Source: Chthoniobacterales bacterium (GTDB lineage Bacteria > Verrucomicrobiota > Verrucomicrobiia > Chthoniobacterales > Terrimicrobiaceae). Taken from it: a DNA stretch of 51,169 bases. Shown here piece after piece: positions 1 through 51,169 of this stretch. A program made the position numbers and the translations under genes. Location of the stretch: NCBI GenBank assembly GCA_014879575.1, contig JACSRU010000124.1, positions 1-51,169 on the forward strand, read 5' to 3'. Positions within the stretch are counted from its first letter, which is position 1. Every line of letters begins with the position of its first letter. The notes below the pieces were generated by a model that was given only the letters and a program-made list of their open reading frames with translations, searched no databases and had not been told where the DNA came from.

Positions 1-18
1 TCCGCTACTAGTAGCGGA
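1..18. repeat. Perfect 18-bp palindrome at the window edge
   Basis: The first 18 bases, TCCGCTACTAGTAGCGGA, equal their own reverse complement. As RNA this would need a loop, so at most 7 bp would pair. It could be the end of a terminator for a gene left of the window, or a protein-binding site in front of the gene at 45. No T-run follows. Confidence 0.5.
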
Positions 19-44
19 TTACAATAAAGCCACGACCACCAAAA

Positions 45-422
45 ATGAAAATGAAAATACAAAACCGCCCCCTCCGCATCGCGATCCTGGTCTTCACTGG
101 GAGTCTCGCTGCAATCGCCATTCAATTCGCCAGCGCCCACATTCAGAAAAAATCGGCGGAACGATACGATCACCTCACCAGGGCGGGAAATTGTCAAACC
201 GATGTCATTGCACCCTTCATACAGAGTCATCAACTCCAGCATGTGCGCCCTGGAAATGCCGAAAATTTTGCAGTGTTCGTTAACCAGCAGGTTTCCAACG
301 GAAGTGTCTCGGCGGCTGCGGCGGAAAGGGTTCTCACCCAAATCGAAAAAACTCAGGATGGCCTCCCGATTCACACCCAAATTGGTTGGGTTCTTCCTTC
401 TCTCTTCCAAAATAAGAACTGA
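45..422 (+). CDS. Small exported or membrane-anchored hypothetical protein (125 aa)
   Basis: The protein has a basic N-terminus (MKMKIQNRPLR) followed by a hydrophobic stretch of about 18 residues, which fits a signal anchor or signal peptide. The rest is polar, with an alanine-rich helical part near residues 75-100 (VSNGSVSAAAAERVLTQIE). I recognise no family. The gene ends 9 bases before the pseudopilin gene on the same strand, so the two are probably co-transcribed and the product may act with it at the cell envelope; that is inference. The start was taken as the first of two nearby ATGs (45 and 51); either could be used. Confidence 0.55.
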   Translation: MKMKIQNRPLRIAILVFTGSLAAIAIQFASAHIQKKSAERYDHLTRAGNCQTDVIAPFIQSHQLQHVRPGNAENFAVFVNQQVSNGSVSAAAAERVLTQIEKTQDGLPIHTQIGWVLPSLFQNKN

Positions 423-431
423 AGCCAGCAT

Positions 432-962
432 ATGAACCTTCATAACAGTGCATCCGAAAAGGGTGCCTTCACTCTGATGGAACTCCTCGTTGTCGTCGCC
501 ATCATCGGCATCCTGATGGCGTTGCTTTTTCCAGCCGTCAACGGCGTGCTCAATGCCGCCAAAAAGGCCCAAGCCCGCAACGACGTCACCCAAATCGCAA
601 CCGCTTGTGTCGCCTTCGAAACGGAATACGGATTCGGTCCATGGGGAACCAACAACCCCACCGAAGTCGAAGGCGAATTCCTCGCCGCCCTCATGGGTTC
701 CAATAACCGCCAAATTGTCTTTCTCGAAGTCCAAGACATCAAAGACAAGCGGAGAAACGGCTTTGACGGCGAAGCCTTCGTCGATCCATGGGGAGGCAGA
801 TACCAATTCGCTTACGATCCAAACTACTCCAGTTCGATCACCACCGCCGGAATATCCCGCGGCGAATCTGTCCGGAAAAATTACGCCGTCTGGACCGACC
901 CGTCCAAACAGAAGTGGAACACCAACTCCAAACCAGACGGTCGTTACGTCCAATCTTGGTGA
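432..962 (+). CDS. Type II secretion/type IV pilin-like pseudopilin (prepilin-type N-terminal methylation domain)
   Basis: After a short positively charged leader the protein has the prepilin peptidase signature FTLMELLVVVAIIGIL with the conserved Glu at mature position 5, followed by a hydrophobic helix. Cleavage would follow Ala (GA/F) rather than the usual Gly. A GspG-like alpha helix comes next (AAKKAQARNDVTQIATACVAF), then a variable C-terminal part containing DPWGGRYQFAYD, a segment typical of major pseudopilins (GspG). At 176 aa it is of GspG size. Verrucomicrobia and Planctomycetes encode many such proteins outside T2SS operons. No other secretion gene is nearby, so its machine is unknown. 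The role is secure at family level only. Confidence 0.85.
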   Translation: MNLHNSASEKGAFTLMELLVVVAIIGILMALLFPAVNGVLNAAKKAQARNDVTQIATACVAFETEYGFGPWGTNNPTEVEGEFLAALMGSNNRQIVFLEVQDIKDKRRNGFDGEAFVDPWGGRYQFAYDPNYSSSITTAGISRGESVRKNYAVWTDPSKQKWNTNSKPDGRYVQSW

Positions 963-1058
963 AATGTGTCACACAGGGAGTTGGGGGTTAGCGCGTGCGG
1001 GGTTTGGATCGAAGAATTAAATTTCCATGCGGTGTCGTCCGATGGGATGTTGTCGCAA

Positions 1059-2993
1059 TCAGCTTTCCTTATCCACTTCCGGGGCAGTCGCCTTCTCTTT
1101 CGTAAAAATAGAAATCCCGACCAGCTTGCCGACTTCAATCAACAGTGATTTTAGGCTCTCCTCAAAATTGTCCACCCACGGAGACTTCATCAAGAGCAAG
1201 AGCAACTCTCGTGCGCGTTCGCGAAGACGGCGCAGCGGAGTGACCTCTTCTTCGAGCGCCTGAACCTTTTTCTGTTCGGATTCGAACTGCGTTTTTTGTT
1301 GGCTGACCTGACGGGTCAATATTTCGTTCTCAGCACAGATTTCCTCTCCCTCGCTCCGCAGCTTCGCCACCCTCTTTTTGAGGATTACCGCGTCTTTTGC
1401 TCCCGTCGCCAATCGTTTTGCTGCCGCCACAAGCGATTCTCCGGAGTCGGGCTCCAATGCGGAGCGAAGCTGAGAAATAACTTTTGTGGCTTCGATTTTT
1501 TGGACTTCTAATTCATCGCGCTCGGTCCGCAGAACGGAAGCATTTTGGGAAGATGCCGAAAGCTCTATGGCGAGCACCTGCGCCCGTTCCACCACGCGGG
1601 CGGCTGCATCTGCCAACGATTCCCCCTCGTTGGGCTTGAGTCTCATTTCAATCTCTTGGATTTCATCGGCCCGTTTCAGCCTTTTGATGGCCTCCGCGGT
1701 GGATTCGTGCTCCTTGAGCAGAACGGCCAGTTTGCGGGCATCCTTGGGTTCGCGCCCGGCAACGCCGTCTCGATACCGCCTCTCCTCGTTTTCCACAAAT
1801 TCCTTAAAACCAGCTTCGATCTCGGCGACCTTTCCCATTTCGCGCAGTTCCGACTCTAAAAGCGAATCTGCAGTCTCGTTTATCGTCCAGTCGCCCGGAG
1901 GGCGTCCCTGGCGCTCCATGGCTCGGTTGAGACCTTTTTCGAGTTCCTTGACCGTTGGAGAGCTGAGCGCACGGAAATCTTTACCAAGCCGCTCGAAAGC
2001 AAGTTGGGTTCGGTGCCAGGCGAGGAGATTTCCTGACGAGTTCAGGTCAAAGGCCGTGCGCCGGTAGCGCTCTCGTTCCGTTTTACCGACCGTAAAAATC
2101 ACCCGCTCGACGCCACTGTGCCAGATGTTCCAATGGGGCATGTTGCTGTCAAAGTGCACAGACAGCGCTACACATTGACGCCCAGTGATTTCCTGGAACT
2201 TGGCTGCCACTCCGGGGGCCAACTGTTCCATAACGGCGATCACCTGGCTCTTTTCTCCGTTCGCCACCATTTTGCACAGTGCTCGGGCGAGTGCGGGATG
2301 GGTATTCACCGTATAGCGCCTCAGGTCTGAGTCCGACCGCACGACACGCTTCTTTCCCCTACCGGGTTTTGAGACAGCGGATGAATCGTCTTCGATCTGC
2401 CCGATGGCGATATCCAAATTACCGGGATCAACATCTCCCTCAATGGACTTGGTGCGGGTGCAAGCCGGCGTCGGTTTCCATTGCGGACGTTGGTCCGCCC
2501 CGGTCCCCCACCGGTGGTAAATGCACGAGTCGCGCCGAATCGCTCGCAACCAATGTAAATGCTCGAGGGGATTTGTGCGTGACAAAGCTGGCGGGGTCAT
2601 CGGTTGTCCGGGCGGAGGTTCCGGCGGTTCTCGTTCGGGCGCATCCTTGGCTTTGGGGCCACGAACCTTTCTTCCTTGCAGGCGGAAAAAATCGCGCAAT
2701 GCCGCAGCTCCGCTTCCAGCCGAGAACGAGGCAATGGTTCCCGATTCATCCCATGATTCCGGGGTTATGCTATCAACCCGAATGGTCGGAATACCTGCAC
2801 CCTGGAAGTAAAGCGCCTCGGTCCTTTCGATCGCGGAAAAATCATTTGTGAACTCGTGTTCGAGCCGCCGAGGAACAAAAACCCACTCGCCCTTTTTGCG
2901 ATTGGCGAGGGCTTTTTTGTCGAGTTCATGCCGCCAACTTTCGACGACATCATGCTCAATGGATGCCTCTGATGATCCTCCGCTGAGTCCCAT
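1059..2993 (-). CDS. Mob/Pre-like protein with long coiled coil (putative mobilisation protein)
   Basis: 644 aa. The N-terminal third is soluble and proline-rich near residues 120-135. The middle holds VALSVHFDSNMPHWNIWHSG, which resembles the histidine segment (HxDExTPHxH) of plasmid recombination/MobV relaxases. The C-terminal half (about 400-610) is almost all charged heptad-like helix, as in Pre/Mob proteins. The usual N-terminal relaxase motif I is not evident, so it may be a diverged or inactive relative. It lies opposite a helix-turn-helix gene, with a repeat- and hairpin-rich 540-bp gap between the two, as expected for a mobilisation locus. The start ATG (2991-2993) was chosen because no longer start in frame is convincing. 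A coiled-coil protein of another kind is possible. Confidence 0.45.
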   Translation of the reverse strand: MGLSGGSSEASIEHDVVESWRHELDKKALANRKKGEWVFVPRRLEHEFTNDFSAIERTEALYFQGAGIPTIRVDSITPESWDESGTIASFSAGSGAAALRDFFRLQGRKVRGPKAKDAPEREPPEPPPGQPMTPPALSRTNPLEHLHWLRAIRRDSCIYHRWGTGADQRPQWKPTPACTRTKSIEGDVDPGNLDIAIGQIEDDSSAVSKPGRGKKRVVRSDSDLRRYTVNTHPALARALCKMVANGEKSQVIAVMEQLAPGVAAKFQEITGRQCVALSVHFDSNMPHWNIWHSGVERVIFTVGKTERERYRRTAFDLNSSGNLLAWHRTQLAFERLGKDFRALSSPTVKELEKGLNRAMERQGRPPGDWTINETADSLLESELREMGKVAEIEAGFKEFVENEERRYRDGVAGREPKDARKLAVLLKEHESTAEAIKRLKRADEIQEIEMRLKPNEGESLADAAARVVERAQVLAIELSASSQNASVLRTERDELEVQKIEATKVISQLRSALEPDSGESLVAAAKRLATGAKDAVILKKRVAKLRSEGEEICAENEILTRQVSQQKTQFESEQKKVQALEEEVTPLRRLRERARELLLLLMKSPWVDNFEESLKSLLIEVGKLVGISIFTKEKATAPEVDKES

Positions 2994-3047
2994 GGTAGTG
3001 ACAATTCTGTGGGTTTACGCCTGTGAGGCGTCCAGTCAATTATGTGT

Positions 3048-3077
3048 TATTACATCTATTGGTATTACATCTATTGG
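3048..3077. repeat. Perfect tandem duplication of a 15-bp unit
   Basis: TATTACATCTATTGG occurs twice without spacer (3048-3062 and 3063-3077). It lies 55 bp upstream of the minus-strand Mob-like gene, in an AT-rich patch. It could be an operator or relaxosome-binding site for that gene; no function is proven. Confidence 0.7.
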
Positions 3078-3083
3078 CAAGAA

Positions 3084-3132
3084 CAAAAATGGATACTAAC
3101 CATCCCAGAAGGAAGATCAGTATCCATTTTTG
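3084..3132. terminator. Hairpin with 14-bp perfect arms and A/T-rich ends
   Basis: CAAAAATGGATACT (3084-3097) and its exact reverse complement (3119-3132) flank a 21-base spacer. The arms begin with an A-run and end with a T-run, so the structure could act as a bidirectional terminator. It could equally be a site of an oriT, as it sits upstream of the Mob-like gene. The loop is long for a terminator. Confidence 0.4.
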
Positions 3133-3267
3133 CCCTTGCCCTTCCGGGGGACTGCTCCAAAGGCGCAGGCCAGGGCGTGCCGCCCTCCGCTCCGCGGTTC
3201 CTCCCTCGTCAGGGGAAGCTCCCCCCGACACCCCCAGTGTGAAATCGAGGATTTCTCACCAGTTTAT

Positions 3268-3291
3268 CGTGTCCAATTTTCTTTGGACACG
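3268..3291. repeat. 9-bp inverted repeat followed by GCCCCCTGCG (oriT-like)
   Basis: CGTGTCCAA (3268-3276) pairs with TTGGACACG (3283-3291) around a TTTTCT loop. The downstream sequence CCCCCTGCGATATG resembles the layout of mobilisation origins, where an inverted repeat precedes a C-rich nick region. Its position between a Mob-like gene and a helix-turn-helix gene supports this reading, but the nick site itself is not recognised. The rest of 3133-3465 is GC-rich, with no convincing ORF. Confidence 0.3.
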
Positions 3292-3465
3292 CCCCCTGCG
3301 ATATGTCCTTTCGGAACTCGCGGTCACAACGCTTCGGCGCGAAATTCGGTCGCTACAGGCAAGCATACGAATGAACTGAATTCGGAGAAGGCTCCCGGTT
3401 CGAGACTCGTGAGCACACCGGGATGCCCTGTCTCATTCCTGTAAGCTCGGGTACCCTTCTTTTGC

Positions 3466-3515
3466 AATTACCGTTAATTACTGGACTGATCCTCATAATT
3501 ACGGCAAATTACTGG
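3466..3515 (+). promoter_or_regulatory. Two 19-bp direct repeats, 31 bp apart, upstream of the HTH gene
   Basis: AATTACcGttAATTACTGG (3466-3484) and AATTACgGcaAATTACTGG (3497-3515) match at 16 of 19 positions. Each is itself a doubled AATTAC element. The 31-bp start-to-start spacing is three helical turns, so a protein would see both copies on one face of the DNA. The second copy ends 15 bp before the chosen start codon at 3531. An autoregulatory operator for the HTH protein is the simplest reading. Confidence 0.5.
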
Positions 3516-3530
3516 TTAATCACGAAATCC

Positions 3531-4199
3531 ATGTCCGAGCCATCATTCCCTGAGGTGCCGTCACGACGACGGAGCAAACTTGAAACGTATCGATCCACCA
3601 TCACGCATTGGTGGACTGAGGACAAATCGACTCGCTCGATATGTTTGGCGCTTGCTCAGATGGGCTGCACAGTGGCGTACGAAACCTTACGTAGTTGGAT
3701 TAACCGAGAAGTGCGTGATGGCAGGTTACCCGAACGAGCCAAATCTCGGGTCGGGCGACCTTCCCGGCAAACACGAGCACCTGTCTCCCTTGGCTTGCTG
3801 CCGACCGGGCAACCTGACGATCCGAGCGACACCATGCAGTTTTTGGTATGGAATTTGCATGCTGCCAAACCGCTCGAATCGGGACTGCTAGATGCCAAGG
3901 TCTTTGCGCTACAGGAGACGGGAATCCCCCTGGACGAGCATCACGAGCCGGATTACCTTGCCTACGCTCGGAAGCTTGGACGCCAACGGCTACGCACGTT
4001 TGGCGATATGGATTTTTACCTCCTCGCTACGTGGTTGAAGCCCTGGCGCACTCATCCCGATTTCGGAAAGATTTCTTGGCAGATGAAAGTTTTGCGGGTC
4101 GCCGCCAAGCTACGCGTTGTTATGCTCAAGGCTGCGGATTTAGGTGGCGGAAAAACTCCCCTCCCGCCTCGGCCAGACGGATTGAAGCCAGAGGAATGA
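3531..4199 (+). CDS. Helix-turn-helix protein of a mobile element (222 aa)
   Basis: The start at 3531 (MSEPSFPEVPSRRRSK) is preferred over the upstream ATG at 3423, because the extra N-terminus would be translated from the repeat-containing control region. Residues about 15-70 (THWWTEDKSTRSICLALAQMG followed by TVAYETLRSWINREVRDGRL) look like a homeodomain-type helix-turn-helix as in transposase and mobilisation accessory proteins. A basic linker follows (RAKSRVGRPSRQTR), then a C-terminal part I do not recognise. It is transcribed away from the Mob-like gene. A role as relaxosome accessory or regulator is inferred from position; the family is unassigned. Confidence 0.5.
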   Translation: MSEPSFPEVPSRRRSKLETYRSTITHWWTEDKSTRSICLALAQMGCTVAYETLRSWINREVRDGRLPERAKSRVGRPSRQTRAPVSLGLLPTGQPDDPSDTMQFLVWNLHAAKPLESGLLDAKVFALQETGIPLDEHHEPDYLAYARKLGRQRLRTFGDMDFYLLATWLKPWRTHPDFGKISWQMKVLRVAAKLRVVMLKAADLGGGKTPLPPRPDGLKPEE

Positions 4200-4278
4200 T
4201 CTCTCCGCCATCTCAGAGTCAGTTCCTACGGATTCTGCCATCGGCGCCATACCCTGAACATCTTCTGCGGAAAAAGAA

Positions 4279-4326
4279 CCCCTTGTCGGGCGGGAGCGGC
4301 TTTCGCCGCCCCGCCTCATCAGGGGG
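4279..4326. terminator. Long imperfect GC-rich hairpin with TTTC loop
   Basis: CCCCTTG...GGCGGGAGCGGC-TTTC-GCCGCCCCGCC...CAGGGGG folds into a stem with one bulge and a small internal loop. It sits 80 bp after the HTH gene and 31 bp before the membrane-protein gene. There is no T-run, so it may be a Rho-assisted terminator or a REP-like element. Two other TTTC-loop hairpins occur at 24354-24365 and 25352-25383. Confidence 0.4.
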
Positions 4327-4356
4327 AAACACCAAGTCCCGGGGAAATTCACCAGT

Positions 4357-4767
4357 ATGGAGATCCTTGGTTTCATTCTTGCACTCGCCTTTCTCATCAG
4401 CCTCGTCGCCGGGTACGCATGGTCCGTCGGTGCGCTCAACCGGTATTCCGAGGAACAATATCGGTACACACCGATAACTTTCGGGAAAAGCGCCATCGTG
4501 ACGCTTCCCCTGGCCTTGATTTGCCTCGGCGTGTTCGGTTGGCAAGAGATCGAACAGATTGACGCGGGAGTTACGGTCTTGGTCGCTTTCTCCTCCGCCA
4601 GCCTGATTTTGGTGGCTTTGTTTTGGAGAATCGCCAGCAAAAGCTCCGTCGGGGTGGCGGCCTCGGCCCTTGTTTTCCTCGTGATCAACGCGACGCTCAT
4701 TCTGGTCGTAATCGGAGTGTCTCTCTTCCTGGCCCTGCTTCGGTCCGAGTCGAGACGCCGTTATTAG
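4357..4767 (+). CDS. Small polytopic membrane protein (136 aa), unknown
   Basis: Four hydrophobic segments are visible: about 2-24, 45-62, 70-90 and 97-126. A polar loop (NRYSEEQYRYTPITFGKS) lies between the first two, and the C-terminal tail is basic (RSESRRRY). I recognise no family. It lies alone between the mobilisation-like module and the restriction operon, and its 3' end overlaps an uncertain minus-strand ORF. A function cannot be stated from sequence. Confidence 0.6.
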   Translation: MEILGFILALAFLISLVAGYAWSVGALNRYSEEQYRYTPITFGKSAIVTLPLALICLGVFGWQEIEQIDAGVTVLVAFSSASLILVALFWRIASKSSVGVAASALVFLVINATLILVVIGVSLFLALLRSESRRRY

Positions 4768-5116
4768 CGCGCTGTCTCACGCTTTCCCCTGCAAGGGTAG
4801 GCGAGTCGTACGGCCCCTGGCCGCGTAGAACGTAGGCGTGTTTTCCTTTGTAGCGCTGGAGCTCATTCCTGGCAGCGGAATTGATTTTGGGCCGTGGTCT
4901 GTGGCGGTCGTACGAGGCGTCCAGTTCCTCGATTGCGGAGGCAGCAACTTCTGAATGAGAGGCCTCAAGGGTCGGTGCTTTTTTGCTTGCGGGCTGGCCG
5001 TCCCTTGTGGCGGGTGGACCTCTCTCCCGAAACCCGTGAATGCACGCGGAGTTTTCTTCTGTGAACGTGGTGAGTTTTGCCTCGTCATGTGCCATCGAGT
5101 TTGACAAAAATTCCAA
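4697..5116 (-). CDS. Doubtful ORF in the gap before hsdM
   Basis: This is a 139-aa reading frame rich in Arg, Pro, Ser and Ala, with a helical-looking middle (EVAASAIEELDASYDRH, then INSAARNELQRYKGKHAYV). It overlaps the membrane-protein gene by 71 bp in convergent orientation and has no recognisable domain. It may be a decayed gene or a chance ORF. Apart from it, 4768-5203 holds only a perfect TTGACA at 5101-5106, without a matching -10 hexamer at normal spacing. Confidence 0.2.
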   Translation of the reverse strand: MEFLSNSMAHDEAKLTTFTEENSACIHGFRERGPPATRDGQPASKKAPTLEASHSEVAASAIEELDASYDRHRPRPKINSAARNELQRYKGKHAYVLRGQGPYDSPTLAGESVRQRANNGVSTRTEAGPGRETLRLRPE

Positions 5117-5203
5117 CCTGTGCCTTGTCCCCGACCCCGACTCCTACGATTTCACAACCAGTTTCCACTTCCTACGGTGGGCAGCCTGAAAAACGCCTGA
5201 CGT

Positions 5204-7531
5204 ATGGACCAAGCCCAACTCAACTGGCTCACCAACTTCATCTGGAACATCGCCGATGATGTCCTCCGTGACGTTTACGTCCGGGGTAAATACCGGGACG
5301 TCATCCTTCCCATGACCGTCCTGCGCCGCTTGGACGCAGTGCTGGAGCCGACCAAGGCTGCTGTGTTGGAAATGAAAACCGCCCTCGACAAAGAAGGCGT
5401 CACCAACCAGGACGACGCCCTGCGTGCCGCATCCGGTCAGGCGTTCTACAACACATCGCCCTTCCTCCTGCGAGACCTGAAATCCCGTGCCACCCAGCAG
5501 AAGCTCCGGGACGACTTCGAGACCTACCTCGATGGCTTCTCGCCCAACGTGCAGGACATCCTCACCAACTTCGAGTTCCGCAACCAGATCCCACGGCTCT
5601 CGAAGGCTGACGCCCTCGGCCAGCTCATCGAGAAGTTCCTCGATAAAGACATCAACATCAGCCCCCACGCCGTGGGCGATCTTCCACCGCTGGACAATCA
5701 CAGCATGGGCACGCTGTTTGAGGAGCTTGTCCGCCGCTTCAACGAGGACAACAACGAAGAAGCTGGCGAACACTGGACGCCCCGCGACGCGGTGCGGCTC
5801 ATGGCCAATCTCATGTTTCTGCCCGTGGCGGACAAGATCGAGTCCGGCACCTACCTGCTTTACGACTGCGCCTGCGGCACCGGAGGCATGTTGACGGTTG
5901 CCGAGGAAACGCTCCAGCACATCGCCAAGGCCCACGGCAAGCAGGTCGCCACCCACCTTTACGGCCAGGAGATAAATGGCGAAACCTACGCCATCTGCAA
6001 AGCCGACCTCCTGCTCAAAGGCGACGGCGACGCCGCAGACAATATCGTCGGCGGCCCCGAGCACAGCACGCTCGCCAACGACGCGTTCCGCTCCCGTGAA
6101 TTCGACTTCATGCTCGCAAACCCGCCCTACGGCAAAAGCTGGAAGAGCGACCTCGAACGCATGGGCGGTAAGAAAGACCTCAAGGACCCCCGCTTCGTCA
6201 TCCAGCACGCGGGCGAGTCAGACTACTCGCTCCTCACCCGCAGCAGTGACGGCCAGATGCTCTTCCTCGCCAACATGCTGAGCAAGATGAAGCACGACAC
6301 GCCGCTTGGCAGCCGCATCGCCGAGGTCCACAACGGTTCCTCCCTCTTCACCGGCGACGCCGGGCAGGGCGAGAGCAACATCCGCCGCTGGATCATCGAG
6401 AGCGACTGGCTGGAGGCCATCGTCGCCCTGCCTCTGAACATGTTCTACAACACCGGCATCGCCACCTACATCTGGGTGCTGTCGAACCGGAAGCCCGCCC
6501 CGCGCCGGGGCAAGGTGCAACTCATCGACGCCACCCAATGGTTCCGCCCGCTGCGCAAAAACATGGGCAAAAAGAATTGCGAGCTATCCGCCGAGGACAT
6601 TCAGCGCATCTGCGACACCTTCCTCGCCTTCGAGGAAACGCCGCAGTCGAAAATCTTCCCCAACGCCGCATTCGGCTACTGGAAGGTAAAAGTCGAGCGT
6701 CCGCTCCGGCTCCACAGCCAGCTCACGCGCCCCCGCATCGAGACGCTGCGCTTCGCCTCGGGCGACGAGGAAATCCGCGCCGCGCTTTACGACCAGCTCG
6801 GTGACGACCTCTTCGACAAACCCGCCGCCGTGCGCGAGGAACTCACCAAGCTCGTCAACGATTGGGGCCAGGACGAGACCGGGGACGATGAGGACAACGG
6901 CGACGGTGGCACAAAAAAGGGCCTGCCCGAGAAGACGAAAAAGAAGCTCCTCGATTCCGAAACATGGAAACGCGACGCCGGACTGGTTGATGCCGCCACG
7001 AAGCTGCGCGAAGCCTTGGGCGACGGACTCTTCGAGAATCACAACGTCTTTCTCGAACAGATCGAGGCTACCCTCAAAAAGCAGAATCTCAAACCCAGCG
7101 CCGCCGATCTCAAGCTCATCGTCGCCGCCGTTAGCTGGCGGGATGAAGCCGCCGCGCCCGTCATCAAAAAAATCCACAAACCCGGCAAAACACAGCCCGA
7201 TTCGCTGCGCGGTCTCTACGACGAGAAAATCGACGGCAAAACCTGCGTCGTCGAATACGAGCCCGACAGCGAACTGCGCGACTACGAGCAAATCCCGTTG
7301 CTTGAAGAGGGCGGCATCGAGGCCTTCATCCGCCGCGAAGTCCTGCCTTACACACCCGACGCATGGATCGTAGAGGCCGACACGAAAATCGGCTACGAAG
7401 TCAGCTTCACCCGTCACTTTTACCAGCCGCCAAAACTCCGCACTCTCGCCGAGATCAGCGCCGACATCCTCGCGCTGGAGCAAGAAACCGAAGGGCTGCT
7501 CAGCGAAATCACGAAAGGAGCGGTGAAATGA
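5204..7531 (+). CDS. hsdM: Type I restriction-modification system methyltransferase subunit HsdM
   Basis: 775 aa. The protein carries the N-terminal HsdM helical domain (residues 1-170, starting MDQAQLNWLTNFIWNIADDV) and an N6-adenine methyltransferase domain. That domain has AdoMet motif I DCACGTGGM (about 220-228) and catalytic motif IV NPPYGKSW (about 305-312). HWTPRDAVRLM, typical of HsdM, precedes motif I. It methylates adenine in a bipartite target chosen by HsdS. At 775 aa it is clearly longer than the roughly 500-aa classical HsdM: the C-terminal 270 residues are an extra region with an acidic linker (GDDEDNGDGG) near 565-575. Its TGA overlaps the next ATG (ATGA at 7528), so the operon starts here. 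Confidence 0.96.
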   Translation: MDQAQLNWLTNFIWNIADDVLRDVYVRGKYRDVILPMTVLRRLDAVLEPTKAAVLEMKTALDKEGVTNQDDALRAASGQAFYNTSPFLLRDLKSRATQQKLRDDFETYLDGFSPNVQDILTNFEFRNQIPRLSKADALGQLIEKFLDKDINISPHAVGDLPPLDNHSMGTLFEELVRRFNEDNNEEAGEHWTPRDAVRLMANLMFLPVADKIESGTYLLYDCACGTGGMLTVAEETLQHIAKAHGKQVATHLYGQEINGETYAICKADLLLKGDGDAADNIVGGPEHSTLANDAFRSREFDFMLANPPYGKSWKSDLERMGGKKDLKDPRFVIQHAGESDYSLLTRSSDGQMLFLANMLSKMKHDTPLGSRIAEVHNGSSLFTGDAGQGESNIRRWIIESDWLEAIVALPLNMFYNTGIATYIWVLSNRKPAPRRGKVQLIDATQWFRPLRKNMGKKNCELSAEDIQRICDTFLAFEETPQSKIFPNAAFGYWKVKVERPLRLHSQLTRPRIETLRFASGDEEIRAALYDQLGDDLFDKPAAVREELTKLVNDWGQDETGDDEDNGDGGTKKGLPEKTKKKLLDSETWKRDAGLVDAATKLREALGDGLFENHNVFLEQIEATLKKQNLKPSAADLKLIVAAVSWRDEAAAPVIKKIHKPGKTQPDSLRGLYDEKIDGKTCVVEYEPDSELRDYEQIPLLEEGGIEAFIRREVLPYTPDAWIVEADTKIGYEVSFTRHFYQPPKLRTLAEISADILALEQETEGLLSEITKGAVK

Positions 7532-9357
7532 AGGAAATCCTCGGCAAGGCCAAAACCATCCGCGAACTCCTCGGCGGCGCGAAATACTCCATCGACTACT
7601 ACCAGCGCGAATACCGCTGGCAGACCAAGCAGATTACCGAGCTTGTCGAAGACCTCGCTGCCAAATTTCTCGAAAGCCACGAGGCAGGCCATGATCGCAC
7701 CGATGTCGAGAATTACGGGCATTATTTCCTCGGCTCCATCATTATCAGCGACCGCGACGGCCAGAAATACATTATCGACGGTCAGCAACGGCTGACGTCC
7801 CTGACGCTCCTGCTTATTTACCTGCATCGTCACCTGGAAGACGACGAGGAGAAGAAGCCGCTTGCCGAACTTATCTTTTCCCAAAGATACGGCAGACGTT
7901 CCTTCAACCTTGACGTGCCCGACCGCACCCCCTGCATGGATGCGCTCTACACGGGTCAGCCTTTCGACCCCGCCGACAAGCCCGAGTCCGTCGCCAACAT
8001 CCTCGGACGCTTCGAGGACATCGCGGACGAGTTTCCCGACGAAATCGGCGGAACGGTGCTCCCATTTTTCGCCGATTGGCTCATCGAAAACGTCCATCTC
8101 GTCGAAATTACCGCCTACTCCGACGAGGACGCCTACACCATTTTCGAGACCATGAACGACCGCGGGCTATCCCTCACGCCCACGGACATGCTCAAGGGAT
8201 ACCTCCTTGCCAACATCACCACCGAATCCACCCGCAACGCGGCCAGCAAAGTTTGGAGAGAGCGTATCGCCGAGTGTCAGGATTGGGGCAAGGAAGAGGA
8301 TGCCGACGCCATCAAGGCTTGGCTCCGCAGCCAGCACGCCCAGAAGATTCGCGAACGCAAACGTAACGCGAAACCCGAAGACTTCGATCTGATCGGAACC
8401 GAGTTCCACCGCTGGATTCGGGATCACGAAGAGAGCCTTGGTCTGACGAATTCCTCCGAGTTCGCCCGTTTCATCGAGCGCAACTTCAAATTCTACACCG
8501 CCCAATACCTGCGGACGAGAGGGGCTGGCTGGGAATTGACTCCCGGCTTGGAAGCGATCCACTACAACACCCACCACAACTTTACCCTACAGTATTCGGT
8601 CCTGCTCGCGCCTTTACTTCCGGATGATCCCGAGGTGGAAATTCTGCGAAAGCTACGCGTCGTCAGCACTTTCATTGACATCCTTATCACCCGGCGAATC
8701 TGGAACTGGCGCAATATCGACTACTCCACGATGCAGTATGCGATGTTCAATGTGATCCGGGACATTCGTGGCAAGAGCGCGATGAAAACTGCGGAGCTTC
8801 TCGCGCAGCGGCTCACCGAAGATCAGGAAACCTTCGCAAAAAACGAACGCTTCGCCATGCACGGCATGAACGGGCGGCCAATCCATCGTTTACTCGCTCG
8901 GATGACCGACTTCATCGAGACCCAATCCGGCATGGCCTCGCGTTACGCGGAATACATGGCAACCGGGAACAGGCGTTACGAGATCGAGCACATCTGGGCC
9001 AACCACCACGAGCGGCACAAAGATGAATTCAGCCACCCCAGCGACTTCGCCTCCATGCGCAACCGCATCGGCGGGTTGCTCCTCTTGCCTAAAAGCTTCA
9101 ATGCTAGCTACGGCGACCTCACCTATGAGGAAAAGCTGCCCCACTATCACGGGCAAAACCTGCTCGCCCGTTCGCTACATTCCACTTGTTACGAAAACAA
9201 CCCCGGCTTCCTTCGCTTCATCGAAACCACCCGCCTTCCGTTCAAACCAATGGCCTCGTTCAATTCCGCCGAAATGGGGGAACGCTGCGCGCTTTATCTC
9301 AAATTGGCGGAACACATCTGGAACCCTAGCCGCATTATGGAGGCGGCTACGGCATGA
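7528..9357 (+). CDS. DUF262/DUF1524 protein (GmrSD-like nuclease) inside the type I RM operon
   Basis: The start ATG at 7528 overlaps the hsdM stop and follows AAAGGAG, giving 609 aa; reading back to 7363 would run inside hsdM. The N-terminal DUF262 (ParB/sulfiredoxin-like, GmrS) domain shows YQREYRW and IIDGQQRLTSL (about residue 84), the motif needed for nucleotide-dependent activity. The C-terminal DUF1524 HNH-type domain shows YEIEHIWANHH (about 484-494) and NRIGGLLLLP. Characterised relatives are type IV restriction enzymes that cut modified phage DNA, and BrxU. Its place between hsdM and hsdS suggests it extends the RM system to phages with modified DNA; this is inference. All expected motifs are present. 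Confidence 0.9.
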   Translation: MKEILGKAKTIRELLGGAKYSIDYYQREYRWQTKQITELVEDLAAKFLESHEAGHDRTDVENYGHYFLGSIIISDRDGQKYIIDGQQRLTSLTLLLIYLHRHLEDDEEKKPLAELIFSQRYGRRSFNLDVPDRTPCMDALYTGQPFDPADKPESVANILGRFEDIADEFPDEIGGTVLPFFADWLIENVHLVEITAYSDEDAYTIFETMNDRGLSLTPTDMLKGYLLANITTESTRNAASKVWRERIAECQDWGKEEDADAIKAWLRSQHAQKIRERKRNAKPEDFDLIGTEFHRWIRDHEESLGLTNSSEFARFIERNFKFYTAQYLRTRGAGWELTPGLEAIHYNTHHNFTLQYSVLLAPLLPDDPEVEILRKLRVVSTFIDILITRRIWNWRNIDYSTMQYAMFNVIRDIRGKSAMKTAELLAQRLTEDQETFAKNERFAMHGMNGRPIHRLLARMTDFIETQSGMASRYAEYMATGNRRYEIEHIWANHHERHKDEFSHPSDFASMRNRIGGLLLLPKSFNASYGDLTYEEKLPHYHGQNLLARSLHSTCYENNPGFLRFIETTRLPFKPMASFNSAEMGERCALYLKLAEHIWNPSRIMEAATA

Positions 9358-10745
9358 TCGAGGGACTTCAGCCGTATGCGGAATACAAGGAATCGGGGCT
9401 TCCGTGGCTTGGGCGTTGCCCTGACCATTGGAAAGTCCGGCGCACAAAAATTCTGTTTCAGGAGCGCGTTCAAAAAGGGTTCCCAAACGAACCGCTGCTT
9501 GCAGCCACACAGACCAAGGGCGTCGTCCGGAAGGAGGACTACGAGACGCGGACAGTCACCGCGCAAAAAGACCTACACCTTCTCAAGCTTGTTGAGACCG
9601 GCGACTACGTCATCAGCCTCCGTTCGTTCCAGGGCGGGATTGAAGTCGCCCACTATCGGGGAATCATCAGCCCCGCCTACACTGTGTTGAAACCACGTGG
9701 CGAGGCGAAGTCCGGCTACTATTCCAAATTCTTCAAATCGCGCCAGTTCATCGACAGTCTTTCCCTCTTCGTTACTGGCATTCGCGAAGGGCAGAACATC
9801 GACTACGAGCGGATGAGCCGCGCCGAAATGCCTTGCCCGCCCCCCGACGAACAAGCGGCGATCGTGCGATTTCTGGACCATGCTAACCGGAAGATCGACG
9901 GGTTCATCCGGGCGAAGCGGAAGCTGATCGCGCTGCTGGGGGAGCAGAAGCAGGCCATCATCCACCGGGCAGTCACTCGCGGCCTCGACCCCAACGCCCC
10001 CCTCAAACCCTCCGGCATCCCCTGGCTCGGCGACATCCCGCAGCATTGGGAGGTGCGGCGGATCAAATATCTCCTGCGGGAGGTGGACAATCGTTCTGCG
10101 ACTGGAAAGGAGCAGTTGCTATCCATGCGAATGCACCACGGGCTTGTCGTGTTTGCTGAACATTTCAGTCGCCCTCCGCAGGCTGCAACTTTGGTCGGGT
10201 TCAAAATCGTCAAGCCACGGCAGTTCGTCGTGAACCGGATGCAAGCCGGCAACGGCGTCATCTTCCCCTCGTGCCTCAACATCACTGGCCTCGTCAGCCC
10301 AGACTACGCCGTGTTTGATCCGATTGCCGACGTGAACGTAGATTACTTGGGCGAGCTGTTCCGGACCCGCACCGTCCGAACAAAATTCCGAGCGGAGTCC
10401 AAAGGGCTCGGCACAGGCACTTCGGGTTTTATGCGCCTCTACAATGACCGATTCGGTGCAATCCACATCCCGTTACCACCACGCGCTGATCAGGACGCCA
10501 TTCTCAAAGGGCTCGGCGAAGAACTCTCCGACCTCAACGCCGCCATCGCCCGCACGGAGCGAGAGATCGCGCTGATGCAGGAATACCGGACACGGCTCAC
10601 AGCTGACGTGGTTACAGGCAAGCTGGACGTGCGCCCCGCCGCCGCGAACCTATCGGAGGAAGCTGAGGGAACCGAAGAAACATTGGATACCACAACGGGA
10701 GATGAAGGGGAATCTACCGAAGAATTAGAAACAACGCTGCCATGA
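9354..10745 (+). CDS. hsdS: Type I restriction-modification specificity subunit HsdS
   Basis: 463 aa with the two-fold repeat of HsdS. Target recognition domain 1 opens with GLPWLGRCPDHWKVRR and domain 2 with GIPWLGDIPQHWEVRR near residue 222. Each is followed by a conserved coiled-coil spacer with PPPDEQAAIVRFLDHANRKID and PPRADQDAILKGLGEELSDL. It selects the DNA target for HsdM and HsdR. The ATG overlaps the upstream stop (ATGA at 9354), and its own TGA overlaps the next ATG (10742). The acidic C-terminal tail (residues 435-463) is not part of the usual fold. The recognition sequence cannot be predicted by eye. Confidence 0.95.
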   Translation: MIEGLQPYAEYKESGLPWLGRCPDHWKVRRTKILFQERVQKGFPNEPLLAATQTKGVVRKEDYETRTVTAQKDLHLLKLVETGDYVISLRSFQGGIEVAHYRGIISPAYTVLKPRGEAKSGYYSKFFKSRQFIDSLSLFVTGIREGQNIDYERMSRAEMPCPPPDEQAAIVRFLDHANRKIDGFIRAKRKLIALLGEQKQAIIHRAVTRGLDPNAPLKPSGIPWLGDIPQHWEVRRIKYLLREVDNRSATGKEQLLSMRMHHGLVVFAEHFSRPPQAATLVGFKIVKPRQFVVNRMQAGNGVIFPSCLNITGLVSPDYAVFDPIADVNVDYLGELFRTRTVRTKFRAESKGLGTGTSGFMRLYNDRFGAIHIPLPPRADQDAILKGLGEELSDLNAAIARTEREIALMQEYRTRLTADVVTGKLDVRPAAANLSEEAEGTEETLDTTTGDEGESTEELETTLP

Positions 10746-11752
10746 CAGACAGCACAGCCGAGCAACCTTCGCCAGGCCAAACTTCTCAACAAATTTTGGA
10801 AGAAATTCTGAAAGCCGAGAAAGAAGGGACATTTGAAAAATCGCCCGAGCCTCCGCGGAGGCTGCCGACGATCACTGACCATCTCGTCGCGTTCATCGAT
10901 ATTCTCGGCTTCAGCAACAAGATCATCGCCGCAAAGACCGACGCGGACTTGAAAGAAATCTACGAGGAGGTGAGGACGGTGCAGCGCGAACTCGAAAAAC
11001 CCTCTGCCGTTGAAGATCCGTTCGAGCAAGAAGACGTGAATCTGGATCACGGGAAGAAGGTGATCGCTCTCTCCGACGGCGTCGTGGTGGCTATCACTTC
11101 AGACTGCAAAGCCGGTCCGGTGATGACCCCATACGACCTCTTCATGCTGGAGATTTGGACCATCATCATCGCCCAAGCGCGATGTGTGTGTCGCGGTATC
11201 TTCCTTCGCGGCGGGATCGGGCGTGGAACGTTCTTTTTCGAGGACGACATCCTGCTTAGTCCGCCGCTCGTTACCGCTTATCGGCTTGAAACCAACTGCG
11301 CCGTGTATCCAGTGATCGTGGTGGAAGCGGAGACCGTGGACTTCCTATTTAATCAAAAAGGACGTTCTCGATATAAAGGCAACGCCGACCCGTCTCTGAA
11401 ATATTTCCGACCATTCACGTCTCCAAAGTATCCCGATGCCAAGCTCTACATGCTCGACTACCTCCCAGTGACGCGTGACGAAGATCACGGCTGGATTTTC
11501 CGGGAGGACTACGACGAATATCGAAAGGCGAGTGGTGAAGAAAAAAGTGCAGTGCTCTACCGTCGCGACGTGAAAAATGCCGCTTGGTTTTTAGGGCATC
11601 ACAAAAAAGCGGTGCTCGACGCGTATCAGGCGGCAGACCGACCAGAGGTAAAGGAAAAATACACCTGGCTGATGAACTACCACAACGAATGCGTCCCTGA
11701 CTACGATCCGATCTTCGAGCAGCACCGAATCGAAATCCCAGTGGAAGCATGA
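10742..11752 (+). CDS. Nucleotidyl-cyclase-fold protein embedded in the RM operon (336 aa)
   Basis: After a disordered 40-residue head the protein shows a pattern like class III nucleotidyl cyclases. AFIDILGFSNK (about 50-60) matches the FxDIxGFT strand with metal-binding Asp53. IALSDGVVVAI (108-118) matches the second metal Asp112. RGGIGRGTFFFEDDILLSPPL (156-176) then AYRLE (179-183) resembles the glycine-rich strand and the VNxAARL helix. A C-terminal 130 residues of unknown type follow. Both metal aspartates are kept, so it could make a cyclic nucleotide, as PycC does in Pycsar defence, or be a non-catalytic relative. No Pycsar-like effector is obvious next to it unless the TrlF-like gene fills that role. 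It is coupled by ATGA overlaps on both sides. Confidence 0.55.
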   Translation: MTDSTAEQPSPGQTSQQILEEILKAEKEGTFEKSPEPPRRLPTITDHLVAFIDILGFSNKIIAAKTDADLKEIYEEVRTVQRELEKPSAVEDPFEQEDVNLDHGKKVIALSDGVVVAITSDCKAGPVMTPYDLFMLEIWTIIIAQARCVCRGIFLRGGIGRGTFFFEDDILLSPPLVTAYRLETNCAVYPVIVVEAETVDFLFNQKGRSRYKGNADPSLKYFRPFTSPKYPDAKLYMLDYLPVTRDEDHGWIFREDYDEYRKASGEEKSAVLYRRDVKNAAWFLGHHKKAVLDAYQAADRPEVKEKYTWLMNYHNECVPDYDPIFEQHRIEIPVEA

Positions 11753-14484
11753 GCACATACCCAAGAGGATCAGAATGGCGATTGTGGGACCTACATATCC
11801 ACACACCGGCTTCCTACAATTTCAATGGTCAGCGATTCGTCACCATGACGGCGGCGGAAAAAAGTGCAGCGATCTCGCAAATCATCACCAATATCAACGA
11901 AAGCGAGGTAGCCGCCTACGCCATCAACGACTACTGGACTTTCGACGGGTATCTCGCACTTAGAAGTGCGCATGAAGCCGGTGAAACCATTCAGAAGACA
12001 CTATTCCCGGCTATCGAGCTTCGCATCGAATCGGCATCCGAGGCTCGACTGAACATCCATGTGCTCTTCTCCGATAAACTGACCGTTCAACAGCTTCAGG
12101 ACTTCAAAAGTCACCTAAAGCTAAAGGTGATAGACCGCTCACTTTCCGACGAAGCAATTCGGGATTTCGCCGGAGAACTCGATGGAGCAAAAGCCAAAAT
12201 CCATGGGGCGCCGGACGGATACAAAGACGACCCAGCCGAACTCTTTCTGCTTGGCGCCAAGACGGCAGAAATAACCCAAGCCTCACTCAAGGCTGCTCTC
12301 GAGTGTATTCCCAGAGACCGCCGGTTGGTGATGGTTCCATACGACTCCTATGGCGGCATGGATGAGATCGAATGGGAAAGCCAGCCCGCAGAAAATCTAT
12401 ATTTCATGCGTCTCGTAGACGTCGTGGAGACTCGAAAGCAAAAAAACATCGATTTGTTTGCCTGCCGGAAGACGGAGGCTAACAAAGCGTTTATCGAAAA
12501 CTTCCAAAAAACGATTGGTGGCCGAGCCAAACCCTGCGTCTCCGGCAGCGACGGCCACTCAATCGCTGCTTTTAAAGATTGGCGTGAGGAGACAAAGACC
12601 CGGAAAACATGGATTAAGGCGGACCCAACATTCGAAGGTCTGAGGCAGATTCTCTTTGAACCCACGGCACGAGTCCGTGTGCAAGAGACGAGCCCCAGTT
12701 TGGACTACACAAAGCCATATCTGAGTTCGATTTCCATCGCACAGGAATTCTCCCCTTTTCCCAGCGACCAAAGCTACGAAAACCCTCGCTTTGGCCAAAA
12801 TCCAAAACTCGAATTGAATAGCGATCTCGCCTGCGTGATCGGGGGGCGAGGGACTGGAAAAAGCTGCTTGGTGGACTACCACGGCAAGGCATTCGGCACG
12901 GCGTCGAAATCCTCGTCCTACACTCCCAGCGAACACTTCGTCGTTGTCTTCAACAAAGACAGCACAAGCACTTCGACGCACCATGCAAAAGAGGGGGCCG
13001 AACTCCCCTTCGTTTACATCTCGCAAAATGAGGTAAAAGCAAAGGTTACGGCGGGCACGGTGGGCGACGAGATCAAGCAAATGCTCGGCGTCCGAGGCCT
13101 CTCCTTCGATAGAGATGTCGACTCTAAAATTCGAGACATCCTCTCCGAGGTCGAGAAACTCAAATCATGGTTCAAACAAACAGATGAAAAGGGCGAGGTG
13201 ATTTACCTTCGTCCAAAAATCGAAGATCAGATCACCCGATACAAAAGCCTGCTCGACTCCATCACAACGGAGCAGAACAAGGAAAAGCTGGAACGCTTCA
13301 CACTCAATGTCTCACGAGCAGCTGGAAACAGGGAGAAGGTTGCTCGCATGAACGAACTGAAAGAAGAGCTTACAAAGTTCAAAACTACATTTGACCCGAA
13401 GGCGTACGGTATCGACAAAACAATTCCGCCATTGGACGTTAAGCGCCAACTGGACGTCATCGACCACCTCGTGGGAAGCGCGACCAAAGACATCACTGCT
13501 TGCGAGGAAGACAATGCAAAGATTCGAGCCGACTTCTCCCGTGTTTATACTGGCGACCTCTCGGGGCTTTTGCAAAACGCCGAGGCATACCGCAGCGCCA
13601 TCGAGAAGCTGAAGTCGACCCTCACTACCATTCAGGCGAAGCAGGTAGAACTGGACGCCGCGTTGGGAAAAAAGGCGACCATCTCAACATTGATCGCAGC
13701 CGAAATAACGAGGCAAAAAGAAGCTATCGATGCCCGATGGCAGGTCATTCAGCAAGGGCAGGCCGATTGGACGCCGGAGCAAAAAGAGCTGATGAAGCGA
13801 ATTCTTGCGGATCGAAAAATCAACCTCGAAGGCCGTATCATTTTCGATCAGGCACGATTCCTCGAAAAGCTGAAGGAGGTTCTTAATCTCAGATCGTTTC
13901 GGACAACTTCTGAAAAAACCACGAACGAACGCATCAAAGAGTCCTTCAAGATAACCGACGCGACATCGTTTCTAGAATATATGTCGGAACGATTGAGCCA
14001 AGCTGAGGACGCGGAATATGTCTCTGGTGACATCGCATCCCTGTTCTACGACGTCGCACAACGCTCAACATTTCTCCGAGTCGAACCCGTGATTTCGTAT
14101 GGGGGACGTCCTCTCGAACGTTTGTCAGTTGGACAGAAGGGCACGGTTTATCTGTGTTTAAAACTGGCAACTCAGGCGTTCACTCAACCGCTGATCTTCG
14201 ACCAACCGGAAGACGACCTCGACAACGAGTTTATCATCGAGGAATTGGTCGAGATTTTCCGAGGTATCAAACAGTTCCGTCAGGTCATACTTGTGACCCA
14301 CAACGCCAACCTCGTTGTCAACGCGGACGCGGAGCAGGTCATCGTCGCAGAGAACGACAGCGGAGTGCTCAAATACAGCTCCGGAAGTCTTGAGGCGGAG
14401 GTAACGAACAAGGCAGTTCGCCGAATTTTGGAAGGCGGTGACGACGCCTTCCGGAAACGTGAACTTCGCTACAACCTCAAATAG
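11749..14484 (+). CDS. TrlF-like protein: PHP phosphoesterase domain fused to an SMC/ABC-type ATPase
   Basis: 911 aa. The N-terminal PHP domain has WDLHIHTPAS (His16, His18) and later SGSDGHS, both metal-ligand motifs of PHP phosphoesterases. An ATPase follows, with Walker A GGRGTGKSC (about 364-372) and a long charged coiled-coil middle (about 460-700). Its ABC-like signature is LSVGQKGT (about 790), with Walker B LIFDQPEDDLDNE and switch ILVTHNANL near 847. This arrangement is that of the TrlF family, found in defence islands and often beside restriction genes. Likely activity is ATP-driven DNA or RNA sensing linked to a nuclease or phosphoesterase; this is inferred. It is coupled to the cyclase-like gene by ATGA at 11749. 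Confidence 0.85.
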   Translation: MSTYPRGSEWRLWDLHIHTPASYNFNGQRFVTMTAAEKSAAISQIITNINESEVAAYAINDYWTFDGYLALRSAHEAGETIQKTLFPAIELRIESASEARLNIHVLFSDKLTVQQLQDFKSHLKLKVIDRSLSDEAIRDFAGELDGAKAKIHGAPDGYKDDPAELFLLGAKTAEITQASLKAALECIPRDRRLVMVPYDSYGGMDEIEWESQPAENLYFMRLVDVVETRKQKNIDLFACRKTEANKAFIENFQKTIGGRAKPCVSGSDGHSIAAFKDWREETKTRKTWIKADPTFEGLRQILFEPTARVRVQETSPSLDYTKPYLSSISIAQEFSPFPSDQSYENPRFGQNPKLELNSDLACVIGGRGTGKSCLVDYHGKAFGTASKSSSYTPSEHFVVVFNKDSTSTSTHHAKEGAELPFVYISQNEVKAKVTAGTVGDEIKQMLGVRGLSFDRDVDSKIRDILSEVEKLKSWFKQTDEKGEVIYLRPKIEDQITRYKSLLDSITTEQNKEKLERFTLNVSRAAGNREKVARMNELKEELTKFKTTFDPKAYGIDKTIPPLDVKRQLDVIDHLVGSATKDITACEEDNAKIRADFSRVYTGDLSGLLQNAEAYRSAIEKLKSTLTTIQAKQVELDAALGKKATISTLIAAEITRQKEAIDARWQVIQQGQADWTPEQKELMKRILADRKINLEGRIIFDQARFLEKLKEVLNLRSFRTTSEKTTNERIKESFKITDATSFLEYMSERLSQAEDAEYVSGDIASLFYDVAQRSTFLRVEPVISYGGRPLERLSVGQKGTVYLCLKLATQAFTQPLIFDQPEDDLDNEFIIEELVEIFRGIKQFRQVILVTHNANLVVNADAEQVIVAENDSGVLKYSSGSLEAEVTNKAVRRILEGGDDAFRKRELRYNLK

Positions 14485-14496
14485 GAAGACCATATC

Positions 14497-14550
14497 GTGA
14501 ACACGGACACAGCCGAAAAGGACTTCGAAGGTAAGGACGCCGAAGTATGA
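14497..14550 (+). CDS. 17-codon mini-ORF resembling an HsdR N-terminus
   Basis: The mini-ORF starts with GTG, preceded by AGGAAG (14483-14488), and encodes VNTDTAEKDFEGKDAEV. Its TGA overlaps the ATG of the next gene (ATGA at 14547-14550). The peptide resembles the start of the hsdR product downstream (MRTSDTTEKGLETLI). It is therefore either a relic of an earlier hsdR 5' end left when the next gene was inserted, or a leader that now couples translation from the TrlF-like gene to the 275-aa gene. It is far shorter than normal gene-finding limits. Confidence 0.45.
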   Translation: MNTDTAEKDFEGKDAEV

Positions 14551-15374
14551 AAAAGGTTAAGTATCTTCCCAGTTCCCTGGATGCAGTAGAACACCTTCGA
14601 TACGACGTAGACGCGATGAGCATCAAGTTCTACACGTTGCCTGACGCTCCGACCGGAATCTTTCATCCTAAATATTCAGAAAAATGTTACACCTTCGCTG
14701 CCGGAATTTCCGGCGACGGCGCAAACGACTATCTAGTCCTCATGGCCTTGAGGCCCGATTGGGAAACTACGGGTGACGGCAAGGTGCTCGACATCGACAC
14801 TGCCGCATTCTGCTTCAAAGCAGATGACACCTCGGCTGCTCCAAGCGGGATTGCACTCTTTCATCAGTCCTTCGACGGGCGCACAACGCCACTAGTCGAC
14901 TATGAAGCCTTCACTCTCGAAGAAACAGTCAACGACCTTCACAGCAAACTCATGCCGGGTAGCCTGCCTCTTTCGGCATCGCCTCCCATCTACATCAACG
15001 CGATGGCTCACAGCATTGCAAAGTTCAATGAACTGCTTAATCCTGAAATTTCGGTTTGGAAGGATTCCTTTTCAAAGCCAGACGAAACCTTCGATGCACT
15101 GTGGGCCTACTGTTCCGACAATGGCAGAGTAATTCCTAAAGACTGGAAAAGACTCTACGAGATGCTTGCCAACAAACGACAAAGCCCATCGGGAGGATGG
15201 GTCCCTTCATTGCCGCTAATCTTGGCGGCATGGGACACCGCTACCCCAATCGAAAAACAGATGCGTTTTAAGGAACATGTCGAATGGGCAGGCCACAATA
15301 GTCAAATTGATGAGATCGGACACTACCTTCGGTCCCTGTCCGAAGAAGATTGGTATCACTACGGCGAACTGTAA
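14547..15374 (+). CDS. Unknown 275-aa protein between trlF-like gene and hsdR
   Basis: A soluble protein with no signal or membrane segment. Its N-terminal half looks beta-rich (IKFYTLPDAPTGIF, CYTFAAGIS, DYLVLMALRPDW, and AFCFKADD with a following IALFHQSFDG). The C-terminal half is helical (FDALWAYCSDNGRVIPKDWKRLYEML). I do not recognise a family and see no catalytic motif. The start is fixed by the overlap with the mini-ORF stop, and the stop TAA lies one base before the hsdR start. Being inside the operon suggests a partner of the RM or TrlF-like proteins, perhaps an immunity or sensor protein; this is only context. Confidence 0.7.
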   Translation: MKKVKYLPSSLDAVEHLRYDVDAMSIKFYTLPDAPTGIFHPKYSEKCYTFAAGISGDGANDYLVLMALRPDWETTGDGKVLDIDTAAFCFKADDTSAAPSGIALFHQSFDGRTTPLVDYEAFTLEETVNDLHSKLMPGSLPLSASPPIYINAMAHSIAKFNELLNPEISVWKDSFSKPDETFDALWAYCSDNGRVIPKDWKRLYEMLANKRQSPSGGWVPSLPLILAAWDTATPIEKQMRFKEHVEWAGHNSQIDEIGHYLRSLSEEDWYHYGEL

Positions 15375-15375
15375 C

Positions 15376-18300
15376 ATGAGAACATCCGACACCACCGAGA
15401 AAGGCCTCGAAACTCTGATCATGAGCCACATGACCGGCACGAGCGGCCTTTCCTCGGGAACGCCGGGCACTGTGGCGGAAACCGCGCCCCTGACCAACGG
15501 CAGCGGCTGGTTTGCAGGCCAAGCCGCGTCGTATGATCGCGAGTTCGCGGTGGATGAAGAGCAACTCATTGCCTTCCTCCAGGCAACCCAACCGGAGGCG
15601 ACGGCCAAGCTCGGCATCGGCGACTACAAAGACAAAAAGAACATCACCCGCCAGAAATTCCTCGCCCGACTGCAAGGGGAGATTTCGAGGCGCGGCACGA
15701 TTGACGTGCTGCGGCACGGCATCAAGCACGGGGCATTGAGTTTTGATCTATTTTACGGCACGCCCTCGCCGGAGAACACCAAGGCGGTGCAGCGGCACGC
15801 GGCGAACCGGTTTAGCGTCACGCGCCAACTTGCCTACAGTCGCGAGGAGACCAAGCGGGCACTGGACCTGTGCGCGTTCATCAACGGGCTGCCGGTGATG
15901 ACCTTCGAATTGAAAAACAGCCTCACCAAACAGACGGTCGAGGATGCCATCGAGCAATACAAACGCGACCGCGACCCACGCGAGAAGCTCTTCGAGTTTG
16001 GCCGCTGCGTGGTGCATTTCGCGGTGGACGACGCAAAGGTCGCCATGTGCACGGCTCTCAAGGGCACGAAGGGCATGGCCAAGGAGTCGTGGTTCCTGCC
16101 ATTTGACCAAGGCTGGAACGACGGGGCCGGCAACCCGCCGAACCCGGACGGGCTGAAGACGGATTACCTGTGGAAACGCATCCTCACCCCGGAGGGACTC
16201 ACGGATATTCTGGAAAACTACGCGCAGATCGTGGAGGAGGAGAACCCCAAGACGGGGAAAAAGAAGCAGGTCCAAATTTTCCCGCGCTATCACCAACTCG
16301 ACGTGGTGCGGAAACTTCTCGCCGACGTGCGTGAGACCGGCGCAGGCCAACGTTACCTCATCCAGCATTCAGCGGGCAGCGGCAAGTCGAACTCCATCGC
16401 ACGGCTGGCCCATCAGCTCATCAGCGCACGGAAGGACGGCAAGGAAGTGTTCGACTCGATCATCGTCGTCACCGACCGGCGCATCCTCGATAAACAAATC
16501 CGCGAGACGATCAAGGGCTTTGCCCAGGTCGGCAGCATCATCGGCGCGGTGAAGGAGGGCGCGGGCGTGTCGAAGACGGAGCAGCTCTCGAAGTTCCTCA
16601 AGGACGGGAAGAAGATCATCATTTCCACGGTGCAAACCTTCCCCTTCGTGCTCGACAGCATCGGCGCGGAACATCGCGGCGGAAACTTCGCCATCATCAT
16701 CGACGAGGCGCACAGCAGCCAGGGCGGACGCACGGCGGCGGCCATCAGCGCGGCGCTGGGCGAGACCGCCGAATCCGAGGAGGAGACGAGCGAGGACAAA
16801 ATCAACCGCATCATCGGGCAACGGAAAATGCTGCCCAACGCCAGCTACTTCGCATTCACCGCCACACCGAAGAACAAGACGCTGGAAATGTTCGGCATCG
16901 CCTACCCGGAGGGAGGCGAGGTGAAACACCGGCCCTTTCACGGCTACACAATGAAACAGGCCATTCAGGAGGGTTTCATTCTCGATGTGCTGAAACGTTA
17001 CACGCCCGTGGACAGCTACTATCGGCTCGCCAAAACTGTCGAAGGTGACCCCGAGTATGACGTAAAGAAGGCCCGTAAAAAACTGCGCCTCTATGTCGAG
17101 AGCCATAGCAAGGCCATCCGCGACAAAGCGGAAATCATGGTGGACCATTTCCTCGAACAGGTCATCGGCCAAAACAAGATCGGCGGACAGGCGCGGGCGA
17201 TGGTCGTCACCGGCAGTATTCAACGGGCCATAGAGTATTGGGTGGCCTTCACTGCCTACCTCAAAGAAATCAAAAGCCCCTACCAGGCCATCGTCGCCTT
17301 TTCCGGTGAGCCGGAATACAAGGGCGAGAAGGTCAGCGAGGCGAAGCTGAACGGATTTTCGAGCAACGACATCGCGGACAAGATTCAGGAAGACCCGTAT
17401 CGATTTCTCATCTGTGCCGATAAATTCCAGACCGGCTACGACGAACCCCTGCTGCACACGATGTATGTGGACAAGGCGCTCAGCGGCATCAAAGCCGTTC
17501 AGACGCTCTCCCGCCTGAACCGGGCGCACCCGAAAAAACACGACGTGTTCGTCCTCGATTTTCAGAACGACACCGAGACCATCGAGAAATCCTTCGCCGA
17601 CTACTACCGCACCACGATCCTCAGCAAGGAAACGGACGCCAACAAACTCCACACCCTCAAGGATGAACTGGACGGGTATCAGGTCTATTCGCCGGAGCAG
17701 GTGAACGAATTCGTGAAGCTCTACCTCGACGGGCAAATTGTGGACAAGGTTCATCCCATCCTCGACGCCTGCGTGGCCGTCTATGTAAACGACCTGGACG
17801 AGGACAAGCAGGTGGATTTCAAGGGCAAGGCCAAAGCCTTCGCCCGCACCTATGACTTCCTCGCGACCATCCTGCCGTATGGCGTGCAGGAGTGGGAAAA
17901 ACTTTCGATCTTCCTGAATTTCCTCATCCCGAAGCTGCCCGCGCCCAAGGAGGAAGACCTTGCTAAAGGAATCCTCGAAGCCATCGACATGGATAGCTAC
18001 CGCGCCGAAAAAAAGGCGACGCTGGCCATCGCATTGCCGGATACCGACGCCGAGATCGAACCCGTGCCAACGTCCGGCGGCGGACGTAAGCCCGAACCCG
18101 AGTTGGACAAGCTCTCGAACATCATCAAGGCATTCAACGACCAGTTCGGCGGTCTGTTCAACGACCCTAACGCCGTGGAAAAGCGCATCATCGAAGTGAT
18201 CCCGCCCAAGGTGTCAGCCGACCCGGCCTATCAGAACGCCAGACAAAATTCCGACCGGCAGAACGCCCGTATCGAACACGACAAGGCGCTCAAACGCGTA

Positions 18301-18411
18301 ATCACGGCCATGTTCAAAGACGACGCGCAGCTCTTCAAACAATTCCAAGACAACGACTCCTTCCGGCGCTGGCTGACAGACACGATTTTCGGAATTACCT
18401 ACGAGGAATAA
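15376..18411 (+). CDS. hsdR: Type I restriction endonuclease subunit HsdR
   Basis: The start ATG at 15376 gives MRTSDTTEKGLETLI; reading back to 15277 would overlap the previous gene. The 1011-aa protein has the N-terminal HsdR nuclease fold with LDLCAFINGLPVMTFELKN (about 157-180; PD-(D/E)xK pattern D..ExK). The SF2 translocase follows: Walker A HSAGSGKSNS (about 331), DEAH box IIIDEAHSS (about 440), motif III FAFTATPK, and motif VI QTLSRLNRAHP (about 708-718). A helical C-terminal region that docks on HsdM completes it. It pumps DNA and cuts unmodified phage DNA at a distance. No frameshift or missing motif is seen, so the RM system appears functional. It is the last gene of the coupled operon. 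Confidence 0.96.
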   Translation: MRTSDTTEKGLETLIMSHMTGTSGLSSGTPGTVAETAPLTNGSGWFAGQAASYDREFAVDEEQLIAFLQATQPEATAKLGIGDYKDKKNITRQKFLARLQGEISRRGTIDVLRHGIKHGALSFDLFYGTPSPENTKAVQRHAANRFSVTRQLAYSREETKRALDLCAFINGLPVMTFELKNSLTKQTVEDAIEQYKRDRDPREKLFEFGRCVVHFAVDDAKVAMCTALKGTKGMAKESWFLPFDQGWNDGAGNPPNPDGLKTDYLWKRILTPEGLTDILENYAQIVEEENPKTGKKKQVQIFPRYHQLDVVRKLLADVRETGAGQRYLIQHSAGSGKSNSIARLAHQLISARKDGKEVFDSIIVVTDRRILDKQIRETIKGFAQVGSIIGAVKEGAGVSKTEQLSKFLKDGKKIIISTVQTFPFVLDSIGAEHRGGNFAIIIDEAHSSQGGRTAAAISAALGETAESEEETSEDKINRIIGQRKMLPNASYFAFTATPKNKTLEMFGIAYPEGGEVKHRPFHGYTMKQAIQEGFILDVLKRYTPVDSYYRLAKTVEGDPEYDVKKARKKLRLYVESHSKAIRDKAEIMVDHFLEQVIGQNKIGGQARAMVVTGSIQRAIEYWVAFTAYLKEIKSPYQAIVAFSGEPEYKGEKVSEAKLNGFSSNDIADKIQEDPYRFLICADKFQTGYDEPLLHTMYVDKALSGIKAVQTLSRLNRAHPKKHDVFVLDFQNDTETIEKSFADYYRTTILSKETDANKLHTLKDELDGYQVYSPEQVNEFVKLYLDGQIVDKVHPILDACVAVYVNDLDEDKQVDFKGKAKAFARTYDFLATILPYGVQEWEKLSIFLNFLIPKLPAPKEEDLAKGILEAIDMDSYRAEKKATLAIALPDTDAEIEPVPTSGGGRKPEPELDKLSNIIKAFNDQFGGLFNDPNAVEKRIIEVIPPKVSADPAYQNARQNSDRQNARIEHDKALKRVITAMFKDDAQLFKQFQDNDSFRRWLTDTIFGITYEE

Positions 18412-18446
18412 ATCGTGGCAGGAGAAGAATGAGTGGAAAACCGGCG

Positions 18447-18462
18447 TCAATCATTGTAAGCT
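18447..18462 (+). promoter_or_regulatory. Candidate XRE operator half-site upstream of the regulator gene
   Basis: TCAATCATTGTAAGCT ends 6 bp before the XRE start codon. Its TGTAAGCT (18455-18462) recurs in both arms of the large palindrome at 19519-19561, in front of the patatin gene. A shared 8-mer before two neighbouring transcription units suggests one regulator, most simply the XRE protein. The match is short, so chance is possible. Confidence 0.35.
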
Positions 18463-18468
18463 CACATC

Positions 18469-18816
18469 ATGAACAATACCGCGTTCGGTTCCTATCTCCG
18501 CCAGATTAGGGAGGAAAAAGACATCTCATTGAGAGAACTCGCCAAAAGGATTGGTGTATCCGGAGCATTCCTGTCCGACATCGAACTCGGTCGCCGATTC
18601 CCATCGGCAGACAAAATCGAACTCCTTGCCAAAGAAATCGGTATCCCCGTGGAGGATTTGCAAAAATACGATTTCCGCGACGAGGCGGAGGAAATAAGAA
18701 AAATGATGTTCTCCGACCCCCAAGCCGGAATGGCCTTCAGAACCCTCAAGACCAAAATCCAAGGCGGTACTTCGATCGATAAAATTCGAGAACACCTCGA
18801 CGAAGACATCAAATGA
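18469..18816 (+). CDS. XRE-family helix-turn-helix regulator (115 aa)
   Basis: Residues about 6-62 form a Cro/C1-type helix-turn-helix (FGSYLRQIREEKDISLRELAKRIGVSGAFLSDIELGRRFPS, with SGAFLSDIELG as recognition helix region). The C-terminal 45 residues are charged and helical. The stop overlaps the start of the ImmA/IrrE gene (ATGA at 18813). In such pairs the metallopeptidase typically cleaves or inactivates the repressor after a stress signal. It is placed between the RM operon and the CBASS genes, so it probably controls its own operon and perhaps the phospholipase gene downstream (see the palindrome). Confidence 0.9.
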   Translation: MNNTAFGSYLRQIREEKDISLRELAKRIGVSGAFLSDIELGRRFPSADKIELLAKEIGIPVEDLQKYDFRDEAEEIRKMMFSDPQAGMAFRTLKTKIQGGTSIDKIREHLDEDIK

Positions 18817-19517
18817 AGGAGTTCCACACCAAGGACGGACCGTATCCCCTCCGGCTGCTCTACGAGACACGGGAGATCGATGACATCTGCTTGGACGCGC
18901 TGAAGCAGTCCAAGCTCCTCCCAAGCGAGCCCGAGCCAATTAAGATCGACCTCTTCCTCGAAAAATACTTCGAGGTCCCGTTGATCTACGAGGACTTGGG
19001 GGAGGGAATCATGGGATCGACGGTGTTCAACTCAAAGGGAGCCGTAACCGGATTCACCATCGCACCATGGATCGAGGAAGAAGGAACCGCCGCCGCTGAA
19101 CGTCGGGTGAGATCAACATTGGCGCACGAAGGGGGACACGGCCTCCTCCACCCGAAACTTTTCATCGCTGACCAAACCGCCGACCTTTTCAACCACTCTT
19201 CCGGGAACCACTGCCCCCGGAATTTTTTATGTCGCAGCACCGACATTTCCCCAAGTCCCGGTGCTACCCCAAAATACGATGGGCGGTGGTGGGAATGGCA
19301 GGCGAACCGAGCCATCGGCGGCCTCCTCCTTCCGCGTCCGACCGTAAGAAAGCTAGTCACCCCATACCTAGAGGAGTCCACCTTCGGACAGCGTCTCAGG
19401 GAAACCCAAAGATCCAAAGTCGAAAAAGAGGTCGCCGAGACCTTTGACGTGAACCCAGTCGTCGCCCGAATCCGGCTGGAAGAAATGTTTCCAACGGAAA
19501 AGCACCCTTCCTTGTAA
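18813..19517 (+). CDS. ImmA/IrrE-family zinc metallopeptidase (234 aa)
   Basis: STLAHEGGHGLLH contains the HExxH zinc site (His105, Glu106, His109), in the position usual for ImmA/IrrE proteins. A candidate third ligand lies downstream in the WWEWQANRAIGGLLLP segment (Glu then Ala-Asn as in ExxAN). The C-terminal helices (ETFDVNPVVARIRLEE) match the family's ending. Relatives cut the repressor encoded next to them, lifting repression. Its ATG overlaps the XRE stop, so the two are translated together. Between HEGGH and the WWEW segment lies a roughly 45-residue insert with three Cys (NHCPRNFLCRSTDI), not standard in short ImmA proteins. Confidence 0.88.
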   Translation: MKEFHTKDGPYPLRLLYETREIDDICLDALKQSKLLPSEPEPIKIDLFLEKYFEVPLIYEDLGEGIMGSTVFNSKGAVTGFTIAPWIEEEGTAAAERRVRSTLAHEGGHGLLHPKLFIADQTADLFNHSSGNHCPRNFLCRSTDISPSPGATPKYDGRWWEWQANRAIGGLLLPRPTVRKLVTPYLEESTFGQRLRETQRSKVEKEVAETFDVNPVVARIRLEEMFPTEKHPSL

Positions 19518-19518
19518 A

Positions 19519-19561
19519 ATATCGTTGACTGTAAGCTGTCGAAGCTTACAGTCAACGATAT
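19519..19561. promoter_or_regulatory. Perfect palindrome, 19-bp arms, covering the capV start codon
   Basis: ATATCGTTGACTGTAAGCT (19519-19537) and its exact reverse complement (19543-19561) flank a 5-base spacer GTCGA. The right arm contains the first two bases of the patatin start codon at 19560, and no ribosome-binding site lies between arm and start. As DNA it is a strong candidate operator; as RNA it would hide the start codon. TGTAAAAT (19513-19520), an extended -10-like element, touches its left edge, so transcription could begin within the left arm and leave the message nearly leaderless. Confidence 0.75.
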
Positions 19562-20504
19562 GCAAGGCAACCGATTTCAAATTCTATCTCTGGACGGCGG
19601 TGGGCTGAAGGGGCTCTTTACCGCGTCCTTTCTGGCCCATTGGGAAAAAGAACGAGGGACAAGGGTCATCGACCATTTCGACCTGATCTCTGGCACCAGC
19701 ACTGGCGGAATCATCGCCATCGGCCTCGGCCTCGGCTTCTCAGCCGAACAGATTAAAGACCTCTACCTCAACAAGGCGGACCAAATCTTTCCGCCTAAGC
19801 ACTTCGCCAACGCCAAACACTGGCTGGCGGTCAAGCATTCGGGTGCCGGTCTGCGGGCGGCACTCCAGGAGCTGCTCGGCGAACGAAAGTTCGGCGAAAG
19901 TGAAAAACGACTCCTCATTCCCGCCTACGACCCTGCCTTCCGCGGGGTCCACATCTTCAAAACGTCGCACCACAAACGCCTGCAGACCGACTACAAGCAA
20001 AGCGCCGTTCATGTCGCGATGGCAACCAGTGCCGCCCCGACCTACCTTCCCCCCGAGGTCACCGAGTCCGGCCTGCAACTCCTTGACGGCGGCGTCTGGG
20101 CGAACAATCCCATCATGATTGCGGTGGCCGAAGCGTTGGGATACCTCGAAAAACCCCAGAGCGAGATCACCGCGCTCCGCATAGGCACCACCGAGGAAGT
20201 CATCTCTCTAAAGGATCTCCAGACCATGGGAGGAAAGTTGCAAATGGCGGCTCCAGTCATCGACTTCATGATGAGAGGCCAGTCGCAGTCGGCTTCTGGG
20301 ATGGTGCAACACCTTCTCGGAAAAGACCGCTTTTTCGAGGTGAACCCCAAAACCGCCCCGGGAGATTTCCACCTCGATAAACTCAGCAAGGAACTCCTCG
20401 CTATGGGCGAGGCCGAATGGCGTCACGCCTCCTCCGAACTCTTTGACCGGGGATTCTTCGATCATCAGGCGGCTCCCTTCGAGCCCTGTCACAAACTCAA
20501 CTAA
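19560..20504 (+). CDS. capV: CBASS effector CapV-like patatin phospholipase (314 aa)
   Basis: The patatin fold is clear. The oxyanion motif DGGGLKG (12-18), nucleophile elbow GTSTGG with Ser47, and the catalytic Asp in LLDGGVW (about residue 175) are all present. CapV enzymes are switched on by a cyclic dinucleotide made by the CD-NTase and degrade the inner membrane, killing the infected cell. It directly precedes a CD-NTase gene on the same strand (29-bp gap), which is the usual CBASS order. The start at 19560 is the only ATG before the DGGGLKG motif, but it lies in a perfect palindrome without a Shine-Dalgarno sequence, so expression may be specially controlled. The catalytic set is complete. 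Confidence 0.93.
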   Translation: MQGNRFQILSLDGGGLKGLFTASFLAHWEKERGTRVIDHFDLISGTSTGGIIAIGLGLGFSAEQIKDLYLNKADQIFPPKHFANAKHWLAVKHSGAGLRAALQELLGERKFGESEKRLLIPAYDPAFRGVHIFKTSHHKRLQTDYKQSAVHVAMATSAAPTYLPPEVTESGLQLLDGGVWANNPIMIAVAEALGYLEKPQSEITALRIGTTEEVISLKDLQTMGGKLQMAAPVIDFMMRGQSQSASGMVQHLLGKDRFFEVNPKTAPGDFHLDKLSKELLAMGEAEWRHASSELFDRGFFDHQAAPFEPCHKLN

Positions 20505-20533
20505 TTAACCCAACCAACAAAACCCAAACGACC

Positions 20534-21724
20534 ATGAAGACGAAAGATCAGATCATCGAGGCCCTCGTGGCCGCTTTGGAAATTCCACCCAGTGCCTACG
20601 ACAAGGCCCACGACCGATACAAGGACTTGGGCGACTGGTTCTGCGAAGGTTCGCTGAAAGCCAACAAGCCAAGAATTTACGCCCAGGGGTCCTTCCGCCT
20701 CGGGACTGTCATCCGCCCCCTTCACGATGGCGAATCCTACGACCTGGATGTCGGCTGCCGTCTTGAGGCTGGCATCAGCAAGCACACCCATACTCAGGAG
20801 AATTTGAAGACGCTCGTCGGTGACGAACTCGAAGCCTACCGGAAGGCCCGGCAAATCAAGAAGGAGCTCGAAGAAAAGCACCGTTGCTGGTGCCTCGAAT
20901 ATGCGGACGAACTCCGGTTCTCGGAGGACATCGTTCCCTCCATTCCCGAGGAAATGACCAAGCAGGCCTCACTCGCTGAGGCGATGGTCAAACATGGCCT
21001 CGCTCGTGGGCTCGCCGAAAACGTGTCTCACCACTCCGGGAATATCACCGACAATCGTCAGGCCAACTACCGCTACATCGATCCCGACTGGCGAATCTCC
21101 AACTCAGAAGGCTATGCCAAGTGGTTTGAATCCCGCATGGAAATCGCAACCGGGCTCGTGGAGAAAGTCGCCATGATGGCGAAGCAGGCCAAAGTGGAAA
21201 AACTCCCCGCTTGGAAATGGAAAACGCCACTTCAAAAAGTCATCCAACTTTTGAAGCGGCACCGGGATTCGATGTTCGCCAAGAACCCCGACTCCAAACC
21301 CATTTCCATCATCATCACGACACTGGCGGCTGCTGCCTACCGGGGTGAGGACAACACCACCTCAGCGCTGGAGCGCATCCTTGCCGACATGGATCGCTAC
21401 ATCCTTCCGACAATCCCCCGTGTCCCCAATCCAGTGAACCCAAATGAAGACTTCGCGGACAAATGGCACGAGCCGAAATACGCCCACCTCAACTTGGAAG
21501 GAAACTTCCACGGTTGGCTCAAGCAGGCCCGAGCAGACTTCCAGAACACCGAAAAACTCAACACAGAAGAACTGATACAAAAGTTCACCGTTCAAAAGTT
21601 TGGGCTGCGTATTCCACAGGACTTGAGAGAACCGTTTTTTGATTTACGCGGCCAAGCGCAGGCCCTCGGCACGATCAAGATCGAGACGATGGGAGAGGAA
21701 TTTCGCGAGGTCACAGGTATTTGA
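20534..21724 (+). CDS. CBASS CD-NTase (cGAS/DncV-like), C-terminus replaced by IS sequence
   Basis: The nucleotidyltransferase signature is IYAQGSFRLGTVIRP (Gly52-Ser53), with YDLDVG giving metal ligands Asp70 and Asp72 and SEDIVPSIPE (about 130-139) the third acidic strand. WRISNSEGYAKWFESR and the helical C-lobe follow. It would make the cyclic oligonucleotide that activates CapV. Residues 1-363 are native. From 21622 the frame runs into the insertion sequence, and the last 33 residues (LREPF...VTGI) are IS-encoded. The original ending, 32 residues closing in KPARPWCM, lies at 23484-23583. The catalytic core is intact, but the tail, which in type II CBASS is the conjugation point, is lost. 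Activity is therefore uncertain. Confidence 0.9.
   Translation: MKTKDQIIEALVAALEIPPSAYDKAHDRYKDLGDWFCEGSLKANKPRIYAQGSFRLGTVIRPLHDGESYDLDVGCRLEAGISKHTHTQENLKTLVGDELEAYRKARQIKKELEEKHRCWCLEYADELRFSEDIVPSIPEEMTKQASLAEAMVKHGLARGLAENVSHHSGNITDNRQANYRYIDPDWRISNSEGYAKWFESRMEIATGLVEKVAMMAKQAKVEKLPAWKWKTPLQKVIQLLKRHRDSMFAKNPDSKPISIIITTLAAAAYRGEDNTTSALERILADMDRYILPTIPRVPNPVNPNEDFADKWHEPKYAHLNLEGNFHGWLKQARADFQNTEKLNTEELIQKFTVQKFGLRIPQDLREPFFDLRGQAQALGTIKIETMGEEFREVTGI
21615..21621. repeat. Target-site duplication, left copy (CACAGGA)
   Basis: CACAGGA stands directly left of the insertion sequence and again directly right of it at 23477-23483. Because the next base is C on both sides, an 8-bp duplication (CACAGGAC) is equally possible, with the element shifted by one base. 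Confidence 0.93.
21622..21638 (+). repeat. IS terminal inverted repeat, left
   Basis: CTTGAGAGAACCGTTTT, exact reverse complement of 23460-23476. It starts immediately after the duplicated CACAGGA, and identity stops at the 18th base. Confidence 0.95.
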
Positions 21725-23047
21725 GCCATCGAAGAGAAATTCGGGGAGACAATGACGCAGGGCCATGGCAACGATTTGTTCGGAAGGGGGAATTCCCGGT
21801 CGGATGGTGCGGATCCAAGAGCCGAAGTGACTCCAAACGAGTCGCGGATGAAGGACGGAAAGGATCTGGAGCAGACCTTGAGCGATGACGCCGGTTTGGA
21901 GATGACAATGGTAGGCGCGGATTTTGCGTCGGACCTGCTGGCGATAGAGATCGCTTTTGTGGTGGAGATGCTGGTTGCCGGAACGCCGGGAAATGGGCGA
22001 CATGGCCTTCATCCAAAAATGATACCGATAAGTGCCGACGGTATGGACGGCTTGTTTGAAGGAGACTTCGATTTTGAAGCGCGCGCCATAAAGGGAGATG
22101 ATCTCCAGCGGGTGGAGGGAGAGGTCGGTGGAGAGAAAAACCCTGCAACCTCGGTGCGGATGGATGACGGCGACGAAGCGTACGAGGCAACCGACGGGAC
22201 GCCAGAGCAGGTCAATGCTGCGATAGGCGAGATCCACCCCGTTTTCCCCATAGACAGGACTGGGTGCCTTGGTGAAAGCCTCAGTGTCCTTAAATAAGGT
22301 GTTGAGGCGAATCTTGGAACCGTAGCAGCGCGGGCGCCCACGTCGGCGCTTGTCTGGTGAAGGGGCCGGTTCATAAGCCACGGCACTGGATTTGAGGGCG
22401 GTGACAAGGTGGTTGCCGCCGCGCAGGAGCGGGAGAATGATTTTTGCGGTGGCGTAGTAGGCGTCGCCAACCAGAATGCAGGGCCGTGCCACACCGAGTT
22501 CCTTGAAAAGGAGGATGAGTTTGTCCATGAGGGTGCGCTTGTCGCGGTTGGTAAAGACGACTCCCTCATGGATGCGGCAAGCCAGAGGCAGGGCGAAGAA
22601 GCTCTCTGCCGCCTTAACCACGACAGCGAGGGCCTGGCAGGAGTGCCCGAAGATGTATTCGGGCTTGGAGTTATTTTGCGACTCCTGGTGGAGCTTCTTG
22701 ACCGCCGGCATTTTGCGTCCGGCTTTGGGAGCTTTGATGCCGTCGGCAAGCAGGACGATGCGTCCGTTGACGGTGAGCAGAAGGGGGTCCAAGACGCGGA
22801 GAACCAGACACGTCCATAGGGAAGTGAGCCGGGAGAGGTCAACGGCCGGACTGTGGAAGAAATCCAAGATCCTGTCGTAGAAGGAGTGCTGGAGTCCGAG
22901 TGCCCGCACGAAACTTGTGACGCCCCGCAAATCCTCGCGCACGCAGAAGGCCGCGAGCGCGGCGGAAAACCAGAGAAATGTGCGGGTGCGGCCAAACGCG
23001 GGGCGAAGGGAACAAACGAGGTTCCACCAGGTGATCCAAAGGGTCAT
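21644..23047 (-). CDS. DDE-type IS transposase (467 aa)
   Basis: The start at 23047 (MTLWITWWNLVCSL) is chosen because the longer reading to 23251 would run through the divergent DUF6788 gene. Candidate catalytic acids are the first Asp in VLLADGIKAPKAGRK, the second in ILVGDAYYATAKII, and the Glu in LYGARFKIEVSFKQA, with a Y-x2-R-x3-E arrangement as in IS4/IS701-type enzymes. A basic stretch (PDKRRRGRPRCYGSK) lies between the second and third. The stop is 22 bp inside the left end of the element, so the frame is complete and unbroken. It is antisense to the IS-encoded tail of the CD-NTase. Confidence 0.9.
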   Translation of the reverse strand: MTLWITWWNLVCSLRPAFGRTRTFLWFSAALAAFCVREDLRGVTSFVRALGLQHSFYDRILDFFHSPAVDLSRLTSLWTCLVLRVLDPLLLTVNGRIVLLADGIKAPKAGRKMPAVKKLHQESQNNSKPEYIFGHSCQALAVVVKAAESFFALPLACRIHEGVVFTNRDKRTLMDKLILLFKELGVARPCILVGDAYYATAKIILPLLRGGNHLVTALKSSAVAYEPAPSPDKRRRGRPRCYGSKIRLNTLFKDTEAFTKAPSPVYGENGVDLAYRSIDLLWRPVGCLVRFVAVIHPHRGCRVFLSTDLSLHPLEIISLYGARFKIEVSFKQAVHTVGTYRYHFWMKAMSPISRRSGNQHLHHKSDLYRQQVRRKIRAYHCHLQTGVIAQGLLQILSVLHPRLVWSHFGSWIRTIRPGIPPSEQIVAMALRHCLPEFLFDGSNTCDLAKFLSHRLDLDRAEGLRLAA

Positions 23048-23084
23048 GAGAAGAATTTTTGAATTGTGAAATATTTTTGTTGAC

Positions 23085-23106
23085 AGGTAGCATTTATATG
23101 CTACCT
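23085..23106. promoter_or_regulatory. 9-bp palindrome between the divergent IS genes
   Basis: AGGTAGCAT (23085-23093), loop TTAT, and ATGCTACCT (23098-23106) form a perfect palindrome. TTGACA (23080-23085) at its left edge is a consensus -35 box reading toward the DUF6788 gene, although a good -10 at normal spacing is not clear. It may be the operator shared by both IS promoters. Confidence 0.5.
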
Positions 23107-23132
23107 TATTAGCGCGAAAAAGCAACAAAATC

Positions 23133-23447
23133 ATGTCAAAAAAAATCACCCAACTGCAGGCACGCATCGAACGGATCAAACAAGAGCTGATGGTGCTCGG
23201 CCCCATGCGCCCGGGAAGCCTCAGCCGCCAATACCGGGACCCGGAAACCAAAGGGCGGGCGTTCCACCAGATCAGCTATACGCACAAGGGGCGCGGACGC
23301 TCGGAATATGTCCGCCCGGAAAACCTCGCGCAGATCCGCCGCGAAACGGCCAACTTCAGGCGATTCCGCAAGCTGACAGAGCAGTGGGTGGACTTATCGC
23401 TGAAGGCGTCGCAACTACGCGCAAAAAATGGCGAGACTCCGAATTGA
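23133..23447 (+). CDS. IS-borne DUF6788-type small protein (104 aa)
   Basis: The sequence opens with a basic coiled coil (MSKKITQLQARIERIKQELM), then the segment MRPGSLSRQYRDPETKGRAFHQIS followed by SEYVRPENLAQIRRETANF and a second helix. This matches small proteins (DUF6788) repeatedly seen beside transposases in Verrucomicrobia and Planctomycetes. The function is unknown; DNA binding or transposase regulation is plausible because it is short, basic and divergently transcribed from the transposase. It ends 29 bp inside the right IS end. Its transcript could run on into the CBASS E2 gene. Confidence 0.75.
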   Translation: MSKKITQLQARIERIKQELMVLGPMRPGSLSRQYRDPETKGRAFHQISYTHKGRGRSEYVRPENLAQIRRETANFRRFRKLTEQWVDLSLKASQLRAKNGETPN

Positions 23448-23459
23448 TGCGTGCCGGAG

Positions 23460-23476
23460 AAAACGGTTCTCTCAAG
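23460..23476 (-). repeat. IS terminal inverted repeat, right
   Basis: AAAACGGTTCTCTCAAG, exact reverse complement of the left end at 21622-21638. It is followed at once by the second CACAGGA copy. Confidence 0.95.
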
Positions 23477-23483
23477 CACAGGA
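23477..23483. repeat. Target-site duplication, right copy (CACAGGA)
   Basis: Second copy of the 7-bp target sequence. It continues into the detached 3' end of the CD-NTase gene in the original reading frame (CAG-GAC-GAA). Confidence 0.93.
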
Positions 23484-23583
23484 CGAAATCGCCAAAATTC
23501 TCCCGCTCCTATCGTCCAAACCCGCAGACTACCAGAACATCCAGATCATTACTGAAAAACCAGCTCGTCCATGGTGTATGTGA
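23484..23583 (+). pseudogene. Detached 3' end of the CD-NTase gene (32 codons plus stop)
   Basis: Joining 20534-21621 to 23484-23583 keeps the frame: ...IPQD-EIAKILPLLSSKPADYQ... through IITEKPARPWCM and TGA, 395 residues in all. The TGA (23581-23583) overlaps the ATG of the E2 gene (TGATG), so the two genes were translationally coupled before insertion. A chance ATG at 23428, inside the DUF6788 gene, opens a 51-codon frame that could still translate this tail and re-initiate at the E2 gene. Confidence 0.92.
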
Positions 23584-24236
23584 TGCCCTATGCAGTCGCC
23601 ATTCCGGGGCTGGACGAGTTCCTTAACGATCAGCCATTCATCTCGATTCAGCCATCGAACGGAAATCCCCTTCTCTTGGAAGGGGATTTTCAGTTTTGCG
23701 CCGAGCATGAGGGACACCCCCGAATCAACGACACCTACAATCTTCAAATCTCCATTCCCCGAGACTTCCCCCGTCGAACTCCAACGGTCACCGAGATAGG
23801 CGGCAGAATTCCCCGCGTGGATGATTTTCACGTAAATGGCAACGGAACCCTGTGCCTCGGCTCACGAATTCGACTCATGGCTCGGCTACAGGCAGAACCG
23901 ACCATCCAAGGGTTCAGCAAAAACTGCATCGTTCCCTACCTGTATGCGATGAGCCTAAAGCTCACACACGGCCAGGATTTTATCTTTGGTGAGCTCCGTC
24001 ATGGCGTCCACGGTGAACTCGACGACTACAAAGAACTCCTCGGCCTCAAGCGTAATGACCGGGTCGTTCCAGCCCTCCTTTGCCTGCTCAAAAAAAAGCG
24101 CCTCGCCAATAAAATGCCCTGTCCTTGCGGCTGCAAAAAGAGACTGGGAAAGTGCGATCTCAACGTCACCGTCAGAAAGTTTCGATCCATTCTACCAAAA
24201 GCCTGGCTCCGCGAAGTCGTCACCGGAAAACGGTGA
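23583..24236 (+). CDS. E2-like (ubiquitin-conjugating fold) CBASS protein (217 aa)
   Basis: The start at 23583 is fixed by the TGATG overlap with the original CD-NTase stop. The core reads NLQISIPRDFPRRTPTV, then FHVNGNGTLCLGS with catalytic Cys91 and His83 upstream, the pattern of bacterial E2 proteins (YxLxIxxPxxYPxxxP, then H...GxLCL). Type II-short CBASS operons carry an E2 without E1 or JAB and link it to the CD-NTase C-terminus. The C-terminal third adds a Cys cluster, MPCPCGCKKRLGKC (about 180-193), like a small zinc-binding motif. With the CD-NTase tail removed by the IS its normal partner is missing. Confidence 0.85.
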   Translation: MPYAVAIPGLDEFLNDQPFISIQPSNGNPLLLEGDFQFCAEHEGHPRINDTYNLQISIPRDFPRRTPTVTEIGGRIPRVDDFHVNGNGTLCLGSRIRLMARLQAEPTIQGFSKNCIVPYLYAMSLKLTHGQDFIFGELRHGVHGELDDYKELLGLKRNDRVVPALLCLLKKKRLANKMPCPCGCKKRLGKCDLNVTVRKFRSILPKAWLREVVTGKR

Positions 24237-24353
24237 CGAGTACATTCTTGCGCTCACGCTAGCGAAGAATCCACGCTGCCCGGCAGATTTTGCAAATCAG
24301 ACGGGGCACGATTTGATGTTGAGGGGGAGGGAGAAGGCGGCGCGAATTTGAAC

Positions 24354-24365
24354 GGGCTTTCGCCC
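24354..24365. repeat. Short hairpin GGGC-TTTC-GCCC
   Basis: A 4-bp stem, extended by two A-T pairs after one mismatch, lies between the E2 and AAA genes. Its TTTC loop matches the hairpins at 4279-4326 and 25352-25383. The rest of 24237-24404 shows nothing else. Confidence 0.3.
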
Positions 24366-24404
24366 ATTCGTTTTCCGGTTCCGACAATTGTTTGGCCGAG
24401 GCGA

Positions 24405-25379
24405 ATGGAACAAGAAGAAACAGATCTGATCGAATTCGAATTGCGCCAAGAGCCAGAGCTTGTCCGCCAGAAGGAAAAGTCTCAGCCGTTTTTGTTCGCG
24501 CACCAGCGAGACGCATTTCGTGAGTTGCAGCGGACGGCGTTGGCCTTTTCGCAAACCAAATGGTGGGATTTGTCGATCCGACCGCGGTTTGATCGCCTGC
24601 TCGTCGCCCCGACAGGGACCGGGAAAACTCATCTCGTTCAAGCCCTGGCCGAATTCCTCAAATGGCCGTTCTTGTCGATTTCGGCCTCAAATTGGGTTCT
24701 TTTCGGCTGTCCGGATCGGGGAGGGAAACAAACATGGCCTCTCATTGCGTCCTGGTTGGCAGGCGGAAACTCGTTCCGGCTTCTGTTTCTCGACGAACTC
24801 GACAAGGTTTCTGGCGACGACACTTGGTCGCGTCACCTTCGGACCGAGCTCTACAATCTCCTAGATCGCACGATTCCGCCGGGGTTGCAATTTGATGGAA
24901 GCGGCGATGGGGAAGAGCACGTCATTGACGCCCCCAAAATAAGGCGGACCAAATCCCTCTACACACTGCGATTTCGGACCCTGATCCTTGGAGGCGCAGC
25001 ATTTCAGGACGCTTGGGAAGAGCGGAGAGTCAAACGCGCAGGATTTCACTTGGTTGACGATCCTGGCGAACCGCCTACCCATGATGACCTGACTTCGCAC
25101 TTGCCGAGAGAATTGCTCAATCGGTTTGGGCCGCTTGTCGTGATGCGCCCGCTTGCCGAATCCGACTACGAGAAACTGCTTGCCGAGGCTGTTCGGTGCA
25201 TTCCTGACGGTCTACGAGAGAACTTTCTGAGGATTGGGCGAAAGGCTGCCCCTGCAGCCTGCCGGGATGGAAAGGGAGCGCGTTTTATTGAAGAGGTCCT
25301 GACAAATGCGTTGATAGATACGCTTCCGCGAAAGCTTCAGGAAAAGAGGCAAAAGTCGGTCCGCCTTTCGGCGGGCTGA
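24405..25379 (+). CDS. AAA+ ATPase, ClpX-like core (324 aa)
   Basis: The ATG at 24405 (MEQEETDLIEFELRQE) is preferred over a TTG at 24348 that lacks a ribosome site. LLVAPTGTGKTHLVQALAEFL is Walker A, about 65-85 residues in. LLFLDELDKVSGD is Walker B, and SHLPRELLNRFGPLVVMRPL looks like the ClpX/HslU sensor region (ELLNRF). The family gives no definite role: it may be an unfoldase or a helicase-type motor. It follows the CBASS E2 gene by 168 bp on the same strand and may belong to the same island rather than to CBASS itself. The stop lies inside a strong hairpin. Confidence 0.8.
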   Translation: MEQEETDLIEFELRQEPELVRQKEKSQPFLFAHQRDAFRELQRTALAFSQTKWWDLSIRPRFDRLLVAPTGTGKTHLVQALAEFLKWPFLSISASNWVLFGCPDRGGKQTWPLIASWLAGGNSFRLLFLDELDKVSGDDTWSRHLRTELYNLLDRTIPPGLQFDGSGDGEEHVIDAPKIRRTKSLYTLRFRTLILGGAAFQDAWEERRVKRAGFHLVDDPGEPPTHDDLTSHLPRELLNRFGPLVVMRPLAESDYEKLLAEAVRCIPDGLRENFLRIGRKAAPAACRDGKGARFIEEVLTNALIDTLPRKLQEKRQKSVRLSAG

Positions 25380-25383
25380 CTTT
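25352..25383 (+). terminator. 14-bp hairpin over the end of the AAA gene
   Basis: AAAGTCGGTCCGCC-TTTC-GGCGGGCTGACTTT pairs along 14 positions with two G-U pairs. The stop TGA (25377-25379) lies in the right arm. Only three T residues follow, so it is a weak intrinsic or Rho-assisted terminator. Confidence 0.55.
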
Positions 25384-25414
25384 CCCATGCAGCAACTCAG
25401 GGCGTGGGGGTGAA

Positions 25415-25639
25415 ATCAATGCCCTCGATGTCATCAGCCTCGCCATCGTTGGACTGGCAATCGCGCCTTTCGTCATTCGGGCGGTAGCCCTCGCGATCTG
25501 GCAGGTCGTTGAAACCCCTTATCGAATCGTGATGATCGTGATTTACGGGCTGGCGTATGTCCTCATCTCAATCTGGGAGGCGGTAGTCTGGCTCGCGAAA
25601 TTCCTCAAGAGGATTTGGATTTGGCTCTTCCGCCGGTAG
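25415..25639 (+). pseudogene. Hydrophobic ORF lacking a usual start codon
   Basis: An open frame ending at TAG 25637-25639 reads INALDVISLAIVGLAIAP, then further segments such as IVMIVIYGLAYVLISIWEAVV and ends WIWLFRR. That is two or three clear membrane helices with a basic end. No ATG, GTG or TTG precedes the first helix in frame. An 8-codon ATG frame (25387-25413) lies just upstream, one base out of register. It is either a decayed or frameshifted small membrane-protein gene, or one using a rare start. The remaining bases to 25757 show nothing. Confidence 0.35.
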
Positions 25640-25757
25640 TCCCGGCATTTCTTCAAATTCATTTTTATCGGAACTCGATTTGGCTCGCGCCGACCAATAG
25701 AGGCCTGCAATTCGCCACGAAAATCGGCGCGAGTCTTCGTCCACAAAATTTCTTCAC

Positions 25758-26246
25758 ATGACAAAATTTTCGCCCCTCCCGCTCCGTGTCGTTATTAATC
25801 GTGTTGGCGAGCCGACGCCAGCCCAGTACAGCGCGTCACGAACTCCGGTGGATTCTGCCGAGGCCGCGTATCGGTTTTGGCTGGATGTCGTCGCGTCCGC
25901 GCCAGATTTCGAGCCAGAAAAGGAGCATCTTGTCGCCATCCTCCTTGATACCAAGCTTCGACCGATGGCATTTCATCTCGTATCAACGGGATCGCTTAAC
26001 GAGACCATAGCCCATCCACGGGAGATTTTTCGGCCCGCGATCATTCTCGCGGCATACGGCGTCATCTTGGCCCACAATCATCCCTCTGGAGATTCCGCTC
26101 CCAGCCAAGCCGATCATAGGATGACCCGCCAAATGTCCGAAGCGGCGCGGCTCTTGCAGATACAGTTGCTGGACCACGTGGTTACCGGCGACGCGGAAGG
26201 AGGACGGCAGCCCTATTTCAGTTTCCGGGAGGCAAGGTGCTTGTGA
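25758..26246 (+). CDS. RadC-type JAB/MPN domain protein (162 aa)
   Basis: The hallmark ILAHNHPSGDSAPSQAD (HxH followed by Asp at +11 from the first His) is the JAMM/MPN metal site as found in RadC. HLVAILLDTKLRPMAFHLVSTGSLNET before it, and HPREIFRPAI, are also typical. The protein is short, lacking the helix-hairpin-helix half of housekeeping RadC, like the JAB-only RadC proteins common on plasmids and genomic islands. Their function is unsettled (accessory to mobile DNA or anti-restriction has been suggested). It supports the island reading. It is not of the Cap3 type that removes CD-NTase conjugates. Confidence 0.88.
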   Translation: MTKFSPLPLRVVINRVGEPTPAQYSASRTPVDSAEAAYRFWLDVVASAPDFEPEKEHLVAILLDTKLRPMAFHLVSTGSLNETIAHPREIFRPAIILAAYGVILAHNHPSGDSAPSQADHRMTRQMSEAARLLQIQLLDHVVTGDAEGGRQPYFSFREARCL

Positions 26247-26284
26247 GGGTGCATGAGGCCCCGCCGCGGTGCGCTCCTGTCTCG

Positions 26285-26509
26285 ATGAAACCCGCTCGGA
26301 GGATGAGGGTCTGTCGAAAACAATCCAAGCGTCAGCGGCTCATCGCCGAACTTGCCTCGATTCAGCGGGTGGGGGAAGACAGGCCAAGTTGGTTCAGCAA
26401 GTCCGACTATGACCGGCTGGCGCGGGAATTTGCCGCGAAATCAGCGGAATTGGTCGCCCTCCAAATCGCAGCATACCGGCGCCGGCTGGAGGGGAAGAAA
26501 ACTCTTTAG
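26285..26509 (+). CDS. Small basic helical protein (74 aa), unknown
   Basis: The start at 26285 (MKPARRMRVCRKQSKRQRL) is preferred over 26237, which would overlap the JAB gene. The protein is Arg/Lys-rich, with two predicted helices (RLIAELASIQR and DYDRLAREFAAKSAELVALQIAAYRRRLE). No family is recognised. It is the last gene before the tRNA and could be a DNA-binding accessory of the island. Chance ORF is possible, though the amphipathic pattern argues for coding. Confidence 0.45.
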   Translation: MKPARRMRVCRKQSKRQRLIAELASIQRVGEDRPSWFSKSDYDRLAREFAAKSAELVALQIAAYRRRLEGKKTL

Positions 26510-26529
26510 CATACCTTTTTTAGCATACC
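26470..26529. repeat. Three copies of AGCATACC near the tRNA 3' end
   Basis: AGCATACC occurs at 26470-26477, 26508-26515 and 26522-26529. The last two sit in 10-bp identical blocks (TAGCATACCT), 14 bp apart. They lie 58-117 bp from the tRNA CCA end, where integrase arm sites of islands often lie. The first copy is inside the small gene. Confidence 0.45.
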
Positions 26530-26559
26530 TCGGCTTTTGCAATTCCTTCACTCATCCGC

Positions 26560-26582
26560 AAACCCTGATAAACACAGGGTTT
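26560..26582 (-). terminator. 8-bp hairpin just downstream of tRNA-Pro
   Basis: AAACCCTG (26560-26567) and CAGGGTTT (26575-26582) pair around a 7-base loop. Read on the minus strand, it begins 4 bp after the tRNA CCA end and closes with TTT, as expected for a short tRNA terminator. Confidence 0.6.
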
Positions 26583-26586
26583 GAAG

Positions 26587-26663
26587 TGGTCGGGCCGGCG
26601 GGATTCGAACCCGCGGCCTCCTCGTCCCGAACGAGGCGCTCTACCAAGCTGAGCCACGGCCCG
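26587..26663 (-). tRNA. tRNA-Pro (anticodon CGG)
   Basis: The 77-nt minus-strand sequence folds into a full cloverleaf: acceptor CGGGCCG/CGGCCCG, D arm GCTC/GAGC, anticodon stem CCTCG/CGAGG with loop TTCGGGA (anticodon CGG), and T arm GCGGG-TTCGAAT-CCCGC. The discriminator A and CCA are encoded. C1-G72 is a proline identity element. It reads codon CCG. Its 3' end faces the defence genes, so it is a natural integration site for an island occupying the left half of the window. No second copy of the tRNA end was found in the window. Confidence 0.97.
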
Positions 26664-27044
26664 ACAATGTTTTACAGAGGAGAATGTGTTCCATGAGATC
26701 CCGAGCGGCCTTGCAAAACCTCCATGGACGGCAGCTATTTTGAGCTGAAACGGCCAAATCTGCCACAGGGAAGTGTTACAGTGCAAGGGGCCTCAGGGCA
26801 CCTCATGGTATGGCGGCGACTATTGCCGGGGTTCATCACCGGGTCAAGTCTTTTGATTCCATGTAAACGGGAATCTCAAGAATTCCGCGTGCGGCAGCAA
26901 TGGGAGGGAAGGCACCGCTCGTGAGTTTTCTGGACATCAAAATCTGTGGGAGGTTTTAATGGTGCGGATGTTGGAAGGCCTTTTGATTGAGAAGTTGGAG
27001 AGTTGTTTTTCGAATGGGGCCCAAGGCAGGCAGGGAACTTTTTT
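26664..27044. other. 381-bp gap between tRNA-Pro and malQ
   Basis: This should hold the tRNA promoter (minus strand) and the malQ promoter (plus strand). A 66-aa plus-strand ORF at 26724-26924 has no coding character. I see no clear consensus promoter, repeat or hairpin. Confidence 0.5.
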
Positions 27045-28763
27045 ATGAGCACATTCTCGCCCGATAAAAAACTGGCAGGGATTTTGACCCCCGTGAGTGC
27101 GTTGCGCGGCGAGGAAGATCTTGGGGTGGGTGACACGGCGGCCCTTGTCGAGTTTGCCGGCTGGGCGGCACAGAAGGGGTTTGGAATGGTTCAAATCCTT
27201 CCCGTCAATGAAACCGGCAACGACCACAGCCCCTACAACATTCTCAGTTCGATGGCGTTTGACCCCCTGACGATCACGGCCTCGCCAAAGTGGCTGCCGG
27301 AAATATCGAGGGAGGCCTATGAGGAAATCACGGGGCGGCACGATCTGAAAGCCCTGCGGGCCGGAGGCGCAAAATACGCTGCGGTCAAGGCACTCAAACT
27401 CGAACTTCTGAAGACGGCCTTCCGGGTTTTTCGAAGTCGGAAGGCCGACCCGATCCGTCGGCGCGCGTATGCAAAATTCGAGCGGAACGAAGCCGACTGG
27501 CTCGAACCCTATGCGCTTTTTCGCGCCCTTGCGGAATGGAATGGCGACGAAGTCCCAACGAACTGGCCGGAGGAGCACAGGAATCCCTCCGCCGCACAGG
27601 AATGGGTCACTTCGCTGACTCCGCCCCGGAAAAAGTCGTTTGAGGATCTCGTGCGGTTTTATTCCTACGTCCAGTGGATCGCAAAGTTGCAATGGAAGAC
27701 GGTCCGGGCGGCCTTTGACAAGCTGGGCCTGGCACTCGTGGGGGATATCCCCGTGGGGGTGAGCCTGCAGAGCGCGGATGTCTGGCGCGCACCCGGGATT
27801 TTTGATCTCACCCGTTCCAGCGGCGCGCCTCCGGAGAAAATTTTCAAGAGCGATCCCTTCACGGAAAAGTGGGGGCAGAACTGGGGGTTTCCCCTCTACG
27901 ATTGGGAGGCGATGTCGCACGACAATTTTGCGTGGTGGCGTCGCCGTCTGGGGGCCGCCTGCGAGGTCTTCCATTTTCTCCGGGTGGATCACGCGCTTGG
28001 GTTCTTCCGGATTTACAGCTTCCCGTGGCGTCCGGAGGAGAATGCCCTCTTCACGGAACTCACCCCCGAAGAGGCGGCGGCTCGTGCGGGGGGACGCCTC
28101 CCGGGCTTTGTCGCGCACGACGACAGCACGGAGGAAAATCGCGAGCGGAACCGTTTTCAGGGGGAGATGCTTTTCCGGGTTTTTCTCGGGGAAACAGGCT
28201 CTCACCGGCTCATTGCCGAGGATCTCGGCGAAGTGGCACCCTATGTCCGCCCCACGCTGGCGGCACTGGAAATCCCGGGGTTCAAGATTCCGCAGTGGGA
28301 GCGGACGCCGGATGGGAAAATGATTCCCGGCAGCGAATACCAACGCCTCAGCCTGGCCACGTTTGCAACGCATGACCATCCGCCCGTCTGCCAGATGTGG
28401 AAGGATTTGTTGGCGGATTGCTCGGACCCCGCAAGGCGGGAGGCGGCAGAGGACGCGATGAAGGAATTGCTGAAGTTCTGTGGCCGCGAAGACATTGCCA
28501 TTCCCCAATCCTACACGCGGGAAATTCGCGAGGCACTGATCGGAGGTCTTTTTTCCTGCAACTCCTGGATGGTTGTCCACCAGATCACCGATCTCTTCGG
28601 ACTTGCCGATCGGTTTAATATCCCCGGAGCCGTGGGGGATGCCAACTGGACGACCCGCCTTGCCGGACGGCCCTCCGACTGGGAGAACCTTCATGCGGAG
28701 GCCGTCGAGTTCGTGACGAACGCTCTGAGCCAATCCGGGCGTTCCTCGCGTCGGTCATCCTGA
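27045..28763 (+). CDS. malQ: 4-alpha-glucanotransferase (amylomaltase, GH77)
   Basis: 572 aa from ATG 27045 (MSTFSPDKKLAGIL); a frame-longer start at 27003 lacks a ribosome site. GH77 motifs are complete: LRVDHALGFFRIY with the nucleophile Asp (about 314), IAEDLGEV with the acid/base Glu (about 391), and ATHDHPPV with the third Asp (about 442). It transfers alpha-1,4-glucan segments between maltodextrins in the cytoplasm and serves glycogen or maltose use. The N-terminus ILTPVSALRGEEDLGVGD is the usual plant/bacterial type II amylomaltase opening. The next gene starts 16 bp downstream, so it may lead the lipid/glycan operon, although the functions differ. Confidence 0.96.
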   Translation: MSTFSPDKKLAGILTPVSALRGEEDLGVGDTAALVEFAGWAAQKGFGMVQILPVNETGNDHSPYNILSSMAFDPLTITASPKWLPEISREAYEEITGRHDLKALRAGGAKYAAVKALKLELLKTAFRVFRSRKADPIRRRAYAKFERNEADWLEPYALFRALAEWNGDEVPTNWPEEHRNPSAAQEWVTSLTPPRKKSFEDLVRFYSYVQWIAKLQWKTVRAAFDKLGLALVGDIPVGVSLQSADVWRAPGIFDLTRSSGAPPEKIFKSDPFTEKWGQNWGFPLYDWEAMSHDNFAWWRRRLGAACEVFHFLRVDHALGFFRIYSFPWRPEENALFTELTPEEAAARAGGRLPGFVAHDDSTEENRERNRFQGEMLFRVFLGETGSHRLIAEDLGEVAPYVRPTLAALEIPGFKIPQWERTPDGKMIPGSEYQRLSLATFATHDHPPVCQMWKDLLADCSDPARREAAEDAMKELLKFCGREDIAIPQSYTREIREALIGGLFSCNSWMVVHQITDLFGLADRFNIPGAVGDANWTTRLAGRPSDWENLHAEAVEFVTNALSQSGRSSRRSS

Positions 28764-28778
28764 AAATTCCGGCACTTC

Positions 28779-29585
28779 ATGTCCTCGTTGAGAGTCAGCA
28801 ATTCCGCAAACGAAATGGTGGGTGCCTGCGCGCGGCCCGGCTCGTTTCGTCCCGGTCGGTATCTTCGACAGATGCTGGCCACCGCATATTTTTTTCTGGT
28901 TGCGATCATGGCCTCGCCGATTTTCTGGTTGCTGCACAAGCTCGCCGGGAGGCGCATCGCGATGCAGACCGGACAAAAAATGATTCGCAAGCTGTTCCGC
29001 AGTCATATTGCCGTGATGAAAGGACTCGGCATGCTCCGGTTGGAGATCCAGGGGATGGAGGGGCTGAGGGATTTGCGCGGCACGATCATTGTCTCGAATC
29101 ATCCCAGCCTGTTCGACGCCGTGCTTCTGATTGGAAATTTACCGCCCTCCGCCTGCGTGATGCGGGCGGACCTTCTCCGGAATCCCGCCATGTGCGGAGG
29201 AGCCCTGCTGGCCGGTTATGTGACAAATGACTCCGGTCCCGCATTTGTCCGCCAGGGCATCGAGAAGATTCGATCGGGTGACAACCTTCTGATTTTTCCG
29301 GAAGGCACGCGAACGGAGAACCCGCCGCTCAACCCCTTCAAACATGGTTTTGCGATGGTGGCCACGCACTCCCGGGCGGCGGTGCAGACGGTTCTGATCG
29401 AATACGGGGGGACGCATCTCGCCAAAGGGGTGTCGTTATTTGCCCCTGCGGATGTGCCTTTGCATTTTCGTCTGCGGGTGGGCGAGCGGTTTCAGGCTCT
29501 TCCCGACGAAACGCCCCGGGCGTTCAGTCGGCGCATGGAAACCTGGTTTCGGGAGGCACTGGAGACGTCTGAAGCGAGGCACTGA
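28779..29585 (+). CDS. PlsC-like 1-acyl-glycerol-phosphate acyltransferase family protein
   Basis: 268 aa. A membrane segment lies at about 33-50 (LATAYFFLVAIMASPIFWLL). The acyltransferase motifs are NHPSLFD (HX4D, about 107-112) and FPEGTRTE (about 173-180). It would transfer an acyl chain to a phospholipid or glycolipid acceptor at the inner membrane. The stop overlaps the start of the glycosyltransferase gene (TGATG at 29583), so they are made together. In this operon it is likely dedicated to a special lipid rather than bulk phospholipid synthesis, since plsY lies elsewhere; that is inferred. The true start could be the internal ATG at 28872, just before the membrane helix. Confidence 0.88.
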   Translation: MSSLRVSNSANEMVGACARPGSFRPGRYLRQMLATAYFFLVAIMASPIFWLLHKLAGRRIAMQTGQKMIRKLFRSHIAVMKGLGMLRLEIQGMEGLRDLRGTIIVSNHPSLFDAVLLIGNLPPSACVMRADLLRNPAMCGGALLAGYVTNDSGPAFVRQGIEKIRSGDNLLIFPEGTRTENPPLNPFKHGFAMVATHSRAAVQTVLIEYGGTHLAKGVSLFAPADVPLHFRLRVGERFQALPDETPRAFSRRMETWFREALETSEARH

Positions 29586-30322
29586 TGGGATCCTGCCTTG
29601 TCATTCTTCCGAGCTACAACAGCGGGGACCAACTCCCGCGGACGATGCAGGCCGCGCGGAGGTATTGCGATCCGGTTTGGGCGGTTGTGGACGGCAGCAC
29701 GGACGACAGCGGGAAAAGGGCCCGTCTCCTGGGCACTGAAGGCTTTCGGGTGATTTCCCTGGGAAAAAATTCCGGCAAGGGAGGGGCTGTGCTTGTGGCG
29801 TTTCAGGAAGCTCGGGCTGCGGGATTTTCCCATGCCATCGTGATGGACGCCGACGGACAACATCCGTCCGAAGCGATCCCGGAATTCCTCGAACTCAGCC
29901 GCGCGAATCCCCGCCACCTTATTGCCGGGGTGCCGGTTTTCGGAGCCGATGCTCCGCCCGAACGGGTCAAGGGCCGGCGGATCGGAAATTTTTTTGCCGG
30001 GCTGGAGACCTGGGGGCTTGGCGCGAAGGATTCCCTGTTCGGATTCCGGCTCTATCCGATCACGCCCTCCTTGCAGATCCTCGAGTCCACGAAAACCGCC
30101 CGGCGCTTTGATTTTGACACGGTTCTTGCCGTTCGACTTCTCTGGGCGGGAGTGCCGGTGATCAATGTGTCCGTGCCGGTTCGCTATCCTCCGCGTGCCG
30201 AGGGGGGTGTCACCCATTTTCGTTATGTGCGGGACAACCTTCTTTTGACCCGCGTCCATGTGCGCTTGTGTTTGGAGATGCTTCGGAATATTCCACGACT
30301 TCTCACGCTCCGATGTCATTGA
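29585..30322 (+). CDS. Family 2 glycosyltransferase (245 aa)
   Basis: GT-A fold of the GT2 type: CLVILPSYNSGDQLPRTM at the N-terminus, AVVDGSTDDS (nucleotide binding), GKNSGKGGAV, and the DxD-like AIVMDADGQHP (about 82-92). DSLFGFRLYP and the RRFDFDTVL segment match dolichol-phosphate mannosyltransferase-like members. No membrane domain follows, so it acts at the cytoplasmic face. It overlaps its neighbours by 1 bp upstream and 10 bp downstream. Sugar and acceptor are unknown; the surrounding acyltransferases point to a lipid acceptor. Confidence 0.9.
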   Translation: MGSCLVILPSYNSGDQLPRTMQAARRYCDPVWAVVDGSTDDSGKRARLLGTEGFRVISLGKNSGKGGAVLVAFQEARAAGFSHAIVMDADGQHPSEAIPEFLELSRANPRHLIAGVPVFGADAPPERVKGRRIGNFFAGLETWGLGAKDSLFGFRLYPITPSLQILESTKTARRFDFDTVLAVRLLWAGVPVINVSVPVRYPPRAEGGVTHFRYVRDNLLLTRVHVRLCLEMLRNIPRLLTLRCH

Positions 30323-31071
30323 GAACGCGCAATCAGATCCTTTTGGCAAGGCGGCTGGCCCTGGCGTCCGCCGTGTTGCTGCGCGGACGCGCCCGGGTGG
30401 TGGCCTGGACCCTTCAGGAAATCCTGCGCCTCGGTCCCACCCTGCTCCGCAACAGCAGCCTCAACGGTCCGGTTGCCCATCGGTTCCAGACGGGCGAAAA
30501 GGAGGTTTGGCTGACCATTGATGACGGACCGGATCCCGAGCAGACTCCCAGGCTGTTGGAAATCCTGGCTGCGGGGAATGCGCGGGCGTCGTTTTTTGTC
30601 GTCGGACGCAAGGTCGAGTGGAACCGTGCGTTGTGTCGCCGGATTGTGGAGGAAGGTCACACGCTGGAGAATCATTCCCACACGCATCCCTCCGGGCTCT
30701 TTTGGGCGATGCCGTGTTGTGCGATCCGCGAGGAAATCGTACGCTGCAACCATGCAATCCGCGTGGCCACCGGGAGGGATCCCGCCTGGTTCCGCTCGCC
30801 GGTCGGGCTGACGAATTCCTGTGTCCATCCTGTGGCGGCCCGTGCGTGGCTCCGGGTGGCGGGCTGGTCGGCATCCGGTCTGGATGGGTTGCCGGGGGCG
30901 GAGCCCCGGAGTGTGGTGGATCGGCTTCTGGGTGGCCTGGAACCGGGAGCGATCCTGCTTCTGCACGAAGGGCCCGGACGGCGGAGCATTGAGACATTGC
31001 GACTTCTTCTGGAAGAACTGTCAGACCGGGGCTTTCGATGCGTTCTTCCCCGTGGAGCAGACGTGGAATGA
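30313..31071 (+). CDS. NodB-homology polysaccharide deacetylase family protein (252 aa)
   Basis: The start ATG 30313 (MSLRTRNQILLARRLAL) overlaps the upstream gene by 10 bp and gives a plausible membrane-proximal N-terminus. NodB motifs are VWLTIDDGPDPEQT (catalytic base Asp, metal Asp, about 66-79), HTLENHSHTHP (metal His pair, about 117-127) and WFRSPVG. CE4 enzymes remove N-acetyl groups from glycans or glycolipids, using zinc. The ending ILLLHEGPG matches motif 5 (LxLHD) except that Asp is replaced by Glu. Substrate is unknown; it most likely acts on the product of the glycosyltransferase before it. Confidence 0.9.
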   Translation: MSLRTRNQILLARRLALASAVLLRGRARVVAWTLQEILRLGPTLLRNSSLNGPVAHRFQTGEKEVWLTIDDGPDPEQTPRLLEILAAGNARASFFVVGRKVEWNRALCRRIVEEGHTLENHSHTHPSGLFWAMPCCAIREEIVRCNHAIRVATGRDPAWFRSPVGLTNSCVHPVAARAWLRVAGWSASGLDGLPGAEPRSVVDRLLGGLEPGAILLLHEGPGRRSIETLRLLLEELSDRGFRCVLPRGADVE

Positions 31072-31961
31072 TGCCCCGCTCCGAGAAATCCCACACCGAG
31101 CGGATGGCCTATCGTCTCGGATACACGCGCAGCGCATTCTCATTTCTTCAAAGTCTCTCAGGGATTGTCGGACGGGCTGGCAGCGCAATGATCGGGAGGC
31201 TGCTCGCCCGTGCCTATTGCGCGACACAGCCGGGAATTGTCGCGGTCGTCGCCCGCAATCTCGAACTCCTCGGGCATCCCGCCCCACAACGCTCTGCCCC
31301 CAGGGTTTTTGAAAACTTTGCCAAAACACTGGCCGATTATTTTTATCTGGCCGGAAAGTCCCGTGAGGAAGCCGCGGCACATGCGGATCTTGAGGGGACG
31401 TTTCCGGAGATTCCCGCAGGGTGCGGGGCCGTGCTGGCGACAGGACATTTTGGTTTTTTTGAATACGGAGCCCTGTGGCTTGGAAGGCAAGGGATTCCGG
31501 TCAGCGTGGTGACGGATGCCGAGCCCAGCGAGAGCCTGACACGTTGGCGCGCGGATTACCGTCTGCGTTGGGGAGCGGAGACCATTGAACTCGGCAATGA
31601 CGCATTTTCCTCCCTTCGTGCGGTGGCCGCCCTCCGGGCGGGCCGCATGACGGCCATGCTGGTGGACCGTCCGGTTGGAGACCGTTCGATGGAGATCGCG
31701 GTTCCCGGAGGCCGGGTGGCATTCTCCCTGGGGCCCGCGCTTCTCTCCTGGATGGTGGGGTGTCCCATTTTGCCAGCGACGGTGCGGCGAACACCGGAAG
31801 GGCGGTATGTCTTGAGCACGAATCCGCTGGTAACCGCTGATCGCAGCCTGCCGCGTGAGGAGGCACTGGCGGATTGCACACGACGCGTGGCGGAAGCCTT
31901 GATCCGCGATTTCCGGAAAGACCCGTTACAGTGGTATCATTTTGTCCCCCTTGCCCCATGA
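31068..31961 (+). CDS. LpxL/HtrB-like lipid acyltransferase (297 aa)
   Basis: The start ATG 31068 overlaps the deacetylase stop (ATGA). TGHFGFFEYGALW holds the HX4E catalytic pair of the lauroyl/myristoyl acyltransferase family (about 124-136). MLVDRPVGDRSMEIAVPGG and the arginine-rich segment near 160-170 are typical too. The C-terminus DPLQWYHFVPLAP corresponds to the family's WxWxHRRWK-like end, but with an unusual HF. It would add a secondary acyl chain at the inner membrane. In aryl-polyene and similar clusters such proteins sit beside glycosyltransferase and LolA genes, as here. Confidence 0.88.
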   Translation: MMPRSEKSHTERMAYRLGYTRSAFSFLQSLSGIVGRAGSAMIGRLLARAYCATQPGIVAVVARNLELLGHPAPQRSAPRVFENFAKTLADYFYLAGKSREEAAAHADLEGTFPEIPAGCGAVLATGHFGFFEYGALWLGRQGIPVSVVTDAEPSESLTRWRADYRLRWGAETIELGNDAFSSLRAVAALRAGRMTAMLVDRPVGDRSMEIAVPGGRVAFSLGPALLSWMVGCPILPATVRRTPEGRYVLSTNPLVTADRSLPREEALADCTRRVAEALIRDFRKDPLQWYHFVPLAP

Positions 31962-32599
31962 AATCCGTCCTCGCCGCCCTTCTCTTTTGCACGGCCAGCG
32001 TGCTGGGTCAGCCACTCAGCGAAGCCGACACAAACGCCCTGCTCGCCCGCATTGCCGAGTCGCGTTCCGGGCATTCAGTGCAGGCGGAGTTTGTCGAGAA
32101 GCGAACCCTCCCGATGTGGAGCGAACCGGTTGTGGAGAAGGGAACGATTGCCTTTGAACCGCCGGACCGGTTCCTGCGGAAAACCAGGAACCTCAGTCTC
32201 TGCGATGGACGGTTTCTCTGGATGTATTACCCGGAATTCCGACAGGTCGAGAAGTATCCGCTGAACGCCCGCGGGCCCGGACAGCTCTTTTCCGCACTCG
32301 GGCAGGCACTCCAATTCCGGAACATCGCCGAAAATTTTCAAGTCTCCGCGAGCAAGTTGCCCGACGGGTATCGCCTGGAGTTGATTCCGCGTTCCGGCGG
32401 TCTGCGGAGGTTGCTCCAGAGCATCACCCTCGAGTTGGATGCCTCGCTCAGGCTCCGCTCCTCAAACCTCATGGGGCGGCAGGGGGACCGACTCGAGACC
32501 AGCTACACGAACGAGAGAATTCTCCCGCCCGGCTCCATGGATTTTACCTTCACGCCGCCTCCGTCCGCCACCGTGGTGATGCCGCTCGGTGGGGAGTAG
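31958..32599 (+). CDS. LolA-like outer-membrane lipoprotein carrier (213 aa)
   Basis: The start ATG 31958 overlaps the previous stop (ATGA) and gives a clean signal peptide, MKSVLAALLFCTASVLG followed by QPLSEADTN. The mature part has the LolA-fold pattern: VQAEFVEKRTLP, GTIAFEPPDRFLRKT, LCDGRFLWMYYPEFRQVEKYPL. It would act in the periplasm as a carrier of a hydrophobic cargo. As the last gene of the coupled plsC-GT2-NodB-LpxL-LolA set it probably moves that set's glycolipid or acyl product rather than general lipoproteins. No LolCDE or MMPL exporter is present in the window. Confidence 0.88.
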   Translation: MKSVLAALLFCTASVLGQPLSEADTNALLARIAESRSGHSVQAEFVEKRTLPMWSEPVVEKGTIAFEPPDRFLRKTRNLSLCDGRFLWMYYPEFRQVEKYPLNARGPGQLFSALGQALQFRNIAENFQVSASKLPDGYRLELIPRSGGLRRLLQSITLELDASLRLRSSNLMGRQGDRLETSYTNERILPPGSMDFTFTPPPSATVVMPLGGE

Positions 32600-32633
32600 C
32601 TCACGGGCGCACGAACTCGCCCGCAGGCGGATT

Positions 32634-33917
32634 TTATTTTTGCGGGGTTCCCCCAAGCACGAGGCGTTTTGCCAGCAACCCCTCAAGGTAATCCCGGAGT
32701 GCCGGATCGGCAATCTTCTGCAACAGCGCATTGAAGAAGCCGTTGACGATGAGCCGACAGCCGGTCTCCCGGGGAATCCCCCGGGCTTGCAGGTAAAACA
32801 ATTCCTCGTTGCTGATCGGCCCGTTCGTGGCACCGTGCGAGCACCGAACCTCGTCATTGAGAATTTCCAAACCGGGCATCGAGTTCGGATCGGCTTCATC
32901 GCTGAGGATGAGGTTGCGCACCTTTTGGTAGGCGTCGGTTCCGTGGGCTCCGGGCTGGACTTTGATGAGCCCGGAAAAAATCGTGCGAGAGGCGTCATCC
33001 AGCGCATTCAAATAAAGGAGGTCGCTTGTCGCATTCGGCGCCAAGTGGTCCTGCAAAGTTCTCTGATCAATTTCCCGGGTTCCCTCCACGGGATTGATCG
33101 AATACATTTCACTGCGGGAGCCCTCGCCGACGAGGCGGCTGAGACTTTCTCCCCGGAGGAATCCTCCGCCAAAATTCGCCGTCAGCGCGGTGCTGGTCGC
33201 CTGAGCGTCCACGATGGTGGAGTTGAGATGAAAGGCGAGGGAATCCCGCGACCAATCCTGCACGGCGACATACGTCAGCCGGGCACCCGGCGCGAGGTGA
33301 AGGTCGTTGACCCCGCAGGCAAAGGCCTTCAGCCCGTCCGCGCTCTGGAAGCGATCCACAACCGTCACGCGGCTGTTCTCGCCACAAATGATGAGGGTGT
33401 GCGGAAACACCGAGGAATGGGCACCCTCGACCCAGTGGAAAATTTCCACCGGGAGGGCGACCTCCGTGTTTGCCGGGACATGCAGGAAGGCGCCGCTCGT
33501 AACCTTCCCTTTGTGCAGGGCGGCAAATTTGTGGGAGCCCAGCTCGACAGGCTGCGCCATGAAATACTTCCGAAAGAGGGCGGCGTGCTCGCGGGCCGCA
33601 ACCTCCAGGGGCAGGAAGAGAACCTCATTGGGGAGCTGGGGCGCTTCTTCGTGAATCAGGGTGTTGTTGGCAAAAACCATCTTTGCCGAGAATTTCTCCA
33701 GCCCGCTCGAGGCCGTGATGAGACGTCCCTCATTCGATGGGGCGGGGGCCGCCTGGAATTGCGAGAGATCCAGTGCGGAGATGTTTGCAAACCGCCAGGC
33801 CTCGTCTTTCCGGGTCGGGCGGGGCGCACTTTCGTATTCCTGGATGGCTCCACTCTGGTCAAACCATTCCGGCCAGACCCCGGTCTCCAAATCTTTTTCC
33901 ATAAGTATCGTGCTCAT
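32634..33917 (-). CDS. sufD: Fe-S cluster assembly protein SufD
   Basis: 427 aa. The SufB/SufD beta-helix core ends with NDEVRCSHGATNGPISNEELFYLQARG, where the conserved Cys-Ser-His-Gly-Ala is intact, and LARRL-type ending GLLAKRLVLGG. SRVTVVDRFQSA and QDHLAPNATSDLLYLNALDD also fit. SufD joins SufB and the SufC ATPase in the scaffold that builds Fe-S clusters. It lies downstream of sufB with a 23-bp gap on the minus strand and is convergent with the LolA-like gene (34-bp gap). The N-terminal region (EWFDQSGAIQEYESAPRPTRKDEAWRFAN) matches the SufD alpha-helical domain. Confidence 0.96.
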   Translation of the reverse strand: MSTILMEKDLETGVWPEWFDQSGAIQEYESAPRPTRKDEAWRFANISALDLSQFQAAPAPSNEGRLITASSGLEKFSAKMVFANNTLIHEEAPQLPNEVLFLPLEVAAREHAALFRKYFMAQPVELGSHKFAALHKGKVTSGAFLHVPANTEVALPVEIFHWVEGAHSSVFPHTLIICGENSRVTVVDRFQSADGLKAFACGVNDLHLAPGARLTYVAVQDWSRDSLAFHLNSTIVDAQATSTALTANFGGGFLRGESLSRLVGEGSRSEMYSINPVEGTREIDQRTLQDHLAPNATSDLLYLNALDDASRTIFSGLIKVQPGAHGTDAYQKVRNLILSDEADPNSMPGLEILNDEVRCSHGATNGPISNEELFYLQARGIPRETGCRLIVNGFFNALLQKIADPALRDYLEGLLAKRLVLGGTPQK

Positions 33918-33940
33918 TTTCTGTTTTCCGGTGCGGCGTG

Positions 33941-35353
33941 TTATCCGACGGATCCCTCCATTTCCAGATCGATCAGACGTTTCAGTTCGACGGAATACTC
34001 CATCGGGAACTGCTGAACGAGATCGTTGACAAAGCCGTTGACGGCAAGGCTCATGGCGGCGGCTTTTGGGATTCCGCGCTGTTGCATGTAGAAGATTTGC
34101 TCCGCGCTGATCTTGCTCACCGAGGCCTCATGCTGGCAGGCATTTTCCTTTCCGTGGACGGTGATGGCAGGATACGTGTCCGTCCGGCTGTCCGTATTGA
34201 TCAGGAGGGCGTCGCATTCGGTGTTGTTCTTGCAACCTTTGAGGTGGCGGCCGATTTGGACGAGTCCGCGGTAGGTCGCGCGGCCTTTGCCCAGGCTGAT
34301 GCTTTTGGAGATGATGTTGCTTGTGGTGTCATCCGCCGCATGGATCATCTTGGCTCCGGTGTCCTGGTGCTGGCCGTCCCCGGAGAGCGCGATCGAGACC
34401 ACTTCCCCGCGGGCCCCGCGTTCCTTCATGATGACGCCCGGATATTTCATGGTGAGTCGGGAGCCGATGTTGCAGTCAATCCATTTGATCTCGGCATCCT
34501 CGTGGGCAAGTCCCCGTTTGGTCACGAGGTTGAAAACGTTCGGCGACCAGTTCTGGACGGTGATATACTGGATTTTCGCCCCCTTGAGCGCGACGAGTTC
34601 GACCACCGCACTGTGGAGGGTTGCCGTCTCGAACTTCGGTGCCGTGCAGCCTTCCATATACATGACCTCGCTGCCTTCGTCGGCGATGATCAGCGTGCGC
34701 TCGAACTGCCCGAAGTTTTCCGCATTGATGCGGAAGTAGGCCTGCAGGGGATGCTTCACCTTCACGCCCGGCGGGATGTAGATGAAGGAGCCCCCCGAGA
34801 AGACCGCGCTGTTCAACGCGCTGAACTTGTTGTCGCCGGTGGGGATCACCTTTCCGAACCACTTGCGGAAAATTTCCGGATGTTTGTGCAAGCCCTCCGT
34901 GGAGCCGACAAAAATGACGCCCTGCTCGCCGACAGCGGCCTTGATGTTGGAATACGCGGCCTCGCTGTCGAACTGGGCTTCCACGCCGGCGAGGAATTTT
35001 CGTTCCTGCTCGGGAATTCCGAGGCGCTCGAACGTGCGCTTCACATCTTCGGGCACTTCATCCCAGGAACGCTTTGCCTGGGTTCCCTGCGAGAGGTAAT
35101 ACCGGATGTTCTCAAAGACGATATTATTGAGGTCCGGGCTCGCCCAGTGCGTGGGCATGGGCATGCTCTCGAATTTTTTCAGGGCGTCCTGGCGGAACTT
35201 CCGGATCCAGTCCGGATCCTTTTTGACGTCGCAAATGTAGTCGATCGTCCGGGCCGTCAAGCCCAATCCGGCATCAAACTCATAAGCGACATCGTAGCGG
35301 AAGTCCCCGATCGAGCGGTCAATATTCAGGTCAGGTTTGGTATCCGTGCTCAT
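33941..35353 (-). CDS. sufB: Fe-S cluster assembly scaffold SufB
   Basis: 470 aa from ATG 35353 ([16 protein letters not shown]); the longer frame to 35392 overlaps sufC and is rejected. It is highly typical: [60 protein letters not shown], and [12 protein letters not shown] followed by [20 protein letters not shown]. The cysteine in the EGCTAP segment and the conserved ENACQHEA cysteine are present. Order sufC-sufB-sufD with a Fur-family gene in front is common in bacteria that keep an oxidative-stress regulated suf. No sufS, sufE or sufA follows here, so the cysteine desulfurase must be elsewhere. Confidence 0.98.
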
Positions 35354-35358
35354 GGGAA

Positions 35359-36117
35359 TCAGGCCGTGGCGAGGGTTTCCTTTTCGACCCAATCGTAGCC
35401 TTCCGCCTCCAGCTTCAGGGCGAGTTCCTTGTCTCCGCTCAGAACGATTTGGCCGTTCACCATTACGTGAACGACATCCGGCACGATGTAGTCGAGGAGG
35501 CGCTGGTAATGGGTGATGACCAGGAACCCCCGGTCGGGCGAACGCAGGGCATTCACCCCGTCGGAAACGATCTTCAGGGCGTCAATATCGAGGCCACTGT
35601 CGGTTTCATCGAGCACGGCATACTTTGGCGCAAGCATGGCGAGCTGCAGGATTTCGCAGCGCTTCTTTTCCCCACCGGAAAATCCCTCATTAACCGCGCG
35701 GGAGGTGAAATTCCGCGGAATTTTCAGCGCATCCATCTTGACGTAAAGATCCTGGTAGTATTCGACGGCATCCAGCTCGGCGTCTTCGGGAAGCGCGGCC
35801 TGCCGGGCGGCGCGGATGAAGTTGGCGATCGAGACGCCGGGCACCTCCATGGGATACTGGAACGCCACAAAAAGTCCCGCCCGGGCCCGCTCGTCCGGCT
35901 CCTCCAAATCCAGCAGGGCGAGACCGTCGAGTGTGACCGTTCCTTTCGTGACCTCGTAATCCGGGTGGCCGGCCATCACTTTGGCCAGGGTGCTTTTTCC
36001 GGAGCCATTTTTTCCCATGATGGCATGAACTTCCCCCTTCGGGATTTCCAGGTTGAGACCGCGCAGGATTTCGCGGTCGCCGATGTTGGCGTGCAGGTTT
36101 TCGATGTGGAGTGACAT
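35359..36117 (-). CDS. sufC: Fe-S cluster assembly ATPase SufC
   Basis: 252 aa from ATG 36117 ([14 protein letters not shown]). ABC ATPase motifs: Walker [11 protein letters not shown]-loop [13 protein letters not shown], signature [15 protein letters not shown], Walker [18 protein letters not shown]-loop [10 protein letters not shown]. The signature and the Asp-Glu-Thr-Asp-Ser-Gly-Leu-Asp run are diagnostic of SufC. It powers the SufBCD complex in the cytoplasm. It starts 5 bp after the Fur-family gene's stop and ends 5 bp before the sufB start, so one transcript is certain to cover them. Confidence 0.98.
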
Positions 36118-36121
36118 AAAT

Positions 36122-36553
36122 TCAGGTGTCACAACCGGGGCACAGACCCCGGATCGTGACTTCGGTTTGGCTGACGGTGAAATGTTTCGGAAGTTGCCAG
36201 AGTTGACCGGAGAGGGCGCCCTTGGCGAGCGGGACATCCAACACTTTTCCGCAGCGTTCGCAAATAAAATGGCCGTGGGCGTTCAGATTCGGACAATACC
36301 GCGTCGCCTCGCGGTCCACATTGACCTGCCGGGCCAGCCCGCAATCCACCAGGGTTTCCAGGCAATTGTAAACCGTGGCCAGTGAAATGCCGGGAATCTT
36401 TTTTTTCGCCCGCAAAAAAACCTCCGTCGCCGTCGGATGATCCCGCTCCGCAAGCAGCACCTCATAGACCTCGCGCCTTTGCGGGGTGAGGCGGTGCCCG
36501 TTGTGGCTGATCCTTTCCTCGTATCCCGGATTGCTCGATGGTTGCTTCGGCAT
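36122..36553 (-). CDS. Fur-family metalloregulator heading the suf operon (143 aa)
   Basis: The start ATG 36553 ([16 protein letters not shown]) is preferred to 36577. The winged-helix part reads [53 protein letters not shown]. The C-terminal metal part has [15 protein letters not shown] and GLCPGC, two CxxC pairs for structural zinc as in PerR/Fur. The family senses Fe2+ or peroxide. Directly ahead of sufC it most likely controls suf in response to iron or oxidative stress, and itself through the palindrome upstream. PerR versus Fur cannot be decided by eye. Confidence 0.93.
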
Positions 36554-36586
36554 GACGCGGCAACCTAACCCGCTCAAACGTTAAAT

Positions 36587-36601
36587 CAAGAATTATTCTA
36601 A
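36587..36601 (-). promoter_or_regulatory. Fur/PerR-type box upstream of the regulator gene
   Basis: The plus strand reads TCAAGAATTATTCTAAA here, with perfect core palindrome AGAATTATTCT (36589-36599) resembling the PerR/Fur 7-1-7 element (TTAGAATnATTCTAA). It is 34 bp upstream of the start at 36553, where an autoregulatory site is expected. The patch is strikingly AT-rich compared with its surroundings. Confidence 0.55.
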
Positions 36602-36647
36602 ATAAAAAGAAATTGGTCCCCGGGCGGGTGCTTATCATCCGCGGAAA

Positions 36648-37964
36648 TCAGGGGTTTGGGTTTGCGCGGACAAATTTTTGGAACCATTCGCCGGCCGGCT
36701 CGATGACGAGTTGCAGGGACTTTTTATCCACATGGGTGAGACCAAAGTTCGCGGCGTAGCCCTCCGCCCACTCGTAGTTGTCGATGAGTGTCCAGGGGAA
36801 ATACCCGCGGATGTCCACGCCATCGTTCATGGCGCGGCGCATTTGGTTCACGTGCTCGCGGAAGTAACGGATTTTTTTCTGTTCGCTCTGTGTGCCGATG
36901 CCATTCTCGGAAATGACGATTGGCTTGCCATAGCGTTTGTTGACGGTCATGAGGGTTTCGTAGAGTCCCTCGGGGTCAATTTCCCAGCCATTCTGTGTAT
37001 AGTTCGAGGTGAGTTCTCCGTGTGGGCGTTTGATGAAGCGGATGACGGAGGCGTCCTGGGAGTAGTAGTAGTTTACGCCGATGACATCCATCGTGTCCGC
37101 GACCCGGTCGAGGTGGTCCCAGTTCTGGTGCATCATCATGTTGTAAACAAACTGGGTGGGATCCTGGAGGAGGTTTTTGCGCCAGTTTGGAATCGAGTAG
37201 ATCCCCATGATCACCGCATCCGGGCGGTCCCTGCGGATAATGCCCGCCGCGTCACGGAACATGCGCACGGCGACGTGGGTCGCCTTTTTCAGGGCTCCCG
37301 GAGTGAGGAGCAGCCCCGGTGGCCAGTGTCCGCCGAAGTATCCGATATACAGGTCGCCATTGGGTTCGTTCTGCGGCACATAGACCTTCACATGGGGGGA
37401 CAGGGCGCCCACAACCTTGGTCACGTAGGTCTTCCAGGCGGTTTCAACATCGGGATGGAGGAAGTTCGATTGGGCTTTGTTTTTGGAATCATAGAGCCAG
37501 TCCGGGAACGTGAAGTGCCAGAGCGTGACAATCGGCTCAATGCCCGCCGCGCGAAGTTTCCGGGCCATTTGCACATATTGGCGGATCGCGGCTTCGTTAA
37601 AGACCCCCGGCTTGGGTTCGACACGCCCCCACTCGATGCCGAAGCGGTAGTGGTTGACCCCCAGTTTTTTCAAGGCGGCAACATCCTTGTCGAAGCGGGT
37701 CCATGAGAAGGTTGCCTCATCGCCCCGCGGTGGGATGTGACCCTCCTCGGCAAAAACATCCCAGTCTGTCTTAAAATAGTAGGGCGAGCCTGCCGGAACG
37801 CCCCGATCCTCGTTCTGGAAACTTGCGGTCGAGGTTCCCCACCAGAATTTTCCCGTGGAAGGCCGGGGAGTTGCGGTGGCGGAACGTTTGTAGGGCTTGG
37901 GGGCCTGGACGCATCCGGAAAGGAACGCGCAGGCGGACAGGCAGAAGGTCAGTTGACGGATCAT
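36648..37964 (-). CDS. Family 1 glycoside hydrolase (beta-glucosidase type), lipoprotein
   Basis: 438 aa from ATG 37964. The N-terminus MIRQLTFCLSACAFLSGC is a lipoprotein signal with lipobox LSGC (Cys18), so the enzyme is anchored at the membrane, outside the cytoplasm. GH1 motifs: FWWGTSTASFQ, FSWTRF, HYRFGIEW, VPQNEPNG with the acid/base Glu, and IVISENGIGT with the nucleophile Glu, then WTLIDNYEWAEGY. The NEP motif is preceded by PQ instead of the usual TFNEP. GH1 enzymes are normally cytoplasmic; a lipoprotein form points to work on glycans at the cell surface. It is divergent from the next gene with 57 bp between. Confidence 0.93.
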   Translation of the reverse strand: MIRQLTFCLSACAFLSGCVQAPKPYKRSATATPRPSTGKFWWGTSTASFQNEDRGVPAGSPYYFKTDWDVFAEEGHIPPRGDEATFSWTRFDKDVAALKKLGVNHYRFGIEWGRVEPKPGVFNEAAIRQYVQMARKLRAAGIEPIVTLWHFTFPDWLYDSKNKAQSNFLHPDVETAWKTYVTKVVGALSPHVKVYVPQNEPNGDLYIGYFGGHWPPGLLLTPGALKKATHVAVRMFRDAAGIIRRDRPDAVIMGIYSIPNWRKNLLQDPTQFVYNMMMHQNWDHLDRVADTMDVIGVNYYYSQDASVIRFIKRPHGELTSNYTQNGWEIDPEGLYETLMTVNKRYGKPIVISENGIGTQSEQKKIRYFREHVNQMRRAMNDGVDIRGYFPWTLIDNYEWAEGYAANFGLTHVDKKSLQLVIEPAGEWFQKFVRANPNP

Positions 37965-38021
37965 GGGAGTTTCCAGCGACGGGCACTTGCCTTTTACATG
38001 TCGCGCGGACACACTGCAACC

Positions 38022-38924
38022 ATGAACCTCCGAGTCTCGCTTGCCATCGCATCCGCGATTTTTCTGCCACTCGCCACCCAGGCGGCGGACGATGCCTTTC
38101 GCGCGCCGGACAGCCTTGTGCTCAAGGATGGCCGCACGGTGAAGGGGCTGATCATCAGGAATTCGGCGGACTCCGTGTTGCTCCAGCAGGAGTTTGGAGA
38201 AACCACTTTTCCGAAGAGCGAAATCGTAAGAATCCGGGATGAGGCGGATATTGACATTCTTTTTACCGACATCCACCGCAAGGGGGACCTCCCTTCCTGG
38301 AGGGTGATTGCCAACGATCTGCGGATGCACGACACGATCAAGTCGGTGGTCGAGATCCCGGCCACAGCGATCACGGAGGGAGAGTTTCGCAACGTCCCCT
38401 ACAAGTCTTTCCGGGTCAACCGGGATGTCGAACTCAACATCTACGGGGATCCCAACGATCCGGCGGGGTTGGAAATGGGAATTTATGGGAGTCACGCCAA
38501 TGATCCCAGGCTCCAACACATGCTTCGGGCCTATCTGGCGGGTTTCCTGACCACACGGGCGGAGCTGGCGGCGCTCTACGCGCTGGATTTCAAAGGGGGA
38601 GTAAAAACGGCCGGGGATGTGACTTTGGAAATCACGCCCAAGGATGCGCCGGATGCTTATGGCGGCTGGTGGATTTCCCTCTACAACCGGAAGGATCTTG
38701 CCGATGTGAAACTTTCGGATGCCCAGTATGCGGCGCTCACCAAGCCGGTGGACGAAGTCATTGACCGCCACGGACGGGTGATCGCGGAGGGTTGGACAAA
38801 GGCCGATCTTGCGAAGTCCCGGCGGCTTGGAGATTCCGACGAGAAGGCATCGGTTTTTCACCGGGGCTTTTACCGCAATGCCAGGGGTGACTTTCGGATA
38901 TTGGATGGTTCGGCGCCCCGATAG
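38022..38924 (+). CDS. Secreted hypothetical protein with LKDGR-type N-terminal module (300 aa)
   Basis: The signal peptide MNLRVSLAIASAIFLPLATQAA is followed by LVLKDGRTVKGLIIRNSADSV and FGETTFPKSEIVRIRD. This is a small beta-barrel-like segment (Sm-like look) frequent in exported proteins of Verrucomicrobia and Planctomycetes. The rest is mixed alpha/beta, with no catalytic motif I can identify. The start ATG 38022 is chosen because the frame-longer start at 37737 would lie inside the divergent GH1 gene. It ends 9 bp before the M48 protease gene; the two are probably co-transcribed. Confidence 0.75.
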   Translation: MNLRVSLAIASAIFLPLATQAADDAFRAPDSLVLKDGRTVKGLIIRNSADSVLLQQEFGETTFPKSEIVRIRDEADIDILFTDIHRKGDLPSWRVIANDLRMHDTIKSVVEIPATAITEGEFRNVPYKSFRVNRDVELNIYGDPNDPAGLEMGIYGSHANDPRLQHMLRAYLAGFLTTRAELAALYALDFKGGVKTAGDVTLEITPKDAPDAYGGWWISLYNRKDLADVKLSDAQYAALTKPVDEVIDRHGRVIAEGWTKADLAKSRRLGDSDEKASVFHRGFYRNARGDFRILDGSAPR

Positions 38925-38933
38925 TGTGCGGCG

Positions 38934-40775
38934 ATGGATTTTTTCGATAAACAGGAACGCGCCTGCAAGAGGACGAAGTGGCTTGTCGGCTACTTTATCC
39001 TCGCGGTCGTGGGAATCGTGGTGGTGCTGCACCTCGTTTTTGCGGCACTTCTCGATTTTTCGCCTGCGGATCCGGAGTTATTCCTGATGGTTGCCGGGGG
39101 GGTGGTGGGGATGGTGGCCATGGGAAGCCTTGTCAAGAGCATCGAACTTTCCAAGGGCGGACGGGCGGTCGCCGCGATGTTGGGGGGGGCTCCCGTGGAT
39201 TGGAACAGCCAGGAGCCGGGCGAGCAACGCCTGATCAACGTCGTCGAAGAAATGTCGCTCGCCTCCGGGGTTCCCGTGCCGGAAATCTATATCCTCGAGG
39301 AGCGGAGCCTCAATGCCTTCGCCGCAGGGCATGGCCCCGGGGACGCGGTGATCGGAGTCACCAGGGGAGCCGTCACCCAACTTTCCCGGGACGAACTTCA
39401 GGGGGTCATCGGACACGAATTTAGTCATATTCTTCATGGGGACATGCGACTGAATATCCGGCTCATTGGCCTCCTGCATGGGATTCTTTTCCTGGCGATC
39501 ATCGGGGGTTTTCTCCTCCGCATGGGCCTCAACACGTCCCGCTCGGAATCCTCGGATGGCAGGTCCAGGGTGGCGGGGATGTTTCTTTTCCTGGCGAGCG
39601 GGCTGGCTCTCTATCTTGTGGGATGGATCGGGGTTTTCTTTGGCAAGCTCATCAAGGCGGCGGTCAGTCGGCAGAGGGAATTTCTGGCCGACGCTGCGGC
39701 GGTCCAATACACGCGGAATCCCGAGGGGCTCGCCGGTGCTCTGGCGAAGATCGCAAAATTTTCCTCGCGTCTCGAAACCTCCCGGGCCGAGGAGGCGAGT
39801 CATTTGTTCTTTGGCAATGGGGTGGGGGACGCGTGGCTGACGCTTTTTGCCACACATCCGCCGATTGAACAACGGATCGAGGAAATTGCGCCCGGGTTTG
39901 ATATCGCTGCGGCAAAAGCCAGGGCACCGGTTCCCCCCTCCCTGTCCAAAACCCCGGACCAGATTGGCGGGCGTCTGGCAGAAGCCCTCCTGCCGGGGCA
40001 ACCGCGCCTTGCCGAGGCGGCGGCCTTGCTGGCCGGACTTCCCGAGGTGGCAAGATCCGCCTGCCGGGAGCTGCAGGGTGCCAGCGCGTTGGTCTATGCG
40101 TTGTTGCTCTCTGACGAGGAATCCATGCGGGAAGGCCAAATGGCCCACCTTGCTGCTGACGATGCCTTCCGACGGGAAATCCTCGCCCACTACGACGGGC
40201 GGGCCGAACTGAGCTCCGCCCAGCGCCTCGGACTCGTCGATCTCGCAATCCCCACGCTCAGACACCTCTCGGTCGAACAATACGAGACCTTCCGGAAAAA
40301 TGTGAAAATGTTGGTGGAGGCGGACGGAGAAATTCATCTTTTCGAATACACCCTCCAGAAACTTCTCGTCCGTCACCTGGATCTCTATTTTTCGAATGCG
40401 ACGGGGAGTCCGGTGACTTACAAAAGTTTGATGCCCCTGCTTCCCGACGTGGGGATTTTGTTGTCCGCCCTGGCCTTCGTCGCTCCGGGAACCGACGAAC
40501 TCTGCGACGACGCCTTTCGCGCCGGGGTTGCTGAGCTGCTGATCAAGCCCTCCGCCTTCCCCTTGGAACGGAGTCGGTCGTTGGAATTGCAGGCCTTCGA
40601 TACAGCCCTCGACAAAATTGCCCGGGCGGCATCGGATGTGAAGCGCACCATTCTTACCGCCTGTGGGGCCGTGGTCATGCACGATGCCGCAGTCAACAAC
40701 GAGGAGATCGAGTTTCTGCGGGCGATTTCGGATGCCCTGGACTGTCCTGTTCCTCCATTCGTCAAGCTTGCGTAA
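38934..40775 (+). CDS. M48 family membrane metalloprotease with C-terminal TerB-like region (613 aa)
   Basis: Membrane helices lie at about 16-40 and 48-66, with a further pair near 180-235. VIGHEFSHILHGD holds the HExxH zinc site (His161, Glu162, His165), and REFLADAAAVQYTRNPEGLA carries the third-ligand motif ExxxDxxA, as in HtpX-like M48 proteases. Everything after about 330 is extra. Two acidic helical segments, KMLVEADGEIHLFEYTLQKL and ILTACGAVVMHDAAVNNEEI, resemble TerB-type domains. It probably degrades damaged membrane proteins; the TerB-like part may sense metal or bind a partner. Such fusions are known from other bacteria, but the role of the extension is unclear. Confidence 0.9.
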   Translation: MDFFDKQERACKRTKWLVGYFILAVVGIVVVLHLVFAALLDFSPADPELFLMVAGGVVGMVAMGSLVKSIELSKGGRAVAAMLGGAPVDWNSQEPGEQRLINVVEEMSLASGVPVPEIYILEERSLNAFAAGHGPGDAVIGVTRGAVTQLSRDELQGVIGHEFSHILHGDMRLNIRLIGLLHGILFLAIIGGFLLRMGLNTSRSESSDGRSRVAGMFLFLASGLALYLVGWIGVFFGKLIKAAVSRQREFLADAAAVQYTRNPEGLAGALAKIAKFSSRLETSRAEEASHLFFGNGVGDAWLTLFATHPPIEQRIEEIAPGFDIAAAKARAPVPPSLSKTPDQIGGRLAEALLPGQPRLAEAAALLAGLPEVARSACRELQGASALVYALLLSDEESMREGQMAHLAADDAFRREILAHYDGRAELSSAQRLGLVDLAIPTLRHLSVEQYETFRKNVKMLVEADGEIHLFEYTLQKLLVRHLDLYFSNATGSPVTYKSLMPLLPDVGILLSALAFVAPGTDELCDDAFRAGVAELLIKPSAFPLERSRSLELQAFDTALDKIARAASDVKRTILTACGAVVMHDAAVNNEEIEFLRAISDALDCPVPPFVKLA

Positions 40776-40817
40776 TGGCGCCCCCGGCCGGGTGCCGGCA
40801 CCCCTCCGGATGCGGGC

Positions 40818-41546
40818 GTGATTTATTTCAGGATTTTTCTTGAGGAGACCCTTTCCTCCGGACATTTCTCACACGTGCTTGCCTTCACGACCGCCGCCAT
40901 TCTGGCCTATTTGATCGGATCCTTTCCCAGCGGATTCCTCGCGGGGCGGATTTGCGGTGTGGATTTGCGCAAGGTGGGCAGTGGAAATATCGGAGCCACG
41001 AACGCGATGCGCGCTTTGGGAAAAAAGTGGGGCTACACCGTCTTTGCCGCGGATGCGTTCAAGGGGGGGCTCGCCGTAATTTCCGGGTTGGTCCTGGCAA
41101 GTCTCCCCGTCTTTCGCGGGCCGCTTCCCGTGCATGTTGGCGTGATTTCCGCGTTCTTCGCCATTATCGGGCACAGCTTTCCTGTCTGGCTGGGGTTCAA
41201 GGGAGGCAAGGGGATTGCCACTTCCGCAGGGATCATGTTCGTCCTGTTTCCGGGTGCGGTTTTTTCCTTCGGACTGCTGGTCTGGCTTGTGCTGTTTTAC
41301 ACGACGCGCTTTGTTTCCGTCGCCTCCCTGGGATCCGCAGTGACGCTCCCGACGGTTGCGACGGTTTTGTATTTTTTTGGCAATCCGGATTCCTGGTTTT
41401 TCGGATGGTGTGATCCGATGCTGGCGGGGATTTCAATCCTGATGAGCGGGCTTGCGATCTGGCGCCACAAGGACAATATCAAGCGTCTGCTGGACGGCAC
41501 GGAAAAACGCTTCGAACGAAAGGCGCGCAAAGAGACCCATGTATAA
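40818..41546 (+). CDS. plsY: Acyl-phosphate:glycerol-3-phosphate acyltransferase PlsY
   Basis: 242 aa membrane protein with the PlsY fingerprint: LIGSFPSGFLAGR, RKVGSGNIGATNAMRALG, IGHSFPVWLGFKGGKGIAT and WRHKDNIKRLLDGTEKRF. It makes lysophosphatidate from acyl-phosphate and glycerol-3-phosphate, the first step of phospholipid synthesis. An N-terminal extension of about 20 residues before the first helix is longer than usual; a later ATG is not available before the helix. Its end overlaps gpsA by 8 bp, placing the enzyme that makes glycerol-3-phosphate directly after the one that uses it. Confidence 0.97.
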   Translation: MIYFRIFLEETLSSGHFSHVLAFTTAAILAYLIGSFPSGFLAGRICGVDLRKVGSGNIGATNAMRALGKKWGYTVFAADAFKGGLAVISGLVLASLPVFRGPLPVHVGVISAFFAIIGHSFPVWLGFKGGKGIATSAGIMFVLFPGAVFSFGLLVWLVLFYTTRFVSVASLGSAVTLPTVATVLYFFGNPDSWFFGWCDPMLAGISILMSGLAIWRHKDNIKRLLDGTEKRFERKARKETHV

Positions 41547-42549
41547 AAAAATCAGCATTATTGGAGCCGGGAGCTGGGGGACGGCGCTGGCGGTTCTTCT
41601 CGCCGGGCATCGCGGTGAGATCCTTCTGTGGGGGCACAATCCCAAAGTCGTCGAGGAGCTCATTTCCCAGCGGACCAACAGTGCCTACCTTCCCGGAGTC
41701 CGCTTGCCGCCCAATGTCTATGCCACCGGCAATTTGGGCGAGACGACGGGCGCCGACTTGGTTTTGTTTGTCACTCCGTCGAAAGCCATCCGGGAAGTCG
41801 CCCTGGGGCTGGCCACGCACAAGCCCAAGGAGGGACTCGTGGTCGTGTCCTGCACCAAGGGGATCGAACACGATTCGGGAAAGCTGATGGATGCGGTCCT
41901 CTCCGAGTGCCTGCCGGGAAGTCGGACCGCCGTCCTTTCGGGTCCCAACCATGCGGTGGAAATTGCCCAGCATATCCCGGCGGCAGGAGTGATTGGCTCC
42001 CGACACGCCGATCTCCTGGAGCCACTGCAACAAACATTTTCCCTGCCGAGCTTTCGGGCCTACACGAGCGACGATGTGATCGGGATCCAGTTGGGAGGGG
42101 CGTTAAAAAACGTGTTCGCCATCGCCGCCGGGGTCTCCGACGGATTTAACATGGGCGACAATGCCAAGGCGGCACTCGTGACGCGGTCGTTGGCCGAAAT
42201 GATGCGCCTTGGGGTGGCGCTGGGCGGACGCCGGGAAACGTTCTTTGGGTTGAGCGGGGTGGGGGATTTGATGGTCACGTGCTTCAGCCGACACAGCCGG
42301 AACCGCGAAGTGGGGGATCGCCTTGGGCGAGGTGAGTCCCCGGCGGACATCCAGGCTTCGATGAAAATGGTCGCCGAGGGGATCCCGACAACCCTGGGAG
42401 CCTGGCAATGCGCCGAGCGTCACGGGATCGAGGCGCCGATCACCAGGCAAATCCATGCCGTTCTTTACAACAACAAGCCACCTCATGAGGCGATGTGGGA
42501 ATTGCTCGGACGACCGCCGAAAGCGGAGGCCGATTCGCAATCCGGATGA
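41539..42549 (+). CDS. gpsA: NAD(P)H-dependent glycerol-3-phosphate dehydrogenase
   Basis: 336 aa from ATG 41539 (MYKKISIIGAGSWGTALA, Rossmann GxGxxG). Conserved segments: LVVVSCTKGIE, VLSGPNHAVEIAQ, DVIGIQLGGALKNVFAIAAG with the catalytic Lys, and TFFGLSGVGDLMVTCFSRHSRN. It reduces dihydroxyacetone phosphate to sn-glycerol-3-phosphate for PlsY. GPNHAVEIA has Asn-His where Ser-Phe/His-Ala is common, a mild variation. It overlaps plsY upstream and the glycosyltransferase downstream (ATGA at 42546), so all three form one operon. Confidence 0.97.
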   Translation: MYKKISIIGAGSWGTALAVLLAGHRGEILLWGHNPKVVEELISQRTNSAYLPGVRLPPNVYATGNLGETTGADLVLFVTPSKAIREVALGLATHKPKEGLVVVSCTKGIEHDSGKLMDAVLSECLPGSRTAVLSGPNHAVEIAQHIPAAGVIGSRHADLLEPLQQTFSLPSFRAYTSDDVIGIQLGGALKNVFAIAAGVSDGFNMGDNAKAALVTRSLAEMMRLGVALGGRRETFFGLSGVGDLMVTCFSRHSRNREVGDRLGRGESPADIQASMKMVAEGIPTTLGAWQCAERHGIEAPITRQIHAVLYNNKPPHEAMWELLGRPPKAEADSQSG

Positions 42550-43604
42550 AAATCGGGCTTGTCCGGCGCGGTCACTCCTCGACGGGAGGCGCCGAAGCCT
42601 ACCTGATCCGCCTGGCCTCCGCCTTGCAGTCTCTTGGGCATTCCCCGGTGCTTGTGACGAGCGGAGAGTGGCCGGATTCCCGTTGGATCAATCCGCACAT
42701 TGTGCGCCTTCAGGGATCGAGTCCCCGGGAGTTTGCGGACGCGTTTTCCGGGACACAAACCGGATGCGACATCCACCTCAGTCTGGAACGCGTTCCGGGT
42801 TGCGAGGTGCATCGGGCCGGGGATGGTGTCCATGCGGCCTGGCTTGTCCGCCGCAATGCCTGCGAGCCCTTCTGGAGGCGTTTCACACGCTGGGCCAACC
42901 CCAAGCACGCCCAGCTCCTCGCGTTGGAAAAGGAGGTTTTTGATCCCGCGAAGACAAGGGCGCTCATCGCCAACTCGCGCCTCGTGCGCGACGAGATTTT
43001 GGCGCACTCCCCGTTCCCCGCAGAGAAGGTTCACGTCGTTTACAACGGACTTTCCCAACCCACTCAGCCTGCGGATCGTGCCGCTTCCCGCGCCAGATTC
43101 GGGCTCGGAGAAAAGGACTTCTGCGTCCTCTTTGTCGGCAGCGGTTGGGAGCGCAAGGGCTTGCGCACAGCGATCCGTGCCGTGGAAAAAATCCGGGGCG
43201 CCACGCTTCTCGTGGCAGGACGCGGTCCGGCAGCGGCCTTCCGCTCGTCCCGCGCGACGTTTGTGGGGGCCACGAACGATCTGGCGTCACTCTTTGGGGC
43301 TGCGGATCTGTTTGTGCTGCCGACGTATTACGATCCGTTTTCCAACGCCTGTCTTGAGGCGCTGGCAGCCGGTCTTCCGGTGATCACGACCCCTGCCAAT
43401 GGATTCTCGGAAATCCTTGAGCCCGGAACGCACGGAGCCATTGTTCCCGAAGGCGACGCGCCGGCCCTCGCGCAGGAAATCGAAAAGTGGCGCGTTCCCG
43501 GGGTGCTGGACGCCGTCCGCCCGCTCTGCCTCGCGCGCGCGGCGGAGTTTTCGATCGAGCGAAACGCCCGGGAAACTCTCCGAATTCTCGAGTCGCTGGT
43601 TTGA
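42546..43604 (+). CDS. Family 4 glycosyltransferase (352 aa), possibly lipopolysaccharide core
   Basis: The start ATG 42546 overlaps the gpsA stop. GT-B fold: the N-terminus GLVRRGHSSTGGAEAYLIRLASAL is the acceptor-side start. The donor domain has LFVGSGWERKGLRTAIRAV and ADLFVLPTYYDPFSNACLEALAAGLPVITT, with the EX7E motif partly kept (NACLEA). The opening and the HRAGDGVHAAWL segment recall WaaG-type heptose/glucose transferases, so a place in LPS core synthesis is likely but not proven. The sugar donor cannot be read from the sequence. Confidence 0.9.
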   Translation: MKIGLVRRGHSSTGGAEAYLIRLASALQSLGHSPVLVTSGEWPDSRWINPHIVRLQGSSPREFADAFSGTQTGCDIHLSLERVPGCEVHRAGDGVHAAWLVRRNACEPFWRRFTRWANPKHAQLLALEKEVFDPAKTRALIANSRLVRDEILAHSPFPAEKVHVVYNGLSQPTQPADRAASRARFGLGEKDFCVLFVGSGWERKGLRTAIRAVEKIRGATLLVAGRGPAAAFRSSRATFVGATNDLASLFGAADLFVLPTYYDPFSNACLEALAAGLPVITTPANGFSEILEPGTHGAIVPEGDAPALAQEIEKWRVPGVLDAVRPLCLARAAEFSIERNARETLRILESLV

Positions 43605-43666
43605 TTGGCTTCGCGATCTTTTTTTGGTGGGGTTGCCCTTTTGGTTTTTTGGGTTATGTTCCGGTC

Positions 43667-44062
43667 ATGCAGGCATGCGGCCGACATTTTAGGGGATGCG
43701 TTGTGGCGATTCTTTCGCTCGCGTGGCTGGTGGCGGCAAATCATTGTGCCGTTGCCTCGCTGGCGGGCGGTCTATTTCGCGAGGAGCATTCCTGTTGTGC
43801 CAAGGACGAACCGGTAAAAGCACCGACCTCCTGTGCGGAAGTCTGTTGCGATAAAATGGCGACTCCGGTGAAATTCGCGGGGCCGCTTTTTCCTCCCGGG
43901 TTGGCTTTGGTGGCGATTTTATCCGAGGTGGTGAGCCTGGTGCCGATCCCGATTGACCCGGTGGATTCCTCCGGGCTTTCTCCGCCGGCTCAAAGCCACT
44001 TTGTTCGATGCGTTTTGGGGTGCAGCCAGCAGGCGCTGGCACCGCCCGTTTTTGTGTCCTGA
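43667..44062 (+). CDS. Exported cysteine-rich protein ahead of the metal-efflux genes (131 aa)
   Basis: The start ATG 43667 (MQACGRHFRGCVVAILSLAWLVA) gives a signal-peptide-like N-terminus; longer frames overlap the glycosyltransferase gene. The mature part holds HSCCAKDE and TSCAEVCCDKM, two Cys pairs that could bind soft metals such as copper, and later VRCVLGCSQQ. Such small Cys-rich exported proteins often precede Cus/Czc systems in this kind of bacteria. A periplasmic metal-binding or sensing role is inferred from composition and position. No named family is recognised. Confidence 0.65.
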   Translation: MQACGRHFRGCVVAILSLAWLVAANHCAVASLAGGLFREEHSCCAKDEPVKAPTSCAEVCCDKMATPVKFAGPLFPPGLALVAILSEVVSLVPIPIDPVDSSGLSPPAQSHFVRCVLGCSQQALAPPVFVS

Positions 44063-44134
44063 GGAGCCGCTTGGCTCCTGGTGTTCGGCGGGAATTTTCC
44101 GCCGATTGTTCGTTCAATCAACCACACAAAAACC

Positions 44135-44371
44135 ATGAAAAAAATTCTTATTCTTCTCTTGTCGTCCCTCTCCCTCCTTGTTGCGGGAGAGTATCCTCTG
44201 ACCACCTGTGTTGTTTCCGGCGAAAAGCTGGGCGAGATGGGCAAACCGTATGTCTTCACGCATCAGGGCACGGAAGTGCGTCTGTGCTGCGAGGACTGCC
44301 AGGAGAAATTCGACAAGCATCCCGAGAAGTATCTCGCGAAGCTCGCCGAGGCGTCGAAGTCCGGGAAATAG
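44135..44371 (+). CDS. Exported YHS-like small metal-binding protein (78 aa)
   Basis: The signal peptide MKKILILLLSSLSLLVAGEYP (start 44135) is followed by TTCVVSGEKLGEMGKPYVF and VRLCCEDCQEKFDKHPEKYL. The Cys-VVSGEKL...CCEDC...F layout is that of YHS/TRASH-type domains that bind copper and similar metals. It would sit in the periplasm and hand metal to the efflux system encoded next. It is 49 bp upstream of the adaptor gene, with a strong hairpin in between. Confidence 0.8.
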   Translation: MKKILILLLSSLSLLVAGEYPLTTCVVSGEKLGEMGKPYVFTHQGTEVRLCCEDCQEKFDKHPEKYLAKLAEASKSGK

Positions 44372-44379
44372 CATGACGT

Positions 44380-44409
44380 TTGCGCGGCGGTCTCAACACC
44401 GCCGCGCAA
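44380..44409 (+). terminator. 11-bp perfect hairpin between the YHS gene and the adaptor gene
   Basis: TTGCGCGGCGG (44380-44390) pairs exactly with CCGCCGCGCAA (44399-44409) around an 8-base loop. No T-run follows, and the adaptor start is 11 bp downstream. It may partly end transcription or limit adaptor translation by masking its leader. Confidence 0.55.
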
Positions 44410-44420
44410 CATCCCATTGT

Positions 44421-45656
44421 ATGAAAGCAAACTTTCTGCTTCTGCGGACGGGGGGGCTGCTGGCTGGTTTGATTCTCGGATTTTCCGGGTGCTCGAAGCC
44501 GGAGGATTCCGCCCGGAAACCCCAACTGTATCAAAGTCCGATGCATCCCTGGATCACATCCGACAAGCCCGGAACCTGCACGATTTGTGGCATGAAATTG
44601 GTGCCCGTTCATGACGCCAAAGCTCATATGGACGAGAACCATCTGCTGGAAATCTCCCCCGGCACGGCGCATGTGATCGGCCTGGCGACAGACAAGGTCA
44701 CGCTGGGGCCGGTGGAGAAACAAATCCGACTCAGCGGGATTTTGGAGGACGATGCCACCTTGCATCGTGTCGTGGCGGCATTTTATGAGGGGCGAATCGA
44801 GCAGGTGTATGTTCAGCAAGTTGGGGAGAAGGTCCGGGCCGGCCAACCGCTTGCCTCGATTTACAGTCCGGAGTTGCTCTATGTGGTGCGCGAGTATCAG
44901 AACGCCATCGCACGGGGGAAAAACGATCCCGTGGCCGTCAATTCGCGGCATCGGCTGATTCAGTATGGACTCAGTCCCGCCCAGGTGGATGCCCTCGCGA
45001 CGTCCTCCCGGGATCGTTATGCCATCGATCTCCTCGCGCCGATGGACGGAACGATTCTCGTCCGAAACGCCTACCAGGGACAGTATGTCAAAAATGGAGA
45101 GCGCCTTTTTGAAATGGGCAACCTTGCCCGCCTCTGGTTTCAGGCCGAGGTTTACGAGCAGGATTTGCCCGGGATACGCACCGGACTGAAGGCCGCGGTC
45201 AGCAGCCCGGCAGTTCCCGGGAGGACGTTTGATGGAACGCTCACCTTTTTGGATCCCAATTTTGACCCGGCTTCGCGCAGCACAAAAATCCGGATCGAAG
45301 TGGAGAATCCGCCCAGTGGCACGCCCGGTGCCTATGACCGGGTGCTTCCGCACCGTGCCTACGCCGAGGCGGTGATCCGGACGCTTACGGAACCGCTTCT
45401 GAGCATTCCCCGCGCCGCCCTGATCCGCGATGGCCGCCGCGAAGTGGTTTATCTCCAGAAAGCTCCCGGCGTCTTTGAAATGCGGACGGTCCAAGCCGGA
45501 CGCTCGGGGGATGACCGGGTGGAAATTGTGTCCGGGCTGGCGGAGGGTGACATTGTTGCGGCGAGGGGAAACCTCCTGCTCGATGCGGAAGCCCAGTTGC
45601 GGCATGGAGACAGGATCGAACCGGATGGGCAAACCGGCGGAAAGGAGGCGCCGTGA
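44421..45656 (+). CDS. RND heavy-metal efflux periplasmic adaptor (CusB/CzcB type) with metal-binding domain
   Basis: 411 aa. Lipoprotein signal: LLAGLILGFSGC (lipobox FSGC). Next comes a heavy-metal-binding domain, YQSPMHPWITSDKPGTCTICGM, seen fused to CusB-like adaptors. The membrane-fusion core follows: ATDKVTLGPVEKQIRLSG, the hairpin with IEQVYVQQVGEKVRAGQPLA, and ending FEMRTVQAGRSGDDRVEIVSGLAEGDIV. It links the inner-membrane pump to the outer membrane channel. The stop overlaps the pump's GTG (45653). No outer-membrane factor gene is found in the window. Confidence 0.93.
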   Translation: MKANFLLLRTGGLLAGLILGFSGCSKPEDSARKPQLYQSPMHPWITSDKPGTCTICGMKLVPVHDAKAHMDENHLLEISPGTAHVIGLATDKVTLGPVEKQIRLSGILEDDATLHRVVAAFYEGRIEQVYVQQVGEKVRAGQPLASIYSPELLYVVREYQNAIARGKNDPVAVNSRHRLIQYGLSPAQVDALATSSRDRYAIDLLAPMDGTILVRNAYQGQYVKNGERLFEMGNLARLWFQAEVYEQDLPGIRTGLKAAVSSPAVPGRTFDGTLTFLDPNFDPASRSTKIRIEVENPPSGTPGAYDRVLPHRAYAEAVIRTLTEPLLSIPRAALIRDGRREVVYLQKAPGVFEMRTVQAGRSGDDRVEIVSGLAEGDIVAARGNLLLDAEAQLRHGDRIEPDGQTGGKEAP

Positions 45657-48600
45657 GCAATCCGGACTCTCAGCAGGCGGAGAGCCATCCGGGCTCCGTA
45701 TCGGAGGGAAGGATTCCGGAAGCGAGGGGAGAGGCCACCGCGCGACAGGGTGGGGGAGTGATTGCAGGGATTGTGGATTGGTCCCTGCGGAACCGATTTC
45801 TTGTCCTCTGCACGACGTTGCTCCTGATTCTGTGGGGGATTTATTCCCTTCGGCACACTCCGGTGGATGCGATTCCGGATCTGAGTGAAAACCAGGTGCT
45901 CGTTTACGCCGACTGGGAGGGGCGGAGCCCCCGCGAGGTGGAAGATCAGGTCACCTATCCGCTCTCCACAAACCTGCAGGGACTTGCGGGGGTGAAGGAA
46001 GTGCGGGGGTTGTCGATGTTTGGATTCTCGTTGTTGACCGTGATCTTCGAGGATTCCGTGGACAATTATTTCGCGCGCACGCGGGTGTTGGAACGGCTTG
46101 GATTTCTGCAAGGCCTCCTGCCGACAGGCGTCACGCCCCAACTTGGTCCGGATGCCACAGGGTTGGGCTGGGTTTACCAATACTATTTTCAAACGGATGA
46201 GTCCGCCTCGCAGGACGCAGGATCCCTGCGGGCCTTGCAGGATTATTTTGTGCGCTACGAACTCGCATCGGTCGAGGGAGTCGCGGAAGTCGCGAGCCTC
46301 GGCGGCTATGTGCGCCAATACCATGTTGCGATTTCCCCGGAGAGGATGCGCCATTACAAGATTTCGCTCCGGCAGGTGATGGAGGCGCTCGCGGCCGGGA
46401 ATCTCAATGTCGGCGGGAAGGTCATCGAGGAAAACGGACGCGAATTTATTCTTCGTGGCGTCGGTCTTGTGCAGTCGCCCGAGGATTTGCAGCGCATCGC
46501 CGTTGCGGACAGGGACGGGACTCCGGTGTATTTGAAGGACATTGCGGAAGTTCAGTTGGGCGGGGATTTCCGGAGGGGGGCTCTTGATGTGAACGGCACG
46601 GAGGCGGTCGGAGGCATTGTGGTCATGAGAACCGGCGCCAATGCGATGGAAGTCATCCGGCGGGTGAAGGAGAAGATCGCAAAAATTTCTCCGAGCCTGC
46701 CCCAGGGCGTGCGCATCAAATCCTTCTATGACCGGAGCAGCCTGATCGAGCGGACGATCGGGACGCTCAAACACGCGCTGATCGAAGAAATCCTCCTCGT
46801 CACACTCGCCCACGTGATTTTTCTGTGGCATTTCCGCAGCATCCTCATTGTCACAATCCCGCTTCCGGTCTCGATCCTCATCTCCTTCATTTTGCTGAAG
46901 CACGCGGGCATCACCTCGAACATCATGTCGCTTTCCGGGATCGCGATTGCCATTGGCGTGTTGGTGGATGCGGGCATCGTGGTGACCGAGAACGTGATCC
47001 GGCATTGCGAGCTGGCGGAAGAGAGGCTGGGCCGCCGCCTGACCGCGCAGGAAACCTTCGAGACAACCGGCGAGGCGGCCCGGCAGGTCGGGCGGCCGAT
47101 TTTTCTCGCGATGACGATTATCATCCTCGCATTTCTGCCCGTGTTTGCGCTTGGCGGTCAGGAGGGGAAGTTGTTTCACCCACTGGCCTTTGCGAAGACC
47201 TTTGCCATGCTCGGCGCCACACTGCTGGCGGTGACTTTGGTTCCGGTGCTATGCACCTGGCTGGTCAGAGGACCGTTCCATGCGGAAGGCTCAAACGTTG
47301 TGATGAATTTTCTGGGGCGGCTCTACAAGCCGGTGCTGGAATGGGCGTTGGGAAACGGGATGCGGGTGCTTGCCGTGGCGGGCGTGTTGCTGATTGCTGC
47401 CGGCCTTCTTGCGTTTGGAGTTCCCCGTGGGCTCTCCCAATTTGCGGGCGGTCGGCTGGCTGCGTATCTCCCCAAGGGGTTCGGCAGCGAGTTCATGCCC
47501 CCGCTGAATGAAGGGAGTCTTTTGTTCATGCCGGTGCTGGTTCCAGGAACGTCGCTGGCGAGTGTGAAGGACGTGATGGCCTGGCAGGACAAGACAATCC
47601 TGGGCCTGCCGGAAGTCGAATCGGCTGCCGGGAAAGTGGGGCGCGCCGAGAGCGCCACGGATCCGGCGCCGGTGGAAATGATCGAAACAACGATTATGCT
47701 CAAACCGGTTTCCGAGTGGCGGCCCGGAATGACAAAGGAAAAAATCGTTGCCGAGTTGTCTGCCAGGTTGACGGCCATTCCGGGTTACGTGCCGGGATTC
47801 CTGCAACCGATCGAAAACCGGCTCCTCATGCTCAGCACAGGAATCCGGGCGCAGCTGGGAATCAAAATTCTCGGGAATGATCTCGAGGAACTCCAGCATC
47901 TGGCCTTTGAGGTGGAGAAAGTGGTGCGCACCGTTCCCGGCGCCGTGGGGGTTGCCGCCTCCCGCACCCAGGGCAAACCCTACGTGGAAATTGTGCCCGA
48001 CCGGCAGGCGCTGGCCCGATACGGCTTGGACCTTCGCAGCGTGATGGACGTCGTGGAGATCGGATTGGGGGGAGTCAATGCCGGCGCCACCATCGAAGGC
48101 CGACAACGCTTGGCGATCCAACTCCGCCTCGAACGCGGGGCGCGCGATGACATCGAGCGTCTCGGAGACATTCTGATTCCGACAGCCTCCGGATCCAGCG
48201 TGCCGCTCGGGCAGGTGGCAAAAATTGTCCGGACCAGTGGTCCGGGCGAGATCGCAAGTGAGGACGGGCTTCTGCGGGTCTATGTGCAGTCCAATGTCAC
48301 GGGCCGGGATCTTGGGGGATTTGTCCAGGAGGTTCGCGAGCGGGTCGAGCGGGAGGTCAAGCTGCCGCCCGGCGTCACCTTGCGTTGGAGCGGGCAATAC
48401 GAGAACCAGATCCGCGCGCAGAATACGCTCCTCCTGATCATGCCCCTCGTGCTCCTCATCATTTTTCTCCTTTTGTTTATCGTCTTTCACTCTGCCGCGG
48501 AGGCCGCGCACGTTTTGCTGGCGGTTCCCTTTGCGCTGACAGGCGGGGTTTTTCTTCAGGCCCTTTTGGGGTATCCGTTCAGCGTGGCTGTCTGGATTGG

Positions 48601-48985
48601 TTATATCGCGCTCTTTGGGACCGCGATCCAGACCGGCGTGGTCATGGTTGTTTACCTTGAGGAAGCGTTGGAGCGGAAGCGGCGGGAGTGTGGGGCAAGA
48701 TTTCGACTTTCGGATTTGCGGCTTGCCGTGATCGAGGGCGCCATGTTGAGGCTCCGTCCGAAAGTGATGACCGTGGCCACCATTGTCGCGAGTCTTTTGC
48801 CGATCATGTGGAGCACAAAAGCCGGCGCGGAAGTCATGAAGCCGATCGCCGCGCCGGTGATTGGCGGAATGACAAGCAGCCTCCTCCACGTGCTCGTTGT
48901 CACCCCTGTGATCTTTTACTGGCTCAGAGCCCGGCGGCTTCGAAACGACGAAGCCGGAGCCCCCCGGGACCGCCCACCACTTTGA
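45653..48985 (+). CDS. RND heavy-metal efflux pump (CusA/CzcA family)
   Basis: 1110 aa, GTG start at 45653 after AAAGGAGG, overlapping the adaptor stop (GTGA). Typical HME-RND features: first helix [20 protein letters not shown] followed by [35 protein letters not shown]. TM4 reads [23 protein letters not shown], with the proton-relay Asp in CusA-like context. A second repeat has [21 protein letters not shown]. It exports Cu/Ag or Zn/Co/Cd by proton antiport. TM4 and the copper-type Cys partners encoded next to it favour monovalent metals. The 3' end overlaps comB by 62 bp in convergent orientation. Confidence 0.96.
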   Translation: [1110 protein letters not shown]

Positions 48986-49652
48986 GGGCAAAATCAAAAA
49001 CATCCGCCCGGGCGCAAAATTCCACATCCGCCGGCGCATGGAGGGGGCTGGACGGATCGAGGAATTTCGAGGCGGCGAAGGATTCCCGGACGCGCCGGAG
49101 AAAAGGTTCCGCGGGCGGAGGAACGCCGTGGAGCTGGGCGGCCATCCATTCCGCACAGGCAAGATCTTCATCTGCATGTCCGTGGTGAACGGTTCCGGTG
49201 ATGACGAAGGCCACGCGCCCCGCCCCGGAGGCCTTCAGGGCGGCGACTGTTGACGAGGCGACGAGGAAGCTCGCCGCCCAGAGCGAGCGGGCATCGCGGC
49301 AACAGACAAGCCCGCGGGTTCCGGCGGTTGTGCGCTGGACGACCCGGCGTCCGGCAAATGGGAATGCCGCGGCATCGACCGGGGAGTTGCCCAGATCGAA
49401 TCCCGGGATCGGTCGGCAATCGGTTTCGCCCGTCAGGACGAGATCCGGATCGCGCGTGCGACGTTCGAACGCTTCCGCCACATCGAGCACCGGGGATATT
49501 TCGACGGCGTCGCGACCAATCGCGACCGCTGCCGTGGTGAACGCCCGCAGCACATCAATCACGACAACAGCATCGGCATCCGGCGCCTCTGATAAATTCC
49601 TCAAATCTTCAATGCTTGTCTCCATCGTAGGATAAGCGTTCCTTGCGGCCAT
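48924..49652 (-). CDS. comB: 2-phosphosulfolactate phosphatase family protein (ComB-like)
   Basis: 242 aa. Signature segments of the ComB fold: VVVIDVLRAFTTAAVAIG, LVLTGETDCRPIPGFDLGNSP, RVVQRTTAGTRGLVCCRDA and VAFVITGTVHHGHADEDLACAEWM. In methanogens ComB acts in coenzyme M synthesis; in bacteria the substrate is usually unknown and the name reflects family only. No other coenzyme M or sulfolactate gene is nearby. The ATG at 49652 lies directly after the toxin stop, and a second ATG at 49625 (METSIEDL) could be the true start. Confidence 0.85.
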   Translation of the reverse strand: MAARNAYPTMETSIEDLRNLSEAPDADAVVVIDVLRAFTTAAVAIGRDAVEISPVLDVAEAFERRTRDPDLVLTGETDCRPIPGFDLGNSPVDAAAFPFAGRRVVQRTTAGTRGLVCCRDARSLWAASFLVASSTVAALKASGAGRVAFVITGTVHHGHADEDLACAEWMAAQLHGVPPPAEPFLRRVRESFAASKFLDPSSPLHAPADVEFCARADVFDFALKVVGGPGGLRLRRFEAAGL

Positions 49653-50024
49653 TTAGACGAGTTCCAAGCCGTAAGAAACGAAAGGTTCGAAGTCGGCGCG
49701 ATTGTTGGTGGCGAGTTTGGCCCGGGCGGCAATGGCAGTTCCAGCGATCATGGCATCGACACGGTGTGAACGCTTGCGCTGGATGGAATTGAAGAGGCGG
49801 GCGGCCATTCGGGCTTCCGCCTCGTCGAAGGGGATGATCTTCGAAATGAAGGCTCTGACGACAGCCACCTGGTCGGACTTTAACGGGCCGCAGAGAAATT
49901 CAAACCACGCAGGCATGGGAACAACCATTTTTTCTCCCACCTCATGCCAAGTCAGCATGCGGATCGCCTCCGCCGAGTTCAGCTCGATCCCTTTGATCAG
50001 ATAGTTTGTGTCGAGACAGATCAC
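49653..50024 (-). CDS. PIN-domain ribonuclease toxin (VapC type, 123 aa)
   Basis: The GTG start at 50024 overlaps the antitoxin stop (GTGA at 50021-50024), giving VICLDTNYLIKGIE; the longer ATG reading to 50069 would overlap the antitoxin far more. PIN acidic residues are visible: LDTNYL (first Asp), WFEFLCGP (Glu), RVDAMIAGTAIA (Asp) and LATNNRADFEPF (Asp). VapC enzymes cut tRNA or rRNA and are held by their antitoxin. The pairing and the overlap make a toxin-antitoxin module very likely. Confidence 0.92.
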   Translation of the reverse strand: MICLDTNYLIKGIELNSAEAIRMLTWHEVGEKMVVPMPAWFEFLCGPLKSDQVAVVRAFISKIIPFDEAEARMAARLFNSIQRKRSHRVDAMIAGTAIAARAKLATNNRADFEPFVSYGLELV

Positions 50025-50278
50025 GAGGCTCTCCAGTGTTTTCGATCCTCGTAAACTTCGGTGATCCACTTGTCGGCGGTTTCGCGATCAATCCCCCCTC
50101 CTTTTTCGTGAAGCTGGCGAAGGAGGGCCACAGGGTTCGGCTTTTCAGATGCCGTTTTTTCCGCTTGTTCCAGCGAACGGCGGACAACTTCCGCCTGGGA
50201 GACGTTCCAACGCGCTGAAAGCTGCCTCAATCTCCGGGCGGTTGCCTCGTCCAAAGCAAAGGTCGTACGATGGGTCAT
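50021..50278 (-). CDS. Ribbon-helix-helix antitoxin (VapB/CopG-like, 85 aa)
   Basis: The start ATG 50278 gives MTHRTTFALDEATARRLRQLSARWNVSQAEVVRRSLEQAEK, a ribbon-helix-helix pattern: beta-strand RTTFALD, then two helices. An ATG at 50287 (MPTMTH) is also possible. The C-terminal part (ALLRQLHEKGGGIDRETADKWI) would wrap the PIN toxin. It should also repress its own promoter through the repeats at 50285-50305. Confidence 0.9.
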   Translation of the reverse strand: MTHRTTFALDEATARRLRQLSARWNVSQAEVVRRSLEQAEKTASEKPNPVALLRQLHEKGGGIDRETADKWITEVYEDRKHWRAS

Positions 50279-50284
50279 TGTTGG

Positions 50285-50305
50285 CATACCATCATTACAT
50301 ACCAT
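50285..50305. promoter_or_regulatory. Two CATACCAT repeats, 13 bp apart, at the antitoxin start
   Basis: CATACCAT occurs at 50285-50292 and 50298-50305, 7-27 bp upstream of the antitoxin start at 50278. Short direct repeats about one helical turn apart are typical operators of ribbon-helix-helix antitoxins. If the start were 50287, the first repeat would overlap it. Confidence 0.5.
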
Positions 50306-50335
50306 TACTGATGCCGCGTCAAGGCGGATCACTCT

Positions 50336-51169
50336 TCAATCAATAAACCGTCTGGTGATGTCGCCATAGGCGTCGATTCGCCGATCGCGGAGGAATGGCC
50401 AATGCGTGCGCTGGGTATCCACCGAGTCGAGATCCGCCTCGACGACGAGCACTTCTTCGCGGTCGGGCGACGCCTTGGCCAGGATCTGTCCCGCCGGATC
50501 GCAGACAAAACTTTGGCCCCAAAATTCGATGCCGGCGCCACCGTCCGGCGCCTCATGACCGATGCGATTGGGGACGACGACATAGCATCCGTTGGCAATG
50601 GCATGTCCACGTTGGATGGTTTCCCACGAGGCATGCTGGCGGGTGCCGTATTTGGCTTTTTCCCCGGGATGCCAGCCGATGGCGGTCGGATAGAACAGGA
50701 TTTGCGCCCCCTGGAGGGCGGTCAGCCGGGCGGCTTCCGGATACCATTGGTCCCAGCAGACACAGACGCCGATTTTCCCGAACTTCGTCTGCCAGGACCG
50801 AAAACCCAGATCTCCCGGCGTAAAATAAAATTTTTCGTGGAAGAGGGGATCGTCCGGGATGTGCATTTTGCGGTATTTTCCAAGAAACGTTCCGTCGGCA
50901 TCCAAGATGACCGCCGTATTGTGGTAGAGGCCGGCTGCGCGGCGTTCAAAGAGTGAGGCGATGAGGACGACTCCCAACTCCCCGGCAAGAGCGGCGAGGG
51001 AGGACGTCCCGGTTCCCGGAATCTCCTCCGCAAGCTCGAAATACTTGTGGTCCTCGATCTGGCAGAAATATTGCGAGCGAAAGAGTTCCTGAAAGCAGAC
51101 GATATTTGCGCCGCGGGAAGCGGCCTCCCGGAGACCGCGCTCGGCGGCGGCCGTGTTGGCCGCGACATC
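50336..51169 (-). CDS. aguB: N-carbamoylputrescine amidase (nitrilase family), 5' end outside window
   Basis: 277 residues of the protein are present; the N-terminus is cut by the window edge. The nitrilase triad is complete: ANIVCFQELF (Glu), FLGKYRKMHIPDDP (Lys) and IGVCVCWDQWYPEAARL (Cys). YGTRQHASWETIQRGHAIANG, with the final HWPFLRDRRIDAYGDITRRF, is characteristic of AguB. It hydrolyses N-carbamoylputrescine to putrescine in the arginine-agmatine polyamine route. The partner agmatine deiminase (AguA) is expected just upstream, beyond the window. The overlapping other-frame ORF at 50722-51168 is a shadow. Confidence 0.94.
   Translation of the reverse strand, partial: DVAANTAAAERGLREAASRGANIVCFQELFRSQYFCQIEDHKYFELAEEIPGTGTSSLAALAGELGVVLIASLFERRAAGLYHNTAVILDADGTFLGKYRKMHIPDDPLFHEKFYFTPGDLGFRSWQTKFGKIGVCVCWDQWYPEAARLTALQGAQILFYPTAIGWHPGEKAKYGTRQHASWETIQRGHAIANGCYVVVPNRIGHEAPDGGAGIEFWGQSFVCDPAGQILAKASPDREEVLVVEADLDSVDTQRTHWPFLRDRRIDAYGDITRRFID

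Follow-up and report, generated by a model that had tools for sequence, protein, structure and literature searches.

When an insertion sequence lands in a gene of a bacterial defence operon, does it destroy the encoded enzyme or does it remove one particular function from it? This question is raised by an interrupted CD-NTase (cyclase) gene of a CBASS operon in the window analysed here, a stretch of 51,169 nucleotides from a Chthoniobacterales bacterium (GCA_014879575.1 JACSRU010000124.1:1-51169). Insertions into costly defence genes are ordinary and common in kind; this case is unusually well documented, and it stands above routine in having a clean natural empty site and in that the replaced segment is an E2-associated tail, with the catalytic domain spared.

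Analysis of the surrounding genes revealed an operon in the order CapH-like regulator, CapP-like peptidase, CapV-type phospholipase, cyclase and E2. The interrupted cyclase reading frame (20534..21724, + strand, 396 aa) consists of native residues 1-363 followed by 33 residues from the insertion sequence; it carries a PF21654 DncV-like nucleotidyltransferase domain, matches the PADLOC cyclase models (E 3e-118) and keeps the CD-NTase motifs GSF...DLD and EDIVP ahead of the insertion. Upstream lies an intact CapV-type patatin phospholipase effector (19560..20504, +; PF01734), which scored 258.8 bits with the CBASS phospholipase model NF041079, above its cut-off of 200, and downstream an intact E2-like protein of 217 aa (23583..24236, +; PADLOC E2 models, E 5.6e-80, 306 bits) with a catalytic-type Cys91 in HVNGNGTLCLG that is invariant in 25 sequences. 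The first two genes, encoding the CapH-like HTH regulator (18469..18816, +; PADLOC capH, E 4.9e-12) and the CapP-like peptidase with an HEGGH motif (18813..19517, +; PADLOC capP, E 8.8e-7), have the content of a CapH-CapP module, an HTH repressor and an HExxH metallopeptidase upstream of CBASS, with a predicted regulatory role. Since a Cap2 query found no match in the window to an E1 or a fused E1-E2, we consider the layout to be that of E2-only (type II-short) CBASS, a refinement of the preliminary description, which had named a CBASS CD-NTase, an identification supported by the PADLOC cyclase models and by the neighbouring genes for a CapV-type phospholipase and an E2. Because 33 element residues stand in place of the cyclase tail, the locus is an interrupted member of this group, of which the uninterrupted relatives are full members.

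The interrupting sequence is an IS4/IS701-related DDE element of 1855 bp (21622..23476, no strand assigned), identified as an insertion sequence by its 17-bp inverted ends, a 7-bp duplication and a PF13546 DDE transposase. The left terminal inverted repeat, CTTGAGAGAACCGTTTT (21622..21638, +), and the right one (23460..23476, -) are complementary at 17 of 17 positions, and the target duplication CACAGGA lies at 21615..21621 (+, left copy) and 23477..23483 (+, right copy), with one copy only in the natural empty site of L012 described below. Joining 20534-21621 to 23484-23583 gave a reading frame of 395 codons whose product ends in IITEKPARPWCM and whose TGA overlaps the E2 ATG (TGA 23581-23583, ATG 23583-23585); the severed native 3' end (23484..23583, +) encodes a 32-residue tail ending in ARPWCM, then TGA. 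All coordinates of the preliminary description were correct, and the analysis bore out to the base its account of the element and its perfect ends and duplication, as well as its in-frame joint yielding a 395-residue CD-NTase, the exchange of the native 32-residue ending for 33 IS-encoded residues and the TGATG overlap. The gene is interrupted, as it had said, but its term "splits" was an overstatement because one reading frame still holds 363 of the 395 native codons, among them the entire catalytic core. On the best reading, a complete DDE insertion sequence entered the cyclase gene at codon 363 in a recent transposition that duplicated CACAGGA; the reading frames of the remaining operon genes are open.

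A scan for empty sites, using one genome per species, found close relatives in three other Verrucomicrobiota genomes (loci L012, L013 and L014). All three are natural loci without any trace of the element and encode a 395-aa cyclase with the same tail and a TGATG or TAATG cyclase/E2 overlap. In L012 the joint, TTCCACAGGACGAAATCGCC, exactly matches the predicted uninterrupted joint, and identity to the window is 96.8% on both flanks of the insertion (2054 bp left, 3190 bp right), with mutual overlap of the aligned blocks confined to around the duplicated bases. These natural empty sites exclude chance as an explanation. Thus the search for uninterrupted relatives with the same joint, proposed in the preliminary description, succeeded, the 32-residue tail being present in L012-L014, and homologues of the rebuilt protein, checked for a failure to align across the joint, did align across it. 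The locus is a clean case of defence-gene decay at its first step, in which the uninterrupted state is known from a 96.8%-identical relative.

Comparison with these relatives also bears on age. The severed 99-bp tail is identical in the window and L012, although this tail is short and its identity alone is weak evidence of youth. With L013 and L014 used to polarise changes on the window branch, residues 1-362 of the cyclase proved to carry four synonymous changes and no nonsynonymous one, E2 carries two synonymous and one nonsynonymous, and the severed tail is unchanged; CapV, the cyclase core and E2 carry no inactivating changes. Together with the perfect ends and duplication and two intact element genes, the lack of amino-acid change in cyclase residues 1-362 supports the earlier suggestion of a young event, here understood as young relative to the split from L012, with no assignable date. 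No relative of the transposase was found in the genomes of L012-L014.

What the insertion replaced became apparent from comparison of cyclase C termini. All 25 cyclases with an adjacent stand-alone E2 (L003, L012-L030, L032, L034, L039, L040 and L042; all loci read) end in a [K/R]PW-like motif, exact in 23 and inexact in L025 (KPH) and L027 (PPW), followed by one to six variable residues to the C-terminal end. The motif occurs in none of the five relatives lacking an adjacent stand-alone E2 (L004, L031, L033, L035 and L041); in L041, a Cap2-type relative with a ThiF-type E1-E2 gene, the cyclase ends in KPQGFGGAE, unlike the [K/R]PW tails. P392 does not vary across 24 uninterrupted sequences and W393 reaches at least 90% conservation, which places the motif on a par with active-site positions. 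The penultimate Cys (WCM) was rejected as a general key residue, since the relatives share the PW-type motif and not the Cys. In AlphaFold models of the native and interrupted proteins the core is alike and the native tail (371-395) and replacement tail are both largely disordered; the interrupted protein retains the whole nucleotidyltransferase and helical core, with native helix 362-368 shortened and the pLDDT of block 361-370 reduced from 80 to 65. By comparison only, the [K/R]PW tail appears linked to E2 adjacency, and the evidence supports the view that the insertion exchanged the conserved E2-associated tail and left the catalytic part in place. The presence of this conserved motif beside a stand-alone E2 leads to the prediction that tail loss should mimic E2 loss.

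Known systems offer partial parallels. The closest PDB folds to the interrupted-protein model were the cyclases of Serratia marcescens CdnG-E2 complexes (PDB 8yjy, 8hsb; Yan et al. 2024), which resemble the window in having a cyclase and then a stand-alone E2, with no E1 found in the window, but sequence identity is only 25%, and the window has a CapV phospholipase effector and a cyclase tail replaced by an insertion sequence. The Serratia E2 was not recovered when the E2 profile was searched against PDB sequences. The closest solved sequence was 9woo, a Vibrio-type cyclase ("cyclic GMP-AMP synthase") scoring 574 bits with the family profile, KPW tail included; it is uninterrupted, and its C-terminal sequence matches the Vibrio gigantis cyclase of L039, which precedes an E2 and has a SAVED protein as neighbouring effector, in contrast to CapV in the window. 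In E1-E2 (Cap2/Cap3) type II CBASS, for example in E. coli TW11681 and B. cereus, the conserved CD-NTase C terminus is likewise the point of action of the ubiquitin-like enzyme (PMC10097602, PMC11153139), although the usual last residue there is Gly or Ala and the tails are E1-activated, whereas the window system has no E1 and a native tail of [K/R]PW plus one to six residues. Conjugation in these E1-E2 systems takes place at the cyclase C terminus, and when its last residue is deleted or changed, conjugation is lost together with defence against some phages or with all defence (PMC10097602, PMC11153139); Bacillus cereus CBASS lost its immunity when the C-terminal alanine was missing (PMC11153139). 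Defence against certain phages survives C-terminal deletion in E1-E2 systems (PMC10097602, PMC10449767), and therefore tail loss need not equal complete loss.

We propose, with considerable confidence, that the recent insertion has left the cyclase core and removed the [K/R]PW tail, with E2 control lost and defence off or strongly impaired. Yan et al. (2024) reportedly found that an E2 of this kind processes the cyclase at its C terminus and poly-conjugates it. In the present system the partner E2 probably acts on the replaced tail and the defence system is probably crippled, the main consequence most likely being loss of E2-dependent control of the cyclase. Specifically, the chimeric protein would keep a folded nucleotidyltransferase core from which the conserved [K/R]PW tail is gone, E2 would lack a handle on the cyclase and be unable to process or conjugate it, and phage would then seldom, if ever, switch on CapV. 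Translation of E2 is probably poorer as well. Neither the window nor L012-L014 shows an evident ribosome-binding site ahead of E2, so normal translation of E2 is probably coupled to the cyclase stop that overlaps its start; ribosomes from the interrupted cyclase would no longer reach this stop, and normal translational coupling would be lost. The net effect in this lineage would be a defence that is off or strongly impaired.

Other accounts of the locus differ in how much function they leave. It is conceivable, though we judge it the lesser chance, that the system still works in part, with basal cyclase activity and CapV persisting and some phages restricted without E2 control, or with toxicity reduced. 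The freedom of CapV, the cyclase core and E2 from inactivating changes is consistent with partial function, as is the finding that loss of the C-terminal glycine in E1-E2 CBASS abolishes defence against T4 and not against P1 (PMC10449767), whereas the abolished immunity of B. cereus CBASS lacking its C-terminal alanine argues for a more complete loss (PMC11153139). At the opposite extreme, the chimeric cyclase may lack stability or activity, leaving the operon as a newly formed pseudogene system in which the tail plays no specific part, which we regard as rather unlikely. The chimeric protein could simply be unstable, and the shortened helix and lowered pLDDT at block 361-370 of the interrupted model would fit such an outcome; all nucleotidyltransferase motifs and residues 1-363 are nevertheless preserved, the two models agree elsewhere in the core, and the native tail is predicted to be disordered and thus not to be a core element.

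Three further possibilities carry little weight. The right end of the element contains an ATG from which a fortuitous 51-aa reading frame is predicted (23428..23583, +), which takes in the severed tail and stops at the TGA overlapping the start of E2, and one may speculate that it could rescue some E2 translation. Taken further, the cyclase could be naturally uncoupled from E2, its core still made and basally active, while a separate 51-residue peptide carries the severed [K/R]PW tail and sustains E2 translation; this is improbable, and if true the uncoupled cyclase would be a natural separation-of-function variant of E2-only CBASS and not a dead operon. A reversible or split switch, in which precise excision restores the gene or the 51-aa frame makes the severed tail, aiding E2 translation or acting in trans, is more improbable still. 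The frame is free of stops up to the native TGATG junction with E2, and upstream on the same strand is a DUF6788 gene accompanied by a candidate promoter, but precise excision by such elements is generally rare, a clear ribosome-binding site is missing at the start of the 51-aa frame, no relative was found to share this insertion and there is no sign of a recurrent or regulated arrangement. Finally, the fragmentation of the source genome into 178 contigs could invite the explanation that the insertion is an assembly or binning chimera, which we consider the least probable of all: misassembly would not be expected to produce a 7-bp duplication and perfect inverted ends at precisely the point where three relatives are uninterrupted, and repeat collapse is unlikely because the element is present in a single copy in the 3.6-Mb assembly.

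The element itself encodes two genes. The transposase (21644..23047, -; PF13546 DDE_5), 467 aa from the ATG at 23047 and extendable to a TTG at 23251, shows D/D/E-type motifs in translation (LADGIK, VGDAYY, IEVSFK). Assignment to IS701 was rejected since the score with the NCBIfam model NF049999 (IS701-like) was 163.5 bits, below the curated cut-off of 170, and we therefore call the element IS4/IS701-related only. Divergent from the transposase is a partner gene of 104 aa (23133..23447, +; PF20586, DUF6788), which may be an element-borne regulator. Such a partner is common to several IS4/IS701-related relatives, lying beside related elements in L008 and L044/L048 and partly in L036 and L049. 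Full-length transposase relatives with 55% identity were found on Caballeronia and Paraburkholderia plasmids (e.g. those of Paraburkholderia aromaticivorans), with similar ends of the form CT(T/C)GAGAG-x-x-CCG; in two of these plasmid relatives, L037 and L038, the element ends are CTCGAGAGTGCCG. Their direct repeats are TAAAGGTA (8 bp, L037) and TTCAGGGTTT (10 bp, L038), compared with 7 bp in the window, so that repeat length appears variable, from 7 to 10 bp. No relative of the transposase was found among the viral contigs searched, and diverged fragments of the element (76-84%) occur in two genomes of the same genus. Between the two genes, a tentative candidate promoter, TTGACA-N16-TACCTT with a TG extended -10 (23080..23107, +), is absent from the consensus promoter scan list and overlaps a palindrome, GGTAGCATTTATATGCTACC (window 23086-23105); it would tentatively read through the DUF6788 gene toward E2.

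The wider neighbourhood yielded several additional observations. The stretch common to the window (19569-26666) and L012 (4036-9271) extends from capV to the end of a tRNA-Pro gene (26587-26663, -) and includes an AAA ATPase gene and a RadC-like JAB gene, with differing DNA beyond both sides; its appearance is that of a defence cassette lodged next to a tRNA gene, and a search for att-type repeats of the tRNA-Pro 3' end, intended to define an integrative island, found none of at least 12 bases. Window and L012 are 94.1% identical in capV (19560-20504) and 98.7-98.8% identical in the cyclase body and E2 (20534-24236), a gap that suggests recombination within the operon. Between the capP-like gene and capV lies a perfect palindrome with 19-bp arms, ATATCGTTGACTGTAAGCT and AGCTTACAGTCAACGATAT (window 19519-19561), a probable CapH operator, of which L014 has a shorter version and L012, whose capH-capP stretch does not align, has none. 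Directly upstream of the CBASS operon the window carries a dense defence region (5204-18411) encoding HsdM, a GmrSD-type nuclease, HsdS, a PHP/SMC-like ATPase and HsdR. In L012 a different ubiquitin-like gene set (1588-3993), identified by eye only and including a ThiF/E1-like reading frame (2429-3610), seemingly lies directly upstream of capV.

Follow-up and report, generated by a model that had tools for sequence, protein, structure and literature searches.

What does a CBASS cyclase lose when a mobile element removes its C-terminal tail and leaves the E2 enzyme encoded beside it intact? The question is raised by positions 23484-24236 of the window (the whole stretch analysed, 51,169 nucleotides of a Chthoniobacterales contig, JACSRU010000124.1 of assembly GCA_014879575.1), which hold the stranded 3' end of a CD-NTase gene and the E2 gene that follows it. 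An earlier note, made from the sequence alone, had recognised this arrangement and its cause, an insertion sequence (IS), and had supposed that a working catalytic core was thereby freed from E2 control. The arrangement is borne out by perfect terminal repeats, a target duplication and three uninterrupted relatives (L004, L005 and L006); the supposed consequence is weighed below.

The interrupted operon

The operon lies on the forward strand in the order CapH-CapP-patatin-CD-NTase-E2, with the CD-NTase gene split by the insertion sequence. It opens with a CapH-like HTH regulator (18469-18816; PADLOC capH, 4.9e-12) and, overlapping it by 4 nt, a CapP-like metallopeptidase (18813-19517; PADLOC capP, 8.8e-07; Pfam Peptidase_M78, 0.0012, below cut-off). 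A CapV-type patatin phospholipase effector follows (19560-20504; Pfam Patatin, 4.1e-27; PADLOC Effector, 1.4e-99), and then the native part of the CD-NTase gene (20534-21621; PADLOC Cyclase, 3.3e-118; Pfam DncV-like NTFase, 1.1e-12), delimited by alignment with L004-L006. The catalytic motifs of the cyclase, QGS and D-x-D, are intact and an effector adjoins it, as type II-short CBASS requires, and the adjoining E2 stands alone and carries its catalytic cysteine. Among the operon ORFs scanned with Pfam and PADLOC at 18.4-24.2 kb there was neither an E1 nor a JAB isopeptidase, in agreement with the E2-only assignment of the earlier note. A RadC gene at 25758 was considered as the operon's JAB and rejected, since an AAA gene intervenes and its PADLOC JAB match was only 0.0037. 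By gene content, the window holds a broken member of type II-short (E2-only) CBASS and its close relatives hold intact ones; it is counted as broken because IS-encoded residues have replaced the CD-NTase tail, leaving no end for the E2. Upstream of the operon, a type I restriction R subunit (15277-18411) and an SMC/AAA-like protein (11749-14484) give a defence-island setting.

The CD-NTase gene is interrupted close to its 3' end by an IS701-like element. It spans 1,855 bp (21622-23476), is bounded by 17-nt inverted repeats (21622-21638 and 23460-23476, 100% complementary) and is flanked by a 7-bp target duplication, CACAGGA (21615-21621 and 23477-23483), present as a single copy in L004. The left junction reads TTCCACAGGA / CTTGAGAGAACCG and the right junction GGTTCTCTCAAG / CACAGGACGAAATC, with the slash at the border. 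A left border near 21717 had been considered from the sequence, and the repeats place it at 21622. Alignments of L004 (97% identical DNA), L005 and L006 cross the site with no insert. The element encodes, on the reverse strand, a DDE transposase whose closest type is IS701 (21644-23047; Pfam DDE_5, 1.3e-10; NCBIfam IS701_3, 4.3e-48), which scores 164 bits on the IS701_3 model against a cut-off of 170, with inverted repeats and target duplication present. On the forward strand it carries a DUF6788 passenger gene (23133-23447; Pfam DUF6788, 1.7e-11). Just upstream of this gene, at 23086-23105, a perfect palindrome seen by eye, GGTAGCAT-TTAT-ATGCTACC, could be an operator. For the DUF6788 transcript that the earlier note thought able to reach the E2 gene, no sigma-70-like promoter was found, and terminator-like sites were at chance level.

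The present CD-NTase is a chimera, because its reading frame continues past the junction for 33 codons and a stop within the element (21622-21724, forward strand; LREPFF...REVTGI). Since L004-L006 read straight through the site, the window protein can be said to have kept 363 native residues (the last codon shared with the insert), gained 33 and lost 32. An annotation-level reading would place its native end at residue 396 and was set aside, the last 33 residues being element sequence. The 32 lost residues are those of a final short helix and of the disordered tail behind it, whose end is RPWCM. They persist as a stranded piece (23484-23583, forward strand) that reads, from 23479, QDEIAKILPLLSSKPADYQNIQIITEKPARPWCM followed by a stop; the end KPARPWCM, as the earlier note gave it, is common to the L004, L005 and L006 cyclases, and within the window this PW end is present only in the stranded piece. 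The start codon of the E2 gene overlaps the former CD-NTase stop by one base, an overlap preserved in L004-L006, and the element now puts about 1.9 kb between the E2 and its partner, as had been noted.

The E2 itself (23583-24236, forward strand; 217 aa) is intact and matches the PADLOC model PDLC00859 at 5.6e-80. Its catalytic residue, Cys91, correctly picked out in the earlier note, is invariant in 15/15 aligned long E2s, as are Cys180 and Cys191 of a zinc-knuckle-like C-terminal cluster in which Cys182 is nearly so. Sequence searches found no close solved relative, and comparison of the predicted fold gave weak matches only, the best of them 2.9e-3, to E2/UFC1 folds, which fits but does not prove a UBC fold. 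In genome scans with the window E2, the L004, L005 and L006 enzymes were 99%, 90% and 88% identical to it. A viral-contig scan with the E2 alignment and a search of phages yielded no E2 match, and further viral scans with cyclase alignments returned mostly contigs already found. The CD-NTase, the E2 and the IS have one match each in the window's own assembly, which is 97.7% complete and of a kind that can collapse repeats.

The relatives differ upstream. In L004 (242-1806) and L005 (138-1421) a DUF6791-ThiF (E1-like) gene precedes the patatin gene, with a DUF6527 gene between the two in L004. The window has CapH-CapP in its place and L006 has CapP, while cyclase, tail and E2 hardly differ among the four. 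DUF6791 was not found in the window's own genome, in a search whose positive controls, the genomes of L004 and L005, gave matches. Because this E1-like gene comes and goes beside a nearly identical cyclase, tail and E2, the E1 module may be an optional add-on for this E2-only CBASS; since L004 and L005 carry it within the operon, this E2 may in some cases depend on an E1.

Cyclase ends and adjoining partner enzymes

The insertion is ordinary; of more interest is the correspondence between cyclase tail and partner enzyme. CD-NTases were collected from plasmids (27 of the 66 records with a cyclase match, picked to spread over lineages), a phage record (1/1), viral contigs and genomes, and 51 proteins were counted after four weak matches (E about 4-6e-4) had been dropped. 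Partner class was set by the adjoining gene, using separate HMMs for long E2s, short E2s of about 150 aa and E1-E2 fusions. The window and four further loci (L032, L038, L041 and L065) were left out of the count; among these, L041, in which no E2 was found, ends in HRFFGGETAR, and L038, a cyclase in two frames beside a short E2, ends in NTYFGE. Three loci (L025, L026 and L037) were scored as having no E2 next door on that basis only, as E1-E2 or JAB genes lie upstream on their stretches.

Cyclases beside a long E2 ended in PW plus 2-5 residues in 17 of 18 cases (15 of 16 when the near copies L004-L006 are counted once), the exception being L064 with SW. This end, for which the earlier note had named the test beforehand, occurred in none of the other 33 cyclases, including the seven beside E1-E2 and the eight with no E2 next door. 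The note had made the absence of a conserved end its own refutation, and on this point the survey supports it; the cysteine next to the end, to which the note had drawn attention, is not the conserved feature: the residue after W may be C, K, G, F, V, S, Q, R, M or A. All 18 cyclases beside a short E2 ended in an NxFFG-like motif (e.g., NTFFG or HKFYG) plus 1-7 residues, as did 0/33 of the others, by a pattern fitted after the ends had been seen. Beside E1-E2, an exact G or A end was present in 5/7, and KPxGF[AG] ends were found. Searching all loci gathered for PW within the last eight residues of ORFs of at least 150 codons returned 38 of 817, every one of them a CD-NTase beside a long E2 (duplicates included). 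The long-E2/PW-tail group, a grouping made here, is defined by an E2 of about 210-260 aa that carries a Cys cluster at its C-terminal side, together with PW close to the end of the cyclase; the window E2 fits its half of this definition, and the window has PW in the stranded piece only.

Neither E2-only class has its motif at the extreme end of the protein: by eye, 2-5 residues follow W in 18/18 (the SW row included) and 1-7 follow G in 18/18. Because residues always remain behind the motif, these ends resemble a pro-tail and would fit the removal of a short peptide.

We also asked how often partner and tail had changed together. On a cyclase tree built without the tail columns, the long-E2 label changes at least five times on well-supported (starred) branches. 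Across five independent pairs, PW was concordant with the partner in 4.5 on average and opposed in none, which gives p = 0.0625 at best and is not significant alone; allowing unsupported branches raises the number of independent pairs to eight, and a first, smaller tree gave 3/3 concordant. A second, distant CD-NTase clade has KPWCA, KSWATEQ and NPWRSQ ends with long E2, HSFYG, HKFYG and HKFYG with short E2, and GGGRFG and GGGRYA with E1-E2. The correspondence between tail and partner is strong among the sequences surveyed, but the independent events behind it are few.

Three loci add observations of their own. On a Comamonas plasmid (L032, 2968-4392), a CD-NTase of the window cyclase's branch keeps KPVPWK near its end, inside a frame that runs on, and where the E2 would be expected there is a Tn3-family transposase gene. 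At L062 (4991-6764) the CD-NTase ends in PPKPWMKE and the long E2 is broken into several frames, a retained tail with a damaged E2 and so the reverse of the window. At L065 (2925-4284) a long E2 lies directly behind a ThsB-type TIR gene (Pfam, 5.3e-26) on a 4.9-kb contig with no CD-NTase, possibly an E2 outside CBASS.

Possible consequences of tail loss

Since the PW end goes with the long E2 in the survey, the insertion is judged to have taken away the part of the CD-NTase that tracks E2 type, and the window protein is probably a natural mutant of its E2 partner's attachment point. The reading we favour, at somewhat better than even chances, is that the IS has removed a PW-tail signal, so that the E2 would have no substrate and E2-dependent activation would fail; the catalytic core may nevertheless fold. 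In mechanistic terms, the E2 would recognise the PW end of the cyclase, cut off the short peptide behind it and hold the cyclase as a thioester for conjugation; cleavage of the peptide would allow the thioester to form without E1 and ATP. Without the tail, processing and conjugation of the cyclase by the E2 have most likely ceased, which would leave the system crippled. The functional precedents for loss of a tail or of E2 activity, as described in the available sections of two papers (PMC10097602, PMC11153139), speak for this reading, but both concern E1-E2 fusion systems, unlike that of the window.

A broader and more doubtful proposal extends this reading. The C-terminal end of the cyclase might be an address that matches the class of the adjoining enzyme and is exchanged with it across distant clades: PW-x2-5 for long E2, NxFFG-x1-7 for short E2 and G/A for E1-E2. 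Long E2s would then act free of E1, cutting behind PW and forming a thioester on the C-terminal Trp, and the window would hold an address-less allele that keeps its E2. If the tail is indeed an address read by E2 class, the final few residues of a cyclase could reveal its partner, and there would be two or more chemistries within E2-only CBASS.

The view taken in the earlier note, that the truncated CD-NTase keeps a working core which the E2 can neither hold nor switch any more, and signals basally or constitutively, seems unlikely to us as a whole. Several observations speak for it. The AlphaFold2 model of the intact L004 cyclase (mean pLDDT 86.7) is ordered to about residue 371, with a last helix at 361-370, and almost all of residues 374-394 fall below a pLDDT of 50; because the predicted fold is an ordered core with about 20 disordered residues at its end, a folded core in the absence of the tail is plausible, and the catalytic motifs are in place. 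The related Vibrio cholerae cyclase VcCdnG, a clade G enzyme with a long-E2-type end, made 3'2'-cGAMP with Mn2+ after purification, no E2 being listed in the assay legend among the available sections of the report (PMC12804361). This activity of a related cyclase by itself in vitro leaves a freed core some probability, and a further point in its favour is the proposal that, in Bacillus cereus, conjugation to PspA keeps the cyclase inactive (Kruger et al., PMC11153139, available sections). On the other hand, the insertion point maps to the start of the last helix in the L004 model, so that this helix is swapped for foreign residues that may destabilise the protein, and constitutive signalling alongside an intact phospholipase effector would be expected to be toxic. 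Freedom from E2 control is also made less likely by what happens in the type II CBASS systems compared here, where loss of the C-terminal residue, of the tail or of E2 activity lowers or abolishes conjugation or defence. In the available sections of the papers concerned, deletion of the C-terminal Gly of cGAS phenocopies Cap2 loss (Jenson et al., PMC10097602), and in B. cereus A331E, E2 C91R or loss of cap2 and cap3 abolishes immunity and tail deletion stops conjugation (Kruger et al., PMC11153139).

Less probable again is a decaying pseudogene, in which the chimeric protein would be unstable and the whole operon on its way out. An interrupted gene, an E2 now 1.9 kb from its partner and a lost start/stop overlap are what such decay would produce, but CapH, CapP, CapV, the cyclase core and the E2 are all open, and CapV, core and E2 have few non-synonymous changes on the window branch. 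Since the split from L004, this branch has acquired four synonymous and one non-synonymous codon change in the core, and two and one, respectively, in the E2. These changes give no sign of long decay, a point against the crippled system of the favoured reading as well, though a recent insertion, which this may simply be, would look identical. A misplaced insertion, or one present in part of the population only, is very improbable: the assembly has 178 contigs, but the marks that a real insertion leaves are all there, with the target duplication and the inverted repeats both perfect, exactly at the site and on a single unbroken contig.

The window supplies a natural tail-loss allele that can be compared with its intact near relatives L004-L006.

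Comparison with known type II systems

In the fused E1-E2 (Cap2) systems of E. coli TW11681 and B. cereus, conjugation takes place at the C-terminus of the cyclase. These systems encode a fused E1-E2 and a JAB isopeptidase, whereas the window operon has a lone E2 and neither of those genes. The B. cereus cyclase ends in KPGGFA, as given in the available sections of PMC11153139, and so resembles the KPxGF[AG] ends seen here beside E1-E2. According to the available part of Jenson et al. (PMC10097602), a C-terminal Gly/Ala is conserved in cyclases with Cap2 and Cap3, with no conservation in the other architectures compared there. Kruger et al. refer to a proposal that cyclase-cyclase conjugation activates a type II short system (PMC11153139, available sections), and a review of E1 enzymes describes, in its available sections, only the fused Cap2 among CBASS enzymes (PMC12355090). 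In open-licence papers we found no description of the PW end of CBASS cyclases, and a description of a lone E2 acting on a CBASS cyclase without E1 was found only for a short-E2 system.

That system, the Serratia marcescens CdnG with a single E2 (PDB 8hsb, 8yjy, 9kkb), is an E2-only CBASS like that of the window, and the model of the L004-type CD-NTase matches its cyclase chain 8hsb_A at 2.5e-15 (Foldseek). In SmCdnG, too, one residue or more lies beyond a short C-terminal signal, but the protein ends in NTFYGE, not in PW, and its E2 belongs to the short class (162 aa), the window E2 being longer and carrying a C-terminal Cys cluster. Processing and poly-conjugation are reported for this system, the subject of Yan et al. 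(2024).

Closer to the window is VcCdnG (PDB 9WOO), which shares its cyclase branch (phmmer, 2.7e-112). The available text of the paper on this enzyme contains no mention of Cap2 and no discussion of E2 or tail (PMC12804361). VcCdnG is intact, its match to the long-class profile (8.2e-166) reaches KPWFK at the end of the protein, and L009, a near relative of VcCdnG, adjoins a long E2.
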